From Bacteroides cellulosilyticus (lineage in GTDB: Bacteria; Bacteroidota; Bacteroidia; Bacteroidales; Bacteroidaceae): a DNA stretch of 64,000 bases. Numbering within the stretch: position 1 is the first letter of the stretch; each line of letters begins with the position of its first letter. Both the position numbers and the translations under genes were made by a program. The notes under the pieces are model-generated. The model searched no databases. It was given only the letters and a program-made list of their open reading frames with translations, and was not told the DNA's origin. The stretch is from contig NZ_CP081903.1 of the NCBI RefSeq assembly GCF_020091405.1, positions 6,634,501 to 6,698,500 on the forward strand, written 5' to 3'. Below are positions 1 to 64,000 of this stretch, in pieces.

Positions 1-2
1 CT

Positions 3-3000
3 CCCCACCCTGCCGACCTGCAATCACCTATGAACCTGCGAACCGAGGCAGAATATGATGCAAAAACAGACAGGTACTACATACGCACAAAATTAGGGAA
101 TACCGAAATCGGTGTACCGATGATACTAACCCCCGAAGAATATCTGGATTGGACGTTGAAACAATCCATGCAATCTTATTACCGCCAAAAGAACGGAGAA
201 CAAATCGGCAAAGGAAAAGAAGCTTTCGACTTTATGGATATGAAGTTCAACCTTGGACCGGCAGAGAAGTTGTTCGGCCCCGGTGGGGTACAAATACGTA
301 CACAAGGTAATGCAGAACTCAGCTTCGGCATGACATACAAAAACGTAAAGAATCCCTCACTTCCGGAAAGTCAACGCAAAACACTTGGTTTTGACTTTGA
401 CGAGAAAATTAATATCAACGTCAATGGTAAGGTAGGTGACAAGGTGAATATGAACATGAACTACAACACTGATGCTACCTTTGATTTTGACACCAAACGG
501 CTGAAACTGAAATATGAGGGAAAAGAAGATGAGATCATCAAACTGATTGAAGCCGGTAATGTGAGCATGTCCACCAATAACTCACTAATACGCGGAGCAT
601 CTGCACTGTTCGGCATTCGCACAGACCTGCAATTTGGCAAACTAAAGCTACAGGCTGTTATCAGCCAGCAAGAGAGTGAAGCCAAAACAGTGACCAGCCG
701 CGGCGGTGCACAAACCACTACTTTCGACTTCTCCGCAGACAATTACGAAGGAAACCGACACTTCTTCCTTGCCCATTATTTTCGGGATGTCTATGACAAA
801 AACCTGGCACAGCTTCCGAATATCCTTTCGGGAATCACAATTAACAGGATCGAAGTATGGGTAACCAACAAACGAAATAACTATGATAATCCGCGAAACA
901 TCGTAGCACTAACTGATCTTGGAGAAGCCTTTCACATAGGCAACACTACCGCCTGGAGCGGAGTGGGAAACCCCACCAACCCCAGTTCAAACGTCAACGC
1001 TCCCGCCAATAGTGCCAATAACCTCTATGCGGCAATGATCAGCAGCTATGCAGCCGCACGCGATATCAGCCAGGTAAGCAATGTCATGAGTACAATCCCC
1101 GGATCCGAACCCGGCATGGATTACGAAAAAATAGAAAGTGCCCGTCTGCTCACTTCCTCAGAATACACACTGAACAGTAAACTGGGTTATATCTCACTGA
1201 AGCAAACCCTTCAACCGGACGAAGTACTGGCAGTCGCTTTTGAATACACACTCGGTGGACGAAGTTATCAGGTAGGTGAGTTTTCTTCTGACATCAAGGA
1301 AACCGGGCAAAGTTTGTTCGTAAAATTACTGAAGAACACGGCAAACTCCCCGGACGCAGCCTGCTGGGATCTGATGATGAAGAACGTCTACAGTCTCAAT
1401 GCCTACTCCGTGCAGAAAGAGAAATTCCAGTTGAATATCACTTACCAAAGCGATACAACAGGCGTATATCTACGCTATATCCCGGAAGGAAAGATTGCCA
1501 AAACACCCCTGTTGCGTGTCATGAACCTCGACCGCCTTAATAGCCAGAACCAAACAGGTGCGGACGGTTTCTTCGACTTTGTCGAAGGCTATACGGTGAC
1601 AGCATCGGACGGACGTATTTACTTTCCTGTAGTAGAACCTTTCGGCAGCCACCTGCGCAAAGCCATCGGGAATGATGCACTGGCGGACAAATATGTGTTT
1701 CAGGAACTGTACGACTCCACCCGCACCGTAGCGCAACAAACAGCTGAAAAGAATAAATTCCGGCTAACAGGTGAATACCGTGCCTCCAATGCCAATGAAA
1801 TACGGTTAGGAGCTATGAATATTCCACAAGGCTCAGTACGGGTAACGGCAGGCGGCATGACACTGGTAGAAAACTCGGACTATACAGTAGACTACACATT
1901 GGGAGTAGTTACCATTCTCAACCAAAGCATCATTGACGCCGGCACAGCCATCAGCGTAAATCTGGAAAGTAATACGCTCTACAGCATGCAACGCAAAACG
2001 ATGATGGGCCTAAACTTCACCTACGATTTCTCACAGAACTTCTCTTTCGGAGGAAGCATCATGCACCTCAGCGAGAAGCCGCTGACGAGCAAAGTGGCAA
2101 TGGGTGACGAACCTCTCTCCAATACATTGTGGGGAGTGAATGCTTCATGGAAAAAAGAGAGCCAGTGGCTGACAAACATGCTGGACAAACTACCGTTCGT
2201 CACCGCAACCGCCCCCAGCAGCATCAATCTCGGTGTGGAATTCGCCCATCTCATTCCGGGACATGCCAAAGGACTGCAACAAAACGCTTCGTACATCGAC
2301 GATTTCGAAAGCACGCAAAGTGGTATCGACCTTCGCCAGCCCTCATACTGGATGTTGGCAAGCACCCCCTCTCCCCTCTTTCCCGAAGCAACCCGCAGCA
2401 ATGATATCAATTATGGAAAGAACCGGGCACTACTGGCATGGTACCATATTGACGGACTTTTCACCCGCCGTAACTCTTCATTGACACCTACACACATCAA
2501 AAACGACCTCAACCAGCTCAGCAACCACTATGTACGTGAGGTCTATGAGCAGGAACTGTTTCCGAATAAAGAAACTCCCTATCAGGAATCGGCTTCCATG
2601 AACGTGCTGAACCTGGCCTATTATCCACAGGAACGAGGGCCGTACAATCTGGATACAGACCTGAATTCCGACGGTACTCTGCAAAATCCGGAGAATCGCT
2701 GGGGAGGCATGATGCGTAAACTGGATACCAGTGATTTTGAAGCGGCAAACATTGAATACGTCACGTTTTGGTTGCTCGACCCCTTCATCTATGGAGAGGG
2801 GGGTAGTAATCCTGCGGGGGTGCAGGAGCATAACCCTGCAGGGGTGCAGGAGCGTAATCCTGCGGGGGTGCAGGAGCGTAACCCTGCGGGGAACTCTTCC
2901 AAAGGCACTCTCTACATCAACCTCGGCGAAGTATCCGAAGACATCCTCAAAGATGGCAAGAAGTTCTTTGAAAACGGTCTGCCCATTGATGGAGATGCCA

Positions 3001-6000
3001 CAAAGACCGAAGAAACTGTTTGGGGGCGTGTTCCCCGCGACCGCAGTGTGGTATATGCCTTTGATAATGCAGCCGGTGCACGCCGTAGACAAGATGTCGG
3101 ACTGAACGGGCTCTCTACTGAAGACGAACGCACCTTCTCCACTTATCAGAAATATCTGACAGACATACAAGGCAAAGTGGATGCCTCCACTTACGAAAAA
3201 TTCTACAACGATCCGGCAGGCGACAATTATCACTATTTCCGTGGCTCGGACTATGACCGTGAAGAGCGTAGCATTCTGGAGCGTTATAAATACTATAACA
3301 ATACCGAAGGGAACTCCACCGCCAGTGAAGATTCTCCGGAACGATACGATATATCTTCAAAAACCGTGCCCGATGTAGAGGATATCAATCAGGACAATAC
3401 ACTGAACGAGACTGAGAAGTATTTCCAATATCGCATCAATCTGACACCTGCCGACCTGAAAGTAGGGCAGAATTACATCACGGATAAACGAACCGCCAGT
3501 GTCCGCCTGCGCAACGGACAAACGGAAGAAGTGACCTGGTATCAGTTCAAAGTTCCCGTACGCAGTGGTGAGGCTGTGGGAAACATCAAAGACTTCAAGT
3601 CCATCCGCTTCATGCGCATGTTCCTGACCGGGTTTGAGAAACCCATCGTGCTGCGTTTTGCCACCCTGGAGTTGGTACGCGGCGAATGGCGCACCTATAC
3701 CGACGCACTGAGCAATACACAGCAAGGCACTTCTACCACCAGTTCTGCCGCACTGGACGTTTCTGCCGTCAATATCGAAGAAAATGGAGACCGTACTCCG
3801 GTGAACTATGTAATGCCTCCGGGTATCTCCCGTGTCATCGATCCGGGACAACCGCAACTTCGCCAGCAGAACGAGCAAGCCATGAGCCTGAAGCTGGAAA
3901 AGTTGGCTCCGGGTGATGCCCGTGCCGTCTACAAGAATACGGGTATGGACATGCGGCAATACCGCCGGCTGCAAATGTTTGCTCATGCCGAAGCTCTGCC
4001 CGATCTCTCCACAGATCCGCAGAACGGAGAACTTTCCGTATTCATCCGCCTCGGATCAGATTACCGCAGCAACTATTATGAATACGAAATCCCCCTCACA
4101 CTCACTCCGCACGGAGAATACAACGGAAGTACCGTTGCCGGTTGCCTTGCCGTCTGGCCGAAAGACAACAATCTGGACATTGACCTCAGTGTGCTTACTA
4201 ATGTCAAGAAAGCCCGTAATCGCCTAAAGAATATCTCGAATAGTGGTGTCAGCTATGCTAAAGTGTATTCGGAATACGATCCGGATAAACCCTCCAATAA
4301 GATAAGCGTGATTGGTAATCCTTCACTGGCAGAGGTCAAGACAATGATGATTGGTGTGAGAAATAACTCACGCACCGTCAAATCGGCAGAAGTCTGGGTG
4401 AACGAACTGCGCCTGACCGAATTCAACGAAGACGGCGGCTGGGCTGCACAAGGCAATCTCAACTTACAACTTTCCGATATCGGTAGTATCAACCTGACCG
4501 GTCACGTGGAAACAGCCGGTTTCGGCGGACTGGAACAGAGCGTCAGCGAGCGTCGGCTGGACGACTATTATCAGTATAGTTTCACCACCACATTCGACTT
4601 GGGACGTTTCTTTCCTAAAAAGGCCAAATTGGCCGCTCCTATTTACTTCTCTTACTCCAAAGAAGCTACTACGCCAAAGTACAATCCCCTGGACAAAGAT
4701 ATGTTGCTGGATGACGCCCTGGATGCCTGCACCACCGATTGGGAACGAGACTCGCTGATGAATATCGCCCGTGAAATTACGACCTACCGCAATTTCAGTC
4801 TCAGCAATGCACGACTGGGCATTACAAGTAAAAACCCCATGCCTTATGATCCGGGGAACTTTACTTTCAGCTATTCCCGTTCCCTCCGCCACAACCAGGG
4901 TAGTACCACAGCTTACGAAAATGAAACAGACTGGCGTGCTGCAATGACTTATAATTATGCTCCTGTCTATCGTCCGTGGGAACCTTTCAAAGCTATGGAA
5001 AGTAAATCTCCATGGATGCGCTTCGTCAAAGAGCTCAATCTGAACTGGCTGCCCCAAAGCATCTCGTTCAATACCGACATGACGCGTCACTATTACGAAC
5101 TTCAACTCCGCGACCTGGAGGCACTGACTGCCGGAAGCAGTACCATCGGTAGCGGGGATATCAGTATCGAAGGCATCCCCATCTCCGTTGCTAAAGAATT
5201 CCTTTGGAACCGTGACTTCGCCCTGCGCTGGGACCTGACAAGGAACCTGAAACTGAACTTTACCTCCGCTACCCACGCCGAGATTGAAGAACCTTACGGT
5301 GTAGTAAATAAAGACCTTTATCCCGACGAATACTCAGCCTGGAAAGATACAGTACGCCGCAGCCTGTTCTCGCTCGGCCGTCCTATTGATTTCCAGCAGA
5401 CATTCAATGCCACTTACAAACTCCCATTCGACAAGTTCCCCGCTACCGACTGGATCAGTGCCGATCTTCGCTTTGCCTCTTCTTACAACTGGGACCGGGG
5501 TGTTTCCCTTTCCGATGGCGTAGAAATGGGCAATACTGTCAGCAATCAGCGCAGCATCGACGTAAACTCGCGTTTCAATCTCGAAGCACTCTATAACAAG
5601 GTACCTTATCTAAAGAAAGTAAACCGCCGCTTTTCCGCCTCCTATCGCAAACCCTCCTCACCCAAAGAACAAAAGCCCCGCCGCTTCGACAAGGAAGTAC
5701 AATTGCGTGCAGACACTACGGTTACCATTCAACACAGTATGAACTCCCGTCGTCCCAAAGTCACCGCTCTCACAGTGGACGGACGTCGTTATCCCGTACG
5801 TTATAAGATTATAAATGCTAATTCACTACGTATTGATACGCAGGACACGGCACGCATAAAGCTCACTGTAATCCCCGGTCCTGATCCGGAAGATGGTTGG
5901 TGGTATAAATTCGGTCAGCATGCCACCCGCCTTGCCATGAGCGTGCGCAATTTCAGTTTTACCTACAAAAATACGTATGCCATGACCCTTCCCGGTTTCC

Positions 6001-7322
6001 GTCCTGAAGTCGGTGACATGTTCGGCCAGAAGAAACACGGAGGCTTCCTTGCTCCGGGAATGGACTTTGCATTCGGTTTCACCGGAGACGGCTATATCGA
6101 CCGTGCCTTGCAAAACGACTGGCTCATCTGCAACGACTCCGTTGTCAGCCCTGCCAGCAGCAATGCCCTTGAAGATCTTCAATTGCGTATCTCCCTTGAA
6201 CCGATACGCGACCTCAAAATAGACCTTACCGCCAATCGTACCCGCAACCGCAGCCGCGAAATACAATATATGTTCGAAGGTATGCCGGATACCCGCAGTG
6301 GTAACTTCTCCATGAGTATCATTTCTATCGGTAGTGCTTTCGAACGCCCCAGCGCCGGCGACGGTTATCATTCCGGCACATTCGAACGTTTCCGCCGCAA
6401 CCTTGACGTTATCCGTGACCGTGTGGAATCCCAATTCCTCGGTGCACAGTATCCGCAAGGCAGCGCCCTTGCCGGAAAGACATTCGATCCGGCAAACGGC
6501 ACAATCAGCAAGCACTCACCGGATGTCATGATCCCTGCCTTCCTCGCCGCCTATACCGGAAGGAGCGCTCGGAACTCTGCCCTCGACTTCTTCCCCAGCC
6601 TGTTCTCCATGATGCCGAACTGGCGTATCACCTACACAGGACTTACCAAGATAGCCTGGTTCAAAAAGAACTTCCGCAGTGTCAATCTGAATCATGCCTA
6701 TCGCAGCACCTACAGCGTCGGCAGCTACAACACTTTCCAGAGTTTCATGAGCTATATGGGCGATATAGGCTTTGTAGAAGATGTGCAATCAGGAAATCCT
6801 ATCCCTTCATCGCGCTTCGACATCAGCATGGTATCCATCAACGAGCAATTCTCCCCCCTTATCGGTATGGATGCCACCCTCAAAAACGGGCTTACCGCCA
6901 AAGTGGAATATAAAACCAGCCGTATATTAAATCTCAGTATGAGTGCTTGTCAACTGGTAGAAACCGCTTCCCGCGATTTCGTTATCGGCCTGGGATATAA
7001 GATCGTAAACTTCAATTTATTCAGTGGCCGGAATGTAAAAGACAGCAAGAATCGTGTCAGCCATGACCTTGCTCTCCGTGCAGATATTTCATTCCGCAAC
7101 CAGTCCGCCCTCTGCCGGGACATCCAGCAAGGTTTTGCACAAGCTACCAATGGCAACAAAGCCCTGAAAATATCATGTTCGGCAGACTACACCCTGAGTC
7201 GCTTGTTAACCCTGCGCCTTTACTATGACCGCCAGCAAAATACCCCGTTAATATCCTCCAGCTCATATCCGGTAGTCAGTGCCGACTTTGGTTTCAGTAT
7301 GAAATTCTCTCTCACGCGGTAA
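3..7322 (+). CDS. sprA: SprA-like giant outer-membrane protein (5' end outside window)
   Basis: The frame is open from the left edge and codes for ADLQSPMNLR before the first internal ATG at 30, so the true start lies outside the window. About 2,440 residues are visible, close to the usual SprA size. The protein matches the SprA family, the very large beta-barrel translocon of type IX secretion in gliding Bacteroidetes: repeated aromatic-rich beta strands, many NFTYD/SFNTD-type segments, and a C-terminus ending in alternating strands (FGFSMKFSLTR). In gut Bacteroides the partner Gld/Spr genes are often missing, so transport function is an inference here. An in-frame tandem repeat (residues around 927-954, NPAGVQER units) interrupts an otherwise normal region. 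The gene is followed after 67 bp by a separate promoter and gene. Confidence 0.88.
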   Translation, partial: PHPADLQSPMNLRTEAEYDAKTDRYYIRTKLGNTEIGVPMILTPEEYLDWTLKQSMQSYYRQKNGEQIGKGKEAFDFMDMKFNLGPAEKLFGPGGVQIRTQGNAELSFGMTYKNVKNPSLPESQRKTLGFDFDEKININVNGKVGDKVNMNMNYNTDATFDFDTKRLKLKYEGKEDEIIKLIEAGNVSMSTNNSLIRGASALFGIRTDLQFGKLKLQAVISQQESEAKTVTSRGGAQTTTFDFSADNYEGNRHFFLAHYFRDVYDKNLAQLPNILSGITINRIEVWVTNKRNNYDNPRNIVALTDLGEAFHIGNTTAWSGVGNPTNPSSNVNAPANSANNLYAAMISSYAAARDISQVSNVMSTIPGSEPGMDYEKIESARLLTSSEYTLNSKLGYISLKQTLQPDEVLAVAFEYTLGGRSYQVGEFSSDIKETGQSLFVKLLKNTANSPDAACWDLMMKNVYSLNAYSVQKEKFQLNITYQSDTTGVYLRYIPEGKIAKTPLLRVMNLDRLNSQNQTGADGFFDFVEGYTVTASDGRIYFPVVEPFGSHLRKAIGNDALADKYVFQELYDSTRTVAQQTAEKNKFRLTGEYRASNANEIRLGAMNIPQGSVRVTAGGMTLVENSDYTVDYTLGVVTILNQSIIDAGTAISVNLESNTLYSMQRKTMMGLNFTYDFSQNFSFGGSIMHLSEKPLTSKVAMGDEPLSNTLWGVNASWKKESQWLTNMLDKLPFVTATAPSSINLGVEFAHLIPGHAKGLQQNASYIDDFESTQSGIDLRQPSYWMLASTPSPLFPEATRSNDINYGKNRALLAWYHIDGLFTRRNSSLTPTHIKNDLNQLSNHYVREVYEQELFPNKETPYQESASMNVLNLAYYPQERGPYNLDTDLNSDGTLQNPENRWGGMMRKLDTSDFEAANIEYVTFWLLDPFIYGEGGSNPAGVQEHNPAGVQERNPAGVQERNPAGNSSKGTLYINLGEVSEDILKDGKKFFENGLPIDGDATKTEETVWGRVPRDRSVVYAFDNAAGARRRQDVGLNGLSTEDERTFSTYQKYLTDIQGKVDASTYEKFYNDPAGDNYHYFRGSDYDREERSILERYKYYNNTEGNSTASEDSPERYDISSKTVPDVEDINQDNTLNETEKYFQYRINLTPADLKVGQNYITDKRTASVRLRNGQTEEVTWYQFKVPVRSGEAVGNIKDFKSIRFMRMFLTGFEKPIVLRFATLELVRGEWRTYTDALSNTQQGTSTTSSAALDVSAVNIEENGDRTPVNYVMPPGISRVIDPGQPQLRQQNEQAMSLKLEKLAPGDARAVYKNTGMDMRQYRRLQMFAHAEALPDLSTDPQNGELSVFIRLGSDYRSNYYEYEIPLTLTPHGEYNGSTVAGCLAVWPKDNNLDIDLSVLTNVKKARNRLKNISNSGVSYAKVYSEYDPDKPSNKISVIGNPSLAEVKTMMIGVRNNSRTVKSAEVWVNELRLTEFNEDGGWAAQGNLNLQLSDIGSINLTGHVETAGFGGLEQSVSERRLDDYYQYSFTTTFDLGRFFPKKAKLAAPIYFSYSKEATTPKYNPLDKDMLLDDALDACTTDWERDSLMNIAREITTYRNFSLSNARLGITSKNPMPYDPGNFTFSYSRSLRHNQGSTTAYENETDWRAAMTYNYAPVYRPWEPFKAMESKSPWMRFVKELNLNWLPQSISFNTDMTRHYYELQLRDLEALTAGSSTIGSGDISIEGIPISVAKEFLWNRDFALRWDLTRNLKLNFTSATHAEIEEPYGVVNKDLYPDEYSAWKDTVRRSLFSLGRPIDFQQTFNATYKLPFDKFPATDWISADLRFASSYNWDRGVSLSDGVEMGNTVSNQRSIDVNSRFNLEALYNKVPYLKKVNRRFSASYRKPSSPKEQKPRRFDKEVQLRADTTVTIQHSMNSRRPKVTALTVDGRRYPVRYKIINANSLRIDTQDTARIKLTVIPGPDPEDGWWYKFGQHATRLAMSVRNFSFTYKNTYAMTLPGFRPEVGDMFGQKKHGGFLAPGMDFAFGFTGDGYIDRALQNDWLICNDSVVSPASSNALEDLQLRISLEPIRDLKIDLTANRTRNRSREIQYMFEGMPDTRSGNFSMSIISIGSAFERPSAGDGYHSGTFERFRRNLDVIRDRVESQFLGAQYPQGSALAGKTFDPANGTISKHSPDVMIPAFLAAYTGRSARNSALDFFPSLFSMMPNWRITYTGLTKIAWFKKNFRSVNLNHAYRSTYSVGSYNTFQSFMSYMGDIGFVEDVQSGNPIPSSRFDISMVSINEQFSPLIGMDATLKNGLTAKVEYKTSRILNLSMSACQLVETASRDFVIGLGYKIVNFNLFSGRNVKDSKNRVSHDLALRADISFRNQSALCRDIQQGFAQATNGNKALKISCSADYTLSRLLTLRLYYDRQQNTPLISSSSYPVVSADFGFSMKFSLTR
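2808..2891 (+). repeat. 24-bp tandem repeat (3.5 units) inside sprA
   Basis: Three full 24-bp units (2808-2831, 2832-2855, 2856-2879) plus a 12-bp partial encode NPAGVQEH/NPAGVQER. Each unit holds the near-palindrome CCTGCAGGGGTGCAGG (or CCTGCGGGGGTGCAGG). The length is a multiple of three, so the frame is kept. It looks like a mobile or expandable micro-repeat inserted in an exposed loop. Confidence 0.9.
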
Positions 7323-7362
7323 ATATACTCGACGATTAAGGAGCAATTCAAGGGAAAGTTTT

Positions 7363-7370
7363 ATCTTTGT
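7363..7370 (+). promoter_or_regulatory. Bacteroides -7 promoter element
   Basis: TATCTTTG matches the TAnnTTTG -7 consensus and lies 20 bp before the ATG at 7390. No clear TTTG -33 box is visible. Confidence 0.6.
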
Positions 7371-7389
7371 GAGATAAACAACAAGCAAT

Positions 7390-8391
7390 ATGAAACAAGC
7401 AAGAATTTACATGAAGCGTTGGCTAGGAATTAACGAACGCAGCAAACAACTCTCGACCGACACCTGGTATTTGAACTTCGCCAGTCAACTGCTATCTTTG
7501 ATCGATGAATCCCCTTTATACAGTAAAAAATTTGAAACAGAGAAAGTAGATGCTGCCCTTTCATTGGCTATTTATCTGCAAGATGCCATCGCCCAGTCCG
7601 GTGGTTGGAAAGAGTTTTCCAATGCCTATTACGGATTGTACAAGTCCTATCTTCCTTTCTATACGCTGACCGACGAGTATCTTCCCGACGAAATCAATGT
7701 AGAAGACATCTCATTTATCCAGTGGACGCTTCTCTCCCGCTATGCCATCTTCGAGGAGGACGATGTTATTATCCAGAATCCCCATGATCCTGACCTGATA
7801 GAATTCAGCCAAAAGGTATATGAAGTGATGGATACCGCCTTTGAAGAAGCTCCCATCTGCGACGAGCCGTCTTCTCCCATTTGGGTGATGGGACTTGATT
7901 TACTGAAAATGCCATTAGTACCACTTCCCGAAATCACTCCCGGAATGACACTTAAAAAAGATGTGGAGAACTGCCTGTCATACAGCAAAGGAGAGCCGCT
8001 ACTTTATTTTACCACCTACGATGAATTACGCCGTTTCTTTGTGGAAGAATTAAAATGGGAAGATAAAAATGAAAGTCTGTTGCCGGAATTAAGAGATGAA
8101 AGAAACTTTGTGATCTATGCCAATGCCAAAGGTATGCTGATAGCCTCTAATGTTTCTTATTGTTTCTGCGATCCACGTAATCCGACTTATAATACAGAAA
8201 AGGCAGCTGCCAAAGGATACAAATTATTCACTTATCCGGGTACCTGCCCCTTTGATCTCCTGAAGTATGGTATGGCAAAAAGCCTACTTCCTGATATGCA
8301 ACTTCCCTTCCCTGGTGGAAAAGAAGTATTGCATGATAATTGGGACTTCATTGCACGATACTTCTTGTGTGAGTATTACGAAGGAGAGTGA
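7390..8391 (+). CDS. DUF3843-like protein of unknown function
   Basis: A 333-residue soluble acidic protein without signal peptide or membrane segments. The opening (KRWLGINERSKQLSTDTWYL) and the all-helical first half resemble the DUF3843 family, which is restricted to Bacteroidetes and has no known role; the family name is recalled, not searched. The start is supported by TATCTTTG 20 bp upstream. The gene is monocistronic: it has its own promoter and ends at a long inverted repeat shared with the convergent M24 peptidase gene. Confidence 0.6.
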   Translation: MKQARIYMKRWLGINERSKQLSTDTWYLNFASQLLSLIDESPLYSKKFETEKVDAALSLAIYLQDAIAQSGGWKEFSNAYYGLYKSYLPFYTLTDEYLPDEINVEDISFIQWTLLSRYAIFEEDDVIIQNPHDPDLIEFSQKVYEVMDTAFEEAPICDEPSSPIWVMGLDLLKMPLVPLPEITPGMTLKKDVENCLSYSKGEPLLYFTTYDELRRFFVEELKWEDKNESLLPELRDERNFVIYANAKGMLIASNVSYCFCDPRNPTYNTEKAAAKGYKLFTYPGTCPFDLLKYGMAKSLLPDMQLPFPGGKEVLHDNWDFIARYFLCEYYEGE

Positions 8392-8506
8392 GATAAATAT
8401 GAAATATGAAGTATTAAGTATGAAGTATAAATTGCCATGCAGCATAATTCCGCAACACATTCATACTTAATACTTCATACTTAATACTTCATATTTCATA
8501 CTTATC
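8392..8506. terminator. 37-bp inverted repeat between convergent genes
   Basis: Arms 8392-8428 and 8470-8506 are complementary over 37 bp with one mismatch, around a 41-nt spacer. The arms are AT-rich and built from repeats of TATGAAGTATTAAG. The position between convergent stop codons fits a two-way terminator. Related AT-rich repeats recur at 9710-9745 and about 28681-28705. Confidence 0.75.
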
Positions 8507-9667
8507 CTACATTTCTCTTATCTCTTCCTTGCACAGTGTCAACTTCTCTACCCCGTCTGCTGTCACTACCCATGAGTTTTCAATACCCAGGGGGCCGACA
8601 CCCGGCAATACGATTTTGGGTTCGAGGGCAAATACCATACCCGGTTCTAATTCCTGCTTCATACGCGGAGCCAGTACAGGAGCTTCGTTGATTTCCAAGC
8701 CAATGCCATGACCGATAAATTTCGCCTTCTGTGCTACTCCCATAAAGTAATCGGCAAATCCGGCTTTCGTTACGATATCAATAGCTGTATTATAGAGATC
8801 TTCGCAAACAGCACCCGGTTTTGCCTTTTCAATCACAGTTGCCTGTACATCCAGACATGTTTGATGTGCAGCATAAGCCTTCTCCGGTAACTTACCGATA
8901 GAGAATACTCGGCTCATATCACCCATGTATCCATAGAAGTTTCCACCCATATCAACCATAAAACTCTGACCGGGTTGCAGCAATGCACCGTTTGCACCGA
9001 TAGGTATAGACGGATCAAGTCCTTCACCACCTAAAGCAAAGTCATAAGGTGCAGGAGCAGTGGCATTATCTCCCGCCAGCAAGCTACCCATAAATATCTC
9101 CATACTCTGACCAAATGTACGGAAAATACCCAGACAACCTTCCAAACGCATCAGGCGTTCTATTTCAATAGACAACTGACGATCTGTCATTCCTGGTCGA
9201 TACACAGAAGGAATCTGTTCATAAGCCTTCGTATGGGCAATACCCGAACGACGGAACATTTCAATTTCAATATTTGTCTTTACACTACGCGCCTTACGGA
9301 TCAGGGGAGTACCATTCACAACAGTAGCTTCAGGAAAGCAAGCTGCCAGACGGGTATACTCCGTATAAGAGAGTTCGTCTCCCTCCAACATCAATTTCGC
9401 AGGCAAGGGCAGACCGCACTCTTTCAATAAATCGGGCAATTGTTCCGGCTTACGGATAGAATGTATATGTTCTCCTTCAATATTATTAGGGCGTTTGATA
9501 AATAAGCGTGCCGGAGCATTCAACGGTAAATACAGATAGCCGCTGACAACGCGTCCGTACGTATAAATCAAGTTTACATTGCAAGTGATAAGAGCGGCGT
9601 CAATCTCTTGTTGAGCCATCAAGACGCGTATTTTATCGCGTCTTAATTTTAGTTCCGGTTGTAACAT
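8507..9667 (-). CDS. M24 family Xaa-Pro aminopeptidase/dipeptidase-like protein
   Basis: A 386-residue cytosolic metallopeptidase of the pita-bread fold. Residues 1-125 form a creatinase-like N-domain. The catalytic domain carries the expected five metal ligands: D239 and D250 (VDMGGNFYGYMGDMSRVF), H320 (FIGHGIGLEIN), E349 (FALEPKIV) and E363 (GIENSW). The likely role is release of N-terminal residues next to proline or cleavage of Xaa-Pro dipeptides; the exact substrate cannot be told. The ATG at 9667 has a TACCTTTG -7 element 30 bp upstream. It is transcribed alone. Confidence 0.9.
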   Translation of the reverse strand: MLQPELKLRRDKIRVLMAQQEIDAALITCNVNLIYTYGRVVSGYLYLPLNAPARLFIKRPNNIEGEHIHSIRKPEQLPDLLKECGLPLPAKLMLEGDELSYTEYTRLAACFPEATVVNGTPLIRKARSVKTNIEIEMFRRSGIAHTKAYEQIPSVYRPGMTDRQLSIEIERLMRLEGCLGIFRTFGQSMEIFMGSLLAGDNATAPAPYDFALGGEGLDPSIPIGANGALLQPGQSFMVDMGGNFYGYMGDMSRVFSIGKLPEKAYAAHQTCLDVQATVIEKAKPGAVCEDLYNTAIDIVTKAGFADYFMGVAQKAKFIGHGIGLEINEAPVLAPRMKQELEPGMVFALEPKIVLPGVGPLGIENSWVVTADGVEKLTLCKEEIREM

Positions 9668-9696
9668 CTCTTTGTTATTTTATGATTTTCCGGATG

Positions 9697-9704
9697 CAAA
9701 GGTA
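9697..9704 (-). promoter_or_regulatory. -7 promoter element of the M24 peptidase gene
   Basis: Reads TACCTTTG on the minus strand, an exact TAnnTTTG match, about 30 bp before the start codon. Confidence 0.6.
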
Positions 9705-9797
9705 ATAATTTTGGTATTAAGTACGAGGTATTAAGTATTAAGTTTGACTGATAGCGGCGCTGTAGAAGTGAATATACCTAATTGTTGGTATGCCTAT

Positions 9798-9833
9798 AAA
9801 AAAAGTACTGCCCTACACCTTCACAGGCAGGAC
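9798..9833 (-). terminator. Rho-independent terminator of gdhA
   Basis: On the minus strand GTCCTGCC (9833-9826) pairs with GGCAGTAC (9812-9805) with one mismatch, and is followed by seven T residues (9804-9798). Confidence 0.75.
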
Positions 9834-9876
9834 AGCACAAACCACAAATACAAATACAACTAAACAAAGTTTTCCT

Positions 9877-11214
9877 TTAAATAATTCCCTGACCCATCAT
9901 TGCGTGAGCCACCTTCATGAAGCCTGCAATATTGGCTCCCTTCACGTAGTTGATGTAACCGTCAGGTTCTGTCCCATATTTTACGCATTGTGCATGAATG
10001 CCGTGCATAATAGCGTGCAGTTTCTCGTCCACTTCGGCAGCACACCAACTGAGGTGCATTGCATTCTGTGACATTTCCAATCCGGAAGTAGCAACACCAC
10101 CGGCATTGACAGCCTTACCCGGAGCATACATCACCTTATGTTCGATGAACAGGTCGATAGCTTCCGGCGTACAGCCCATATTAGATATTTCACCCACACA
10201 CATCACTTTATTTTCAATCAACTGACGGGCATCATCACCATTCAGTTCATTTTGCGTAGCACAAGGCAATGCAATATCAGCTTTCACTTCCCATGGACGC
10301 TTACCGGCAACAAATGTAGAACCGGGGAATTCGTCTGCATACGGAGCCACTATATCATTGCCCGATGAACGGAGTTCAAGCATATAATCTATCTTTTCGC
10401 CACTGATACCATTCGGATCATAAATATATCCGTCCGGTCCGGAGATAGTAACCACCTTGGCACCCAACTCGGTTGCTTTGGTAGCGGCACCCCAAGCTAC
10501 ATTTCCGAAACCGGAAACGGCAACGGTCTTACCTTTGATATCAATGCCTTTAGTTTCTAACATCTGGTTCACGAAGTACAATCCACCGAAACCTGTAGCT
10601 TCAGGACGAATCAGAGAACCGCCGAATTCCAAACCCTTTCCGGTAAATGTGCCGGTAAATTCACGGGTTAACTTCTTATACATACCGAACATATAACCCA
10701 CTTCACGACCACCTACACCTATATCACCGGCTGGTACATCCATATCCGGACCAAGGTGACGCCATAACTCCAACATGAATGCCTGGCAGAAGCGCATGAT
10801 TTCACCATCGCTCTTACCGCGCGGAGAGAAGTCGGAACCACCTTTACCACCACCCATAGGCAGAGTAGTCAGTGCATTCTTAAACGTCTGTTCAAAGCCT
10901 AAGAATTTAAGGATGGAAAGATTTACGGAAGCATGGAAACGAATACCGCCTTTGTACGGGCCAATGGCATTGTTGAATTGCACACGGTAACCAAGGTTGG
11001 TTTGTACATCACCTTTGTCGTCCACCCAAGTAACACGGAACGTAAAGATACGGTCGGGTTCAACCAAGCGTTCTATGATTTTAGCTTTCTCGAACTCTGG
11101 ATGCTGGTTATAGATATCTTCGATGGAAAGAAGTACTTCCTTTACGGCTTGAAGATATTCAGACTCGCCGGGATGCTTTGCCTCTAAAGAGGACATAATT
11201 CGTTCGATATTCAT
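9877..11214 (-). CDS. gdhA: NADP-type glutamate dehydrogenase
   Basis: A 445-residue enzyme of the hexameric GDH family, which interconverts 2-oxoglutarate plus ammonium and glutamate using NAD(P)H. This is the main route of ammonium assimilation in Bacteroides. Visible signatures: the substrate loop PYKGGIRFH (87-95), the catalytic-lysine motif LPMGGGKGGSDF (K124), PAGDIGVGGRE with the catalytic D164, and the Rossmann motif VSGFGNVAWG near residue 235. Length and layout match the NADP-specific bacterial enzyme rather than the shorter NAD-catabolic type. The start is supported by TATATTTG 74 bp upstream, and a hairpin plus T-run follows the stop. Confidence 0.96.
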   Translation of the reverse strand: MNIERIMSSLEAKHPGESEYLQAVKEVLLSIEDIYNQHPEFEKAKIIERLVEPDRIFTFRVTWVDDKGDVQTNLGYRVQFNNAIGPYKGGIRFHASVNLSILKFLGFEQTFKNALTTLPMGGGKGGSDFSPRGKSDGEIMRFCQAFMLELWRHLGPDMDVPAGDIGVGGREVGYMFGMYKKLTREFTGTFTGKGLEFGGSLIRPEATGFGGLYFVNQMLETKGIDIKGKTVAVSGFGNVAWGAATKATELGAKVVTISGPDGYIYDPNGISGEKIDYMLELRSSGNDIVAPYADEFPGSTFVAGKRPWEVKADIALPCATQNELNGDDARQLIENKVMCVGEISNMGCTPEAIDLFIEHKVMYAPGKAVNAGGVATSGLEMSQNAMHLSWCAAEVDEKLHAIMHGIHAQCVKYGTEPDGYINYVKGANIAGFMKVAHAMMGQGII

Positions 11215-11287
11215 AATATTACGTTTTAAAGGTTTATTCCTTCGTGACTTTAAGGTTATTCGAGCAAATTGTCAACGAATAACACTG

Positions 11288-11295
11288 CAAATATA
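11288..11295 (-). promoter_or_regulatory. -7 promoter element of gdhA
   Basis: Reads TATATTTG on the minus strand, an exact consensus match. It implies a leader of about 65 nt. Confidence 0.6.
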
Positions 11296-11368
11296 GGAAA
11301 ACTTTTGGATTCACCTATACTTTTCAGTGATATTTTGATTAAATAATGATAAAACGTCAATTACAGCA

Positions 11369-11590
11369 TTAATATTTGCTGGCTACTGATTCAATCTGAG
11401 ATTCTATTTGCTCCATAGAAGAAATCTTACTACTTATGAATACTTCATGTTGCTGCAAACAGTTCTTAATAGGCAAAATCAAGTGATTACAAAAGTATTC
11501 GTACTGTTTGTCATTCCATATATTGCGCAAACTGCTAGTTATAAAATCCAATTCTTGCTGTTTTTGAGATAATAGTCCGTATTCCAACAT
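11369..11590 (-). CDS. Short WND-motif protein, last gene of type VII-like operon
   Basis: A 73-residue helical protein. I place the start at 11590 rather than the more distant ATG at 11674, because this ATG is 4 bp after the upstream stop and is preceded by AAAAGG; the longer form would add a hydrophobic stretch encoded inside the neighbouring gene. The signature W25-N-D-K-Q-Y-E-Y-F matches W-N-D-E-Q-N-Q-Q-F of the WXG100-like protein two genes upstream, with W, N, D, Q and F in register. This suggests a second, shorter member of the same helical-hairpin family, possibly a partner for heterodimer formation. No signal peptide. Function is inferred from motif and operon only. Confidence 0.7.
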   Translation of the reverse strand: MLEYGLLSQKQQELDFITSSLRNIWNDKQYEYFCNHLILPIKNCLQQHEVFISSKISSMEQIESQIESVASKY

Positions 11591-11594
11591 AAAA

Positions 11595-12089
11595 TTACCT
11601 TTTAGTATTTTGCAAATGATAGATAAGCTTATCAATAAAACGACAGGCATTATCAGCATATTGTTTTGCTTCATTCATACATGTAAAAGCCTCTTGAGTA
11701 ATATCATCCGCTAGATTCCGGGCTTGATATAATCCATTCTGCACTTCTTCCATATCATTCTCACATTCAATGAGCTCGTCCTCCAACTCTTCTTTCTCAT
11801 CAGTTTTCATATCAATCTCATCTAAAATATGTCTCCGATATGCTTCATCTTCCACGTTATATAAACTGTTATGCAGAGAATTTATAGAAGCCTCCAAAGA
11901 ATTTATTTGCCTATTGATACGTTCACGGGCCCGTTCAATGCGACTTATCAGATTTTCGCACCGACTGACTTTGCTCTGTGCACCCGACTGAAGACGGCTA
12001 CGCACAGAATCAAGTCCACTTATAAAATTATTTATTTGCGAATAAAATGAATACAATTCGTTTATCTCCCGAACGGATACATCATTCAT
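11595..12089 (-). CDS. Coiled-coil protein of type VII-like operon
   Basis: A 164-residue, highly charged helical protein (for example MKTDEKEELEDELIECENDM) with heptad-like spacing through most of its length and no membrane segment or signal peptide. I recognise no named family. It begins 1 bp after the stop of the WXG100-like gene and ends 4 bp before the next start, so translation is probably coupled. The helical build and position resemble the small accessory or LXG-domain partner proteins found beside WXG100 genes in Firmicutes. An adaptor or chaperone role is inference. Confidence 0.75.
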   Translation of the reverse strand: MNDVSVREINELYSFYSQINNFISGLDSVRSRLQSGAQSKVSRCENLISRIERARERINRQINSLEASINSLHNSLYNVEDEAYRRHILDEIDMKTDEKEELEDELIECENDMEEVQNGLYQARNLADDITQEAFTCMNEAKQYADNACRFIDKLIYHLQNTKR

Positions 12090-12090
12090 A

Positions 12091-12369
12091 TTATCTTATG
12101 TTTTTTACTTGCTGAATAGCAGCAGCATAACGACGCATATATGCACTGTAATCATTCATCATCTGGCCTATTTGATTAATGACTTGTACGCTCTGTTCAA
12201 ATTGCCGCATAAACTGTTGATTCTGTTCATCATTCCATCCCTCATTTACGCGATACATTTCAGCTCTAGCCTTATTAAAGTTCTGCACCATAGCATTACT
12301 TAATCCGTCCAAGGCTTGCGCAAAAGCGATGAGTTCTTCTTCATTTCTTACATTAACTTCATGTGCCAT
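12091..12369 (-). CDS. WXG100-like small secreted-type protein (WXD variant)
   Basis: A 92-residue helical protein with the size and layout of the WXG100/ESAT-6 superfamily: a helix (residues 8-40), a turn with W45-N-D (VNEGWNDEQNQQF), and a second helix (48-90). The canonical turn is W-x-G; here D replaces G. WXG100 proteins are substrates and structural partners of type VII secretion ATPases. The gene lies 6 bp downstream of an EssC-like ATPase gene, exactly the context expected. No obvious C-terminal YxxxD/E export signal follows, which is a difference from mycobacterial substrates. Confidence 0.8.
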   Translation of the reverse strand: MAHEVNVRNEEELIAFAQALDGLSNAMVQNFNKARAEMYRVNEGWNDEQNQQFMRQFEQSVQVINQIGQMMNDYSAYMRRYAAAIQQVKNIR

Positions 12370-12375
12370 AATTAG

Positions 12376-15300
12376 TTATTTCATTAAGTTTTTTATATCA
12401 TTTACTGTAATAGAGTCAAAAGGACAATAAAGTATCTCTGTCCCTGTTATGTCGTTACGAAAGTAGCTACGCAAACGTTCATGGTCATCACTCATTTGTT
12501 CCGGCTTAAAATCATCAGACAGAGCCAGTTTTATTGCCGTTTCCGAATCTGTTCTCTGGACAACAACATACTGGAACATCGAATAAATATCTTTTTTGTT
12601 CAAAGAATATTCCTGAAAGAGTAAATTATCCAGTTTGTTAACTTGAAGAATAGTGTGAATCCCATAATCAGGTCCTTTTGTTAAAACAGTTTGCAGTATG
12701 TGCTGCACAGTATCTACCTTGTTTTTAGATTTTGCAGGTTTTTCCATCACAGATTCTGCTGTAAACGGGAAAGGACAATCTGATAAAAAATCATTTGCAT
12801 TTTGATTGGCAGGAGTTGATACTGGCGAATGATCTTCAACTGGCAGCTCAACCTCCGCATTATGCTTTAGTGATGTAAAGTAGTCTTGTTCAAGGATAAA
12901 CAAGAAAGTATCTTCTTTTTCTTTTCTTTCACGTATCTGTATCGCCAATTGTGAAAGCATCTCATTGCGTTGACGATTGCGTACCAAGATATGACAACCG
13001 TAATCTTCCAACGTATTCAAAACTTCTTCGTCAACAGCATATTCATCATCGGGGTCCATACAATCAATAAGATAGAAACGAGCATCTTCACCCATTTTTT
13101 TATAATAGTGCATCAACGAGAGTAGTATATTTAGCTGGATACGGGTACTTTGTAGACGCTCATTAATACCTATTAATAATAGATTAGAGGCTGTTTCAGG
13201 TTTAAAACTTGCAGAGATCAAGTTCGATTTCACACTGATACCTTTACCCAGATAAACTGCAGGATAACGCCGGGGCAATTCATCCGGTATCCAGTCTACC
13301 AATCTATATGTCTGCTTTCCAGAGAAATAGAATGGTTGGAAATCCACTATACTGTTTGTACTTTTTTGATTTATATTCTGCAAATTTTCAGCCAGCCTCT
13401 CACGATCATAAAAATCCGCTTTGAATATAATCCCCTCCTCAAAACCTTTAGGACGGTAATATACCTCTCCTGTGGATAAAGCTTCTGTACGAGTTCCCAC
13501 TGTAGGAATAAATACTTGCGCATCCGTCATACGACAATTCAACAAGTAAGGATCTGTGATATTATTTTTTATTCCCCCTGGAATGTTAGTCCCTGTCAAA
13601 GTCTGAGTGGCAAAAATTAAATGTACCCCCTGATTACGTCCCTCCTTAGCAATACGTGTCAGAATAACATCTATTTCACTTTGTATTTTAAATCTTCCTT
13701 CTTTAAAAAGTTCATGGCACTCATCTACCAGTAAAACTATACGTGGCAACTTTTTATTAGATGTTATTGCATTGTAATCTTTCAAATTAGAGACTTCTTC
13801 ATTGCGCATAAGTCGTGCACGTTCTTGCATCACCTCCCACAAATCTTTCAAAATTTCCAATGTGATTTGTGGGTCTGATTCATCCACCATTAAACATCGT
13901 ACATGTTTACAAGTCCGATAACGATTAAATTCCACACCTCCGAACTTAAAGTCCATCAAATAGAATTGCAGGCTCTCCGGAGAATATTTCAACATGGCAT
14001 GATTTAAAATATCATGCAGAAAGACTGATTTTCCAGAACCTGTCTGGCCAATTATAAATGAGTGTACATGAGATATTTCATCAAGAACAAAATTAATGCG
14101 CCCCTGATTGTTTGTTCCTACTTCAATACTGAATTCTTTAGCTGCATCTTGGTAAGGAGTAACAGTCATTGTTTCTTGTATTTGTTGTTTTTGCAATTCA
14201 GCTTCCCGTTCTTGTTGCTGTGAAAGTTCCTTTTGGAAGTTCTGATAACATTGCTGCCATTTTTTTAATATTTCAATTCTTTTGGAAGCAGTTCCTATGG
14301 GAGTATTTGCTACAGCCGACATTTTAGGTCCATCCGTTTCGATAAACAATTCCTTTTCCCATTGAGAAGGCAGATTACCCACTACTATAATATGAAAACC
14401 TACACGCCAACCATTGCGAATAACGGATTTCATAGTTTCTGTCAGGTGTGAATCTAACTGTTGGGGTAAATCATTCAACACGATCACCTCATAAGGATAT
14501 TCTATCCGTTTCTCCCGGAGGTGGTATTTTATGATATCACCTGCTTCACGGAATCGTTTTTCTATCTCTGAATTCCAGACCTGTATCTGTCTCAATAAAT
14601 CACCCAGCTGCAAGATAGTCCCTCCTACCATCACATCATCCAATTGCTTGAAATTCTCAAAGGCCGAAGTGAAATTCAAGTCAACGCCGGTAATATGTAG
14701 TTTACCAGGAACGAAATGCAACAACATTTCAGTGAGCATAAATTCAACCTTCGCCTGATCTACTATGGATAAATGAAAATAACTGCTCTTCCCTTCCACT
14801 TGCCAGTTTATCATTTGGGGAATATCAGCAGCTACATAGATGCTACCATAACATTGGGTTTCTTTCCGCTCATAATTGACAGGAAATTGTTCACATACAT
14901 ATCGTTTATCTGCAGCTTGCAGACAACTGTTTATATAGTCTTCTACGGAATAATCCTCTTTCTCCTTCACTATGTAAGGAAGAAGGAAAGGATCATGTTT
15001 CCGTAGGAGTTCTTTTCCGTAATTTATACTATCTTCTGTTATTGAGCGAGATTTCCGGGCACAATAACTTATAAAATCATCGCATATCAGCGTTGCTTTC
15101 TGCTTGAAATTTTTAGGTTGATCGGCCAGGCTAGGAAGGTTTTTCAGTTCTTTTCGGATATCAGGATAAAAAGTTTCAAGATCTGTATATGATTTTAATA
15201 CTTCCTCAGCAATAATTTCTCCCAGCTGATTGGCACGCGACAAGCTATCATTATATAACAGCAATCGACCTGCATCTACATATTGATTAGCGTAGTCTTT

Positions 15301-15396
15301 AAAACAATTGAAAAGTCTTCTTTTCAGTTGTTCAATATTATACAATTGCACATGTCGTTCGACCTCTGTTTTTATAATATTATCTGTCAGGCTCAT
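12376..15396 (-). CDS. FtsK/SpoIIIE-family ATPase, EssC-like with three P-loop-type domains
   Basis: A 1,006-residue protein. The central domain (about 420-665) is a typical FtsK/SpoIIIE ATPase with Walker A GQTGSGKS (450-457), Walker B IVLLVDE (553-559) and the downstream RIAKEGRNQGVHLIFATQ motif. Two flanking regions resemble degenerate copies: about 200-345 (ending YEVIVLNDLPQ, RVGFHIIVVGN) and about 700-1000 (NLLLIGINERLQST where a P-loop would be, then FLFILEQDYF). Type VII motors (EccC/EssC) likewise carry several tandem ATPase domains with only some active. Unlike EssC, there are no forkhead domains and no transmembrane helices, so it would need a membrane partner. It starts 2 bp after the Sel1 gene stop. 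Confidence 0.88.
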   Translation of the reverse strand: MSLTDNIIKTEVERHVQLYNIEQLKRRLFNCFKDYANQYVDAGRLLLYNDSLSRANQLGEIIAEEVLKSYTDLETFYPDIRKELKNLPSLADQPKNFKQKATLICDDFISYCARKSRSITEDSINYGKELLRKHDPFLLPYIVKEKEDYSVEDYINSCLQAADKRYVCEQFPVNYERKETQCYGSIYVAADIPQMINWQVEGKSSYFHLSIVDQAKVEFMLTEMLLHFVPGKLHITGVDLNFTSAFENFKQLDDVMVGGTILQLGDLLRQIQVWNSEIEKRFREAGDIIKYHLREKRIEYPYEVIVLNDLPQQLDSHLTETMKSVIRNGWRVGFHIIVVGNLPSQWEKELFIETDGPKMSAVANTPIGTASKRIEILKKWQQCYQNFQKELSQQQEREAELQKQQIQETMTVTPYQDAAKEFSIEVGTNNQGRINFVLDEISHVHSFIIGQTGSGKSVFLHDILNHAMLKYSPESLQFYLMDFKFGGVEFNRYRTCKHVRCLMVDESDPQITLEILKDLWEVMQERARLMRNEEVSNLKDYNAITSNKKLPRIVLLVDECHELFKEGRFKIQSEIDVILTRIAKEGRNQGVHLIFATQTLTGTNIPGGIKNNITDPYLLNCRMTDAQVFIPTVGTRTEALSTGEVYYRPKGFEEGIIFKADFYDRERLAENLQNINQKSTNSIVDFQPFYFSGKQTYRLVDWIPDELPRRYPAVYLGKGISVKSNLISASFKPETASNLLLIGINERLQSTRIQLNILLSLMHYYKKMGEDARFYLIDCMDPDDEYAVDEEVLNTLEDYGCHILVRNRQRNEMLSQLAIQIRERKEKEDTFLFILEQDYFTSLKHNAEVELPVEDHSPVSTPANQNANDFLSDCPFPFTAESVMEKPAKSKNKVDTVQHILQTVLTKGPDYGIHTILQVNKLDNLLFQEYSLNKKDIYSMFQYVVVQRTDSETAIKLALSDDFKPEQMSDDHERLRSYFRNDITGTEILYCPFDSITVNDIKNLMK

Positions 15397-15398
15397 AA

Positions 15399-18119
15399 CT
15401 ACTTTCCTAAAATTTTCTTCAATTTGTTTAATGTCGGATGCTCCAGCTCATAAATAAACTGCTTGGCATTTTCTACCATCTTGACTTTCTTTACAGAATC
15501 AGGATATGGTGTATACTTTATGAAGGACCGATAAAGTTCCAACGCCTTTTGCTGATTTATTTGATATCCTCCTATCCCCTGATGACAGAATACAGCCCAA
15601 TAAAAATAGGCGTTAGGATAGCTGAATTTATTAATAGCTACAGATATTAATTTCCCGGCTTTTGTATATTGTTGTTCATCATAATAGATATCTGTCAAAC
15701 GGCAAACTGCCAATTTATGATTTTGATCGGCAGCTTTTTGAAACCATTGAATAGCAGTCAATACAGGATTTGCATCCTTAATCGAATAAAGTCCAGAATT
15801 AAAAAACATTTCTCCTACTTCATATTGAGCTTCCGCATAACCTTGATTGGCAGCCTTCAATAACCATTCCAGAGCAAATCGATAACTACAACTAGTACCT
15901 ATTCCATTCTTATAGCATAATCCCAGTTCAAATTGTGACTGTTTTATCCCCTTCTTAGCAGACTTTTCAAAATTCTGAAATGCCATTTGAGGTGATTTCT
16001 CCGTACCATAACCATTTTTGTAACAAAGACCCAGATAATACTCTGCGTATTTATCCGGATTCACATCTTCATACCTGCGAAAGTACCAAAATGCCTTATT
16101 CAGATTCTTATTTAATTTGCCATACCCGTAATAGTAGAACATTCCCATAAAATAGTAAGTACCGCTAAATGTTCCGGCATTACTGAAATAAGCAAACGAA
16201 CGGTCAAGGTCCTTAGTAACTCCCCAACCATGATAATACATTACTCCCAAATAATAGTTAGCAGGAAGATTACCATGATTTACAGCTGTTTGCAGCCATG
16301 TCAGGGCATCATGATATTCCTTGACTAAATATTTTTCTTTTCCCAACTCATACTGGGCAGCTATGCAACCTTTTAAGGCCGCTCTGCGATACCAGTCCAA
16401 AGCTCTCGTCTTGTCCTTTATTCGATGTACACCCTCATTATAAGCTTTTCCCATTTTATATGCCGCTTCAGAATGTCCTTGCATTGCTGCTTTTTCATAC
16501 CATTTATAAGCCATCGCATAATCCTTTTCAGCTCCTGCACCCGATTCATAGATTGTGCCCATTTGATACTGGGCCAAGACATGCCCTGCTTCGGCAGCTT
16601 TCAAGTAATATTGCACAGCCTTTGCATGGTTCACAGGCACTCCTTTGCCAGAATCATATTCTACACCTATATTATATAGAAAAGCCGGTTCCCCTTTCGT
16701 ACCGATCAAAGTATAACAGACATGAAGCGATAGACCAGCTTCTTTGAAATGTTCTATGGCTTTCACCGAATCTTGAGCAACTCCCCACCCGTTGGCATAT
16801 AATTTTCCCAAGAAGAAATGACAATCAGTGACATATTCCTTTTTAGCGATCGATGCCATAAAAAGCGCGCGCGCTTTTTGATGTTGTTTTAGGTTACCTA
16901 GCATTCTGGCATGTCCATACAAAGCACCCTCATACCCTTTATTCGCAGCTTGTTCGTACCAGTAAGCAGCTTTCTCGTGATACTTCACCCATTCATATAC
17001 AATCGCCACTTTGTAAGAAGCTTCAGCATTGCCTTGATCTGCACATCTTTTATACCATTTGTAGGCCTGCCCTATGTTTTTTTCTATATGTTTACCTGTT
17101 TCATAGCAGGTGGCTAGTTTATATTGCGCCAATTCATGCCCTTTTTCTGCAGCTCTCAAAAAGAATTTCATCGCCTTCACAAAATCGACAGCTACTCTGT
17201 CTCCTTTTTCGAATTGTAATCCAGATTGATACAATGCGTCTGGCGTATCCCCCCCTAGTCCTTTAATAGAATAGTAGAACTCTCCTTTGGGAAAATTGTA
17301 TCGTTCCACACATTCTACATACCTTTCCGGAGACGACATAAAACGTTTATCAGCAAGGCGGTGAAAAATCTCGGTAGCTTCATGGTACTTGCCTGTAGCA
17401 ATGAAACATTCAGCCAAAAAATATTCAGATTTCAGATGTCCTTTCTCAACAGCTTTTTTATACCATTCTATAGCTTTACCGGGTGCTTTATCCCGTTGAT
17501 GATAATAATAGCCTATGCTATAATATGAATTAGCAATTCCCCCTGCAGCTCCTATCTCATAGAAAGCCTGTGCAGTTGACCAACCGTCTACGCCTCCATA
17601 ACATTCAGCAAGCATATCGGCAGCTTCAGGATGGGTAGACACTTTCGAAAGGCAAGAAATTGCTTCCTTACGCAGATATTCACTTGATTTTTCCGACAGA
17701 CTCCTTTCATAGCAACGTTTGCCATATTCCAGATAGGCAGGATATAAGAAGTTTTTTAATAATTTGTTCTTCAGATCATCCGGAATATTCCATTCATGCA
17801 GTTGTGTGAATTGCTCAAGTCCTATTTTATAGTTCTTCTTTCGCAGGTTTACTCCTCCCCACACTATCTTGGAATAAATGTCTCCTTTTTCTGCTGCTGT
17901 TCTAAGTTGTGTTTCACCCGAGATTCCACAGTTAAATATCCGTTTCCCAATATTTAGTACATATTTCTTATTTTCCAATAGTTCCATTGCCGTTATTACA
18001 TCTGATATATAGGGAGGGACAGGACGCAATAAAGGTTCAGGAGAATTAATCGCTGAAAGCTTATTTCCTAATGATTGAAGAATTTCTTCCGTCTTCTTTT
18101 GTAGTTCTGCAAAGTACAT
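15399..18119 (-). CDS. Sel1-repeat protein, first gene of type VII-like operon
   Basis: About 906 residues, built almost entirely of well over a dozen Sel1 (TPR-like) repeats, recognisable as AQYxLGxxYxxGxGxxxDxxxAxxWYxxAAxxGHxxA. Sel1 repeats form solenoids that mediate protein-protein contacts. There is no signal peptide or membrane segment. I choose the ATG at 18119: a longer reading frame uses a TTG at 18161, but that codon overlaps the promoter. The gene heads the operon and is coupled (2-bp gap) to the ATPase gene, suggesting a scaffold or recruiting factor for the motor. That role is inference. Confidence 0.85.
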   Translation of the reverse strand: MYFAELQKKTEEILQSLGNKLSAINSPEPLLRPVPPYISDVITAMELLENKKYVLNIGKRIFNCGISGETQLRTAAEKGDIYSKIVWGGVNLRKKNYKIGLEQFTQLHEWNIPDDLKNKLLKNFLYPAYLEYGKRCYERSLSEKSSEYLRKEAISCLSKVSTHPEAADMLAECYGGVDGWSTAQAFYEIGAAGGIANSYYSIGYYYHQRDKAPGKAIEWYKKAVEKGHLKSEYFLAECFIATGKYHEATEIFHRLADKRFMSSPERYVECVERYNFPKGEFYYSIKGLGGDTPDALYQSGLQFEKGDRVAVDFVKAMKFFLRAAEKGHELAQYKLATCYETGKHIEKNIGQAYKWYKRCADQGNAEASYKVAIVYEWVKYHEKAAYWYEQAANKGYEGALYGHARMLGNLKQHQKARALFMASIAKKEYVTDCHFFLGKLYANGWGVAQDSVKAIEHFKEAGLSLHVCYTLIGTKGEPAFLYNIGVEYDSGKGVPVNHAKAVQYYLKAAEAGHVLAQYQMGTIYESGAGAEKDYAMAYKWYEKAAMQGHSEAAYKMGKAYNEGVHRIKDKTRALDWYRRAALKGCIAAQYELGKEKYLVKEYHDALTWLQTAVNHGNLPANYYLGVMYYHGWGVTKDLDRSFAYFSNAGTFSGTYYFMGMFYYYGYGKLNKNLNKAFWYFRRYEDVNPDKYAEYYLGLCYKNGYGTEKSPQMAFQNFEKSAKKGIKQSQFELGLCYKNGIGTSCSYRFALEWLLKAANQGYAEAQYEVGEMFFNSGLYSIKDANPVLTAIQWFQKAADQNHKLAVCRLTDIYYDEQQYTKAGKLISVAINKFSYPNAYFYWAVFCHQGIGGYQINQQKALELYRSFIKYTPYPDSVKKVKMVENAKQFIYELEHPTLNKLKKILGK

Positions 18120-18158
18120 AACAGGATTACATTTAATGCCTTTTAAAATTAACTGAAA

Positions 18159-18190
18159 CAAAAATAAGCAAACAAGATCAAAAAGGCAAA
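18159..18190 (-). promoter_or_regulatory. Promoter of the type VII-like operon
   Basis: On the minus strand TTTG (18190-18187) lies 20 bp before TATTTTTG (18166-18159). Both match the Bacteroides -33/-7 consensus with standard spacing. The predicted transcript starts near 18152, about 33 nt before the ATG at 18119. No later promoter is needed, as the five genes are spaced by 6 bp or less. Confidence 0.75.
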
Positions 18191-18238
18191 TTAATCAGAA
18201 CATATTTATTGGAAGCAAATTCAGAGGTATAAAAGAAT

Positions 18239-18276
18239 AGGGTTCACCATCTATAACTCAACAGATGACAAACCCT
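18239..18276 (-). terminator. Hairpin terminator of the prolyl oligopeptidase gene
   Basis: AGGGTT (18239-18244) pairs with AACCCT (18271-18276), with further pairing of CATCT and AGATG inside. On the minus strand the hairpin is followed by ATTCTTTTAT. It separates the peptidase gene from the type VII-like operon. Confidence 0.65.
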
Positions 18277-18298
18277 AAACACAAATAAAAACTTTTAC

Positions 18299-20410
18299 TT
18301 AGAATTTCGGTTTCATTCCCATGTTATACATTATAAATCCGTAAATGTCAGCCTGTTCTTCCAGAACCTTAGCCATAGGCTTGCCTGCACCATGTCCGGC
18401 TTTACTGTCGATACGGATAATAGTAGGATTCGTTCCGTCATTACATTCTTGCAGGGTAGCGGCAAATTTGAATGAGTGGGCAGGAACTACACGGTCGTCA
18501 TGGTCGGCGGTAGTAACCATGGTTGCGGGATACTTGGTGCCGGGTTTCAGGTTGTGTAGCGGAGAGTAGCCTTTCAGATACTCAAACATTTCCTTGCTGT
18601 CCTCGCTCGTACCGTAATCGCTTGCCCAGTTCCAACCGATAGTGAACTTATGATAGCGGAGCATATCCATTACACCTACCTGCGGAATGGCTACGCGGAA
18701 CAAATCGGGACGTTGTGTCATACAGGCACCTACCAGTAAACCACCATTAGAGCCACCTACGATAGCTATTTTATCTTTGTTGGTATACTTATCATTAATA
18801 AGGTATTCGGCAGCTGCGATGAAGTCGTCGAATACATTCTGTTTCTGCATCTTCGTACCCGCTATGTGCCAGTCTTCGCCATACTCACCGCCACCACGCA
18901 GATTAACCTGTGCATAGATACCTCCATTTTCCAGGAACGGAATACGTGATGTAGAGAAGCCCGGATTAAGGCTGATATTGAAACCACCGTAACCATAGAG
19001 ATACACCGGATTCGTACCGTCTTTCTTAAGATCCTTCTTATAAGTCAGGAACATCGGTATCTTGGTACCGTCCTTGCTGGGATAGAATACCTGCTCCGTT
19101 ATAAATTCATCGGAGTTGAAGTCAACCTTCGGAGCACGGAAGAGCTCATACGTATTCGCATCCATATCATATTTATACGTAGCACCGGGGATGGTGAACG
19201 AAGTAAAACCGAAGAAACATTCCTTATCATCCTTGTCGCCACTGAAACCTACGGAACCGAGCGAAGGCAACTTAATTTCCTGTATCTCCTTGCCGTCCAG
19301 GCCATATACATACGCGTGGTTGGAAGCATCTTTATCATATGTCAGGAACAACTTCTCACCTATCACACCCACATCCGAAAGTACATTCTCACTTTCCGGA
19401 ACCAGCTCCGTCCAGTCTTTCAGGGCGGGTTTGTTGATATCCACCGTCATGAGGCGATATTTCGGTGCATTGTAGTTCGTAAACATATAGATTTTGTCAC
19501 CTATCACCTCTATAGGAGCATAAGTGTAATCCATATCCGTAGCCATCGCAATGAACGGTGCGTTCGGTTTACGCAGATCTTTCATATACAAGGCATTGCC
19601 GCGTCCGTCGCCACTTTCATACAGGAACAGGATGGTTTCATCCTCATTCACACTGGCGCTGTAGAAACGTTTGGGATATGCCTGATTCTGGTAAACCAGC
19701 TTATCCTGCGATTGCGGCGTACCCATCTTGTGATAGTAAATCTTATGATTCTCGTTCACGTTAGAGAACTCCTTCCCTTTCACCGGAGCATCGTAAGCGC
19801 TATAGTAAAATCCATCGCCCTGCCAGCTAGCACCTGTAAACTTTGCCCATTCGATATGATCGTCCAGCAACTTGCCGGTTTCGGTATCCATTACATAAAT
19901 TTCCTGCCAGTCCGAACCACTGCGAGAAATGGTATAGCCGGTATATTTTCCGTTATTCGAAAAAGAAATGCTTGTTAAAGCTACCGTACCGTCATCCGAG
20001 AGTTTGTTAGGATCAAGGAATACACGCGGTTCACCGTCCAATGCATCCTGCACATACAGTACGCTCTGATTCTGCAAGCCGTCGTTTTTATAGAAATAAT
20101 ACTTACCATGCTTTTTGAATGGCGTACCAATCTTTTCATAATTAGCCACATCCGTCAACCGCTTCAGCAGGGCATCACGGAAGGGAATTTTAGACAAATA
20201 GTCGTTTGTCACCTTGTTTTGCGCTTCCACCCATGCGGCGGTTGCGGCAGAAGTATCATTTTCCAGCCAACGATACGGGTCGGGTACTTCTGTTCCGAAA
20301 TAAACATCTACAGTATCCACCTTCGCGGTTTCAGGATACGTAATCTTCTGTTGTTGTTGAGCACATGACATCATGATGATACCGGTTGCAAATAAAGTCA
20401 CTTTTTTCAT
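18299..20410 (-). CDS. Prolyl oligopeptidase (S9A), lipoprotein
   Basis: A serine peptidase of family S9A that cuts short peptides after proline. The start at 20410 gives a lipoprotein signal (MKKVTLFATGIIMMSC, lipobox MMSC) and about 703 residues, the usual size; an ATG-proximal extension to 20476 would bury the signal and is rejected. Residues 40-400 form the beta-propeller cap, opening with the family-typical YPETAKVDTVDVYFG and DPYRWLE. The alpha/beta-hydrolase domain has the catalytic Ser in GGSNGGLL (near 555), Asp in DHDDRV (near 638) and His in GHGAG (near 671). It is probably anchored on the periplasmic side. It is transcribed alone. Confidence 0.94.
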   Translation of the reverse strand: MKKVTLFATGIIMMSCAQQQQKITYPETAKVDTVDVYFGTEVPDPYRWLENDTSAATAAWVEAQNKVTNDYLSKIPFRDALLKRLTDVANYEKIGTPFKKHGKYYFYKNDGLQNQSVLYVQDALDGEPRVFLDPNKLSDDGTVALTSISFSNNGKYTGYTISRSGSDWQEIYVMDTETGKLLDDHIEWAKFTGASWQGDGFYYSAYDAPVKGKEFSNVNENHKIYYHKMGTPQSQDKLVYQNQAYPKRFYSASVNEDETILFLYESGDGRGNALYMKDLRKPNAPFIAMATDMDYTYAPIEVIGDKIYMFTNYNAPKYRLMTVDINKPALKDWTELVPESENVLSDVGVIGEKLFLTYDKDASNHAYVYGLDGKEIQEIKLPSLGSVGFSGDKDDKECFFGFTSFTIPGATYKYDMDANTYELFRAPKVDFNSDEFITEQVFYPSKDGTKIPMFLTYKKDLKKDGTNPVYLYGYGGFNISLNPGFSTSRIPFLENGGIYAQVNLRGGGEYGEDWHIAGTKMQKQNVFDDFIAAAEYLINDKYTNKDKIAIVGGSNGGLLVGACMTQRPDLFRVAIPQVGVMDMLRYHKFTIGWNWASDYGTSEDSKEMFEYLKGYSPLHNLKPGTKYPATMVTTADHDDRVVPAHSFKFAATLQECNDGTNPTIIRIDSKAGHGAGKPMAKVLEEQADIYGFIMYNMGMKPKF

Positions 20411-20858
20411 ATTATACATAAATAAGAAATGATTGTTCATTCTTTTTTGAGAATTGTCGTGAAAACGTCTCACCAAATTCAGGCGTTAAAAATACAAAAA
20501 CAACCAATAGGAAACAAGGGTTTATCCTATAATTATATTTTAAATTGCATTTAATGCAGAGGGAAAAGAAAACCAGTAGCCAAGAAGAAGGGCAGAGTGA
20601 ATGAAGATGATATTCAGAAAGTATCGAATCTGCCAAGAGAAAATATCCAATATATACGGAAGAGAAAAGAACGTAGGCAAAGGAAGAGGGAATTAAGAAG
20701 AAAAGAAGGATACCTTAGTTTAAATATTATCACAAGAAGTCGAAATTCTATCATTTTCCTTCTTTTTGATGGTTTTTAAAGGTTTTATGGCAGTTATCAA
20801 ACCTTCTTTTGCTAAATAATAGCTAACCTTGCATTAGAAATAAAAGGTTAACATAATC
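20411..20858. other. 448-bp divergent intergenic region
   Basis: It separates the minus-strand peptidase gene from the plus-strand GH9 gene. I see no convincing gene. TAACCTTG at 20824-20831 is one mismatch from the -7 consensus and sits 28 bp before the GH9 start. The rest is AT-rich without clear structure. Confidence 0.5.
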
Positions 20859-23324
20859 ATGAGAAAAAAATCATTCGTATTACTCTTGTTGTTCATTGGC
20901 AATTCTTCTCTTTTCAGCCAAAATCTTCTGACGGGGGATGCCCAACTGGAAAAGCAAGTTTATGAAACAGGATTGATTCATGCTCCGCTACCTTTGAACA
21001 CCGCCCGGTCTTTCGAAGAAAAAGCCCTGAAAAAAGAAATCCTGTCCAGCCAACCGCTTACGGTATCCGGCAGAACGGATGGATGGCGCCACTCCGGACA
21101 AGGGGAAATGTCTTTTTCTAAAGAGAAATCCGTATCGGGTAAAGGAAGCATCCGTCTGTCCTTCCCTACATCTACAGGAGAAAGGGCTACCGGCTCTCCC
21201 TCCGACCCCGACTATGCGACCTATGGAAACAGCCGCGTCACCTATCACGTCAATGGAAAAAACTGGGAAGGATACAACCGAATCTTCTTTTCCATCTATC
21301 CCGATTGTGACGGAGCCCGCGTGGTCAATATGAACCTGACATTTACAAACGACAGTTCCACCCCCAAAGCAGGATATAACCCTCCCAGCGGTTCGCATCT
21401 CATCAATCTCGTAAACAAGACGTGGAACCATTGTTTCCTTGAGATAGATGAATATCAACGGGATAAAGTAATGGCAATCAGCTTTGATACGGCCCTGAAA
21501 GGGAAAGACCGGACTACGGATGATTCTGCCGTTTATTATATCGATAACCTCCAACTGCAACAAATCAAGAACCCTGAGCAGGTAAGCGGATGGAGTCCGG
21601 CAGAGCATACAATTGCTTATTCCACCACAGGATATGAAACAGGTGAACGGAAAACGGCCATCGTCAACACCGGATTGTGTGGTCAATGGAAACATTTCCA
21701 ACTGATTAATGCTGCTAACAACCAGGTTGCGCACGAAGGTTCACTGGAGCGGCAGCAAACGACCATCGGAGAATTCGGAGTTATCGACTTTACCGCTTTC
21801 AATCAGCCGGGAGATTATCAACTGAAAGTAGGCGACATCATGACGCCCCCGTTCCGGATAGGTGAAAACATATGGGATAATTCCCTTTGGAGAGTACTGA
21901 ACTTCCTGTTTTGCCAACGCTGCGGACATCCCGTTCCCGGCAAGCACGCCGCCTGTCACACGGATTTATTTTCCCGGCATGACGGAAAAAGCATCTCCTA
22001 TTCAGGCGGATGGCACGATGCAGGCGACTTGTCGCAACAGACCTTACAAACCGGAGATGTGACTTTCTCCTTATTGGAAGCCTACAATCGCCTCAAAGAA
22101 ACCAATGCTGCACTGGCTGCACGCTTACTGGAGGAAGCCGAATGGGGAGTTGAGTTTATCTTGAAGAACCGCTACGGGGATGGTTACCGTGCCAGCAGCA
22201 TGGGATTGCTTATCTGGCAGGATGGCGTTCTAAATACATTGGATGATATTCATTCGGTACGTGTTCAGAACCTGGCATTCGACAACTTCCTGTATGCAGG
22301 CTACGAGGCTTATGCCGCCATGACCATAGACCGGGACCCGATGCTGCAAGAACATCTGCGGAAAGTGGCGGAAGAGGATTTCTCATTTGCTACGGAGAAG
22401 TTCAAAAAAGATGGTTTCGACCAGTTCAAGCAGATGTACGAACATAGCTACAATACCTCTCACAGCCAATATATGGCAACCATATCCTGGTCCGCCAGCA
22501 TGCTCTACAAACTGACGGGGAAATCTTGCTATGCGGAAACTGCTGCGGAAGCCATCCGGTACGTACTCGATTGCCAACGCACCAAACCGTTGAAAGACAA
22601 AGGCAGGACATGCGGATTCTTCTATCGGGATAAGTCACGGAAATCTATCGTGCACTATATCCATCAGTCGCGCGAGCAGGTTTACATGCAAGCCATGACC
22701 TTACTCTGCGAAACGCAGAAGGAGCACCCTGATTATCAGAAATGGTCGAGCTCCATAAAACTGTACGGAAACTATCTGAAAGGCCTGATGAAATATACCC
22801 AACCTTACGGAATGGTTCCGAGCGGAGTATATCATGCGGAGGAGTATAAAGATTCCGCCAGCTTCTATTCGCTCCATCTTTTTCCACCTGCCAATGCACA
22901 GGAACTATACACGGAACAGATAACACGGGGAGTCAAACTCGATAAAGAACATTATCTGAAACGTTTCCCCGTATGGTTCAGCATCTTCAACGGCAACACA
23001 GCCATCCATCTTTCCACCGGAAAATCCGCCGCCATCTGCGGAAACTTCCTCAAAGATGAAGAACTGCTGAACATCGGACGGGAACAACTTTACTGGACCG
23101 TCGGGAAGAATCCTTTCGGGCAATCGCTGATATACGGTGAAGGGTACAATTATCCTCAGATGAACACTTTTTCCTCCGGCGAGATGACCGGCGAAATGCC
23201 TGTCGGTATCCGTACGCTGGGCAACGATGACATCCCCTACTGGCCGCAGACCAACAATGCCTGTTACAAGGAAGTGTGGGTGACCTCGGCCGGAAAATGG
23301 TTATCGCTTATCGCCGAATATTAA
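20859..23324 (+). CDS. Secreted glycoside hydrolase family 9 (endoglucanase-type)
   Basis: An 821-residue protein with a cleavable signal peptide (RKKSFVLLLLFIGNSSLFS). It is followed by a beta-sandwich, carbohydrate-binding-like region (about 70-235), an Ig-like CelD N-domain (about 250-335, ending GDYQLKVGDIMTPPFRIG) and an (alpha/alpha)6 GH9 catalytic domain (about 345-815). The GH9 nucleophile/activator motif GGWHDAGD is at about 384-391. The C-terminal acid segment reads NNACYKEVWVTSAGKW (E near 804). GH9 enzymes cleave beta-1,4-glucans or related beta-glucans; the N-terminal sandwich may direct it to a particular plant or host glycan. It is followed 35 bp later by a secreted ThuA protein, probably in one transcript. 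Confidence 0.92.
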   Translation: MRKKSFVLLLLFIGNSSLFSQNLLTGDAQLEKQVYETGLIHAPLPLNTARSFEEKALKKEILSSQPLTVSGRTDGWRHSGQGEMSFSKEKSVSGKGSIRLSFPTSTGERATGSPSDPDYATYGNSRVTYHVNGKNWEGYNRIFFSIYPDCDGARVVNMNLTFTNDSSTPKAGYNPPSGSHLINLVNKTWNHCFLEIDEYQRDKVMAISFDTALKGKDRTTDDSAVYYIDNLQLQQIKNPEQVSGWSPAEHTIAYSTTGYETGERKTAIVNTGLCGQWKHFQLINAANNQVAHEGSLERQQTTIGEFGVIDFTAFNQPGDYQLKVGDIMTPPFRIGENIWDNSLWRVLNFLFCQRCGHPVPGKHAACHTDLFSRHDGKSISYSGGWHDAGDLSQQTLQTGDVTFSLLEAYNRLKETNAALAARLLEEAEWGVEFILKNRYGDGYRASSMGLLIWQDGVLNTLDDIHSVRVQNLAFDNFLYAGYEAYAAMTIDRDPMLQEHLRKVAEEDFSFATEKFKKDGFDQFKQMYEHSYNTSHSQYMATISWSASMLYKLTGKSCYAETAAEAIRYVLDCQRTKPLKDKGRTCGFFYRDKSRKSIVHYIHQSREQVYMQAMTLLCETQKEHPDYQKWSSSIKLYGNYLKGLMKYTQPYGMVPSGVYHAEEYKDSASFYSLHLFPPANAQELYTEQITRGVKLDKEHYLKRFPVWFSIFNGNTAIHLSTGKSAAICGNFLKDEELLNIGREQLYWTVGKNPFGQSLIYGEGYNYPQMNTFSSGEMTGEMPVGIRTLGNDDIPYWPQTNNACYKEVWVTSAGKWLSLIAEY

Positions 23325-23359
23325 GAAAGAAATTATTAATCATATAAAATATACATGCT

Positions 23360-24172
23360 ATGAGAACAATCAAATTCCATCTTACTCTATTGTTTGCTGT
23401 CTGCACATTTCTGGTAAATGCGCAAGCACCTCAGGGCTATCCGGCCAATTATGCCAATGCGCCCCGTTTCAAAGCGCTGGTTTATTATACGCAACATGCA
23501 GAAGAAGCACACTATCAATTCTCCCTGCAGGCAGTAGAGTTCTTCAAGAAACTGAACTATGGTGACGGCTTTGTACTGGACTTCACCATGGACCTCTCCC
23601 CATACACCTACGAAAAGCTGAAAGAGTACAGCGTAGTAGTCATGCTCGATGGTTATCCCAATACAAAAGCTGAACGTGACGCTTTTGAGAAATATATGGA
23701 AAACGGAGGAGGCTGGGTAGGCTTCCACGTTGCCGCCTATAATGACAAGAACACAAATTGGCCTTGGTTTGTAGATTTTCTGGGTGGCGGGGTTTTCTAT
23801 TGCAATAACTGGCCCCCTCAACCTGTATTGGTTGAAGTTGACAATGAGAATCACCCCGTCACCAAGAATTTACCTGCCTCCTTTGTGGCTCCGTCCAGCG
23901 AATGGTATCAGTGGAATCCCAGTCCGAGAGCCAACAAAGATGTGGAAGTTCTGCTGTCCCTCTCTCCCAAGAACTATCCCCTAGGCATCAAAGATGTAGT
24001 GAACTTCGGTGATTTCCCCATCGTATGGACCAATACCAAATACAGAATGATATATCTGAATATGGGGCATGGCGATGAAGAATTCATTGACGCCACACAA
24101 AATCTTTTGTTTGTCAATGCCTTCCGCTGGGTGGTAAGTACGGACAAGCAAGGAGATCCTTTTAAAAAATAG
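23360..24172 (+). CDS. Secreted ThuA-domain protein
   Basis: 270 residues with a signal peptide (MRTIKFHLTLLFAVCTFLVNA) and a ThuA-like class I glutamine-amidotransferase-type fold: FKALVYYTQHAEEAHYQFS, VVVMLDGYPNT, GGGWVGFHVAAY, and the C-terminal YLNMGHGDEEF. ThuA domains are linked to trehalose and other sugar-derivative utilisation, but their chemistry is poorly known. The gene directly follows the GH9 gene, suggesting both act on the same periplasmic or surface glycan. A second ThuA domain lies at the right edge of the window, fused to GH18. Confidence 0.88.
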   Translation: MRTIKFHLTLLFAVCTFLVNAQAPQGYPANYANAPRFKALVYYTQHAEEAHYQFSLQAVEFFKKLNYGDGFVLDFTMDLSPYTYEKLKEYSVVVMLDGYPNTKAERDAFEKYMENGGGWVGFHVAAYNDKNTNWPWFVDFLGGGVFYCNNWPPQPVLVEVDNENHPVTKNLPASFVAPSSEWYQWNPSPRANKDVEVLLSLSPKNYPLGIKDVVNFGDFPIVWTNTKYRMIYLNMGHGDEEFIDATQNLLFVNAFRWVVSTDKQGDPFKK

Positions 24173-24186
24173 TACAAAAAGAAGTT

Positions 24187-24248
24187 ACAAGTAGACAAGA
24201 AACCGCACATACAAGACTTGGTATGTCGCAGAGTTCTTGTTTACTTGT
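24187..24248 (+). terminator. Hairpin after the GH9-ThuA pair
   Basis: ACAAGTAGACAAGAA (24187-24201) pairs with TTCTTGTTTACTTGT (24234-24248) through 15 positions with one G-T wobble, 14 bp after the ThuA stop. It lies between convergent genes and may act on both strands. Confidence 0.7.
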
Positions 24249-24283
24249 CAACCTATCCTAATGATAGCAAATATCTATCACCA

Positions 24284-24688
24284 TTAACTTACTGAGAGAG
24301 AACCGATTTTATGACTAATGTCCTTTAATGCACGATTAAATGTTTCAACTTCTTTTTCATTAAGAGAATACACGCGTCCTCTTACTTTATATCCGTTGAT
24401 CCGTTGGTACAACCATGCACGGCTTTTGCCAAAGTAATTTTTAGCAATGTATGATATAGGGATTAAATCTATGATTTCACTCATTTGTTCTCTAATAGTA
24501 ATACGCTTATCTAATGAATCAATCCTATTTTCTATAGTATCCAATTCACCATCAAGATGTTTTCTAATAGCATCTTTTTCATCTGATTTTATATAAAGCT
24601 CTTTCATTTCCATCAGATGTGCATCTAATGCCTCACCATGCAAGGTATCCATCTTCAATAAATCATCTTTTAAAGTTCTCATATCCAT
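24284..24688 (-). CDS. DUF5053-like small protein
   Basis: 134 residues: a charged helical N-terminal half (LDGELDTIENRIDSLDKRIT, coiled-coil like) followed by a DNA-binding-like segment, IAKNYFGKSRAWLYQRINGY, of helix-turn-helix type. This matches my memory of the Bacteroidetes DUF5053 family, whose function is unknown. It is preceded by a smaller gene on the same strand that has a recognisable promoter, so the two are probably co-transcribed. The likely theme is DNA-linked regulation, inferred from the HTH-like segment. Confidence 0.65.
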   Translation of the reverse strand: MDMRTLKDDLLKMDTLHGEALDAHLMEMKELYIKSDEKDAIRKHLDGELDTIENRIDSLDKRITIREQMSEIIDLIPISYIAKNYFGKSRAWLYQRINGYKVRGRVYSLNEKEVETFNRALKDISHKIGSLSVS

Positions 24689-24744
24689 AGTGGTTTAATG
24701 CCTCTTCAGGGCGGTTAATTACTTCTTTAAATTTTCTTTTCGTT

Positions 24745-24897
24745 TCAAGAGTTCAGATATCCTTTCAAGAAGGAGATTAGTACGTCTCTCATCATCTTCA
24801 TTTCCGATATTTGTACCTTTCTTTTCCATTCCCGTAGATTCTGTTTTTCCCTTTCTATCTCTAACTCGATTTTCTCAACTTCATTAAGCTCCTTCAT
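24745..24897 (-). CDS. Small charged helical protein upstream of DUF5053 gene
   Basis: A 50-residue reading frame (MKELNEVEKIELEIE then KQNLREWKRKV). The start at 24897 is preferred over 24969 because a TATCTTTG promoter element lies at 24947-24940, between the two. The peptide is almost purely helical, with a hydrophobic tail (MMRDVLISFLKGYL). Family unknown. Real coding status is likely but unproven. Confidence 0.45.
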   Translation of the reverse strand: MKELNEVEKIELEIEREKQNLREWKRKVQISEMKMMRDVLISFLKGYLNS

Positions 24898-24939
24898 CTT
24901 TTCTTTTTTGATAGTTAATCTGTCGTTTATCCGGCACCA

Positions 24940-24947
24940 CAAAGATA
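24940..24947 (-). promoter_or_regulatory. -7 promoter element of the small-gene pair
   Basis: Reads TATCTTTG on the minus strand, 43 bp before the ATG at 24897. Confidence 0.55.
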
Positions 24948-25265
24948 CATAATCTTTTGTATATAACAAATTAGTTCTATATAAATTATTCGAGTTTCAC
25001 AAGTGCAGTGAGATAAGATTATATATCTTTTGTGAGTATACAGCACCCGCATGAACAACATCATTAAAAATACCTAATTAATATTGGGAAAGAGGAGGAG
25101 CGATAGTTCATCCTTTTTGTTTTTTTCCTTCCCTCCTATCCGGAAAAGAGGAATATTCTGATTTTTCCGGTTTTAACAAATGGATGTCGGAAGGAAACAA
25201 ATAGAACAGATTATCTTTTCTTTTGTCGTACATAATATGTATTTCTATAAATTGATAATAAAACT

Positions 25266-26492
25266 ATGGCGACTGTAAAAGTAAAATTCAGAAAATCATC
25301 GGTGGAGGGAAAAGCCGGTACTATCTATTACCAGCTATGCCACAAGCAAAGCAACAGGCAGATAACCACCCGAATGCGTATACTTCCCCATTGGTGGGAT
25401 GCAGAAAAAGAAACATTCATAGCCGAAGCGGACAACATTGGGTTTTCCGCCCGCTACCAGCAGCAAATAGAGAAAGACCTGCAGTGTATCCGTCGGATTC
25501 TATGCGAATGGGACGGAGAAGGAAGAGACTACACTTTAGCGGATGTCATTGACCGCTTTCGTACTTTGAATGAAAACGGAGACACAGTGCTGTCTTGTTT
25601 GACAGTACTGATCGATGAGCTTAAAAACGATGGCCGATGGGGAAATGCCCGCAATCTCCAACGGGCATCGAACAGCTTCTCCGACTTTCTGGGAGGCTTA
25701 GACATACCACTCAAGCAAATAGACGAAAGACTTGTCATGGAGTACGAGCAATGGCTCCGGGCACGAAAAGTGAGCAAAAACAGCAGTTCTTTCTATATGC
25801 GGACTTTGCGCTCCGCTTACAATAAAGTGATAAACCGGAATCAAATGGAACAAACATTTCCTTTTCGGAATGTTTATACCGGTGTGGAGCGTACCCGCAA
25901 ACGTGCCGTACCCGAAGATATCATGGTTCGTTTACAAAAACTGGACCTGACACATTCTGCTCCACTTGCCTTTTCTCGCGACATGTTTATCTTCAGTTAT
26001 TGCACCCGTGGAATGGCTTTTGTAGACATTGCCTATCTGAAAAAGGAGGATGTAAGCGGAGGAATACTTAGTTATGTCCGCCATAAGACGGGGCAACGCC
26101 TCACCGTTCGCATAGAACCTCTTATTGAGGAGATTATCAAGCGTTATGAGCCATCTGTCCGCAACAGTCCCTACCTTTTTCCAATCATTACGTCCAATGA
26201 TCCGGAAGAGACTTTCCGACAATATCAGACGGCGCTGGGCTATCATAACCGAAAATTGAAAAAACTGGGGAAGTTAACAGGAGAAAATCTACATCTCTCC
26301 TCCTATACCGCAAGGCATAGTTGGGCGACGGTTGCACGCAAACACAACGTCCCGTTGTCCGTCATAAGCGCAGGTATGGGGCACACTTCCGAAAAGACCA
26401 CGCTCATATACTTGGACTCTGTAGAAAACTCACTGATAGATAAGGCTAATGAAGGGATTTTAGAGGCGTTATGTTGTAACGTTTCTAAGTAA
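25266..26492 (+). CDS. Tyrosine recombinase, likely invertase of the capsule promoter
   Basis: A 408-residue phage-integrase-family protein. It has an Arm-type DNA-binding N-domain (1-70), a SAM-like core-binding domain (about 90-200) and a catalytic domain (about 215-395). Catalytic residues: R248 (YCTRGM), K274 (HKTGQ), R350 (SYTARHSW), H373 (MGHTSE) and the nucleophile Y382 (IYLDS). The usual HxxR first histidine is tyrosine (YTAR). Similar recombinases in Bacteroides flip the promoter of the adjacent CPS locus. Here the left inverted repeat of a 344-bp invertible segment overlaps the last codons and stop of this gene, strongly linking enzyme and substrate. Confidence 0.9.
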   Translation: MATVKVKFRKSSVEGKAGTIYYQLCHKQSNRQITTRMRILPHWWDAEKETFIAEADNIGFSARYQQQIEKDLQCIRRILCEWDGEGRDYTLADVIDRFRTLNENGDTVLSCLTVLIDELKNDGRWGNARNLQRASNSFSDFLGGLDIPLKQIDERLVMEYEQWLRARKVSKNSSSFYMRTLRSAYNKVINRNQMEQTFPFRNVYTGVERTRKRAVPEDIMVRLQKLDLTHSAPLAFSRDMFIFSYCTRGMAFVDIAYLKKEDVSGGILSYVRHKTGQRLTVRIEPLIEEIIKRYEPSVRNSPYLFPIITSNDPEETFRQYQTALGYHNRKLKKLGKLTGENLHLSSYTARHSWATVARKHNVPLSVISAGMGHTSEKTTLIYLDSVENSLIDKANEGILEALCCNVSK

Positions 26493-26497
26493 GAAAC
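26474..26497 (+). repeat. Left inverted repeat of invertible promoter
   Basis: A 24-bp repeat starting TTGTAACGTTTCTAAG, with inner palindromic core GTTTCT-AAGTA-AGAAAC. It contains the stop codon of the recombinase gene (26490-26492), so inversion leaves the protein end unchanged. Confidence 0.85.
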
Positions 26498-26512
26498 CTT
26501 AAAATTACGCCG

Positions 26513-26520
26513 CAAAGATA
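26513..26520 (-). promoter_or_regulatory. -7 element inside the invertible segment
   Basis: TATCTTTG on the minus strand. It points away from the capsule genes in the present orientation. Confidence 0.6.
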
Positions 26521-26737
26521 TAACAAATAAAAGAATAAAACAACATAATACTATAAATATTTGTTTATATTTTAATCTCAAAACAAGTATAAAATACTGA
26601 TTTTTAAGACAATAAATAGCTACTTATAAAAAAAAGAAATGAATAGATATTAAAAACAAATGTCAATATAGAACTCGATAGATATATTCTAAAAAAATTA
26701 TCCAAACATCGTACCGAATCTACAAGACCTAAAAAAA

Positions 26738-26763
26738 TAGGATAAAAATGTCTTTTTATCCTA
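26738..26763. terminator. 11-bp perfect hairpin in the invertible segment
   Basis: TAGGATAAAAA (26738-26748), a TGTC loop, and TTTTTATCCTA (26753-26763). The A/T-rich base of the stem supplies a T-run on either strand, so it may terminate in both orientations, for example blocking recombinase read-through into upxY. Confidence 0.6.
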
Positions 26764-26793
26764 CAATAATTCAAGGTTTTAAAACGTCGTGCC

Positions 26794-26817
26794 GTTTCTT
26801 ACTTAGAAACGGTACAA
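26794..26817 (-). repeat. Right inverted repeat of invertible promoter
   Basis: Reverse complement of the left repeat with one change (TTGTACCG instead of TTGTAACG). It carries the same palindromic core, GTTTCT-TACTT-AGAAAC on the plus strand. Confidence 0.85.
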
Positions 26818-26995
26818 TTACAGGGTTACGGATATCTTCTCCTGGGTCAGGAGAAATTCCGAGTTCCAAAAATCGACAGACAAAACGAAGAATTGGATTA
26901 ACCTTGCTTGCTGCGCATCAGAGTTGTTTTGAAAATCAAAAATACTCAGATATGCAGGAATGGAAGGAACATCTTTTAGGTGAGATACGACAAAT

Positions 26996-27532
26996 ATGGA
27001 AGAGTTATCTTCAATTATGCATTGGTATGCATTCAAAGTCTTTTACAATAAAGTATTTGAGATAGAAGACTCGCTGAATAAAGACAAAATCGAGAGCTAT
27101 ATTCCTTGTGAAAGAATTCTGGTGGAGCGGGGCGGAGTGAAAAAGCATGTACGTAAACCGATCATTTCCTCCCTTCTGTTCTTCCATTCCACAGAGAAAC
27201 AAGCATTGGCCTTACAGCAGAAGCTGGCAGACCGAGTCCTACTATATACCCGTCTTGTCAATTGGCAAAAGCTGCCGATAGCTATCCCTGAACGGGAAAT
27301 GAAAATTTTCATGCTTGTCACTTCCTCCGGAGAAAAAGGGCTGGACTATTTCGGCGATGTCCCCATGGAGTACAGCACCGGCGAACGGGTTCTTGTTACG
27401 GACGGTCCATTCAAGGGAGCAGAAGGCTGCATACACCGCATCAAAGGAAACCGCCGCCTGATAGTGGCAATACAAGGTGTGTGCGCGGTGGCAACTGCCT
27501 ATATTCCCCAATGCTTTCTCAGAAAGATATAA
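26996..27532 (+). CDS. upxY: UpxY-family transcription antiterminator (NusG-like)
   Basis: 178 residues; the alternative ATG seven codons in (MHWYAFKVFYN) starts nearer the usual UpxY N-terminus. It has an NGN domain (WYAFKVFYNKVFEIED...) and a C-terminal KOW-like motif (STGERVLVTDGPFKGAEG). UpxY proteins bind the 5' leader of their own CPS operon and prevent early termination, so each activates its own capsule. The position as first gene after the invertible promoter is typical. The usual partner gene upxZ, which inhibits other loci's UpxY proteins, is absent directly downstream. Confidence 0.9.
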   Translation: MEELSSIMHWYAFKVFYNKVFEIEDSLNKDKIESYIPCERILVERGGVKKHVRKPIISSLLFFHSTEKQALALQQKLADRVLLYTRLVNWQKLPIAIPEREMKIFMLVTSSGEKGLDYFGDVPMEYSTGERVLVTDGPFKGAEGCIHRIKGNRRLIVAIQGVCAVATAYIPQCFLRKI

Positions 27533-27577
27533 ATCAATACATTTAAACAAGCTCTCACCTAATCAAATCCTTCAGAA

Positions 27578-28681
27578 ATGACAATCTGCTATTTTGAAAC
27601 TTTAGCGGCATTTGCCGTCAGCTGCCTGCTCAGTGCAATGATCATTCCCAAAATATCATTGATAGCTTTCAGACGGCGACTTTTCGATCCGTTGGACGAC
27701 CGAAAGTTGCATACGACACACATTCCCCGTCTGGGGGGAATCGCTTTTTTTCCGTGTATCATTATGCCCATTTCGCTCGTCATCGCCTGCCATAATCTCT
27801 GTACAGACAGCAATTTGCTCAGTTGGGAACAATCCACCTGCCTGCTCACCCTGTTCAGCTGCCTCTTCATGCTCTATCTGATGGGGATGAGAGACGACCT
27901 GATAGGTATGCGCTACCGCGCTAAGTTTGTCATCCAGACACTTTGCAGCCTTTTACTGGTAGCTTCAGGCTTTTGTTTCAACAATCTCTACGGACTGTTT
28001 GGCATTCACGAATTGCCCCATTATGTGGGCATACCATTCACAGTCTTTATCATTGTCTATATCATGAATGCAATTAATCTTATAGACGGTATTGATGGCC
28101 TGGCTTCCGGATTGAGCATGATAGCCTTCTTCGCTTTCGGTTGCATGTTCGTCTGTCTGCACTGGTGGTTGTATGCCTTTATCTCCTTTGCGGCTTTGGG
28201 GGCACTGATACCATTCTTCTATTATAATATGTTCGGGCAGACCCGCCGCGGACGGAAAGTATTCATGGGAGATACCGGTTCATTGACTATCGGTCTGTTG
28301 CTGGCTGTAATGGCCATCCATCTCAGTATGTCCGATCCCGCCAAGGAAGAACTCTTTCCCGGTGCCATCGTGACGGCTTTCTCTTTCCTGCTGGTGCCGA
28401 TGCTGGACGTAGTTCGGGTAGTGCTTCACCGCCTGCGCAACCATCAGCCTCTGTTCCTCCCCGACAAGAATCATATCCACCATAAATTCATCGCCCTGGG
28501 AATGTCGCAACATCAGGCACTGTGCTTTATCCTGAGCATCGCCTGGCTTTTTATTATGGCCAATACACTCTTGGCCCCTTACTTGTCCGTCACCGTACTG
28601 TTCCTGCTGGATGTGGCGGTATGGACAGCGATGCACTTCTACATCACAGCGAAAATTACCAAAAAACACCCAAGAAATTAA
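27578..28681 (+). CDS. WecA/MraY-family undecaprenyl-phosphate sugar-1-phosphate transferase
   Basis: A 367-residue polytopic membrane enzyme that starts capsule repeat-unit assembly by moving a HexNAc-1-phosphate from UDP-sugar to undecaprenyl phosphate on the cytoplasmic face. Family motifs are all present: DDRKLHTTHIPRLGG, GMRDDLIGMRYRAKF, NAINLIDGIDGLASG (Asp-rich catalytic loop), GDTGSL, and the WecA-type histidine motif NHIHHKF. It lies 45 bp after upxY. The sugar (GlcNAc or another HexNAc) cannot be read from the sequence. Confidence 0.92.
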   Translation: MTICYFETLAAFAVSCLLSAMIIPKISLIAFRRRLFDPLDDRKLHTTHIPRLGGIAFFPCIIMPISLVIACHNLCTDSNLLSWEQSTCLLTLFSCLFMLYLMGMRDDLIGMRYRAKFVIQTLCSLLLVASGFCFNNLYGLFGIHELPHYVGIPFTVFIIVYIMNAINLIDGIDGLASGLSMIAFFAFGCMFVCLHWWLYAFISFAALGALIPFFYYNMFGQTRRGRKVFMGDTGSLTIGLLLAVMAIHLSMSDPAKEELFPGAIVTAFSFLLVPMLDVVRVVLHRLRNHQPLFLPDKNHIHHKFIALGMSQHQALCFILSIAWLFIMANTLLAPYLSVTVLFLLDVAVWTAMHFYITAKITKKHPRN

Positions 28682-28730
28682 TACTTCATACCTTATACTT
28701 CATATTTCTATTTTATATTAAAATTAAAAC

Positions 28731-29525
28731 ATGAAAAATCATCTTTTATGCCTGTTCCTTTCGTTGGCGTTGCTCTCATCGTGCAACACATCGAAAGAGA
28801 TAATCTATTTTCAGGACGTGGAGGTAAACAGCCCCGAAGCAGTTGCCCCACCCCAGGACATCACCGTGCAACCCAAGGATCAGATATCCATCGTAGTGTC
28901 GAGCAAGGACCCTGAGCTGGCGGCTTTGTTCAACCTGACCCGCGTGCAGCAGAGAGTAGGCTCCACAGGACTAAACAACAGTAACAACAACGGAGAAATT
29001 TCCGGCTATACGCTTGACGACAAAGGTGACATCGACTTTCCCGTGCTGGGAAGCCTCACCATAACGGGCATGACCCGGAGCCAGATTGCCGCATTGGTAA
29101 AACAAAGGCTGAAGGAGGAGAACCTGGTGAACGACCCGGTGGTCACCGTGGAATTTATGAACCTCAGCTTCTCCGTCCTGGGCGAAGTGAAGACTCCCGG
29201 AAAATACAGTATCTCGAAAGACTATATAACCTTGCTGGAAGCTATCAGCATGGCCGGTGACCTTACCATCTACGGCAAGCGGGATGCCATCTTCGTGATC
29301 CGTGAAGAAAAAGGAGAACGGGTGACGCATTGGGTGGATCTCCGCTCCTGCGATCTATTCAAATCTCCCGTTTATTACCTGAAGCAGAACGACGTGGTGT
29401 ATGTGCAGCCCAACAAGGTACGTGCCGGACAATCCACGCTGAATGAAAACAGCGTGAAAAGCGTAGGATTATGGATTAGCATCGGATCATTCCTCACCTC
29501 CCTGGGTGTATTGCTGTTTAAATAG
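28731..29525 (+). CDS. Wza-like polysaccharide export lipoprotein
   Basis: 264 residues with a lipoprotein signal (LALLSSCNTSKE, lipobox LSSC). A Poly_export domain (about 40-130, ITVQPKDQISIVVSSKDPE) and an SLBB-type domain (about 145-230, FSVLGEVKTPGKYSI) follow, then a C-terminal hydrophobic helix (GLWISIGSFLTSLGVLLF). It should form the outer-membrane channel for capsule export together with the Wzc-like protein encoded next. It is a short Wza type, as is common in Bacteroides. Confidence 0.92.
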   Translation: MKNHLLCLFLSLALLSSCNTSKEIIYFQDVEVNSPEAVAPPQDITVQPKDQISIVVSSKDPELAALFNLTRVQQRVGSTGLNNSNNNGEISGYTLDDKGDIDFPVLGSLTITGMTRSQIAALVKQRLKEENLVNDPVVTVEFMNLSFSVLGEVKTPGKYSISKDYITLLEAISMAGDLTIYGKRDAIFVIREEKGERVTHWVDLRSCDLFKSPVYYLKQNDVVYVQPNKVRAGQSTLNENSVKSVGLWISIGSFLTSLGVLLFK

Positions 29526-29538
29526 TGGTACAGTTACG

Positions 29539-29602
29539 AGTTACGAGCTACGAGCTACAAGTGCCTTTCGGTACATAGCGCAGCCACTCGTAGCTCGTAA
29601 CT
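29539..29602. repeat. 16-bp perfect inverted repeat between wza- and wzc-like genes
   Basis: AGTTACGAGCTACGAG (29539-29554) and CTCGTAGCTCGTAACT (29587-29602) are exact reverse complements. They are followed to about 29632 by short tandem copies of TAGTAACTAGTAGC. The hairpin lies within the operon, so it may attenuate transcription or stabilise mRNA ends. Confidence 0.7.
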
Positions 29603-29643
29603 AGTAGCTAGTAACTAGTAGCTAGTAACTAATTTATATTATT

Positions 29644-32031
29644 ATGATTGAAAAGAAAACGCCTGCCGGCAAACCCGCCGATGACTTTATACGGATACAG
29701 GATCTGTGGAGCATGTTCGTTCCCAAATGGTACTGGTTCGCCATCTCCCTGTTCATTGCCCTGACTATAGCGGTGTTGTACCTGCTGAGTACTCCCCCTA
29801 TTTACACCCGTACCGCTGCCATTCTCGTCAAGGACAACTCGAAAAGCAGCTCTTCTACCGGCACTATGAGCGACTTTTCCGATTTGGGTATCTTCAAGTC
29901 CAATACCAACATCAACAACGAGTTGCTGACATTAAAGTCGCCCACACTGATGACGGAGGTAGTCAACCGGTTGGGATTGAATGAAACCTTCACCGTCCGC
30001 AAGGGATTAAAGAACGTAGATTTGTACAAAGTATCCCCTGTCACCATAACCTTCTGCGACCAGGTAGAAGTGCCATTAAGTTTCAACATCAAGTTCCTTT
30101 CAAGAGAAGCGTTTGCCATTTCCGAACTTGAAATACCGGGAGAAGACACAGGGGAAACACTCTCCGCCCAAATGGGCGACTCCATACAGACCTCTGCCGG
30201 AACCATGATCGTATCCCCTACCCCAGAGTTTACCGACGCTTTTATAGGCACCTCTGTCCGGTATGTCCGGGGAAGCGTGCGTGCCGCCGCCGATACTTAT
30301 GCAAATGCACTGGTCGCTGAATTGGGTAACGAAGACGCCACTATCATCAACCTCAGCATCAATGACGTCTCCATCCGGAAAGCGGAAGACATCCTGAATA
30401 CCCTGATCGAGGTTTATAATGAGAACTGGATTCGAGACAAAAACCAGATTGCCGTCAGCACCTCGCAGTTCATTAGCGACCGTCTGGGCGTGATAGAGAG
30501 CGAATTGGGCCATGTAGACGAAAATATATCCAGCTACAAAAGCGAGCATTTGCTACCCGACGTACAGGCGGCATCCAGTCTCTACATGGCACAGTCCGCC
30601 GAGAATAATAAAGAACTGTCCACGCTGAACAACCAGCTCTCCACCGCCCAATATATCCGCAGAGAACTGAACACAAAACAGTTGGACCAAACGCTGCCCG
30701 CCAATTCAGGCATCGTCAGCGCCAATATAGAAACGCAGATCAGTGAATATAACAATCTGGTGCTGGACCGCAACCGATTGATAGCCAACAGTAGCGAAAA
30801 AAATCCGCTGGTAAAGAACATGGCCAGTTCCCTACAGAGTATGCAACGCACCATCATCCAGTCGGTCGATAATCTGATTGTTTCACTGAATACCCAGATA
30901 CGCAGTCTCCGCCGTCAGGAAGAGGCTACCACCAACCGGCTGGCATCCAACCCGAACCAGGCAAAGTATTTACTGTCAGTGGAACGTCAGCAAAAGGTAA
31001 AGGAAGAACTTTATCTCTATCTGCTACAAAAGCGTGAGGAAAACGAACTCTCACAAGCATTTACCGCCTACAACACCCGCCTGATTACCGCTCCGCGCGG
31101 CAGTGTGTTTCCTACCGCTCCCCGCAAGATGAATATCCTGTTGGTGGCATTTGCCGTGGGATTGCTGGTTCCGGCGGTAGGCATCTTCATGAAGGAGAAC
31201 ATGAATACCAAAGTGCGCGGCCGGAAGGACCTGGAAAATCTGAGCATCCCATTCATAGGCGAGATTCCCCAATACTCCGGCACAAAGAAGAAATGGTGGG
31301 AATTCAAGCATCGGAAGCGGCAGGACATGAAAACCATAGTGGTGAATGAAGGCAACCGCAACATCATCAACGAGGCATTCCGCGTGCTGCGCTCCAACAT
31401 GGATTTCATGGCAAGCAAGGACAGCAACCAACATGTTTTCGTACTGACCTCATTCAATCCCGGCAGTGGAAAAAGTTTCCTGGCCATAAACATCGCCATG
31501 AGCTTCGCCATCAAAAAAAAGAAAATTCTGGTCATTGACGGAGACCTCCGGCACAGAACCGTCTCTTCTTATGTCGATTCTCCGGACAAGGGATTAAGCA
31601 ACTACCTGAACAACCAGGTCGGCAACTGGAAGGAAATCGTAGTTCCCTATAAAGGATACACGAACCTGCACATCCTGCCCATCGGAACAGTACCTCCCAA
31701 TCCAACGGAACTACTGGAAGACAGCAAATTGTCTATGCTGATAGAGGCTCTAAGACCGGAATATGATTATATCTTCATAGACTGTCCTCCTGTCGACATC
31801 GTAGCCGACGTACAGATCATTGAAAAATGGGCGGACCGCACCATCTTCGTAGTCCGCTCCGGCTTGCTGGACCGGTCCATGCTTTCCGAACTGGAAAATA
31901 TGTATACCGGAAAACGATTTAAAAACCTCTCCATGATACTGAACGGAACTGAAAGCACCGGAGGACGTTACGGCTATCGCTACGGATACCATTACGGCTA
32001 CGCTTCTTATTATGGCGGTAAAGATAAATAA
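29644..32031 (+). CDS. Wzc-like chain-length determinant and BY-kinase
   Basis: 795 residues. A Wzz domain with flanking transmembrane helices (about 33-55 and 498-518) and a periplasmic coiled-coil/GNVR-type region precede a cytoplasmic bacterial tyrosine kinase domain: Walker A NPGSGKS (about 605), Walker A' KILVIDGDLRH (about 629) and Walker B YDYIFIDCPPVDIV. The C-terminus is a tyrosine cluster (GGRYGYRYGYHYGYASYYGG), the site of autophosphorylation in this family. It controls capsule polymerisation and export with the Wza-like protein and the adjacent phosphatase. Confidence 0.94.
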   Translation: MIEKKTPAGKPADDFIRIQDLWSMFVPKWYWFAISLFIALTIAVLYLLSTPPIYTRTAAILVKDNSKSSSSTGTMSDFSDLGIFKSNTNINNELLTLKSPTLMTEVVNRLGLNETFTVRKGLKNVDLYKVSPVTITFCDQVEVPLSFNIKFLSREAFAISELEIPGEDTGETLSAQMGDSIQTSAGTMIVSPTPEFTDAFIGTSVRYVRGSVRAAADTYANALVAELGNEDATIINLSINDVSIRKAEDILNTLIEVYNENWIRDKNQIAVSTSQFISDRLGVIESELGHVDENISSYKSEHLLPDVQAASSLYMAQSAENNKELSTLNNQLSTAQYIRRELNTKQLDQTLPANSGIVSANIETQISEYNNLVLDRNRLIANSSEKNPLVKNMASSLQSMQRTIIQSVDNLIVSLNTQIRSLRRQEEATTNRLASNPNQAKYLLSVERQQKVKEELYLYLLQKREENELSQAFTAYNTRLITAPRGSVFPTAPRKMNILLVAFAVGLLVPAVGIFMKENMNTKVRGRKDLENLSIPFIGEIPQYSGTKKKWWEFKHRKRQDMKTIVVNEGNRNIINEAFRVLRSNMDFMASKDSNQHVFVLTSFNPGSGKSFLAINIAMSFAIKKKKILVIDGDLRHRTVSSYVDSPDKGLSNYLNNQVGNWKEIVVPYKGYTNLHILPIGTVPPNPTELLEDSKLSMLIEALRPEYDYIFIDCPPVDIVADVQIIEKWADRTIFVVRSGLLDRSMLSELENMYTGKRFKNLSMILNGTESTGGRYGYRYGYHYGYASYYGGKDK

Positions 32032-32036
32032 GACTC

Positions 32037-32801
32037 ATGTGGCCATTTTCTAAATCCCAGCACGTCACGGCAAGCGGCATCCTTTGCGAAATGACCGACT
32101 ACCACTCCCACATATTGCCCGGGGTGGACGACGGCGTGAAGACAATGGACGAATCGCTTCAGATTCTTGCGGAGATGAAACGCCAAGGCGTCCGCAAAGT
32201 GTGGTTTACTCCCCATATCATGGAGGATATACCCAATACCAACGCCGAACTGAAAGAAAGATTTCAAGAATTGAAAGAAAAATTCCGGAAGCCGGAAGAT
32301 TCCTATTGCGGCACGGTGGAACTGAACCTCGCCGCTGAATACATGATGGACAACCTCTTCACGGAGCGTCTTGAGTCCGACGACCTGCTTCCGATTTACG
32401 AAGGCGGTTGCCGGTATCTGCTGGTGGAAACCACCGGCTTCACTCCGCCCATGAACCTGCTACCTGTCCTGAAACGCATTCAGACGAAAGGCTACCGGCC
32501 TTTACTGGCACATCCCGAACGCTATCTATATATGGGCGCGTCCTACTACTGCATGTTGAAGCAAGAACGGGTTGCTTTCCAGCTAAACCTTCCGTCTCTG
32601 ACGGGAGCATATGGCACGTATATACAAAAAAAGGCCGTATCCCTGCTGAAAGCAGGGATGTACGACCTTACAGGAACCGATGTGCATTCTTTGGAACATT
32701 TCAAAGAATGGCTCGGAACACGGATTGGCAGTCGAGACAGGGACATGCTTTCGGCACGCTTCCAAAAGTGGGAGAATGAGATATCTCAACCGTTGGAATA
32801 G
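32037..32801 (+). CDS. CpsB/YwqE-like PHP-domain tyrosine phosphatase with altered C-terminus
   Basis: 254 residues. It has PHP-fold metal ligands: TDYHSHILPGVDDG near the N-terminus, TPHIMED, LAHPERY and GTDVHS. The enzyme dephosphorylates the tyrosine cluster of the Wzc-like kinase encoded 5 bp upstream. The last 13 residues (FQKWENEISQPLE) come from sequence after a 115-bp direct repeat. The second copy of that repeat, at 34236-34350, ends differently (FPAYRDGL), so the original C-terminus was probably displaced when the following ATPase gene inserted. Confidence 0.9.
   Translation: MWPFSKSQHVTASGILCEMTDYHSHILPGVDDGVKTMDESLQILAEMKRQGVRKVWFTPHIMEDIPNTNAELKERFQELKEKFRKPEDSYCGTVELNLAAEYMMDNLFTERLESDDLLPIYEGGCRYLLVETTGFTPPMNLLPVLKRIQTKGYRPLLAHPERYLYMGASYYCMLKQERVAFQLNLPSLTGAYGTYIQKKAVSLLKAGMYDLTGTDVHSLEHFKEWLGTRIGSRDRDMLSARFQKWENEISQPLE
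32649..32763 (+). repeat. 115-bp direct repeat, left copy (3' end of cpsB-like gene)
   Basis: 114 of 115 positions match 34236-34350; the only difference is T at 32692 versus C at 34279. The pair brackets a DUF4143 ATPase gene. The repeat holds the overlapping 3' ends of the cpsB-like gene (plus) and an amidase gene (minus). Confidence 0.92.
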
Positions 32802-32871
32802 TGCAGTCTAGAAAGGAAAATTAACTATAATAGTGCAGTTTGATGCAAATAAAATAACAGAATAGTGCAGT
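32797..32871 (+). promoter_or_regulatory. Three 11-bp operator-like repeats at 32-bp spacing
   Basis: AATAGTGCAGT occurs at 32797, 32829 and 32861, exactly 32 bp apart (about three helical turns), just before the TATCTTTG promoter of the DUF4143 gene. The first copy overlaps the cpsB-like stop codon. A cooperative regulator binding one DNA face is the simplest reading. Confidence 0.75.
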
Positions 32872-32888
32872 TTAAGGGATTAAAGAAC

Positions 32889-32896
32889 TATCTTTG
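32889..32896 (+). promoter_or_regulatory. -7 promoter element of DUF4143 ATPase gene 1
   Basis: TATCTTTG, exact consensus, 21 bp before the ATG at 32918. It argues against a TTG start at 32894, which overlaps it. Confidence 0.65.
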
Positions 32897-32917
32897 TTCC
32901 AGATAAAAAATAACGCT

Positions 32918-34186
32918 ATGAACATCAACGAATATGCACAGATTATAGCAGACCAAAAAGAGGAGTTGAAATTCATCAATCCTAAAGATCTATGTTCGCG
33001 GAAAGAAGAAAGTCAGTTCGACATAGATAGTCCCTTAGCACAAATCGTCATAGGAGTACGCCGGAGTGGGAAATCAACAATCTGCCATAAAGTACTAAAA
33101 GAAAGAAACATACCTTATGCTTATGCCAATTTCGATGACGAACGATTATACAAATTAGAGTCCAAAGACTTAAACTCACTATTGGAAGCGATATATATGG
33201 TATATGGAGACTTCCAATATTTATTTCTTGATGAAATACAAAATATAGAAGAATGGTTTCTTTTCGTAAACAGATTGCTCAGACAGAAAATTCATCTTGT
33301 TATAACCGGCTCTAATGCCAAACTTCTAAGTAGTGAACTCAGTACACACTTGACCGGACGGTATAATCAAATAGAGCTTTACCCTTTTTCATTCACAGAG
33401 TTCTGCCAATATCGAAAAATAGATACCAAAGACATTTCAACCAAAGGAGTGGCTTTCAAAAAAGCTGCATTCGAAGAATATTTCCAAAAGGGAGGTTTCC
33501 CTGAATTATCCGAAGTTAAAAACAGTCGAGGATATATTCAAGGGTTATTCGACTCTATCATACGTAAAGATATACAGCAACGATTTAAAATCAGATATAT
33601 AGAATCGTTGCGCATGTTAGCGAATCATCTGATAGATAATTTCGGTCAGGAGATTATCTATACCGACCTTGCGGAACGCTTTGGCTTTGGCTCTTCACAT
33701 ACAGCTGAGAATTACGTTTCATATCTAAAACAGACCTATCTTTTATTAGGCATACACAAATTCTCATTTAAAAGCAAAGAACGTATTCGTAATGAGAAAG
33801 GGTATGTGGTTGACATCGCCTTCATAACTGAGAGGGATGATGCTATGAACGGACAAAATCTGGGGTGGAAATTAGAGAATATCACTTATGTTGAACTGCT
33901 AAGAAGAAATAAACCTTTATTCTATGATATTTTCTACTATCGGGAGCAATATGAAATTGACTTTGTAATCTGTGAAGGAAATAATGTCAGAGAATTAATT
34001 CAGGTATCCGTTGATATTTCTTCCGCAAAAACTTATAATCGGGAAATATCAGCATTGTGTAAAGCTTCTACTGATTTAAAATGCAATAAACTAACTCTAA
34101 TAACCATGAATGACAATAGAATTATTGAAGAAAAGAATCATACGATACAAATTATATCTATCACAGACTGGTTATTACAAGAATAA
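32918..34186 (+). CDS. DUF4143-type AAA ATPase (cassette 1)
   Basis: 422 residues. N-terminal AAA domain with Walker A GVRRSGKS (46-53), Walker B LFLDE (102-106) and sensor VITGSNAKLL; C-terminal DUF4143 domain with a PD-(D/E)XK-like fold. The nuclease-like motif is degenerate: EIDFVI is present, but the expected ExK reads IQVSVD. The family is abundant in Bacteroides and its function is unknown. The gene is an insertion in the capsule locus: it has its own promoter and operator-like repeats and is bracketed by 115-bp direct repeats derived from the cpsB/amidase junction. It is more AT-rich than the cpsB- and wzc-like genes before it. Confidence 0.88.
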   Translation: MNINEYAQIIADQKEELKFINPKDLCSRKEESQFDIDSPLAQIVIGVRRSGKSTICHKVLKERNIPYAYANFDDERLYKLESKDLNSLLEAIYMVYGDFQYLFLDEIQNIEEWFLFVNRLLRQKIHLVITGSNAKLLSSELSTHLTGRYNQIELYPFSFTEFCQYRKIDTKDISTKGVAFKKAAFEEYFQKGGFPELSEVKNSRGYIQGLFDSIIRKDIQQRFKIRYIESLRMLANHLIDNFGQEIIYTDLAERFGFGSSHTAENYVSYLKQTYLLLGIHKFSFKSKERIRNEKGYVVDIAFITERDDAMNGQNLGWKLENITYVELLRRNKPLFYDIFYYREQYEIDFVICEGNNVRELIQVSVDISSAKTYNREISALCKASTDLKCNKLTLITMNDNRIIEEKNHTIQIISITDWLLQE

Positions 34187-34197
34187 AAAACAGAATA

Positions 34198-34373
34198 TGT
34201 GGCTATCTTATAAAAAGATCGTACCCCCCTTGCTCAAAGCAGGGATGTACGACCTTACAGGAACCGATGTGCATTCTTCGGAACATTTCAAAGAATGGCT
34301 CGGAACACGGATTGGCAGTCGAGACAGGGACATGCTTTCGGCACGCTTCCCGGCATATCGCGATGGCCTCTGA
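34198..34373 (+). pseudogene. 3' fragment of cpsB-like gene
   Basis: A 58-residue open frame (from ATG 34198) whose core KAGMYDLTGTDVHSSEHF and following residues duplicates the C-terminus of the CpsB-like protein. It ends FPAYRDGL, probably the ancestral cpsB tail. It overlaps the 3' end of the amidase gene on the other strand. Confidence 0.75.
34236..34350 (+). repeat. 115-bp direct repeat, right copy
   Basis: Partner of 32649-32763 (114/115 identical, offset 1,587 bp). It includes the antisense coding for the amidase C-terminus (KACPCLDCQSVFRAIL). Confidence 0.92.
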
Positions 34374-34806
34374 GTTGCGCTTTCGGGAAGAGTTTCAGTA
34401 ACCTCGACAGAAGTTGTTCCAGTTGCTCGAACTGCTCCGGGGTGAGCGTATCAGCGGGATGTCCTTCCGCATCCAGTCCGCCTTCGTAGCACACGCCGAT
34501 GGAACACCGGTTGAAGGGACGGCAGTGAGCACCCACTTCAAGCAACCGGCGATGCCGGCTGACAGTGCCATCGCGACGGACATAAAAGTGATAACCGATA
34601 GTACGGAACCCACGGGCACGATGGTCGCGCAAGAGTTGCTCCACGGAATAGGCGCAGTCACAACGGGTGGCGGAACAGTGCAGAATGATGTAGCGTACCG
34701 AATCGGTGGAGTTCATCATCAGTCCGCTCTCTACCCGGGCGAGGAGTTCGCGCTCATTGAGTACTTCCTCCCCGCCCACAATCATAGGGAATGTTTCCTG
34801 TATCAT
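34288..34806 (-). CDS. N-acetylmuramoyl-L-alanine amidase (amidase_2 type)
   Basis: 172 residues from the ATG at 34806, which overlaps the upstream stop as ATGA; a shorter start at MNSTDSVRY is possible. Zinc-ligand and catalytic motifs: ILHCSATR, GYHFYVRRDG, VGAHCRPFNRCSIGVCYEGG, GHRD and KACPCLD. The segment between GHRD and the CPC motif is shorter than I expect for Bacteroides homologues. These phage-lysozyme-like amidases are common beside CPS loci, always after a smalltalk gene. Its 3' end overlaps a cpsB-like fragment on the other strand. Confidence 0.9.
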   Translation of the reverse strand: MIQETFPMIVGGEEVLNERELLARVESGLMMNSTDSVRYIILHCSATRCDCAYSVEQLLRDHRARGFRTIGYHFYVRRDGTVSRHRRLLEVGAHCRPFNRCSIGVCYEGGLDAEGHPADTLTPEQFEQLEQLLSRLLKLFPKAQLRGHRDMPGSVPKACPCLDCQSVFRAIL

Positions 34807-34937
34807 GGCAACAGACATTCGATAGCTGTTGAACAACTGGTTATTCCCAGTGCCGTGAGAGCCGCAATGGCTGCCTGGATGATGGCATTGAGCAAGGACA
34901 CCCAGGTGATTTTATTCTTTTTTACAGAGTCGTTCAT
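34803..34937 (-). CDS. Smalltalk protein
   Basis: 44 residues: MNDSVKKNKITWVSLLNAI, then an alanine-rich hydrophobic helix ending TALGITSCSTA. The size, single membrane helix and position directly before an amidase gene (ATGA overlap) are diagnostic of the Bacteroides smalltalk family, thought to be holin-like or amidase-linked. The function is not established. Confidence 0.8.
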   Translation of the reverse strand: MNDSVKKNKITWVSLLNAIIQAAIAALTALGITSCSTAIECLLP

Positions 34938-34961
34938 AATCAATAATTAATAGTTAATAGT

Positions 34962-35450
34962 TTATCCCAACGGATTTTCATCCAGTCCGCCGCCTCCGCC
35001 TTCTCCATCCACATTACCCGGATCGGAGGAAGTTACCTGCTTGATGATTTTTCCGTCCTTGTCGTAGCAGGTGATGCTGACGGAGGTATTCTTCAGCTCC
35101 TGCTTGATGTCGGTGCTGGGAGTGAAGATAACTTTGCGGGTACTAATAAGCCCTGCACCCACGTCTTCCACTTTCGACACAGCTTCGGCTTGCAGTCCGA
35201 AGCGCATTGTTCCCAGTCCGGGCAAGGCTACGGAATGTCCCTCAGTGGTCCATGCCCTGATAACGTCACCGATAGCTTCCCAGGCAGCGTTAATGCTTCC
35301 TTTCGGAATTCCCGACCGGATGGATGCTTCGGATATAACCTTGTCCTGCTTCAGCGTACTGTAGATTTCCGCCTGCATAATGAAACGATACTCCCCTTTC
35401 GAGGGACCCACCGTCAGTTTGGTCTGACGGGCTTTGACTTTGATTCCCAT
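34962..35450 (-). CDS. HU/IHF-like DNA-binding protein, HU-related long form
   Basis: 162 residues. The core (about 22-120) is a divergent HU fold: the dimer helices IRSGIPKGSINAAWEAIGDV and the beta segment GHSVALPGLGTMRFGLQAEA. It has an N-terminal extension (MGIKVKARQTKLTVGP), and the tail is glycine- and acid-rich (GEGGGGGLDENPLG). This matches the HU-related family found beside smalltalk-amidase pairs in Bacteroides. It may shape DNA locally; no target is known. Confidence 0.85.
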   Translation of the reverse strand: MGIKVKARQTKLTVGPSKGEYRFIMQAEIYSTLKQDKVISEASIRSGIPKGSINAAWEAIGDVIRAWTTEGHSVALPGLGTMRFGLQAEAVSKVEDVGAGLISTRKVIFTPSTDIKQELKNTSVSITCYDKDGKIIKQVTSSDPGNVDGEGGGGGLDENPLG

Positions 35451-35489
35451 AATCTCAATAAAAATTAGTTAATAGTTAGTTAACGAGGT

Positions 35490-35586
35490 TTTCAGTTGAC
35501 AAGAAGACAAGGAGAATAGTCTCCTGAAGTAGTGTTCAAAACATAAAGGGAAACGCCCTCCCCTTGTCAACTTGTCAACTGAAAAA
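35490..35586. repeat. 24-bp inverted repeat between HU-like and DUF4248 genes
   Basis: Arms 35490-35513 and 35563-35586 are complementary over 24 bp with two mismatches (left arm starts TTTTCAGTTGACAAG). It can form a long stem and probably terminates the minus-strand DUF4248 transcript. Confidence 0.65.
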
Positions 35587-35668
35587 CTTGTGAACTTATC
35601 TCTCCGACAAAGGTATAGCGAACCGGAAACCAGCTTATGGGTTTCGGTGGGTTTTGCAGGTTTCCTCT

Positions 35669-35884
35669 TTACGGGTCGCCCAGGTGACGTACAATTAGTG
35701 ACACTTGCCGGGAGGTAAGCAACTTCTGCGAGCGATGGTAGCCGGCGGCTTCCAGTTCCTCCATCAGGAGAGGACAGCCGTGAATCCAGCGCATCAAACG
35801 GTTAGTTGCCACCGCAGGCATTGAATCGGGAAAGTAGAGAAGAGACAATTCGCTCTTTTTCATGGAAATGGGATGGAAGGACAT
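35669..35884 (-). CDS. DUF4248-like small protein
   Basis: 71 residues. It shows the family layout: KSELSLLYFPDSMPAVATNR, LMRWIHGCPLLMEELEAAGY, then LTSRQVSLIVRHLGDP. The last part resembles a winged or helix-turn-helix tail. The start at 35884 (MSFHPIS) is chosen over a TTG at 35896. It is a Bacteroides-specific family that recurs with HU-like, DUF3987 and VirE-N genes, as here. Function unknown. Confidence 0.8.
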   Translation of the reverse strand: MSFHPISMKKSELSLLYFPDSMPAVATNRLMRWIHGCPLLMEELEAAGYHRSQKLLTSRQVSLIVRHLGDP

Positions 35885-35997
35885 GCGTTTTTTCAATTAT
35901 AAATTATTAATTATGGGGAAGACTGTGAGAATTGTGCAATACTTCCCTATTGGCAAAATATTTTTTCCCAGTTGGAAAAAAAAATCAGAGTCGTGCA

Positions 35998-36043
35998 AAA
36001 CTTGCAAACTTGCAATTCTTGCAGGCCCCTCACACCCACACAC
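35998..36043 (-). repeat. 46-bp dispersed repeat, intergenic copy
   Basis: The reverse complement matches 37533-37578 at 43 of 46 positions. Both hold GTGTGTGGGTGTGAGGGG followed by TTGCAAGTTTGCAAGTTT. This copy is non-coding, just downstream of the DUF3987 gene stop. Confidence 0.8.
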
Positions 36044-36093
36044 GCACGCGCATTATATCAGGTGTATTTGATTTTTTCTTCCCCACCCCTGCT

Positions 36094-37863
36094 TCAGTTG
36101 AACCGGTATTCTCCCCTGCCGCTTTTCTTCAGCTGGCCTTTGTCCGTCATGCGTTTCAGCATCGAGTCGAGCGTGCCGGGGGATATTCCGCACTGTTCGC
36201 TCGCCCGGAGGGCTTGAGTACGAGTAAAGCTGAGAGGCAGTAAATCCAGGAATGCCTCCGGCGAAGCCTTCTGCTGCGTCAAGGTGTCGCCAGCCGGGAG
36301 AAATGAAAGGACATGGCACGAATGCAGGTAGAGAGGCCCCGTGAGGGATAGTACAGCGTGGAAGTCCTCGCTGCTGACAGTGAGGTCGAACTGCGGTACC
36401 ACCCCATCTTTCACGTTCTCTTGCGGAATACGGGGTGAAGGCGACAGTCCCGGACACGACATCAGTGTCTTTATCAGGTCATCCGTCGTGCCCAATGCCA
36501 GTAAAACGTCGAGTGAGCGCATCAATGCCACGATACCGATGATGCGGCAGATGTTGATGGCGATACGTGCCACTGCGCTCTTCATGTGACTGCCATGAAC
36601 CACGCCCGCCCTACCGAATACGCCGGAGAAATGGACGTTGAATTCATCTTGCTGCTCCTGAGTGAGTTTCAGGTTTATGCCGCTTATAGCAGCTGCCAGG
36701 GCATCGAGCAACTGTTTCCAATGTTCTCCCCAAGCGGTGAATATACAGTCGTAGTCGGTTCCTGACTGATCGAACTGATTCCTCCACTCATTAATGGGAG
36801 GCATACAGTAGAACAGTTGACGCGAGAAGAGGCCGTTCTCTGCCGAGGGAACAAGCGGTTTTACCTGATTCGGTGTGCCACTGAGCAGTACACTGAGATA
36901 TGACTTTGGGCACTCACGATATTCGTGATTGGTACGGCGGTTATAGGACAGCCTGTCGTGATCGAAACTCTTGCGGAGTGTTTCGCTCCAATGTCCGTAC
37001 TCGGCTCCGATGGCTTCGCTCACGGTGTCTGCTTCGGTCTCGCAGATCAGTCCGACTCCGTCGGCATCCATCAGATTTTCCATCATACCGGCACCGGAGT
37101 TGTCACCCGCGATGAGGAACATCTTCATGCAAGGCGGTTCGGGCTCGGCATTTTTGGCTTTCTCCTTGCCCAGCGTGTCCCATTGCGCTTTCTCACAGCG
37201 ATAGGCTTTGAGCTTTTCGTGGTACGCTTCCAGCAGCGAGTTGTGTATGGGCTCTGCCAACCGACGCACCCACGTCAGCGCCCCTTTTCCGGAAGCGGGC
37301 GGAGCAATGATGAAAGTTTGCAGGCACGGATATTGGCTTTTGCGTCCGTAGACGAAGTGCAGCAACTTGTTGAGAGTGGCTCCGAATACAGTTACCGCTC
37401 CCAACAACAGGATGTCCTTTTGGGCAGGCGTATCGCCGCAGTCTATCACCTGTTGCAGGAAATGAGGCCACTGATAGTCCGGGAAACAAGGCAAGCGAAC
37501 CGATTTATCCACCTCCTCGTGCACGCGCGCAGGTGTGTGGGTGTGAGGGGACTGCAAGTTTTGCAAGTTTGCAAGTTTCTTGTCGAGGCGCACCCCTGCC
37601 AGTTGCGCCAGATGTAATACCGTTCCCAGGGAATTACCTCCCCGCCCGTGCTGCAAGGCATGGCTGTAGAGCTTGTCCGCTTCATCCTGCCGGTACTTGT
37701 CGGACAAGCGGCAAAGGCGGTGGAAAAAGCTACGTCCCGCTTCACCGCAACTGTTGGCCACGGCAAAGGCCAATGGCATGTATTCCTGATAAGTGGGGGC
37801 AAGATTGACTCCTGCCTGTTCTACGGCAATGGTCAGTTGTTCTATAATGTCAATATCGTTCAT
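36094..37863 (-). CDS. DUF3987-domain protein (primase/helicase-like)
   Basis: 589 residues. The DUF3987 core has a P-loop-like PPASGKGALTWVRR near 190, LICETEADTV near 275 and SVLLSGTPNQV near 325, arranged as in a helicase-type NTPase. The C-terminus carries a winged-helix-like segment (TQALRASEQCGISPGTLDSM). It is encoded 4 bp after the VirE-N gene, forming a two-gene unit typical of integrated elements in Bacteroides; together they resemble a primase-helicase split in two. A 46-bp dispersed repeat is in frame near residues 95-110 (KLANLQNLQSPHTHTPAR), apparently an insertion tolerated in a linker. Confidence 0.85.
   Translation of the reverse strand: MNDIDIIEQLTIAVEQAGVNLAPTYQEYMPLAFAVANSCGEAGRSFFHRLCRLSDKYRQDEADKLYSHALQHGRGGNSLGTVLHLAQLAGVRLDKKLANLQNLQSPHTHTPARVHEEVDKSVRLPCFPDYQWPHFLQQVIDCGDTPAQKDILLLGAVTVFGATLNKLLHFVYGRKSQYPCLQTFIIAPPASGKGALTWVRRLAEPIHNSLLEAYHEKLKAYRCEKAQWDTLGKEKAKNAEPEPPCMKMFLIAGDNSGAGMMENLMDADGVGLICETEADTVSEAIGAEYGHWSETLRKSFDHDRLSYNRRTNHEYRECPKSYLSVLLSGTPNQVKPLVPSAENGLFSRQLFYCMPPINEWRNQFDQSGTDYDCIFTAWGEHWKQLLDALAAAISGINLKLTQEQQDEFNVHFSGVFGRAGVVHGSHMKSAVARIAINICRIIGIVALMRSLDVLLALGTTDDLIKTLMSCPGLSPSPRIPQENVKDGVVPQFDLTVSSEDFHAVLSLTGPLYLHSCHVLSFLPAGDTLTQQKASPEAFLDLLPLSFTRTQALRASEQCGISPGTLDSMLKRMTDKGQLKKSGRGEYRFN
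37533..37578 (+). repeat. 46-bp dispersed repeat, coding copy
   Basis: Inverted relative to 35998-36043 (43/46 matches). Read on the minus strand it encodes the NLQNLQSPHTHTP part of the DUF3987 protein. Confidence 0.8.
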
Positions 37864-37867
37864 GAGA

Positions 37868-38434
37868 TTATTTATGATTTATGGACTTCGCTTCTTCATC
37901 GTATGCCAGGAAGCAGGCTCTCGACATATCAGCGTTGGCGGTATCGGCTTTCAGCCCGTGCTTCCATTCCAGATAGTCCCAGGCGGTGTGCACTGCATTG
38001 TCAAACGACTGTTCAAGCGTATCTGTGAGATTCAGCCGGTAGGGTACAAAGAGTTTCACTCCTTTAGCACCAGGGCTTACGAAGGCGAGGTCGGGTTGCA
38101 GCACTTCGTCGGCAAAGAGGCGGTCACGCCACATTGCAGCTTCTTCGGTAGAAGCAAGATGGTCGATATCTATCACGAATAGTCCGGAGGGTACCATGAT
38201 ACACTGCTCCCGACAATACGAAAAGATTCCGGCAGGCGTGACGTAAGGCAATAACGTCTGTTTTTTTCCACGGAATGCCTTATCATTTTCGATATCGGCC
38301 CTTACTCTTTTTGTCAGTTCCTTCAGACAGGAATCGGAGGAGATGTAGGCATGAAGCCCTGCTACGCTGCACACTCCCGCAGGTACTTTATTAGTGACGG
38401 GAGCGTTGAAAAAAGACATGATATATTCTTTCAT
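37868..38434 (-). CDS. VirE N-terminal domain (BT4734-like) protein
   Basis: 188 residues; an internal start MSFFNAPVTNKVP at 38419 is closer to the family's usual N-terminus. It contains the BT4734-like/VirE-N core: SFFNAPVTNKVP, FVIDIDHL (acidic pair as in primase-like folds) and FVSPGAKGVKLFVPY. The family pairs with DUF3987 proteins and probably provides the polymerase-like half of a replication protein. It is encoded 4 bp upstream of the DUF3987 gene. The promoter TATATTTG lies at 38498-38491. Confidence 0.85.
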   Translation of the reverse strand: MKEYIMSFFNAPVTNKVPAGVCSVAGLHAYISSDSCLKELTKRVRADIENDKAFRGKKQTLLPYVTPAGIFSYCREQCIMVPSGLFVIDIDHLASTEEAAMWRDRLFADEVLQPDLAFVSPGAKGVKLFVPYRLNLTDTLEQSFDNAVHTAWDYLEWKHGLKADTANADMSRACFLAYDEEAKSINHK

Positions 38435-38490
38435 GATGTTGATTCTAATTTAATTAAAAATATATTCTATAATTTTCAGATTTATGCCTA

Positions 38491-38498
38491 CAAATATA
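38491..38498 (-). promoter_or_regulatory. -7 promoter element of VirE-N/DUF3987 unit
   Basis: Reads TATATTTG on the minus strand, about 57 bp before the ATG at 38434. Confidence 0.55.
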
Positions 38499-38598
38499 CG
38501 GCTTATAAACCATCCTTTTTACTTCGTTAAAAGGCATTTACTAAGCGTTTACACTCATTAATCGCCCATTGATTATTCATTGAAAATTATTAAAGAGA

Positions 38599-39048
38599 AT
38601 GGAGAGAGAAAATATAAATATGAACGACAAACCGGAAATAGAGATAAAGATATTCGGCGGTACGAACATGATAGCCCCGGCAGGCGCTACCGCCGTTCAG
38701 AATTTTTACGGCGATCAGTTTGCCGAGGTCGCCATCCGTCCCGAAGAAACCGAGGGCATTGAAAGTCTGAACGATGCCGAGTGCCTTCTTTTCACCTACG
38801 TGCCCGACGTGAAAAAAGTGCATGAGTACACCCGACTTCTGGGAGAATGCGCCACCGCCCACGATCTGGCGGGTGTAGTGAGCATCATGCTCGGCGAACC
38901 CCGCGTGAACAAGGACACGGTGGTGAAAGGCACCTTCATCGAGGTTCTTCTTCCTTTCGCTTCCCGACTGACATCGGGGGCAAAGGTGGACAATGTGAGA
39001 CAACAGATTAATAATATGCTGATGAGGCAAGGGAGAGGAGGAAAATAA
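38599..39048 (+). CDS. Uncharacterised small protein
   Basis: 149 residues (142 if started at MNDKPEIEIKIFGG, which has GGAGAGAG upstream). It opens with IKIFGGTNMIAPAGATAVQN and is otherwise mixed alpha/beta without signal peptide or membrane segment. I do not recognise a named family. It is divergent from the VirE-N gene and 76 bp before the next AAA gene, whose promoter follows its stop. A role in the same mobile-type block is likely. Confidence 0.65.
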   Translation: MERENINMNDKPEIEIKIFGGTNMIAPAGATAVQNFYGDQFAEVAIRPEETEGIESLNDAECLLFTYVPDVKKVHEYTRLLGECATAHDLAGVVSIMLGEPRVNKDTVVKGTFIEVLLPFASRLTSGAKVDNVRQQINNMLMRQGRGGK

Positions 39049-39056
39049 AAGAAAGC

Positions 39057-39092
39057 TTTGTTTGGAGAAAACGGGCGGATTTTGTTACTTTG
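39057..39092 (+). promoter_or_regulatory. Promoter of AAA/PD-(D/E)XK gene
   Basis: TTTG (39061-39064) lies 20 bp before TTACTTTG (39085-39092), one mismatch from the -7 consensus. An AGGAGG ribosome-binding site follows at 39111-39116, 8 bp before the ATG at 39125. Such a strong Shine-Dalgarno is unusual in this window. Confidence 0.65.
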
Positions 39093-39124
39093 CCAATAAA
39101 CCATACGTGAAGGAGGAAACAGAT

Positions 39125-40720
39125 ATGATGCAGCGACGACTTTATCCGATAGGGATACAGACTTTCTCAGAAATCCGGGAAAAGAACTATTTGTATATTG
39201 ACAAGACAGGATACGTTTATAGAATGACGAATTCCAACTCTAAGTATGTGTTTCTGAGCCGTCCGCGCCGCTTCGGAAAAAGCTTGCTCACCAGCACGCT
39301 TCATTCTTATTTCGAAGGCCGGAAAGAACTGTTCGAAGGTCTTGCCATAGAGGGACTGGAGACGGAATGGACCCGGTATCCGGTGCTTCATTTCGACATG
39401 AGCACGGCGAAGCACGTGAACAGGGAGCAACTGGAACAGGAATTGAATCTCAAGTTATTGAAGTATGAAAAAATCTATGGCAGAGAAGAAGGTGAAATAA
39501 ATGCCAATCAGCGCTTGCAAGGTCTTATAGGACGTGCTTATGCTCAGACCGGCCGGCAGGTTGTTGTTTTGATAGACGAATATGACGCCCCGCTTCTCGA
39601 TGTGATGCATGAAGAGAAGAACCTGCCCACGCTTCGGAACGTAATGCGGAATTTCTACAGCCCGCTCAAGGCGTGCGACCCTTATTTGCGTTTCGTGTTC
39701 CTGACAGGTATCACGAAATTCTCTCAACTGAGCATCTTCAGCGAATTGAACAACATCAAGAATATCAGCATGGATGAACCGTATGCCGCTATTTGTGGCA
39801 TTAGCGAAGAGGAAATGCTGACCCAAATGTCCGATGATCTTAATCTTTTGGCTGACAAGCTGAAGGTTACCCGCGATGAAATCATTGGTCAGCTGAAAGG
39901 GAACTATGACGGCTATCATTTCACCTGGCCGTCGCCCGACCTATACAATCCGTTCAGCCTGCTGAATGCTTTTGCCGATGGCAAGATGAACTCTTATTGG
40001 TTCGGCAGCGGCACGCCTACCTATCTGATAGAAATGCTGAACAAGTATGGCGTTGCTCCCCAACAGATAGGAGGACGGAAAGTATTTGCCACAGCTTTCG
40101 ATGCTCCAACGGAACGGATGACGGATATTACCCCGTTGCTCTACCAGAGTGGCTATGTCACCATAAAGGACTACTCTTCGTTGACAATGCTTTATACACT
40201 CGACATTCCCAATAAGGAAGTGCGCATCGGACTGATGCAGAGCCTGCTTGCCAATTATCTGCACCGATATACCAACGACGGTCTCACCACCGTGGCTTTG
40301 CTGTACGAAGCTATTGTCGAAGAAAGGTTGGACGATGCCCTGCGCCTGTTGCAGACTTTCCTTTCCACCGTTCCCAAGTGCGACAATACCGATTATGAGG
40401 GTCATTATCAATCCTTGCTCTATGTCATATTCAGCCTTCTGGGTATGTACGTCGATGTGGAGGTACGCACGCCTCGTGGTCGTGTAGACATGGTGATGCG
40501 CACGCACGCCATTCTTTATGTAGTGGAGCTGAAACTGAACAAGAGCGCCGACGACGCCATGCAGCAAATCGATCTGAAGAATTATCCTGAACGCTTCGCC
40601 CTGTGCGGACTGCCGATAGTAAAAGTAGGAATTAACTTCGACAGTGAACGGAAGACATTGGGGGAGTGGAAGATAGAAGGGAAGGGTGAAAATATGGACA
40701 GGAATGACATTAATTACTGA
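39125..40720 (+). CDS. AAA-ATPase-like / PD-(D/E)XK nuclease-superfamily protein
   Basis: 531 residues. The N-terminal AAA-ATPase-like domain starts with the typical RRLYPIGIQTFSEIREKNY and YIDKTGYVYRM, with a P-loop RPRRFGKSLLTS near 49-58 and Walker B VVVLIDEYDAPLLD near 150. The C-terminal PD-(D/E)XK domain is intact: RVDMVM (D near 455), then VVELKLN (ExK near 466). It is abundant and often multi-copy in Bacteroides, with unproven function; defence and mobile-element roles have been proposed. The start at 39125 is fixed by a strong ribosome-binding site. Downstream is another ATPase-containing module. Confidence 0.88.
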   Translation: MMQRRLYPIGIQTFSEIREKNYLYIDKTGYVYRMTNSNSKYVFLSRPRRFGKSLLTSTLHSYFEGRKELFEGLAIEGLETEWTRYPVLHFDMSTAKHVNREQLEQELNLKLLKYEKIYGREEGEINANQRLQGLIGRAYAQTGRQVVVLIDEYDAPLLDVMHEEKNLPTLRNVMRNFYSPLKACDPYLRFVFLTGITKFSQLSIFSELNNIKNISMDEPYAAICGISEEEMLTQMSDDLNLLADKLKVTRDEIIGQLKGNYDGYHFTWPSPDLYNPFSLLNAFADGKMNSYWFGSGTPTYLIEMLNKYGVAPQQIGGRKVFATAFDAPTERMTDITPLLYQSGYVTIKDYSSLTMLYTLDIPNKEVRIGLMQSLLANYLHRYTNDGLTTVALLYEAIVEERLDDALRLLQTFLSTVPKCDNTDYEGHYQSLLYVIFSLLGMYVDVEVRTPRGRVDMVMRTHAILYVVELKLNKSADDAMQQIDLKNYPERFALCGLPIVKVGINFDSERKTLGEWKIEGKGENMDRNDINY

Positions 40721-40745
40721 AATAGCACTATATTTGCAGTAATTA
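40711..40745 (+). promoter_or_regulatory. Promoter flanked by a 9-bp inverted repeat
   Basis: TAATTACTG (40711-40719) and CAGTAATTA (40737-40745) are exact reverse complements around the -7 box TATATTTG (40729-40736). This is a repressor-operator arrangement over the promoter of the ATPase-effector pair. Confidence 0.65.
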
Positions 40746-40767
40746 GCAGTTCATAAAAATCTCACAA

Positions 40768-41916
40768 ATGACAATGCAGAAGTTGAAAGTAAAAAATTTG
40801 GGTCCGATAAAAGAGGCGGATGTTACGCTCGGCGACCTCACTATATTGGTGGGTGAACAGGCAAGCGGAAAAAGCTTGTTCCTGCAAGTGATGAAGCTGC
40901 TGTTGGACAAGACCCATATTCTCAATACATTGGAGAAATACAACTACGTGGTCAATAAAAGTCCGGAGAACATCCTGACACTTTATTTCGGTGAAGGCAT
41001 GTCCGGGGTGTGGACTGATGAAACGTGCATTGCCAACATGGATACAGAAATCTGCAAAAAGAGTTCTCTGTTGGAAAAGGATGGAATGGACAAGGAATCT
41101 CTTTTCTATATTCCGGCACAACGTATCCTGAGTATTTCGGACGGGCGTCCTAAGAATTTTATGGAATTTGATGCCTCTACTCCCTACGTGCTGAGAACTT
41201 TCAGTGAAACTCTACGCTTGTTTTTTCAGAGTGGGCTAAATGCTGACGGAGTTGTTTTTCCTGCGCATGAGGAAATGGACACCTCTTTTGACGAGAGCAT
41301 CTTTCATGGCGGACGCATTGTGGCGGACGAGAGTTCGGGACAGAAAAAAATGCGGATGGAAATTGATGGAATGAGTGTGCCATTCATGACCTGGAGTGCC
41401 GGACAAAAGGAGTTTATGCCGCTATTGATGGCTTTCTATTGCCTGTATGGTCATTATTCAGCCGTAGCTCCCAAAGAGAAATATGAATATGTGGTGCTGG
41501 AAGAACCGGAAATGGGACTTCATCCGCAAGCAATAAAGACTATTATCCTGCAAGTGCTGGAGTTGATACAAATGGGATACAAAGTGGTTATCTCCACTCA
41601 TTCTCCTGTTTTTCTAGAATTTGCATGGGCTTTTAATTTACTGAACAGCCATGTAAAAGAGGAAAAAAATGAAGCTTTGCTTGAAATGTTTGATTTGAGC
41701 AGTGCAAGATCCATAAAGGATAAACTGAACAGCATCTTCAACAAGTCTGTCCATACTTATTATTTTGCACGTAAATCAGGCAAGGTGCACTCATTAGATA
41801 TAACCTCTTTGGATGCAGGAGATGATAACCCCGATATTTCCGAATGGGGAGGAATATCGCAATTTGCCGGCAGGGTATCTGAAATCGTAGCTAAATATAT
41901 GAGTGCAGATGAATAA
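40768..41916 (+). CDS. AAA/ABC-type ATPase of a two-gene module
   Basis: 382 residues of the predicted-ATPase (AAA_15/21-like) group. Walker A GEQASGKS (29-36) follows a beta-strand start (KLKVKNLGPIKEADVTLGDL). A signature-like segment TWSAGQKEFMPLL precedes Walker B YVVLEEPEMGLHP (about 241-253) and the STHSPVFLEF histidine loop. Such ATPases act as sensors or motors in many two-gene anti-phage systems. The next gene starts inside this gene's 3' end (8-bp overlap), so the two products are made together. The inverted repeat across the promoter suggests tight control. Confidence 0.85.
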   Translation: MTMQKLKVKNLGPIKEADVTLGDLTILVGEQASGKSLFLQVMKLLLDKTHILNTLEKYNYVVNKSPENILTLYFGEGMSGVWTDETCIANMDTEICKKSSLLEKDGMDKESLFYIPAQRILSISDGRPKNFMEFDASTPYVLRTFSETLRLFFQSGLNADGVVFPAHEEMDTSFDESIFHGGRIVADESSGQKKMRMEIDGMSVPFMTWSAGQKEFMPLLMAFYCLYGHYSAVAPKEKYEYVVLEEPEMGLHPQAIKTIILQVLELIQMGYKVVISTHSPVFLEFAWAFNLLNSHVKEEKNEALLEMFDLSSARSIKDKLNSIFNKSVHTYYFARKSGKVHSLDITSLDAGDDNPDISEWGGISQFAGRVSEIVAKYMSADE

Positions 41917-42412
41917 AAAAGGAGCATATACGGCAACAAAGAAGAATTCGGCAAAAGGAATATCTCTATTTGAAGAGGCCATAAACGCCACTCCAGATGT
42001 CACAGGAAAGTATCAAAAAGGATTGGCGGCTTTGGGTAATTACAGTACCAAGATAGAGATTGAGAATTCTCAACTGATAGACGGAAGTCTTGATATTGAT
42101 AAGACTGTCAAACAGCTATATCCGGAAGATGCTCGCTGGGATTATGCAGTATCATATAATGGAAAGGTCTATTTTATAGAAGTACATCCGGCAATGACTT
42201 GTGAAGTTACAAAAATATTAGAAAAATTGGCTTGGTTGAAACAATGGTTACAGCAGCAGGCTCCACTCATAAATAAGATAAAGGCGGAGGTGCCATACCA
42301 TTGGGTGCAAGCTTCCAATTGTATGATTTTACCTACATCGCCACAATATCGGCGGTTGGCTGCTGCGGGATTGTTTCCTAAAAGAAAGTGTAAATTGCCC
42401 ATTAAGATGTAG
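41909..42412 (+). CDS. Candidate effector partner of the ATPase (possible degenerate PD-(D/E)XK fold)
   Basis: 167 residues from the ATG at 41909, overlapping the ATPase stop by 8 bp (a GTG at 41903 is the alternative). It is a basic, cytosolic protein. The segment RWDYAVSYNGKVYFIEVHPA has the spacing of a PD-(D/E)XK core (D near 75, E near 90), but with E-V-H instead of E-x-K. I recognise no named family. The overlap with a P-loop ATPase gene and the operator-bearing promoter suggest a toxin- or nuclease-type effector in a defence-like module. This is inference. Confidence 0.65.
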   Translation: MNKKGAYTATKKNSAKGISLFEEAINATPDVTGKYQKGLAALGNYSTKIEIENSQLIDGSLDIDKTVKQLYPEDARWDYAVSYNGKVYFIEVHPAMTCEVTKILEKLAWLKQWLQQQAPLINKIKAEVPYHWVQASNCMILPTSPQYRRLAAAGLFPKRKCKLPIKM

Positions 42413-42488
42413 TATCAATCATTTTCAATCCGAAGGTTTCTATACCCCATTATATCTTTAAAATTAAACCTTTCATCTTTTAAAAACA

Positions 42489-43070
42489 GTGTTTATACAA
42501 AAGACAAACGTAGAGGGTTTGGCCATCATTGAGCCATGCCTTCTCAAAGACGCACGCGGTTACTTCTTCGAGTCTTTCTCCCAACGGGAATTCGAAGAGA
42601 AAGTACGCAAGGTGAATTTCGTGCAGGACAATGAGAGTATGTCATCATACGGAGTACTTCGAGGGCTTCATTTTCAGAAGCCGCCTTTTGCGCAAAGTAA
42701 ACTGGTGCGTTGCGTAAAAGGCAGCGTACTTGATGTGGCGGTTGACATTCGCAAAGGATCGCCCACATACGGTGAGCATGTGGCTGTAGAATTGTCAGAG
42801 GATAATCATTTGCAATTCTTCATTCCCAAAGGTTTTGCCCATGGTTTTGCTGTACTGAGTGAGGTAGCCGTATTTCAATACAAATGTGACAACTATTATG
42901 CTCCACAAGCTGACGGTGGAATCAGTATCTTGGATGAAGGTATAGGGATAGACTGGAAAATACCGGTTGATAAAGCGATACTTAGCGAAAAAGATATGAA
43001 GCATCCGTTACTGGGGGAGTTTGAGAGTCCGTTTGAATACAGTGCCAATCTATACCCCGAATTCGAATAA
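42489..43070 (+). CDS. rfbC: dTDP-4-dehydrorhamnose 3,5-epimerase
   Basis: A 193-residue cupin epimerase of dTDP-L-rhamnose synthesis. Family motifs: ARGYFFESFSQREFE, FVQDNESMSSYGVLRGLHFQ (catalytic His), KLVRCVKGSVLDVAVDIR and IPKGFAHGFAVLSE. The frame begins with GTG. It restarts the capsule operon after the inserted block. rfbA and rfbB are absent from the window and rfbD survives only as a scar immediately downstream, so rhamnose synthesis must rely on copies elsewhere. Confidence 0.93.
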   Translation: MFIQKTNVEGLAIIEPCLLKDARGYFFESFSQREFEEKVRKVNFVQDNESMSSYGVLRGLHFQKPPFAQSKLVRCVKGSVLDVAVDIRKGSPTYGEHVAVELSEDNHLQFFIPKGFAHGFAVLSEVAVFQYKCDNYYAPQADGGISILDEGIGIDWKIPVDKAILSEKDMKHPLLGEFESPFEYSANLYPEFE

Positions 43071-43072
43071 GC

Positions 43073-43219
43073 ATGAATATACTTATTACAGGAGCCAACT
43101 GGCACACACGTCCTCGATTTCGCAAAGGCATCAGGCACTTTGGGCATCCGAATCCCTTATTGGACGGAATCTCAGAAACAACATATCAACAATCTGAAAA
43201 AGCGGCAGTCGCACAAAAT
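43073..43219 (+). pseudogene. rfbD: Collapsed rfbD (dTDP-4-dehydrorhamnose reductase) remnant
   Basis: ATG at 43073 begins MNILITGAN, the typical RfbD nucleotide-binding start. After about ten codons a different frame (from about 43110) reads VLDFAKASGTLGIRIPYW then TESQKQHINNLKK, matching an RfbD C-terminus. Most of the gene (over 200 codons) has been deleted and the frames no longer join. The 3' frame runs on past the start of the next gene. Confidence 0.75.
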
Positions 43220-44365
43220 ATGGAAACGAAACGAGATTTGTATTTAGATATAGCAAAGGGAATTTGTATTATTCTAATGGTACTTGGCCATAGCGGATGT
43301 CCTGAGTGGATGAACCGTTTCATGGTTTTGTTCAGAATGCCCTGCTTTTTTTTCATCAGCGGCATTTTGTTGAGTGACAGATACCTAACCGACGTTAAAG
43401 GAGGAATCTGCAAGAAACTGAAAGGATACTACCAGCCTTATGTCAAATGGACGCTAATTTTTCTGTTGCTACACAATACATTCACTTATCTACACATTTA
43501 CGAAACGAGTTATACATGGCAGGAAACAGCCATAAAAATAGTACGTACCATTATTATGACCGGCGGAGAACAGTTGCTGGGTGGATATTGGTTCTTAATC
43601 TCGCTAACCTGGGCTTCCATAGGCACTATCGTTATTTTAAGCGCACTTCGAAATAAAAACAAATTAACAAACGTCCATATATGGGAGGGGGTAATTTTAG
43701 CTGTGCTAATTGCTTCGACAGAGCATTTGCTGCCATTTAAACTACCAGCCCAGTTTGGGCCACAAACATTCCTGGCATTGGCATTTTTCATGAGTGGTTA
43801 CATTTACCGCAAGAGCGGATTGAACAAAAGCAAACATCTGTCTCAATTATACGTACTTTTGCTTTTAATTCCGGCTATTGTTTCCGTATTCGCAGATTTG
43901 TCAATGTCAACGGCGGAAGCGCTATCCGGAGGGTATTTTGTAGTTGCATTGTCGGGAATAATTGGTTTTATACAATTGGCAAAGAAGCTCGAACATGACA
44001 AAGTTGTGGCATTGTTCAACTACATCGGAAACAAGACTCTGTATATCCTGACTTTCTACTTCCTTGCTTTCAAACCAATCAGCTATATTCTTATAAGATT
44101 GAATGGCCTGCCAATTTCTGACCTCTCGCAATTCCCTGTCTTGAAAGAGACAAGCAGTTGGATGTGGACAATCTATACAGTTGCCGGTATCTGCCTGCCG
44201 TTATTGGTTTGGGAGTTGTTCCACCTTCCTTTTTTGAGGTTTAAGAAAATAAAAAATAAATCTAACTACTATGAATCTCTATCTCTGCTGATTTGGGAAT
44301 TGAAAAATAAAGTAGTTAAGTGTTTGATGAATCTTACACACACTAATCACTTCCGGAAAGTATAA
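43220..44365 (+). CDS. Acyltransferase family 3 membrane protein (1 of 3)
   Basis: 381 residues with about ten transmembrane helices. The N-terminus METKRDLYLDIAKGICIILM, followed by VLGHSG with the catalytic His, is typical of the OafA/NodX-like acyltransferase family that O-acetylates sugars during capsule assembly. The start at 43220 is used because the in-frame upstream codons belong to the rfbD remnant. It likely decorates the repeat unit of this capsule. Confidence 0.88.
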   Translation: METKRDLYLDIAKGICIILMVLGHSGCPEWMNRFMVLFRMPCFFFISGILLSDRYLTDVKGGICKKLKGYYQPYVKWTLIFLLLHNTFTYLHIYETSYTWQETAIKIVRTIIMTGGEQLLGGYWFLISLTWASIGTIVILSALRNKNKLTNVHIWEGVILAVLIASTEHLLPFKLPAQFGPQTFLALAFFMSGYIYRKSGLNKSKHLSQLYVLLLLIPAIVSVFADLSMSTAEALSGGYFVVALSGIIGFIQLAKKLEHDKVVALFNYIGNKTLYILTFYFLAFKPISYILIRLNGLPISDLSQFPVLKETSSWMWTIYTVAGICLPLLVWELFHLPFLRFKKIKNKSNYYESLSLLIWELKNKVVKCLMNLTHTNHFRKV

Positions 44366-44437
44366 AAGTATTGTCTCCTATCATTCTTGGGCAACTTAAT
44401 ACCTCTAAACAGAATACTAACATAAACCTCTTACCAT

Positions 44438-45973
44438 ATGCAAGAATCTCGTGTTAAGAAAAGCCTACTGAATGCACGAATCAACCTAATTTGTTATTTC
44501 GTATCGTTAGCAGTAGCCTTCTTTACTCGCAAAATATTCCTTGATCGGTTAGGAACAGAATTTATCGGTTTTACTGGCACCTTGCAAAGTCTGTTAGGCT
44601 TCCTAAATATGGCAGAATTAGGCGTTAGCAGTGCTATCGGTTACGTTCTCTATAAACCCATTTTTGATGATGACCATTCTAAAATAAACGAAATAATTTC
44701 CGTATTTGGCTATCTGTACCGTTGCATAGGTTTATTCATCATTGGGGCGGGATTTATCTTGTCGCTATTCCTACCCCTGATTTTCCCTAATACAGATTTC
44801 TCGTGGGGAGTAATTTATCTGGGGTATTATTCTTATTTGACTTCTTCATTATTGACTTATTTCGCAAACTATAAAATGACATTACTTTCTGCCGACCAGC
44901 GCAATTACGAAGTAATGGGGTACTACCAAACGGTTGTTTCAATGAAGATGCTCATGCAAATGGCATTAGCTTATTTCGTATGCAGCTTTTCTTTATTCCT
45001 TGTCACTGAATTGGCATTCGGAATTCTTTATTCAATAGTTTTGAATATGCGTATTCGTAAGGTTTACCCTTGGCTACAAGCTGATGTAAAGATTGGTAAG
45101 CGGTTATTTAAGAAATACCCTGAAATAGGTAAATATATCAAGCAATTATTTGTGCACAAGATAGGTTCATTCGTACAATCACAAGTAACTCCATTTCTTA
45201 TTTACTCCTATGTGACATTGCCTATGGTAGCTGTTTATGGTAATTATACACTGATAATCCAGAAACTCCAAGGACTATTAGGTAGCGTACTTGATAGTAC
45301 GAATGCCGGCGTGGGGAATCTTATCTCTCAAGGAAATCAAAATATCATATACCGAACCTATAAAGAGTTACTCTCATTCAGAGCTTTTTGTGCAGGATAT
45401 TTTAGTATCATAACCTATACATTTATCAATCCGCTCATCTCTATATGGCTTGGTAAACAGTATATGCTCGATGATTACATTGTATTTTTGATTATAGCGC
45501 AATTATATCTAAGTATTCAACGTGGAGTAAATGACCAGTTCTTATTTGGATACGGATTGTTTTATGATACTTGGGCACCGATTGTCGAATCAATAATCTT
45601 CGTACTAGTCGCAATACTTGGAGGAACTCTGTGGGGACTTTGTGGCGTATTGATGGGCCCCATCATTTCCATAATAAGTATAGTCTATATTTGGAAACCG
45701 ATTTTCTTGTTTAGACGAGGGTTCAAGAAGGGAGTCTGGAGATATTGGGGATTGCTAATTGTGAATATCATAATAACATATACTATATGGATAACGACTA
45801 AGCACATATTTTCTCTATTTGATTCGTCACGCTATTTAAATAATAGCTGGTCTGATTTCTTATTGGGAGCTTTTCTATTTTCAACTATTTGTTTCCTACT
45901 TTATTTCATCTTACAAATAATATGTTTTTCCGAATTTCGGATGCTTATCCTGAGATTGACCAAAAAAAAATGA
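44438..45973 (+). CDS. Wzx-like polysaccharide flippase
   Basis: 511 residues with about 12-14 predicted transmembrane helices and no soluble domain. The opening RINLICYFVSLAVAFFTRKI then FLDRLGTEFIGFTGTLQS fits the polysaccharide-transporter branch of the MOP superfamily. It would move the lipid-linked repeat unit to the periplasm, before polymerisation by the Wzy-like protein encoded at 51382-52617. Confidence 0.88.
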   Translation: MQESRVKKSLLNARINLICYFVSLAVAFFTRKIFLDRLGTEFIGFTGTLQSLLGFLNMAELGVSSAIGYVLYKPIFDDDHSKINEIISVFGYLYRCIGLFIIGAGFILSLFLPLIFPNTDFSWGVIYLGYYSYLTSSLLTYFANYKMTLLSADQRNYEVMGYYQTVVSMKMLMQMALAYFVCSFSLFLVTELAFGILYSIVLNMRIRKVYPWLQADVKIGKRLFKKYPEIGKYIKQLFVHKIGSFVQSQVTPFLIYSYVTLPMVAVYGNYTLIIQKLQGLLGSVLDSTNAGVGNLISQGNQNIIYRTYKELLSFRAFCAGYFSIITYTFINPLISIWLGKQYMLDDYIVFLIIAQLYLSIQRGVNDQFLFGYGLFYDTWAPIVESIIFVLVAILGGTLWGLCGVLMGPIISIISIVYIWKPIFLFRRGFKKGVWRYWGLLIVNIIITYTIWITTKHIFSLFDSSRYLNNSWSDFLLGAFLFSTICFLLYFILQIICFSEFRMLILRLTKKK

Positions 45974-46009
45974 CCATTTCTATGAGTTTTATACAAAGTC
46001 TAAAACAAG

Positions 46010-47011
46010 ATGTCTACACCTAAAGTTTCAGTTATCATTCCAGTCTATAATGTAGAACCTTACATTGAACGATGTGCCCGAAGTTTGTTTGAGCAGACTT
46101 TGGAAGAAATAGAATATATCTTCGTTAACGACTGCACGCCTGATGCTTCTATGCGGATACTACAAAATGTATTGGGAGATTATCCGCAGAGGAAGAACCA
46201 AATAATAATCATCAACCAGCCGTACAATATGGGAGCTGCCAAAGCTCGTGAAATAGGCATAAAGGTTGCCAGCGGAGAGTATATCATCCATTGTGACAGC
46301 GACGATTGGGTGGATAAAGAAATGTATCGCACCATGTATGAAAAAGCGGTGAAGAGTAGATTAGACTGCGTACTTTGTCGCTCGATATATTATACAGACG
46401 GTAGTTCACATAAGATGATAAAATATACTTTTAAAGAAGACAAGATGAAGTTCATTGCCGAACTTATTTATGGCAGAACATCTGTCAGTCTTTGTAACAG
46501 ACTGGTTAAGAGAGATATTTATCAACTCCATGATTTCATATATCCTACCGATCACATGATGGAAGACAGAGTCTATTCTATTCAAATTTCTTATTATGCC
46601 CAGTCACATGGCTGTGTTGATAGTCCTTTCTATTATTATTATCAACGCTCCGATTCGGTGTGCGGCAACACCTCTAATGAGGGAATGCTGCACAACTTCC
46701 ATCAAGCAAGTGCAAATTTTGCAATTATAGAGCATTTTTTGCGAGAAAAAAAACTGCTAAGCGAATACAAGGATGCTCTATTCCATTTTGAGTTTGTAGT
46801 GAAAGGCTTCCTTATTCCATTGCTGAAAAAAAACAATAAATATCGCCGTCTGTGGATGAACAGTTTTCATAGGGGAATAAGCAGAATATGGTTGTCCAGA
46901 TCAATACCATGGATAATGAAAGTTATCTCATTCTTCATCGTAATCGGAGCCTATCCTGCCATTTACAAGCTATCGCACATCAGAAGAAAATTAACCAAAC
47001 AAAACAAGTAA
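46010..47011 (+). CDS. Glycosyltransferase family 2
   Basis: 333 residues. The GT-A fold signature opens the protein (PKVSVIIPVYNVEPYIERC), followed by FVNDCTPD and the metal-binding HCDSDDWVDKEMY. A hydrophobic, basic C-terminus (about 285-320) suggests membrane association. It adds one sugar of the capsule repeat unit; donor and linkage are unknown. Confidence 0.92.
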   Translation: MSTPKVSVIIPVYNVEPYIERCARSLFEQTLEEIEYIFVNDCTPDASMRILQNVLGDYPQRKNQIIIINQPYNMGAAKAREIGIKVASGEYIIHCDSDDWVDKEMYRTMYEKAVKSRLDCVLCRSIYYTDGSSHKMIKYTFKEDKMKFIAELIYGRTSVSLCNRLVKRDIYQLHDFIYPTDHMMEDRVYSIQISYYAQSHGCVDSPFYYYYQRSDSVCGNTSNEGMLHNFHQASANFAIIEHFLREKKLLSEYKDALFHFEFVVKGFLIPLLKKNNKYRRLWMNSFHRGISRIWLSRSIPWIMKVISFFIVIGAYPAIYKLSHIRRKLTKQNK

Positions 47012-47014
47012 GTT

Positions 47015-47629
47015 ATGACTTGGAACAATATTCAATGGAAACTACGAATGTTAATGTTTGACTGTTATCAAATATCAACAAGCAAGATAGATAAAAACAT
47101 TTCAATATTTTGTAATAACTGCATAGGAGCATTTGTTGCGCATGACTTTCGACTTCCATTCAATTCTCCTACGGTAAACCTGATGATACCTCCATCCGAC
47201 TTTATTGAGTATATTGCCAACCTCGAATATTACACCAATGCGCCCATCGAACCAACAAAATCCGACCAATCATGGCCAATTGCTTTGCTGGGAGGTAAAG
47301 TACATATACATCTAATTCATTACAAAACAGTTGAGGAAGGGGTTCTCGCTTGGCGGCGGCGAGAGATACGTATTAATGCGAAACGGATGTATTTCGTACT
47401 AATCGAAACCGACGGTTGTACCTACGAAGACCTGGAACGCTTCGACCAATTACCCTACAAAAACAAAGTAGCCCTAACCCACAAGTCCTATCCACAAATC
47501 AAATGTGCTCATTATATAAAAGGATATGAAAATCAGAATGGAGTAATTGATTCTTATCGTTTCCACAAGATACTTCCGTTACGAATTTATGACCAATTCA
47601 ATTGGATGAAGTTCTTAAAACAAGTATAA
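47015..47629 (+). CDS. DUF1919-family exopolysaccharide protein
   Basis: 204 residues, starting 3 bp after the GT2 stop. The layout FCNNCIGAFVAHDFRLPFNS, then PIALLGGKVHIHLIHYKT, WRRREIRIN and FVLIETDGCTYEDLERF, is that of DUF1919, a family limited to polysaccharide loci. It probably modifies or transfers a sugar substituent; the reaction is not known. Confidence 0.85.
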   Translation: MTWNNIQWKLRMLMFDCYQISTSKIDKNISIFCNNCIGAFVAHDFRLPFNSPTVNLMIPPSDFIEYIANLEYYTNAPIEPTKSDQSWPIALLGGKVHIHLIHYKTVEEGVLAWRRREIRINAKRMYFVLIETDGCTYEDLERFDQLPYKNKVALTHKSYPQIKCAHYIKGYENQNGVIDSYRFHKILPLRIYDQFNWMKFLKQV

Positions 47630-47670
47630 GTATATGATACCTAAAAAATAATTATCAAAATATATACATA

Positions 47671-48726
47671 ATGGTTATAGCCAAAGAAATAAATAAGCCA
47701 AGACGAGAGATGAATATTGAACTATTTAGAATATATTGTATATTCTTTATTGTTTTCGGGCATCTATATGGTAGTTATTTACAAATAAATCCAAGCAGCT
47801 GGCTATTTAGTATTACAAAGCTATTGGGTTGTTGTGGTGTAGATGGATTTATTTTTATTACGGGTTATTTTTTAGTCAATGCGAAGTTCAAGATGGAGCG
47901 AATATTTCGTGTACTGATAGAAGCAACCTTTTATACCGTAGCAATCAATATAGTTTTGATAGCTATAGGAAATAAAGAAGTCACTATATTTGAACTTCTG
48001 AAATCATTTTGGATATTGGGGCCAACTCATTTTAACTTATGGTTTATCACCAAATACTTGGCTTTATTGGTAATGCAACCTGTACTTTCAAAGATAGCAT
48101 GTTCTTTCACAAAGCGTCAGTATCAAGTAGCGTTAGCTGTACTTTTGTTGTTCAATCTTGATTTTATTTATGGATTTCCGTTCGGTGATCAATTGGGCGG
48201 ACCTTGGAGTCTTATGTGGTTTGTATGTATTTTCTTCGTTGCTGGTTATGTGAAATTATACGGATTGGGAAAGTTGAATACAAGTTTGAGGTGGAATGTG
48301 GTGCTATTCTTTATTCTGGGAATAGTCTCAATATTCTTATCTGATTTTCCAATAATATCGTTAGAGTATAATTCTCCGATCACATTTGCAAAGTCTGTGA
48401 TAGCCTTTTTAATTTTCAAGAACTGTAACATTATGCAAGGAGGAGGAATTCACTATATTTCACCACATATTCTCAGTGTTTACATCATACATCAACATTA
48501 TTGGTTAATTCCGATTATCACGACTTTTACAGCATCTATCATGCCAGAACAGACTTCTCCATTGCGAACGCCATTTCTGTTAATGATTACATCAGCAATT
48601 TTTACGGCATGCGTATGTATTGATAAATTAAGAATGCTATTGTTTAAATTCATCGGCTTAGACCGTCTCGTAAGTATTACATCCGAGAAATGCACTAATA
48701 TTATTTCCAATTTTATAAATAAATAG
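47671..48726 (+). CDS. Acyltransferase family 3 membrane protein (2 of 3)
   Basis: 351 residues with about ten transmembrane helices. MNIELFRIYCIFFIVFGHLY has the acyltransferase-3 opening with its His, and GCCGVDGFIFITGYFLV is the second family motif. It probably adds an acyl group to a capsule sugar. It differs clearly in sequence from the other two copies here, so they are unlikely to be recent duplicates. Confidence 0.88.
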   Translation: MVIAKEINKPRREMNIELFRIYCIFFIVFGHLYGSYLQINPSSWLFSITKLLGCCGVDGFIFITGYFLVNAKFKMERIFRVLIEATFYTVAINIVLIAIGNKEVTIFELLKSFWILGPTHFNLWFITKYLALLVMQPVLSKIACSFTKRQYQVALAVLLLFNLDFIYGFPFGDQLGGPWSLMWFVCIFFVAGYVKLYGLGKLNTSLRWNVVLFFILGIVSIFLSDFPIISLEYNSPITFAKSVIAFLIFKNCNIMQGGGIHYISPHILSVYIIHQHYWLIPIITTFTASIMPEQTSPLRTPFLLMITSAIFTACVCIDKLRMLLFKFIGLDRLVSITSEKCTNIISNFINK

Positions 48727-48730
48727 AGAT

Positions 48731-49489
48731 ATGATTCCTAAAAAAATACACTTTTGCTGGTTGAGCGGAGATGAATATCCGCCGCTAATTAAGTACTGTA
48801 TAGATACCTGGCACAAAATATTACCGGATTATGAAATTGTGCTTTGGGATACCAAGCGCTTTGATATAAGTTCAGTACCTTGGGTAAAAGATGCCTATGA
48901 AGCCAAAAAATTTGCTTTTGCAGCTGACTATATCCGTGTTTATGCTTTATACACAGAAGGAGGAATTTATCTTGATTCAGATGTTGAAATGATAAAATCA
49001 TTCAATCCACTGCTAAACTACAAATCGTTTTTAGGATACGAAGCTTCTACTCATGGCATTGAAGCTGCCATTATGGGAGCAGAACCCGGCATGTCATGGT
49101 GTAAGAAAGCTTTAAACTTTTATGAAGAACGACGATTTTCTATGGAATATATAAGAGAGAATGGATTCCTAGCCCCCAATGTAATAAAAATGGCTTTGCA
49201 AAAAACTTATCCGAACGAAAAAATAGAATCGGGTAAAAAGGAAGTGAATATCAATGATGGAGAATTACTGATATGTCCGGCCAATTATTTTTCTCCCATA
49301 AAATATGACATAGAAAAATGTTATTTGGATGGGAAAAATAATGCCGACAAATATAAACGTGATCCACATACATTCTGTATCCACCGCTTTAACGCATCAT
49401 GGACAACTAGACCTTCTCGCAAATTACAGTTATGGGATTATTTAAAAAAACGATTACAAGAAACATTGGCTTCACTTTCTAAAAAGTAA
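48731..49489 (+). CDS. GT32-like glycosyltransferase with DxD motif (1 of 2)
   Basis: 252 residues. IPKKIHFCWLSGDEYPPLIK and the DxD motif with context YTEGGIYLDSDVEMI define the capsular-polysaccharide-synthesis/GT32 type, in which the DxD binds the metal and nucleotide sugar. It lacks a membrane segment and starts 4 bp after the acyltransferase stop. A paralogous enzyme lies at 52633-53406. Confidence 0.9.
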   Translation: MIPKKIHFCWLSGDEYPPLIKYCIDTWHKILPDYEIVLWDTKRFDISSVPWVKDAYEAKKFAFAADYIRVYALYTEGGIYLDSDVEMIKSFNPLLNYKSFLGYEASTHGIEAAIMGAEPGMSWCKKALNFYEERRFSMEYIRENGFLAPNVIKMALQKTYPNEKIESGKKEVNINDGELLICPANYFSPIKYDIEKCYLDGKNNADKYKRDPHTFCIHRFNASWTTRPSRKLQLWDYLKKRLQETLASLSKK

Positions 49490-49524
49490 CCAGCAATAAA
49501 GTAATTTTCTATATTAAATGTTAT

Positions 49525-50382
49525 ATGTTAATCCCAATAATCTTACTTAATTATAATTCTTCGGAAGATTGCCGTAAATGTATTGGCTTTTTAAAACGTC
49601 AACAAGGTGTCGAATTAGAAATCATCATCGTAGATAATTGTTCTCAAGATGAAGACCGGGAACAAATAAGGTTACTATGCAGGGAACATGATTGCACTTT
49701 CATTCCTGCCTATGAAAATCGAGGGTACAATGCCGGTAACAACATCGGCCTTCGTTACGCAGCCACCCATAACTACAAATATGCACTAATAGCTAATCCA
49801 GATATGGAGTTTCCACAAACTGATTATATAGCAAAGATGGTAGATGCAATGGAAAAACGCCCTAACGTAGTAGTGTGCGGAAGTGACATTGTAGGACCAG
49901 AGGGTATTCATCAAAATCCAATGGAACGTGACGGTAATTGGCAAAGTAGTGTCTATTGGTTATTCGGTATGTTAAAATGGAAAAAGTCAATCAACAACTC
50001 TATGCCTACTATTCGTTTCTGCAATAGCCAATATTGTTACAAAGTATCCGGATGCTGCCTATTAGTACGCATAGACTATATGCGAAGCATAAATTATTTC
50101 GACGAAAATGTTTTTCTTTATACAGAAGAGGCTATTTTGGCTAAACAGATAGAACGTGACAACAAACAAATGTATTACTTAGCTGAAGCACGAGCAATAC
50201 ACCGTCATATAAAAAGTGAAAAAGGAGATCCGATAAAACATATTCGCCAATGGAAAAAATCGCGCATTTATTTTATCAAGTATTACAGTAGTGATACGTG
50301 CATGGGAAAGCAAATATCCATCATTACTATGCGCTTATATGTAGCTATTATAACAATAATATTGAGATTAAAAAAAAGATGA
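49525..50382 (+). CDS. Glycosyltransferase family 2 (rhamnosyltransferase-like)
   Basis: 285 residues: LIPIILLNYNSSEDCRKCI, EIIIVDNCSQDEDRE, the GYNAGNNIGLRYA motif and ALIANPDMEF, as in the WbbL-like branch of GT2, often rhamnosyltransferases. The stop overlaps the next start as ATGA, so the following acyltransferase is translationally coupled. Confidence 0.9.
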   Translation: MLIPIILLNYNSSEDCRKCIGFLKRQQGVELEIIIVDNCSQDEDREQIRLLCREHDCTFIPAYENRGYNAGNNIGLRYAATHNYKYALIANPDMEFPQTDYIAKMVDAMEKRPNVVVCGSDIVGPEGIHQNPMERDGNWQSSVYWLFGMLKWKKSINNSMPTIRFCNSQYCYKVSGCCLLVRIDYMRSINYFDENVFLYTEEAILAKQIERDNKQMYYLAEARAIHRHIKSEKGDPIKHIRQWKKSRIYFIKYYSSDTCMGKQISIITMRLYVAIITIILRLKKR

Positions 50383-51380
50383 GAGAACGTACCCAATATA
50401 TTGATATAGCAAAAGGAATATCCATTATCTGCATCGTATTGCTCCATTTCGAAGATGGGTTATTTCCACAACAACTGAACACATTCATTGGCTCCTTTAT
50501 GATTTCAATGTTTTATATAGTTGCCGGATGGATTGACGCACTACACCACGAACAGCGCACGCTGAAAGAATTAATAAAAAAACGGTGGAGGCAACTTGGT
50601 ATACCATATATATTGTGGACAATCATAATCCTTGTTTTCGACTGTATACTGTGGACTTTAGATTATTATGACAATTATTTCATAGGAAGAGAGGTGTACA
50701 AAACACTAACTCTCCGTGGGATAGGTACATTATGGTTTCTTCCTGCATTGTTCAGTGGAGAAATTTTGTGGTACATTATACGCAAAAAAAAAAGCATATC
50801 AATAATATTAATCACTCTTGCACTGATATTGGTATATCAACATTTTTATTATAATATTTTCGATGGGCGTACCGATTCTTCAAGTAAGATTATTGAGGCA
50901 CCATTCCGTACTGTAAGTAATGTGTTATCCGCTTGGATTGGAATTGCTACAGGGTATGGATTTTGCCGGATGCGCTTATCATATCCCGTTTTGTTTAACA
51001 ACAAAAGCAAACAAATCTGCTTCGGACTATTGCTATGCCTCATCGCATATTATACTGCCAATTACTGGCCAATCCCATTCTTGTGGGGACTATTGGCTCC
51101 TCTCTTAGGTCCTATTGGAATAATACTCATAATAATGGCTATCGAAAAGTGGAGTATATTAGCCTACTTCGATTACTGGGGGCGTCATTCCCTGATACTA
51201 ATGGTTACGCACTATTCAATTATACAGGTAATCTGTGAAATAATAAATAAGACCATATATAATGAACCTCATTTAACCGGCTATCACGCTCTCTATTTTT
51301 TTATCGTCACAATGATAGTCGAGTATTTTATTGCAGAACTTATACATCGCAGGATGCCATTCTTATTAGGCAAACATTAA
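50379..51380 (+). CDS. Acyltransferase family 3 membrane protein (3 of 3)
   Basis: 333 residues with about ten transmembrane helices. RTQYIDIAKGISIICIVLLH is the family opening with its catalytic-type His. The ATG at 50379 overlaps the GT2 stop; a longer frame from 50298 lies wholly inside the GT2 gene and is rejected. It probably O-acylates the capsule. Confidence 0.88.
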   Translation: MRERTQYIDIAKGISIICIVLLHFEDGLFPQQLNTFIGSFMISMFYIVAGWIDALHHEQRTLKELIKKRWRQLGIPYILWTIIILVFDCILWTLDYYDNYFIGREVYKTLTLRGIGTLWFLPALFSGEILWYIIRKKKSISIILITLALILVYQHFYYNIFDGRTDSSSKIIEAPFRTVSNVLSAWIGIATGYGFCRMRLSYPVLFNNKSKQICFGLLLCLIAYYTANYWPIPFLWGLLAPLLGPIGIILIIMAIEKWSILAYFDYWGRHSLILMVTHYSIIQVICEIINKTIYNEPHLTGYHALYFFIVTMIVEYFIAELIHRRMPFLLGKH

Positions 51381-51381
51381 T

Positions 51382-52617
51382 ATGAACAAGATTCTTAAAT
51401 ATATATCGCTACTATTCTCGGCACAGAGCTATACGTTACGCAATTTCACTACATTTCTTCTATTGCTATTTTGTATTCAGTATATTCCTATTGAAAGTCG
51501 TGCAGGAGTCAGTTGGCTGAAAGTTGCTGTAATGGCAATCTGCCCTTTCATTTTCTTACTGAAAACAGCGAAAATATCTAAGGCGCTATATCTGGCTACA
51601 ATTTATCTGAGCATAATGTGGATTGTCAGTCTGATTCATTATGAAACGTTCAGGGCAAGTACTTTAATTTATACCACACTATTCCTTTTACTATATGCTA
51701 CTTACTATAATTTATTGTATTGTAACCATGTCTTTGATATTGATTATTTCATCAAATTATTAAAAGGTTTAATACTAGCCTATTCTGTCTGTTTGTTAAT
51801 TCAACAATTTTTTATTTTGATAGGAATTGTTCAATTCCCAATTATTAATCTTGTACAGGTTCTTAATCGAAGCTTTGGAGCAAACTCTCTATCGTTTGAA
51901 CCATCTTCCTCCGCACGTATTATGGCGGTAGCCTATTTAGGATTATTACGAATGTATGAACTCAAAAAGGGACGGTTACCTAACATCAAAGAACTGTTTC
52001 AAGAATTAAGATGGTCAAGTATCGGCTTTCTTTGGGCTATGTCGACTATGGATAGTGGTACAGCTTTTGTTGCATTAGGAATACTATCTATCCTATTCAT
52101 AAAGAGGCAATATTTACTTAGTATCGTTCCTACACTTATAGCTATATATTTCATTATTCCTTCTATTGAATTTGAGCCTCTTCAGCGTGCTCGTAACGCC
52201 GTAGAAGTAACATTAACGCTTGAAACAGAAAGTGTAATAGAAACAGATGGCAGCGCAGCAACACGCATAACTCCGTTGATTAACACAATTAAAAACATTG
52301 ATCTGTTCAATTTAAATTCATGGGTTGGATATGGCGCAGATTATGTCAAGAGATTTAAAGGACCTGTGGAACAAATGAAAAAACAAATGATAGGAAGAAT
52401 CCAAGAGTTTGGTCTTTTTAGTTTCATCATTATGCAAATGCTTATTTTTTCTTGTGCTATTCGAAAGGTTTTGTCAGTAGAGACATTATTGTGGCTTTTC
52501 CTTTTCAGCATGACATTCGGGAATGTGTCCTATACTTGGGGTGCTATTATGATATTCACTGCTGTACGCTATTTCCAAGAACAATATGAACAAGAATTAT
52601 TAGTAATTACTGAATAA
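51382..52617 (+). CDS. Wzy-like capsule polymerase
   Basis: 411 residues with about ten transmembrane helices and one large loop (about 270-325), the build of O-antigen/capsule polymerases, which join repeat units in the periplasm. Sequence is poorly conserved in this family. The assignment rests on topology, the NSLSFEPSSSARIMAVAYLG motif and location beside the flippase and transferase genes. It starts 1 bp after the previous stop. Confidence 0.8.
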   Translation: MNKILKYISLLFSAQSYTLRNFTTFLLLLFCIQYIPIESRAGVSWLKVAVMAICPFIFLLKTAKISKALYLATIYLSIMWIVSLIHYETFRASTLIYTTLFLLLYATYYNLLYCNHVFDIDYFIKLLKGLILAYSVCLLIQQFFILIGIVQFPIINLVQVLNRSFGANSLSFEPSSSARIMAVAYLGLLRMYELKKGRLPNIKELFQELRWSSIGFLWAMSTMDSGTAFVALGILSILFIKRQYLLSIVPTLIAIYFIIPSIEFEPLQRARNAVEVTLTLETESVIETDGSAATRITPLINTIKNIDLFNLNSWVGYGADYVKRFKGPVEQMKKQMIGRIQEFGLFSFIIMQMLIFSCAIRKVLSVETLLWLFLFSMTFGNVSYTWGAIMIFTAVRYFQEQYEQELLVITE

Positions 52618-52632
52618 ATTAATTTTCTCCAA

Positions 52633-53406
52633 ATGATTCCTGAAATAATTCATTATTGTTGGTTTGGCGGCAAAGAAATGCCAGCCAAAGAAAAATTGTG
52701 TATCGAAAGCTGGAAGAAGTATTTCCCAAAATATAAGTTCATAAAGTGGAATGAAGAAAATTTCGACTTAAACTCCTCTACTTTCTGTAAGCAAGCTTAT
52801 GACATGAAAAAATATGCTTTTGTCAGTGATTATGTACGTACTAAAGTTCTTTATGAATATGGTGGATTATATTTTGATACAGATTACGAAGTATTAAAAC
52901 CTATAGATACATTAATAAAGGGTAATAACAATGTTTTAGGATGGGAAAATCACTCGAATATTGGTACGGCGTTTATGGCTTTTGAAGCAAAACACTTCGT
53001 AATGAAACGTTTCCTGGAATATTACAATACTCATTCTTTCATAGATAAAAAGGGACGTATAGATAATACCGCCAATGTTTCTATATTAACCGATATTCTT
53101 ATAGCTGATGGAGCAAAGTGTGACCGCACATTGCAAATAATAAAAGATTTGATTATATATCCAAGAGAATATTTCTATCCTAAACGACTTGGTGAAAACC
53201 AATTCAGACTATCTGATGACACTTATGGTATACACCATTACTCTATGAGCTGGCTCACTGAACGTCAGAAGCGAAGAGGAAATAATATATTTTGGGTAAA
53301 AGTGATGCGTCCATTGCTAAAAAAATGCCGCAGTCTTTTCCTAAAAATAATAGGAAAAGAATCAGTTCGTACACTCGAAATCAGAATAAGAAACTTCATG
53401 AAATAA
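52633..53406 (+). CDS. GT32-like glycosyltransferase with DxD motif (2 of 2)
   Basis: 257 residues. IPEIIHYCWFGGKEMPAKEK, KKYAFVSDYVRTKVLYEYGG and LYFDTDYEVL give the GT32-type DxD site. Similar to, but distinct from, the enzyme at 48731-49489, so the repeat unit probably contains two related linkages. Confidence 0.9.
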   Translation: MIPEIIHYCWFGGKEMPAKEKLCIESWKKYFPKYKFIKWNEENFDLNSSTFCKQAYDMKKYAFVSDYVRTKVLYEYGGLYFDTDYEVLKPIDTLIKGNNNVLGWENHSNIGTAFMAFEAKHFVMKRFLEYYNTHSFIDKKGRIDNTANVSILTDILIADGAKCDRTLQIIKDLIIYPREYFYPKRLGENQFRLSDDTYGIHHYSMSWLTERQKRRGNNIFWVKVMRPLLKKCRSLFLKIIGKESVRTLEIRIRNFMK

Positions 53407-53417
53407 TCATAGTAGCG

Positions 53418-54788
53418 ATGAATAAACATTGGGATAAAAAACATGGAACCATATTGATGGATTTAATAAAAGAGTTAGATAAAAATCAAGTCAGATACTT
53501 CATTCTTCGAAATTATGAAGGTTTGCCGGAGACTAACCAGTCGAAGGATGTAGATATTATTGTGGAGCCTTCCAAAGTTAAAATTGCTAATACAATTCTG
53601 CCAAGTATCTATAAGCAGCATGGACTGTCGCACTTGTATATGATACGATTTACCGACGTTTATTGTTGGCATGGCATGGATATAGAGCAGCATTTAAGTA
53701 TTCATATTGATATTATCGGAGGTTATCGAGTAAAAGGATGTGAAGTCTTCACATTTGATGAACTCTATGAACATACATCTGAATACAAAGGATTCAAAGT
53801 AGTTGATCCATTATATGAAGGAGTGATGGTATTTGTATACAAACAATTCGGGTATAAAACCCCTAAACTAAAAGAGGAATACAAGCAAGTCATATCTAAA
53901 ACGAATCAGCTCTATCCTGAATTTACCTCCATACTTCAGAGAATTTTAGGAGATAAACTAGCACAAGTCGAACTGGAATTCATTGTTCAAGGAGATTATG
54001 ACAAGTTGTTATCGAAGCATAAGGAACTAACCCAACAGTTACGCCACTACGCATTGAGAAAAGCCCCCTTATCGTGTTTAATTCATACCATGAAGTTCTA
54101 TGCGTTGAAGTTATGTCGATTGGTATTATGTCGTCGTAGGTATGTAAAGTCCTTCTCTGTGATGGCTCCTGACGGAGCGGGCAAAACAACTTTTTTGAAT
54201 AGCCTTGTAGAAGAAATGGCCTTCTATTTCACAAAAGATACAAGTTGCGGGCATATTTATCATTTCCGCCCTACTATTCTGCCTAATTTGGGAGAAATAG
54301 GAGAAAAAGTGGGGATAATGGAACAAGACACCAACTATTCCGTTCCTCATCGCGCAAAACCAGTAGGTATAATGAGTTCTTTCACAAGGATTACTTACTA
54401 CTGGATTGATTATATATTGGGATGGTTCATAGTAACAACGAAAGATATTCTGCACGATCGTTTCACAATCTTCGACCGTTATGCTTATGACTTAATTGTC
54501 GATCCAGGTCGTACACGGCTCAATTTGCCCATATGGATCAGGAAAAAATTTGTAAAATTTATGCCGGAACCTCGTTTGTCTTTTTATATCAAAGTGGCCC
54601 CCGAAGAGATTTATCGCAGAAAACAGGAATTGCAATTGGATGAGATTAAACGGCAAGTATCTGACTACGAGAAATTGGTCTCTACTAATAAACGTATACT
54701 CCCAATTGACGGAAATCGTCCAGTGCAGGAAATGGTAAACGATGCAATTAAAATGATTTTAGACCAGTTTACAATAAAATTAAAATAA
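53418..54788 (+). CDS. Nucleotidyltransferase-like / thymidylate-kinase-like fusion
   Basis: 456 residues from the ATG at 53418; an upstream frame to 53292 overlaps the GT32 gene and is rejected. Residues about 12-170 have a nucleotidyltransferase-like build (YFILRNYEGLP, SKDVDIIVEP). Residues about 250-450 form a P-loop kinase with VMAPDGAGKTTFLNSL and FDRYAYDLIVDPGR, like thymidylate kinase. It is unlikely to be a nucleotide kinase in this context. Similar fusions occur in polysaccharide loci and may phosphorylate or activate a glycan component. An APH-like kinase follows three kilobases later. Confidence 0.75.
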   Translation: MNKHWDKKHGTILMDLIKELDKNQVRYFILRNYEGLPETNQSKDVDIIVEPSKVKIANTILPSIYKQHGLSHLYMIRFTDVYCWHGMDIEQHLSIHIDIIGGYRVKGCEVFTFDELYEHTSEYKGFKVVDPLYEGVMVFVYKQFGYKTPKLKEEYKQVISKTNQLYPEFTSILQRILGDKLAQVELEFIVQGDYDKLLSKHKELTQQLRHYALRKAPLSCLIHTMKFYALKLCRLVLCRRRYVKSFSVMAPDGAGKTTFLNSLVEEMAFYFTKDTSCGHIYHFRPTILPNLGEIGEKVGIMEQDTNYSVPHRAKPVGIMSSFTRITYYWIDYILGWFIVTTKDILHDRFTIFDRYAYDLIVDPGRTRLNLPIWIRKKFVKFMPEPRLSFYIKVAPEEIYRRKQELQLDEIKRQVSDYEKLVSTNKRILPIDGNRPVQEMVNDAIKMILDQFTIKLK

Positions 54789-54826
54789 TATGCAACTATG
54801 GAAAACGAAAAAATAAATCAGAGAAG

Positions 54827-54971
54827 ATGCTCTTTTTCTCTATTATCATTCCAGTATACAATGGTCTTTCCTATATTATATTGCGTATTTTCTACATTAA
54901 CAATTCCCTTGTTTAGAATACTCAGATATATTCACCGCTACAAGACTGCAAAACGAAGAAATAAGGAATAA
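54827..54971 (+). pseudogene. Collapsed GT2 glycosyltransferase remnant
   Basis: ATG at 54827 starts MLFFSIIIPVYN, a GT2 N-terminus. After a short AT-rich join, another frame reads LFRILRYIHRYKTAKRRNKE up to a stop at 54969-54971, like a GT2 C-terminal basic tail. The catalytic middle is missing. The stop abuts the ATG of the next gene (54972), showing that the deleted gene was an operon member. Confidence 0.7.
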
Positions 54972-56213
54972 ATGGAAAAAGATAAACTTAAATTATTTAT
55001 CTCCGCCTACGCTTGTGAACCGGATTTAGGTAGCGAAATCGGTGTGGGCTGGCATTGGGTACTGGAGATGTCCAAGTACTTTGAGCTATGGGTATTAACT
55101 CGCAAGAGCAATCAACATACTATCGAACCTTGGATTACTAAACATCCCAAATACAACCATATACATTTCCTTTATTACGACTGGCCCAAATGGGCACGGT
55201 TTTGGAAAAAAGGTTTGCGAGGTGTACGCACTTACTACAATATCTGGCAGTATTGCACTAATGACATCGTGAAACGAACAATGCAGAAAAATGACATTCA
55301 CATATTCCATCACCTTACTTACGGCAATGTACTCTGGAAGGTGAGTAAATATGGACAAACGCAATTTTTCGTATGGGGACCAGTTGGTGGATTAGAGAGT
55401 ATTCCTTCAGAATACTCCCGTCATTACAATAAGAAATCGCAAATCATAGAGAAAATCCGGAGGATAGCAATATCAGCAACATTTTATAACAGAGGTTTTA
55501 GACAACGTTGTAAACAGGCTAATCTAATTCTTTGTAAGACAGAAATAACCCATAAGCGAGTACCACAGAAGTACGCAAACAAAGCAATTCTTTTTACTGA
55601 TGTGGCAGCAGATATTATCAACACACCAAGAGTATCCCAAAAGAAAAATGATACGATTGAATTTATCACTGTAGGACATCTGGATGCATGGCGAGGTTTT
55701 GACCTAACGATTGAAGCTATGGCAGAAGCTATAAAAGAAAATACTCATCTTCATTTGACAATCGTTGGGGATGGATCGGACAAGAAAAGACTTGAAGAAC
55801 TTATTAAAAAATTTAAGTTGGAAAAGGCTGTGACACTTACAGGAAAAGTTCCTATGGAAACTTATAAAACAATGATGGATAGAGCAGATGTTGTGATTAA
55901 CGCTGCCCTAAAAGAGGGTGCTGTTACCGTATCATTCGACTGCATGGCTATGGGTAAACCGTTGATTTGTCTGGATACCACCGGTTACACCCGCTACTTT
56001 ACCAATGAATATGCCATCTTAATTCCGCAAACCGGAAGAAAAGAAGTCATCCGGAATATAAAAGACGGAATATTACGTCTCACAGACTCAAAAGAACGGG
56101 AAGTACTGGGACAAAGGGCACAAGAAACCTCCTTCAAATTCTCATGGGAGAATCACGGGAAAGAAATTCGCGATGCGATTGTCAAGGCTTATATATCTTA
56201 TTCTTCTAAATAA
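54972..56213 (+). CDS. Glycosyltransferase family 4 (1)
   Basis: 413 residues with a GT-B fold. The N-domain opens LKLFISAYACEPDLGSEIGV with the glycine-rich loop of GT4. The C-domain has FITVGHLDAWRGFDLTIEAM, LTIVGDGSDKKRLEELI, VTLTGKVPMETY and the donor-binding NAALKEGAVTVSFDCMAMGK. In the usual EX7E motif the first Glu is in this last segment. Confidence 0.92.
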   Translation: MEKDKLKLFISAYACEPDLGSEIGVGWHWVLEMSKYFELWVLTRKSNQHTIEPWITKHPKYNHIHFLYYDWPKWARFWKKGLRGVRTYYNIWQYCTNDIVKRTMQKNDIHIFHHLTYGNVLWKVSKYGQTQFFVWGPVGGLESIPSEYSRHYNKKSQIIEKIRRIAISATFYNRGFRQRCKQANLILCKTEITHKRVPQKYANKAILFTDVAADIINTPRVSQKKNDTIEFITVGHLDAWRGFDLTIEAMAEAIKENTHLHLTIVGDGSDKKRLEELIKKFKLEKAVTLTGKVPMETYKTMMDRADVVINAALKEGAVTVSFDCMAMGKPLICLDTTGYTRYFTNEYAILIPQTGRKEVIRNIKDGILRLTDSKEREVLGQRAQETSFKFSWENHGKEIRDAIVKAYISYSSK

Positions 56214-56218
56214 AATAA

Positions 56219-57322
56219 ATGCAAGTCGATTCTATTTTAGAACGTTTTCTAATAAAGGGAACAGGTAAACATCTATATCGTTTTTCTAATGCTGACGGTA
56301 AAACCTGGCTGATGCCTGCACATAATATGCAGGTGGCAATGAATCTTTACCAGCCCAGCGGACGAAATGGAAAAATGGTGAAAGCGTTACTTCCGCGGCT
56401 ACACCGTCTACCATTCGTTCCCAAAGTCATCCATGCGAAAAGTGTGTATTATGACATAAATAATGAGTTGAAGCGGTTGTTTTATCAGTTATTCCACGAA
56501 GCGGAGATCGATTTTTCGATTTTCTGCGGTACTCCTTGTGTACATCAGAAGATTACAATGCAAATCAGCAAAGACAAACGTATTTTAGGCTATTGCAAGG
56601 TGACGGACAGTGAGAATATTGCTACTTTGTTCAAAAGCGAAGCCCATATTCTAAAAGAGTTGAATCAAAAAGGATTAAAGGAAACACCAGTATGCATGTT
56701 CTGCGGAGAAACAACAGATGGAATAAAGTTGTTCGTGCAAAGTACAGTAAAAACCCGGAATTCACAAGTTGTGCATAAATGGACAGCATTACATGAAGAT
56801 TTTCTTGACAGACTCTATAAAAGCACCCATCAACTCATTACTTTTGAGCAAAGTGATTACTACCGGACATTAACTGATTTACAGTTGCATATCGAATGGC
56901 TTCCCCAAGAAGTGGATGTCACATTGGTAACGACTGGCATTAATCGGATATTGTTGCAATACCAAAAACAGGAAATGGATTTTTCTACCTATCACGCTGA
57001 CTTCACTCCATGGAATATGTTTATGGAGAACGGACAATTATTTGTATTCGATTGGGAATATGCACGGCTTACCTACCCTCCCAAGTTAGATAAATATCAC
57101 TTCTTTACTCAAACGGCATATTTTGAGAAGCATTGGAGCGTTTCACAGATTATCGAATATATAAATTCAGAAAATGGAAAATGGATAGACCGGGAAATGT
57201 ATTCACTCTATTTATTGGAGATAATATCCCGTTTCGCTATTCGTGAGAAAGGGAACATAAACAGAGAAATGGTTAAATCATTTCAAACCTGGATATCCTT
57301 ACTAAAATATTTACAGGAATGA
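56219..57322 (+). CDS. APH-like kinase-fold protein of capsule locus
   Basis: 367 residues. The C-terminal half has a phosphotransferase (APH/choline-kinase) active site: YHADFTPWNMFMENG (Brenner-type HxDxxxxN) and VFDWEYARL (metal-binding D). The N-terminal half is less conserved. It is encoded between two GT4 genes and overlaps the next one as ATGA. It probably phosphorylates a sugar or alditol of the capsule; this is inferred from fold and context. Confidence 0.78.
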   Translation: MQVDSILERFLIKGTGKHLYRFSNADGKTWLMPAHNMQVAMNLYQPSGRNGKMVKALLPRLHRLPFVPKVIHAKSVYYDINNELKRLFYQLFHEAEIDFSIFCGTPCVHQKITMQISKDKRILGYCKVTDSENIATLFKSEAHILKELNQKGLKETPVCMFCGETTDGIKLFVQSTVKTRNSQVVHKWTALHEDFLDRLYKSTHQLITFEQSDYYRTLTDLQLHIEWLPQEVDVTLVTTGINRILLQYQKQEMDFSTYHADFTPWNMFMENGQLFVFDWEYARLTYPPKLDKYHFFTQTAYFEKHWSVSQIIEYINSENGKWIDREMYSLYLLEIISRFAIREKGNINREMVKSFQTWISLLKYLQE

Positions 57323-58404
57323 ACCGTATTATCTGTTTCCACCTCTTTAACGACTACAGTGGCAGTCCCAAAGTACTAAAAATGGTGCTGGAAGGCTTAC
57401 TCCAAAAGGGGTATCAAGTAGATTTAATATCTTCCAAAGGTGGCACACTGGATGAATTACTGCATTACAAGAACTTGCGTAAGTACTCTTACTCTTACCG
57501 TTTTTCCAATAATCCAGCAATAACAATACTGCGCTATAGTACTGTACAGATTTACACCTTTTTATTGGCGTTCCGCTGGCTATTCCATAAAGATGTGGTA
57601 TTCTACATCAACACTTTACTTCCTATCGGACCAGCATTAGCCGGGCGCATCATGGATAAACACGTAGTTTATCATTATCACGAGAACGCATTTGCAAAGG
57701 GGGCATTCTATAAGGCACTGGCTACTGCCATGCAGAAGTTAGCACATGAAATCATCTGCGTATCAGAATATCAAGCATCATTCCTGCAACGGAAAAAAGG
57801 TGTAACAGTTGTACCCAATGCTCTGCCAAAGAATTTCGTAAACAGACTGACTCCCAATCTTCAAACAGCCTTTGAGCGAAAACAGATTTTAATGCTCGGT
57901 TCATTGAAATTGTATAAGAGTCCACTAGAGTTTATCGAACTCGCACAAAGATTACCACAGTTTACTTTTGAATTAGTGGTGAACGATACGCAGGAAAACA
58001 TTAACTGCTTTATGAAGGAACACAAGATAAATATCTGCAAAAACCTGACCATATATCCTCGACAGAATGATGTTGTACCTTTCTACAATCAGGCTTCACT
58101 CGTTTTGAATCTTTCCGATAAAGAACAGGTAGTAGAAACATTCGGACTGACGGCATTGGAAGCAATGACTGCCGGATTGCCAGTGATAGTGCCCACAGAA
58201 GGAGGAATTGCAGAAATGGTTGTAGACGGAGAGAACGGTTACAAGATAGACGTACAAGAACTGGATAAAATAGCCAATGCCATCAAGAATATTCTATCGG
58301 ATAAAGCACTATACACACTATTGGCAACTAATGCTTTAAAATACTCTGAAAAATTTAATGCTGGCAATATGATTGGACAAATTACAAAAGTACTCGCCAC
58401 ATAA
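57319..58404 (+). CDS. Glycosyltransferase family 4 (2)
   Basis: 361 residues with a GT-B fold: LFNDYSGSPKVLKMVLEGLL at the N-terminus, ICVSEYQASFLQ in the linker, and a C-domain with ILMLGSLKLYKSPLEFIELA, then VVETFGLTALEAMTAGLPVI (EX7E-type donor site). It overlaps the upstream kinase-like gene by 4 bp. The IS3-family element inserted 31 bp after its stop. Confidence 0.92.
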   Translation: MNRIICFHLFNDYSGSPKVLKMVLEGLLQKGYQVDLISSKGGTLDELLHYKNLRKYSYSYRFSNNPAITILRYSTVQIYTFLLAFRWLFHKDVVFYINTLLPIGPALAGRIMDKHVVYHYHENAFAKGAFYKALATAMQKLAHEIICVSEYQASFLQRKKGVTVVPNALPKNFVNRLTPNLQTAFERKQILMLGSLKLYKSPLEFIELAQRLPQFTFELVVNDTQENINCFMKEHKINICKNLTIYPRQNDVVPFYNQASLVLNLSDKEQVVETFGLTALEAMTAGLPVIVPTEGGIAEMVVDGENGYKIDVQELDKIANAIKNILSDKALYTLLATNALKYSEKFNAGNMIGQITKVLAT

Positions 58405-58506
58405 AAAACAGGCCACTTTCTGAGCCGCTGCATAATGTTGCACCTCAAAAAGTAGACACTGGAAGGTAGAAAAAAGATAGAGATTGGTTATCTTCGTAAG
58501 TGGATA

Positions 58507-58557
58507 AAGGAAGCGCCCTGTAGAGAGGGGGTAGCCCGAACGAAAGGGCGCTTCCTT
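58507..58557. terminator. 13-bp perfect hairpin at IS left end
   Basis: AAGGAAGCGCCCT (58507-58519) and AGGGCGCTTCCTT (58545-58557) are exact reverse complements. It lies between the IS end and orfA, so it probably blocks transcription or translation entering from the capsule operon, as known for other IS elements. It may equally act on capsule mRNA read-through. Confidence 0.7.
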
Positions 58558-58604
58558 AGCCCGTTTTGATTACCCCTGTCATCTACCGGAAAGGAGAAAC
58601 TTTT

Positions 58605-58952
58605 ATGGCAAAACATTTGAATCCATTGGAAAAAGAGTTCTTGATACGTAAGTTCAAGAGCAATTCCTTGATTAAGTTAAGTGACTTCTGTACAGTCAAC
58701 AACATCTCTGACACAGCCTTCAAAAAATGGATAAGGCAGTATGATGAAGGTGGCTTAGAAGGTCTTGCGCGTGCTGACGCAGAGCTAAAGGGTGTTCTTC
58801 CTGAGGGTCTCAACCCTACGGAAGAAGCCTATAAGCGGGAGATTCTGCGACTCCGCATAGAGAACGAGCGTTTAAAAAAAAATTATGTGGTACGTCAGAC
58901 CGAGGATGGGCAAACGGAGTATGTTCGTTTAAAGCCGAAGAATTTAAAATAG
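58605..58952 (+). CDS. IS3-family transposase OrfA
   Basis: 115 residues from the ATG at 58605, with an AAGGAG ribosome-binding site 9 bp upstream. Helix-turn-helix DNA-binding protein (LSDFCTVNNISDTAFKKWIR) with a leucine-zipper-like end (REILRLRIENERLKK). The A9 run at 58874-58882 allows a -1 shift into the orfB frame, giving the fused transposase. Confidence 0.92.
   Translation: MAKHLNPLEKEFLIRKFKSNSLIKLSDFCTVNNISDTAFKKWIRQYDEGGLEGLARADAELKGVLPEGLNPTEEAYKREILRLRIENERLKKNYVVRQTEDGQTEYVRLKPKNLK
58874..58882 (+). promoter_or_regulatory. Programmed -1 frameshift site (A9)
   Basis: Nine A residues in orfA. The -1 frame is open from here to the orfB start at 58958 (reading CGTSDRGWANGV and on to EEFKIVDMLSRD), as required for an OrfAB fusion. 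Confidence 0.75.
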
Positions 58953-58957
58953 TCGAT

Positions 58958-59908
58958 ATGTTGTCAAGAGACTTTGCGATAGCGGATATCTGCCCCATGA
59001 TGGGTGTGAGCCGTGCCGGCTATTATAAATGGAAGAGGCGTGAACCTTCTATGCGTGACATCACTAGGGAAGCGATGGTCGAAATCGTCGAACAGATCCA
59101 TACGGAGCATCCGTCACATGGATACCGTTGGACGGCTGCTTATATACGTCATAATCTCAACCTCATTCTCAGTGACAACTTCGTCTATAAGTGCTTCCGA
59201 TATCTTGGAATACAGTCTGAAACCTGCCACAAGGTGCATTATAAGCCTCGCAAGGTACGTGATCGATATCCTAATCTGATATTTTCCACATGGGATACGG
59301 TCGACCGTCCCCGCCAGGTGATAGTATCTGACATGACTGTACTTAAGTTCTGGATATTCTATTTTGAGCTGACTTTCTACTTTGACGTATTCACTAAAGA
59401 GATATTGTCCTGGAAGTTGGCCGAGCGTAGGGGCGCCCGTGAACAATATGTGGATGGATTGAAAGAGGTAGTGACCCTGTTGAAGGGCTCTTCCGAGTCT
59501 GTTGTACTTCATACGGATCAAGGCAGTGTTTATTCATCAATGGCTTATAATGACCTTATAAAAGATACTGTGATAGTAAGGTCTATGTCACGTGCCGGGA
59601 AACCCACAGACAATCCCGTAAATGAGGCTCTTAATGGATGGATAAAAGAGGAACTGATGATAGACTACCGAATTGACAATTGTCGTTCGCGCGATCAGGT
59701 AAGAACTGTTTTAGAGAACTACATGGAATACTACAATAAGCAGCGCCCCTGTTTTGCTATTGGGTATGATACTCCCGTAGGCTATCGGAAGAGATATTAC
59801 AAAGGTGAATTAGACAGAAAAGACACTTTTTCTAAGAGGGAACTATCCGAATTACCGAAATTTGTACAGAAGAGGAAAAATCATGCTGATAATCAAAAGG
59901 TTGAATAA
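58958..59908 (+). CDS. IS3-family transposase OrfB (DDE integrase domain)
   Basis: 316 residues. An HTH_21-type N-domain (HTEHPSHGYRWTAAYIR) is followed by an rve-type catalytic core. DDE residues: D in VSDMTVLKF, D in LHTDQGSVYSS and E in NPVNEALNGWIKEEL. It catalyses copy-out-paste-in transposition when fused to OrfA. No frameshift or stop was seen, so the IS looks active. Confidence 0.94.
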   Translation: MLSRDFAIADICPMMGVSRAGYYKWKRREPSMRDITREAMVEIVEQIHTEHPSHGYRWTAAYIRHNLNLILSDNFVYKCFRYLGIQSETCHKVHYKPRKVRDRYPNLIFSTWDTVDRPRQVIVSDMTVLKFWIFYFELTFYFDVFTKEILSWKLAERRGAREQYVDGLKEVVTLLKGSSESVVLHTDQGSVYSSMAYNDLIKDTVIVRSMSRAGKPTDNPVNEALNGWIKEELMIDYRIDNCRSRDQVRTVLENYMEYYNKQRPCFAIGYDTPVGYRKRYYKGELDRKDTFSKRELSELPKFVQKRKNHADNQKVE

Positions 59909-60073
59909 GATGTCTACTTTTAAAAAGAAAAACTTGTGAAAATAGATGAGAATGTCTACTTTCGCAAAAGAGAAATTAAGAAAAAGTGTAGTATTGACTA
60001 CTTTTAAAAATAGTATTAACTAAAGATTATTTTTAGTGTCTACTTTATTGAGCTGGTACATAAAAATGGATCA

Positions 60074-60156
60074 ATCATCGAAAAAATGCGCCAAACACCT
60101 TAATCTATCATCGAAAAAGTGTAATTTATCAGATAAAATATCATCGAAAAAGTGTA
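60074..60156 (+). promoter_or_regulatory. Three 17-bp operator-like repeats at 33-bp spacing
   Basis: ATCATCGAAAAAGTGTA occurs at 60107 and 60140, and a diverged copy (ATCATCGAAAAAATGCG) at 60074: exact 33-bp steps. The last copy runs into the -7 box TATCTTTG (60155-60162). The layout matches that before DUF4143 gene 1, though the repeat sequence is different. Confidence 0.78.
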
Positions 60157-60162
60157 TCTTTG
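60155..60162 (+). promoter_or_regulatory. -7 promoter element of DUF4143 ATPase gene 2
   Basis: TATCTTTG, exact consensus, 42 bp before the ATG at 60205. It overlaps a rejected TTG start at 60160. Confidence 0.65.
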
Positions 60163-60204
60163 CTGCGGACTATTTTTTGCCAAAGTATATTTAATCGCAA
60201 TGAT

Positions 60205-61509
60205 ATGGAAAGAAAAATTATAGAAGAACTTAAGAAATGGAAAGATGAGCCCGGACGTAAACCACTCATCCTGTTGGGGGCACGTCAGGTAGGAAAGACT
60301 TGGGTAATGAAGCATTTCGGACAACTTGAGTTCGTAAATGTAGCTTATGTCAATTGCGATGAAGAACCCTTGGCGAAAGAATTGTTTGCCGCAGATTACA
60401 ATATTCCAAGAATCTTATTAACGCTACAAGCGATAACCGGAACAAAAATAGAAGCAGGCAAGACACTGATTATTCTTGATGAGTTGCAAGAAGTCAAGCG
60501 TGGGTTGCACAGCTTGAAATACTTTCAAGAGAATGCACCCCAATATCATGTAATGGCGGCAGGTTCTCTGCTGGGCATAACAATCGGACGCGGTGAACCA
60601 TTCCCTGTTGGAAAAGTCAACATTCTTCGAATGTATCCTCTTGATTTTGAAGAATTTCTGATGGCTGCAGGAGAGGATTCTTTGAGTAACCTCTTTCATC
60701 AGGCTGATTGGGAGCTGCTGAATATACTCCAGACCAAATACATCGACTTTTTGAGACAGTATTATTACGTAGGTGGAATGCCCGAGGTGGTGGCTGATTA
60801 CGTAAAAAACCACGATTTGCAAAAAGTGAGAATTAAACAAAATGAAATACTCGACGCTTACCGACGTGACATTTCCAAACACGCCACCGCTACTGAGAGT
60901 ATACGTATTGGTCAAGTGTTGCAATCTCTTCCTTCACAGTTGGCCAAGGAGAACAAAAAATTCATCTATAATGTACTGAAAAAAGGAGCACGTGCCACCG
61001 AATACGAGTTAGCCATCCAGTGGCTAATTGATGCCGGTATCGTCCATAAAGTTTGCAGGATAAAGGAGCTGCAAATGCCCGTGAAATTTTATGAAGACTT
61101 GGGAGCATTTAAACTATTCCTACTTGATTGCGGTCTGTTGGGTTGCATGACAGAAGCACCTGCCAGTCAGATGCTGGTAGGGAATAATGTATTCAAGGAG
61201 TTTAAAGGAGCCTTTACGGAACAATTTGTACTCCAGCAACTCGTTTCTATGGGTATTTCGACCTACTATTGGAGTAACGATTCGACCCCTGCCGAGATAG
61301 ATTTCGTTATCCAAACGGACAAGCGTGTCATCCCCATCGAGGTAAAAGCCGAAGAGAATGTAAGAGCCAAATCCATGTCTGAATATATTAAGAGCCATCC
61401 GCAGTATGCATTGAAAGGATTACGCATATCAATGTTAGGTTATCAGGAACAAGATTGGATGGAGAATATTCCTCTGTTTGGTATTTCTAAATACTTTGCA
61501 TCGAAATAA
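60205..61509 (+). CDS. DUF4143-type AAA ATPase (cassette 2)
   Basis: 434 residues. N-terminal AAA domain with Walker A GARQVGKT (25-32), Walker B LIILDE (88-93) and sensor HVMAAGSLLG. The C-terminal DUF4143 domain has an intact PD-(D/E)XK-like core: EIDFVIQTD (about 364) and VIPIEVKAEE (about 376-385). Sequence identity to cassette 1 is low, so this is not a recent duplicate. It lies just after the IS element and before the last glycosyltransferase gene, with its own promoter and operator-like repeats: a second cargo gene of the same type in one capsule locus. Confidence 0.88.
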   Translation: MERKIIEELKKWKDEPGRKPLILLGARQVGKTWVMKHFGQLEFVNVAYVNCDEEPLAKELFAADYNIPRILLTLQAITGTKIEAGKTLIILDELQEVKRGLHSLKYFQENAPQYHVMAAGSLLGITIGRGEPFPVGKVNILRMYPLDFEEFLMAAGEDSLSNLFHQADWELLNILQTKYIDFLRQYYYVGGMPEVVADYVKNHDLQKVRIKQNEILDAYRRDISKHATATESIRIGQVLQSLPSQLAKENKKFIYNVLKKGARATEYELAIQWLIDAGIVHKVCRIKELQMPVKFYEDLGAFKLFLLDCGLLGCMTEAPASQMLVGNNVFKEFKGAFTEQFVLQQLVSMGISTYYWSNDSTPAEIDFVIQTDKRVIPIEVKAEENVRAKSMSEYIKSHPQYALKGLRISMLGYQEQDWMENIPLFGISKYFASK

Positions 61510-61807
61510 CTTTCCGCTGCAATCTCGATTTGGATTTTCTGAAATAAGAACAAGCCTTGAACCCTTCTCTTCTTACGAAAAAGTAAAAGTAGTGCCCCTG
61601 TATGCACTATCGAACAAAATGTTGCAAGAATAAACAAAATAACGAAAGCGATATATTAGTTTTTGTTTAAATTTTCCTCCTATACTCCTTTAATAGCTTA
61701 CTCAAAAAGATTCTGCAAGCAAAAATAATAGCAGAGAGAGATTTGCGCAGGAACTTCCTGCGTAATTCGTAAGCTATCCAATAAAAGCATCTAATCTTTT
61801 TATATTT
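61510..61807. other. 298-bp gap before the last glycosyltransferase gene
   Basis: No gene seen. It holds the palindrome CGCAGGAA-C-TTCCTGCG (61746-61762), 46 bp before the next start, which could be an operator or a hairpin in the leader. The rest is AT-rich, and no exact TAnnTTTG box was found on the plus strand. Confidence 0.45.
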
Positions 61808-62890
61808 ATGAAACAAGTAGCTATCGTAGGCATCCAAGGTGTGCCTGCTAAATATGGCGGCTTTGAGACTTTAGTGGAGAACATTATCGGTGATAACTGT
61901 TGTCCCGAAGTCCGTTATACCGTTTTTTGTAGTGGTAAGGATTATGCCACACGCATGAAAACCTACAAAGGAGCACAACTGAAGTATATCCCGCTATTCC
62001 ATGCCAATGGGATGCAAAGCACTCCTTATGATATCCTGTCGATGCTTAGATGTTTGCGAAGTTATGATACCGTAATCATATTAGGTGTGTCAGGCTGCAT
62101 TTTTCTACCAGTCTTCAGACTGTTGTATCGGAAGCAATTAATAGTGAACATTGACGGGTTGGAACACCGAAGGGGCAAATGGGGTAAGTTTGCCAGATGG
62201 TTTCTGCGAACAAGTGAAGCGATGGCCGTACGCTATGCTGACGTAATTATAGCCGACAATAAAGGAATACAGGACTACGTATGGAATACGTATCATAAGA
62301 AAGCCGAATTAGTAGCCTATGGAGGAGATCATGCACAAAGAAATGTCACCGTAGAAAGACAGAACGAGATTCTGGGGCAATACGGAATCGCTCCTGGAAA
62401 CTACGCCGTCAGTGTATGCCGTATTGAGCCGGAAAACAACTGTCATCTGATCCTGAAAGCCTTTGATACTTCTGGAAAGAATCTGGTGTTTGTGGGAAAT
62501 TGGGAACGGAGCGAATACAGCCGACGGCTCAAAGAAGAATATTGCGGTCGGCAAAATATACAGATGGTAGACTCTGTGTATGACCTTGATATACTCTATG
62601 CACTGCGCAACCAATGCAGGTGCTATATCCACGGACATAGTGCAGGCGGCACAAACCCTTCGTTAGTGGAAGCTATGTTTTTCGGCAAACCGATTTTAGC
62701 TTACGACGTGATTTATAATCGTGAGACAACAGAAAACAAAGCTCATTACTTCAAAACAAGTGAAGAACTGGTAGAATTGCTACATGACAACCCCGAGGAC
62801 GGATACAAGATGCGGGAGATTGCAAAGCAACATTATACCTGGGCTTTTATAGCTCAACAATATAAAGCATTACTTTCATCCCACAAATAA
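61808..62890 (+). CDS. DUF1972-type rhamnosyltransferase-like glycosyltransferase
   Basis: 360 residues with a GT-B fold. The N-terminal DUF1972 signature is clear: KQVAIVGIQGVPAKYGGFET, VIILGVSGCIF and NIDGLEHRRGKWGKFARWF. The C-domain has VSVCRIEPENNCHLILKAF and HGHSAGGTNPSLVEAMFFGK (EX7E-type donor site). Relatives such as WchF and Cps2T are beta-1,4-rhamnosyltransferases that add the second sugar, which fits the presence of rfbC. It is the last gene of the capsule locus and is followed by a strong hairpin. Confidence 0.9.
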   Translation: MKQVAIVGIQGVPAKYGGFETLVENIIGDNCCPEVRYTVFCSGKDYATRMKTYKGAQLKYIPLFHANGMQSTPYDILSMLRCLRSYDTVIILGVSGCIFLPVFRLLYRKQLIVNIDGLEHRRGKWGKFARWFLRTSEAMAVRYADVIIADNKGIQDYVWNTYHKKAELVAYGGDHAQRNVTVERQNEILGQYGIAPGNYAVSVCRIEPENNCHLILKAFDTSGKNLVFVGNWERSEYSRRLKEEYCGRQNIQMVDSVYDLDILYALRNQCRCYIHGHSAGGTNPSLVEAMFFGKPILAYDVIYNRETTENKAHYFKTSEELVELLHDNPEDGYKMREIAKQHYTWAFIAQQYKALLSSHK

Positions 62891-62972
62891 CTAACCATCT
62901 TCACAAAAGAAAACTCATCAGTAAAATATTTTATAAGCTATCCGTACTTATCGAATTATTTATAGCGGCAAA

Positions 62973-63014
62973 GTGCCGGAAACAATCACCCTACCTGGTG
63001 ATTGTTTCCGGTAC
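62973..63014. terminator. 18-bp hairpin, two-way terminator
   Basis: Arms 62973-62990 and 62997-63014 pair through 18 positions with one G-T wobble around a CTACCT loop. T-rich sequence follows on the plus strand. It separates the capsule locus from the convergent GH18-ThuA gene. Confidence 0.85.
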
Positions 63015-63051
63015 TGTCTTTATAGAAGAGCCATAAGAAGGAAAACATTCA

Positions 63052-64000
63052 TCATTTTCCTAACGTCCAGTTAATAGCATTCCTGAACATCTTCGTGAAG
63101 TCTTCCGTCTCATACAGCCTCTTGCTGTGCCCTATCTGGAAATAAACATTGCGCGCTTTTTTACCTTCGTTCACCCATACCACAGGATGATCGCCCATCT
63201 TGATGTCCGAAGCAGGCGTATAGGTAGCCTCATCAACACTGGCTAACACACGCACATTCAGACGTGGACTCTTGTCATAAGTGTACCACTCATCATCAGG
63301 CACCACGAAAGAAGCCTGCACTCCCTTCATCACCGGGTGTTTCTTATCCTCCACAATCACCGTACCATCAGCAAGCGGCGCTATATAATTCTGGAAACGT
63401 ACACCGCCCATAAAATCAGAGAACCATTGCCACAAGGGAAAACCATCAAACTCACCCAGCAAAGTGGCATGATGGAAACCGATCCAACCGCCTTTACCTT
63501 CCTCTATATATTTAACGAAAGCATCTTCCGCCTCTTTCGGCCATGTATAAGGAGGATAATCCAACTGGATAATCAGATTGAACTGAGACAGATAAGTCTC
63601 CGTAATAGGTTTGGCATTGTTTATCTCGGTAATGCTGAAATTCATCTTTCCACTTTCATCGGTCAGCCACTTCAGACCCGCATCCGTAAATCCACCATGC
63701 TGACCACCTCTTTCCGTCAATACCAGCACCTTAGTTCTGTGCTTCTTACCAAGCAGATTCTCTGCCACCGTACGACGTAAATCTCCTTGCTCATTATCAC
63801 CACTATAGTCCCAATACATACCACCCAATAAATCTCTATCCAGGATATATTGACACTTGATTGCCAGTGAACGGGCATTTTCAAAACCAAATACCAGCGT
63901 ATCATTCTTATTAACCAGATAAGGAACCTGTGCAACCGTATCCCACTTTTCAGTATAATCACCACTGGTGCTTCCTACCTTATTAAAATCCTGGAAACTG
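63052..64000 (-). CDS. GH18-ThuA fusion protein (5' end outside window)
   Basis: 315 residues are visible, open to the right edge. The first part reads VFGFENARSLAIKCQYILDR and LLGGMYWDYSGDNEQGDL, the last strand and helix of a GH18 (chitinase/endo-N-acetylglucosaminidase-type) barrel. From about residue 80 a ThuA-like domain follows: KVLVLTERGGQHGGFTDAG, GGWIGFHHATLLGEF, FSDFMGGVRFQNY, HPVMKGVQASFVVP and the end YFQIGHSKRLYETEDF. A TTG at 63828 is not a start, since the frame continues upstream. The fusion suggests that a GlcNAc-containing glycan is cleaved and further processed by one protein. Confidence 0.85.
   Translation of the reverse strand, partial: SFQDFNKVGSTSGDYTEKWDTVAQVPYLVNKNDTLVFGFENARSLAIKCQYILDRDLLGGMYWDYSGDNEQGDLRRTVAENLLGKKHRTKVLVLTERGGQHGGFTDAGLKWLTDESGKMNFSITEINNAKPITETYLSQFNLIIQLDYPPYTWPKEAEDAFVKYIEEGKGGWIGFHHATLLGEFDGFPLWQWFSDFMGGVRFQNYIAPLADGTVIVEDKKHPVMKGVQASFVVPDDEWYTYDKSPRLNVRVLASVDEATYTPASDIKMGDHPVVWVNEGKKARNVYFQIGHSKRLYETEDFTKMFRNAINWTLGK

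Follow-up and report, generated by a model that had tools for sequence, protein, structure and literature searches.

The locus considered here lies in a 64-kb window (the whole stretch of DNA that was analysed) and raises the question of whether an ATPase related to type VII secretion motors, together with its small partner genes, serves secretion in a Gram-negative Bacteroidota host or forms a machine that works inside the cell. According to the available parts of the published accounts, type VII secretion is described in Actinomycetota and Bacillota, with a membrane-fixed motor. In the window, ORF calls give five co-directional minus-strand ORFs running from 18119 to 11369 with intergenic gaps of 2, 6, 1 and 4 bp, and this five-gene operon is real. 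The features of the locus are as follows:

11358..18280, no strand: inserted segment, approximate extent, from comparison with empty sites in relatives
18238..18277, minus strand: terminator-like hairpin of 17 pairs with a T-rich tail, behind the upstream prolyl oligopeptidase gene
18159..18190, minus strand: promoter-like site TTTG-N20-TATTTTTG, Bacteroides -33/-7 type, directly upstream of the operon
15399..18119, minus strand: gene 1, Sel1-repeat protein, 906 aa (PF08238; start ATG 18119)
12376..15396, minus strand: gene 2, soluble EccC/EssC-like ATPase, 1006 aa (PF01580; profile and fold match)
12091..12369, minus strand: gene 3, WXG100-type protein, 92 aa, motif WND (PF25547)
11595..12089, minus strand: gene 4, long two-helix hairpin (coiled coil), 164 aa (predicted structure)
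11369..11590, minus strand: gene 5, small helical-type protein, 73 codons, motif WND (WxD segment common with gene 3)

An earlier note on this DNA had described one promoter with -33/-7 spacing, a Sel1 protein, an FtsK/SpoIIIE ATPase, a WXG100-like protein, a coiled-coil protein and a second WND-motif protein, encoded by genes all at most 6 bp apart, and this description stands, with two start codons corrected. Family models match the Sel1 protein (PF08238, 7e-82, 13 stretches), the ATPase (PF01580, 4e-30) and the WXG100-type protein (PF25547). The promoter-like site follows the pattern TTTG-N20-TATTTTTG, which we take to be the Bacteroides -33/-7 consensus; the window contains 3 matches to it versus 1.27 expected from shuffles, so the weight given to the promoter rests on its position just ahead of the operon. 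Terminator-like sites number 8 in the region versus 3.9 expected, and the hairpin listed above is the one with the most pairs. Gene 1 most likely starts at ATG 18119, since the alternative TTG 18161 (920 aa) overlaps the -7 box. Similarly, gene 5 most likely starts at ATG 11590, rather than at 11674, since the ORF opened at 11674 shares sequence with gene 4 and its hydrophobic start falls inside the shared stretch; a 101-aa membrane protein was rejected as the product of gene 5 for the same reason.

The ATPase encoded by gene 2 has a single P-loop domain. It comprises N-terminal helices (residues 1-163), an alpha/beta region (170-362) that predicted secondary structure alone suggests to be a degenerate ATPase domain, the active domain (423-680, with GQTGSGKS at 450-457 and D558/E559) and a further domain without a P-loop (713-1006). 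Profile and fold searches of the PDB both placed a type VII secretion system ATPase first, EccC being the best fold match, aligned over two tandem domains (model residues 400-1006); FtsK and HerA folds are among the matches of the active domain too. Regarding the counterpart of this active domain, PDB profiles favour the first EccC/EssC domain and TIGR03928 favours the second, to which the CoCoNuT description in the available part of PMC11090510 also points. Seven Walker residues are invariant in 57/57 aligned ATPases. In the tree, the window ATPase falls in a clade with support 100/100, separate from the CoCoNuT-like group L107/L108/L050 (99/93), deeper forks being less sure, and FtsK stands apart at a branch length of 2.76. 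The proposed relationship to EccC/EssC is thus upheld by the best PDB match and by the long branch to FtsK, and the grouping with plain DNA translocases that the earlier note had named as contrary evidence did not appear. The suggested TIGR03928 (EssC) search gave a divided answer: the ATPase does score (86.2 bits), yet the FtsK of its own genome scores slightly higher (98.9 bits), and in the profile search EssC/EccC constructs with only domains 2-3 reach 34.5-39.5 bits versus 62.8-66.3 bits for FtsK.

Among the small proteins, the 92-aa product of gene 3, whose motif is WND (WxD in place of WxG), is of WXG100 type as had been supposed, with 40.3 bits against the family model PF25547 WXG100_2 (cut-off 27), PF06013 (17.1 bits) and TIGR03930 (11.9 bits) both remaining under cut-off. 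A YxxxD/E tail is present in 0/29 aligned WXG100-type proteins. The model of gene 4 consists of two helices (2-76 and 82-163; pLDDT 94.7), for which Foldseek returned nothing at E 0.001 or better, only generic long hairpins; weak matches link it to 8gmh (LXG/Lap partner type, E 0.022) and to YwqH-like proteins, presumably DUF5082 (3.3e-4, under cut-off). Since 73/74 database relatives of the hairpin are at most 159 aa long and carry no extra domain, no effector is visible in the clade. A toxin domain was sought on gene 4 and none was found; only L025, a MAG contig, has a C-terminal extension, which has no family match except one at E 0.042, and L129, from the genus search, equals L025 in length and genes.

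The gene-neighbourhood check showed that the order is kept in related genomes, where the earlier note had allowed for its not being conserved at all. Indeed, the WXG100-type and hairpin genes lie downstream of the ATPase in 24/25 related loci and the small WxD gene in 23/25, and a chance cluster is ruled out because the same order recurs across these genomes. With EccC/EssC- and WXG100-related products in a conserved order, the designation as type VII-like parts holds. The gene ahead of the ATPase is variable among the 25 loci and encodes, inter alia, Sel1, TPR or WG proteins, many with a TM helix; a predicted TM segment is found in this front neighbour in 11/18 scored relatives versus 41/167 ORFs further away, six of the 11 coming from one Prevotella subclade.

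Hydropathy windows, in which a strong segment scores 1.6 or more, revealed that all five operon products lack a hydrophobic segment (top values 0.91 for gene 1, 1.01 for the ATPase and 0.39 for gene 5 read from 11590). Planctomycete relatives of the ATPase score 2.27-2.99 in 17/18 cases. Of 36 Bacteroidota rows (four of the rows being repeats), 32 have no strong segment N-terminal to the motor domain; no segment reaches 1.6 in the actinobacterial L051, L079, L081 and L085 either, so the missing segment is not unique to Bacteroidota. Given the frequency of TM-bearing front neighbours, attachment to the membrane may be the usual state of the machine, and the absence of such segments from the window operon may not imply that its role is wholly cytosolic. 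In the whole genome, YukD has no match at E 0.1 (B. subtilis is the sole one of 14 control genomes to give a match), the best YukC/EssB score is 15.6 bits, under the cut-off of 27.4, and there is no second convincing WXG100 gene; EsaA- and EssA-like genes are judged absent from the hydropathy of the products and from gene content. These absences, together with the missing YxxxD/E tail, do not sustain the label of secretion operon, and of the two readings first offered, a cytosolic machine reusing the parts fits better.

For the same reasons a true Gram-negative secretion system, in which the soluble motor would dock either on the variable neighbour or on a membrane anchor and channel encoded at another site, and export the WXG100-type complex or a client, seems rather unlikely, although several observations speak for it: WXG100 proteins and EccC/EssC motors serve secretion in other bacteria (available part of PMC11217815), the front neighbours are enriched in TM segments relative to background ORFs, a zinc-ribbon protein with a TonB_C domain is encoded after the core genes in L013, and the hairpin weakly resembles LXG/Lap partners.

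The operon lies on a low-GC segment of ~6.9 kb inserted between gdh and the prolyl oligopeptidase gene, two genes that are adjacent in 11/15 same-genus loci; left-flank homology stops at 11354-11359 in 7/12 loci and right-flank homology begins at 18281-18314 in 12/12 loci. It was apparently acquired by its Gram-negative Bacteroidota host, and its neighbours in the window are ordinary metabolic genes (GDH, S9 peptidase, M24 peptidase, DUF3843). Counting the window genome each time, matches occur in at least 5/158 genomes of the genus (1e-20), at least 3/393 of the order (1e-40) and at least 2/395 of the phylum sample (1e-20), which are lower bounds because only some first-look candidates were scored per genome. 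Carriage by plasmids or phages was rejected: the matching records, 173 from plasmids and 167 from phages, are all at <60% identity, and none covers >80% of the query in one place. Ten viral contigs match, with similarity confined to the motor domain, and a PHROGs search of the products returned nothing beyond generic FtsK/SpoIIIE-like, repeat and coiled-coil matches.

Such a rare, patchy and acquired operon could be an anti-phage or anti-plasmid defence module, with the motor acting as a DNA translocase or a sensor-driven gate, as the FtsK and HerA fold matches and the EssC/WXG100 modules without TM helices that sit within CoCoNuT loci (available part of PMC11090510) would also allow. L107 is a module of this kind in a CoCoNuT locus, in contrast to the neighbours in the window. 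A defence module is nevertheless improbable here: the ATPase clade is apart from the CoCoNuT-like group, the operon has no nuclease, helicase or CARF gene, metabolic genes flank it, and the PADLOC matches are partial, arising through the ATPase domain, the Sel1 repeats or the coiled coil (best: SspH, 2.4e-24, positions 1537-1688 of 1766). Finally, an ordinary DNA translocase operon with small proteins of chance resemblance, or a decayed type VII remnant, is very improbable despite the higher TIGR03928 score of FtsK, since the ORFs are intact, the Walker residues invariant, the WXG100-type gene co-conserved and FtsK distant in the tree, and since the lack of a strong segment in most Bacteroidota rows does not fit decay in one lineage.

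On balance, the analysis leans towards an acquired relative of type VII motors without a membrane anchor, which would handle proteins rather than export them; an internal machine is favoured over a complete secretion system because the motor lacks that anchor. The favoured product of the operon is therefore a soluble, possibly membrane-docked, protein-handling motor. The ATPase would form a hexamer, by analogy with EccC, EssC and FtsK, and grip the three small proteins as one substrate or adaptor complex, while the Sel1 protein could choose or scaffold the target. The motor would then pull, unfold or release the small-protein complex in the cytoplasm, without export through a channel of its own, and where the front neighbour of a relative carries a TM helix, the motor may be docked at the membrane by this neighbour. 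Conflict (toxin release or response to mobile elements) would be the more probable context for such a motor. Counted against this protein-handling motor were the TM-bearing front neighbours, the failure of TIGR03928 to separate the ATPase from FtsK, the lack of a visible effector, the metabolic flanks and the partial PADLOC matches.

A conserved, acquired, stand-alone operon that has kept the motor and its WXG100-type partner and dropped the anchor in Gram-negative Bacteroidota allows a direct test of the role of this pair without a channel of its own; the answer would help to distinguish what the motor does at its core from export, and would bear on the versions without TM helices beside defence loci. 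More tentatively, the operon could represent a distinct Bacteroidota class of WXG100 motors, whose anchor has moved to a swappable neighbour or been lost, giving a modular internal machine. If so, a secretion pump would have been turned into a re-targetable protein-handling machine within the cell.

With regard to known systems, no Bacteroidota WXG100 operon was found by title or abstract start in the open-licence PMC literature. The ATPase shares the fold of its active domain and its Walker motifs with FtsK/SpoIIIE translocases, which have TM helices and a single motor domain together with a gamma domain; unlike the ATPase, they have no second tandem ATPase domain, and they are far from it in the tree. 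With type VII systems (EccC/EssC/TsxC with EsxA/TsxA), the operon has in common an FtsK-family multi-domain ATPase and a WXG100 partner, as well as the kinase, phosphatase and FHA genes that adjoin some of its relatives. It differs in having no hydrophobic segment, no YukD and WxD for WxG, whereas the ATPases of type VII systems a to j sit in the membrane and have four NTPase domains each, and a YukD-like protein occurs in most of the new type VII systems (available part of PMC11217815). The LXG partners Lap1/Lap2 (DUF5082/DUF5344) are, in the available part of PMC9600955, small helical proteins that resemble WXG100 and serve as partners in the cytoplasm, as the small proteins here would; unlike LXG systems, the operon has no LXG toxin gene, and the YwqH-like match of gene 4 is under cut-off.

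The closest described kind is the EssC/WXG100 module without TM helices adjoining some CoCoNuT loci (eLife 2024; PMC11090510), in the available text of which the stem Bacteroid- does not occur. As that text describes the module, the operon differs from it in several respects: (i) it is stand-alone, without VWA, PP2C, kinase, CARF or McrBC genes, whereas the module is embedded between VWA genes; (ii) gene 4 has no nuclease, whereas the coiled-coil protein of the module is nuclease-fused; (iii) its second small protein retains WxD; (iv) its ATPase precedes the small genes, with the Sel1 protein in front; and (v) its ATPase belongs to another clade. The module has three ATPase domains, the central one active; here the active and the following domain are supported by fold, and the preceding one (170-362) is putative. 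Both nevertheless encode, in so far as the published text available describes it, an EssC homologue without TM helices, with an N-terminal helical or coiled-coil region and just one ATPase domain bearing an ATP site, accompanied by a WXG100 protein, a further WXG100-like small protein and a coiled-coil protein.

Five successive minus-strand ORFs, separated by gaps of 2, 6, 1 and 4 bp, encode in order a protein with Sel1 repeats, an FtsK/SpoIIIE ATPase of 1006 aa, a WXG100-type protein of 92 aa, a helical protein of 164 aa and a small protein with a WND motif. This agrees with the five-gene operon claimed in an earlier note, although two of its gene starts were corrected, to ATG 18119 for the first gene and ATG 11590 for the fifth. 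The single promoter proposed there was also found:

18190-18159, minus strand, Bacteroides-type promoter (motif match)

Since the window contains three promoter-type matches against 1.27 expected, it is the position of this match that counts rather than its mere presence. Between it and the preceding oligopeptidase gene lies a hairpin of 17 pairs with a T-rich tail.

The operon lies between a gene of the glutamate dehydrogenase family and one for a prolyl oligopeptidase, and sequence comparison shows that it is an insertion. Indeed, (i) the oligopeptidase gene is followed immediately by the dehydrogenase gene, with the operon absent, in 11 of the 15 same-genus loci carrying the former (of the other four, two have the dehydrogenase gene on the opposite side and two outside the stretch compared), (ii) BLAST homology of the left flank extends to 11354-11359 in 7 of 12 loci and that of the right flank starts between 18281 and 18314 in all 12, and (iii) the operon has a GC content of 0.376, versus 0.463 and 0.451 for the genes on either side. 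No integrase was seen adjoining the window operon. In the related locus L007, the homologous operon sits between two related integrase genes (98-1456 and 14391-15425; 86% identical over 334 aa), at about 6 kb from the first, an arrangement that suggests a mobilisable unit. A two-contig genome of the same genus (L128) has the same five-gene layout at a different site. The system appears to be rare: with the window genome included, it was found in at least 5 of 158 genus genomes (1e-20), at least 5 of 201 family genomes (1e-30), at least 3 of 393 order genomes (1e-40) and at least 2 of 395 genomes of a phylum sample (1e-20). The closest ATPase relative in the database shares 97% identity (869 member sequences) and the next 38%, among the best 120 of 325.

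Elsewhere in the window, an SprA-like secretion/motility protein (30-7322, plus strand; SprA_N 2.5e-241) is encoded 4 kb from the operon; it is probably a chance neighbour, because the operon was inserted between the dehydrogenase and oligopeptidase genes. A phage integrase family gene (25266-26492, plus strand) precedes genes of capsule type (Wzz-like, 29644-32031; CpsB/CapC, 32037-32801), and a DUF3987/PriCT_2 gene (36094-37863, minus strand) and an AAA-ATPase_like and PDDEXK_9 gene (39062-40720, plus strand) are possibly mobile or accessory.

Conservation of gene order, which the earlier note had made a test of its reading, was confirmed. A scripted survey by position, length and motif covered 25 distinct Bacteroidota loci (L007-L031 less four repeats): 24 have a WXG100-type ORF following the ATPase, 23 an ORF matching the fourth gene in size immediately behind it, and 21 a small WxD ORF. 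Both of the latter counts rise by one with L025, and that of the small gene by another with L029, where it is concealed in a longer frame, bringing the tally to 24, 24 and 23. L025 encodes a homologue of the fourth protein with an unassigned C-terminal extension (4365-5288; 307 aa versus about 160), the sole such case among 74 relatives. L024 has one intervening gene and a contig that stops early; in L030 the ATPase is truncated and all three small genes are absent.

The 92-aa protein, of WXG100 type, passes PF25547 and fails PF06013. Among 29 aligned WXG100-type proteins, 16 match PF06013 and 9 PF25547 at E 0.001 or better; WxD occurs in all 29, in a sampling that mostly required D, G or N, and the YxxxD/E tail in none. 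The WxD segment is common to the fifth and third proteins (hhalign probability 71), and the fourth weakly shares the N-terminal stretch of the third (probability 40). The three small proteins make up one set. The fourth protein is modelled as a pair of helices (75 and 82 residues; pLDDT 94.7). The folds that it matches are long hairpins of a generic kind, and a chain of an LXG/Lap complex ranks 14th among them.

Profile and tree comparisons place the ATPase with type VII motors. A profile built from 57 relatives matched EccC best (4nh0, 97.9 bits); chains of EccC5 and YukB scored 80 to 85 bits, FtsK 66 or less, and constructs of EssC/EccC domains 2-3 alone 34.5 to 39.5 bits. In a motor-domain tree of 61 rows, with bootstraps of 82 to 95 at deeper forks and several long branches, FtsK, together with L109 and L111, is set apart by a branch of length 2.76, and the window ATPase falls within a 28-row clade of Bacteroidota (100/100 support). 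A second Bacteroidota clade of seven further rows (100/99; L032, L040, L043, L076, L078, L080, L082) has soluble ATPases, with an N-terminal FHA domain in four and a GYF domain in two. Its hairpin genes are longer (236-292 aa); L040, L043, L076 and L082 each have two genes of WXG100 type, and L078 has a kinase. The third group (99/93) comprises a Caballeronia plasmid (L107), a Helicobacter plasmid (L108) and a planctomycete (L050).

The gene directly ahead of the ATPase varies among loci, further kinds occurring besides these:

Sel1 or TPR: window, L007, L009
WG repeats: L011, L012
LRR: L027, L028
Zinc ribbons: L010, L013, L015, L017

Genes are also added, namely FHA, PP2C and kinase genes in L014 and an SprT-like gene in L018. 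Directly 3' of the core genes, L013 encodes a zinc-ribbon protein that carries a TonB_C domain at its C-terminus (12722-14074), and in L015 this position is occupied by a gene of 423 aa with a TM segment.

By hydropathy windows, used instead of a dedicated predictor, the highest value in the window ATPase is 1.01; the maxima of the remaining operon products are 0.91, 0.85, 0.14 and 0.39. Ahead of the motor domain, values stay below 1.6 in 32 of 36 Bacteroidota rows (four rows being repeats), and L009, L026, L027 and L029 have one segment each (1.67 to 2.06); planctomycete relatives have strong segments (2.27 to 2.99) in 17 of 18, the remaining one, L050, reaching 1.91. The operon has type VII-like parts, as the note's label of a type VII-like secretion operon implied, but because the defining membrane-bound motor was looked for and is lacking, it is not a type VII secretion system by membership, a classification that is separate from whether it functions as one.

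The best account, which we hold slightly more probable than its opposite, is a soluble protein-handling motor: the ATPase would act as a hexamer on a putative WXG100-type complex, its presumed substrate or adaptor, and the Sel1 protein could serve as scaffold or selector. Secretion by way of an anchor that is unlinked or supplied by a neighbour is rather unlikely. A TM-like segment occurs in the front gene of 11 of 18 scored relatives versus 41 of 167 ORFs further off, six of the 11 belonging to one Prevotella subclade, and it is mainly because of these segments that a purely cytosolic role is not insisted on; the front genes of the window and of L128 have none. In the genome, YukD has no match, YukC a sub-threshold match only, and no further WXG100 protein was found except a weak match below cut-off in a 727-aa frame (G000:C1:1586181-1586402, E 0.011). 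Defence by DNA handling is quite improbable. On the note's question of whether the ATPase groups with plain DNA translocases, profile and tree favour EccC over FtsK, but TIGR03928 runs counter to type VII motor affinity in ranking the genome's own FtsK (98.9 bits) over the window ATPase (86.2), both far below the cut-off of 778.4.

Among known systems, the type VII systems a to j, as excerpts of PMC11217815 present them, have membrane-bound ATPases and hosts in Gram-positive phyla, whereas the window ATPase has no hydrophobic segment. The Helicobacter sp. plasmid L108 (3071-7473) encodes a WXG100-like protein (PF06013 24.0 bits, under the cut-off of 27.3), a protein whose C-terminal part is an HNH/WHH nuclease, an SMI1/KNR4 protein, a small protein and an FtsK/EssC-like ATPase in which a single segment reaches 1.71. 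SMI1/KNR4-type proteins can give immunity. The nearest described kind, going by excerpts of PMC11090510, is the EssC homologues without TM helices in CoCoNuT systems, which have an N-terminal coiled coil and a central domain as sole active ATPase domain, in modules that also encode a coiled-coil nuclease and a pair of WXG100-type proteins; for stand-alone copies that paper refers to an older study. The Caballeronia plasmid locus L107 resembles this description in its VWA, WXG100, CARF, PP2C and kinase genes; its 436-aa protein has no Pfam match and is at most a candidate nuclease. The nuclease, VWA context and ATPase clade of the CoCoNuT module are not shared by the window operon, but its architecture is common to both.
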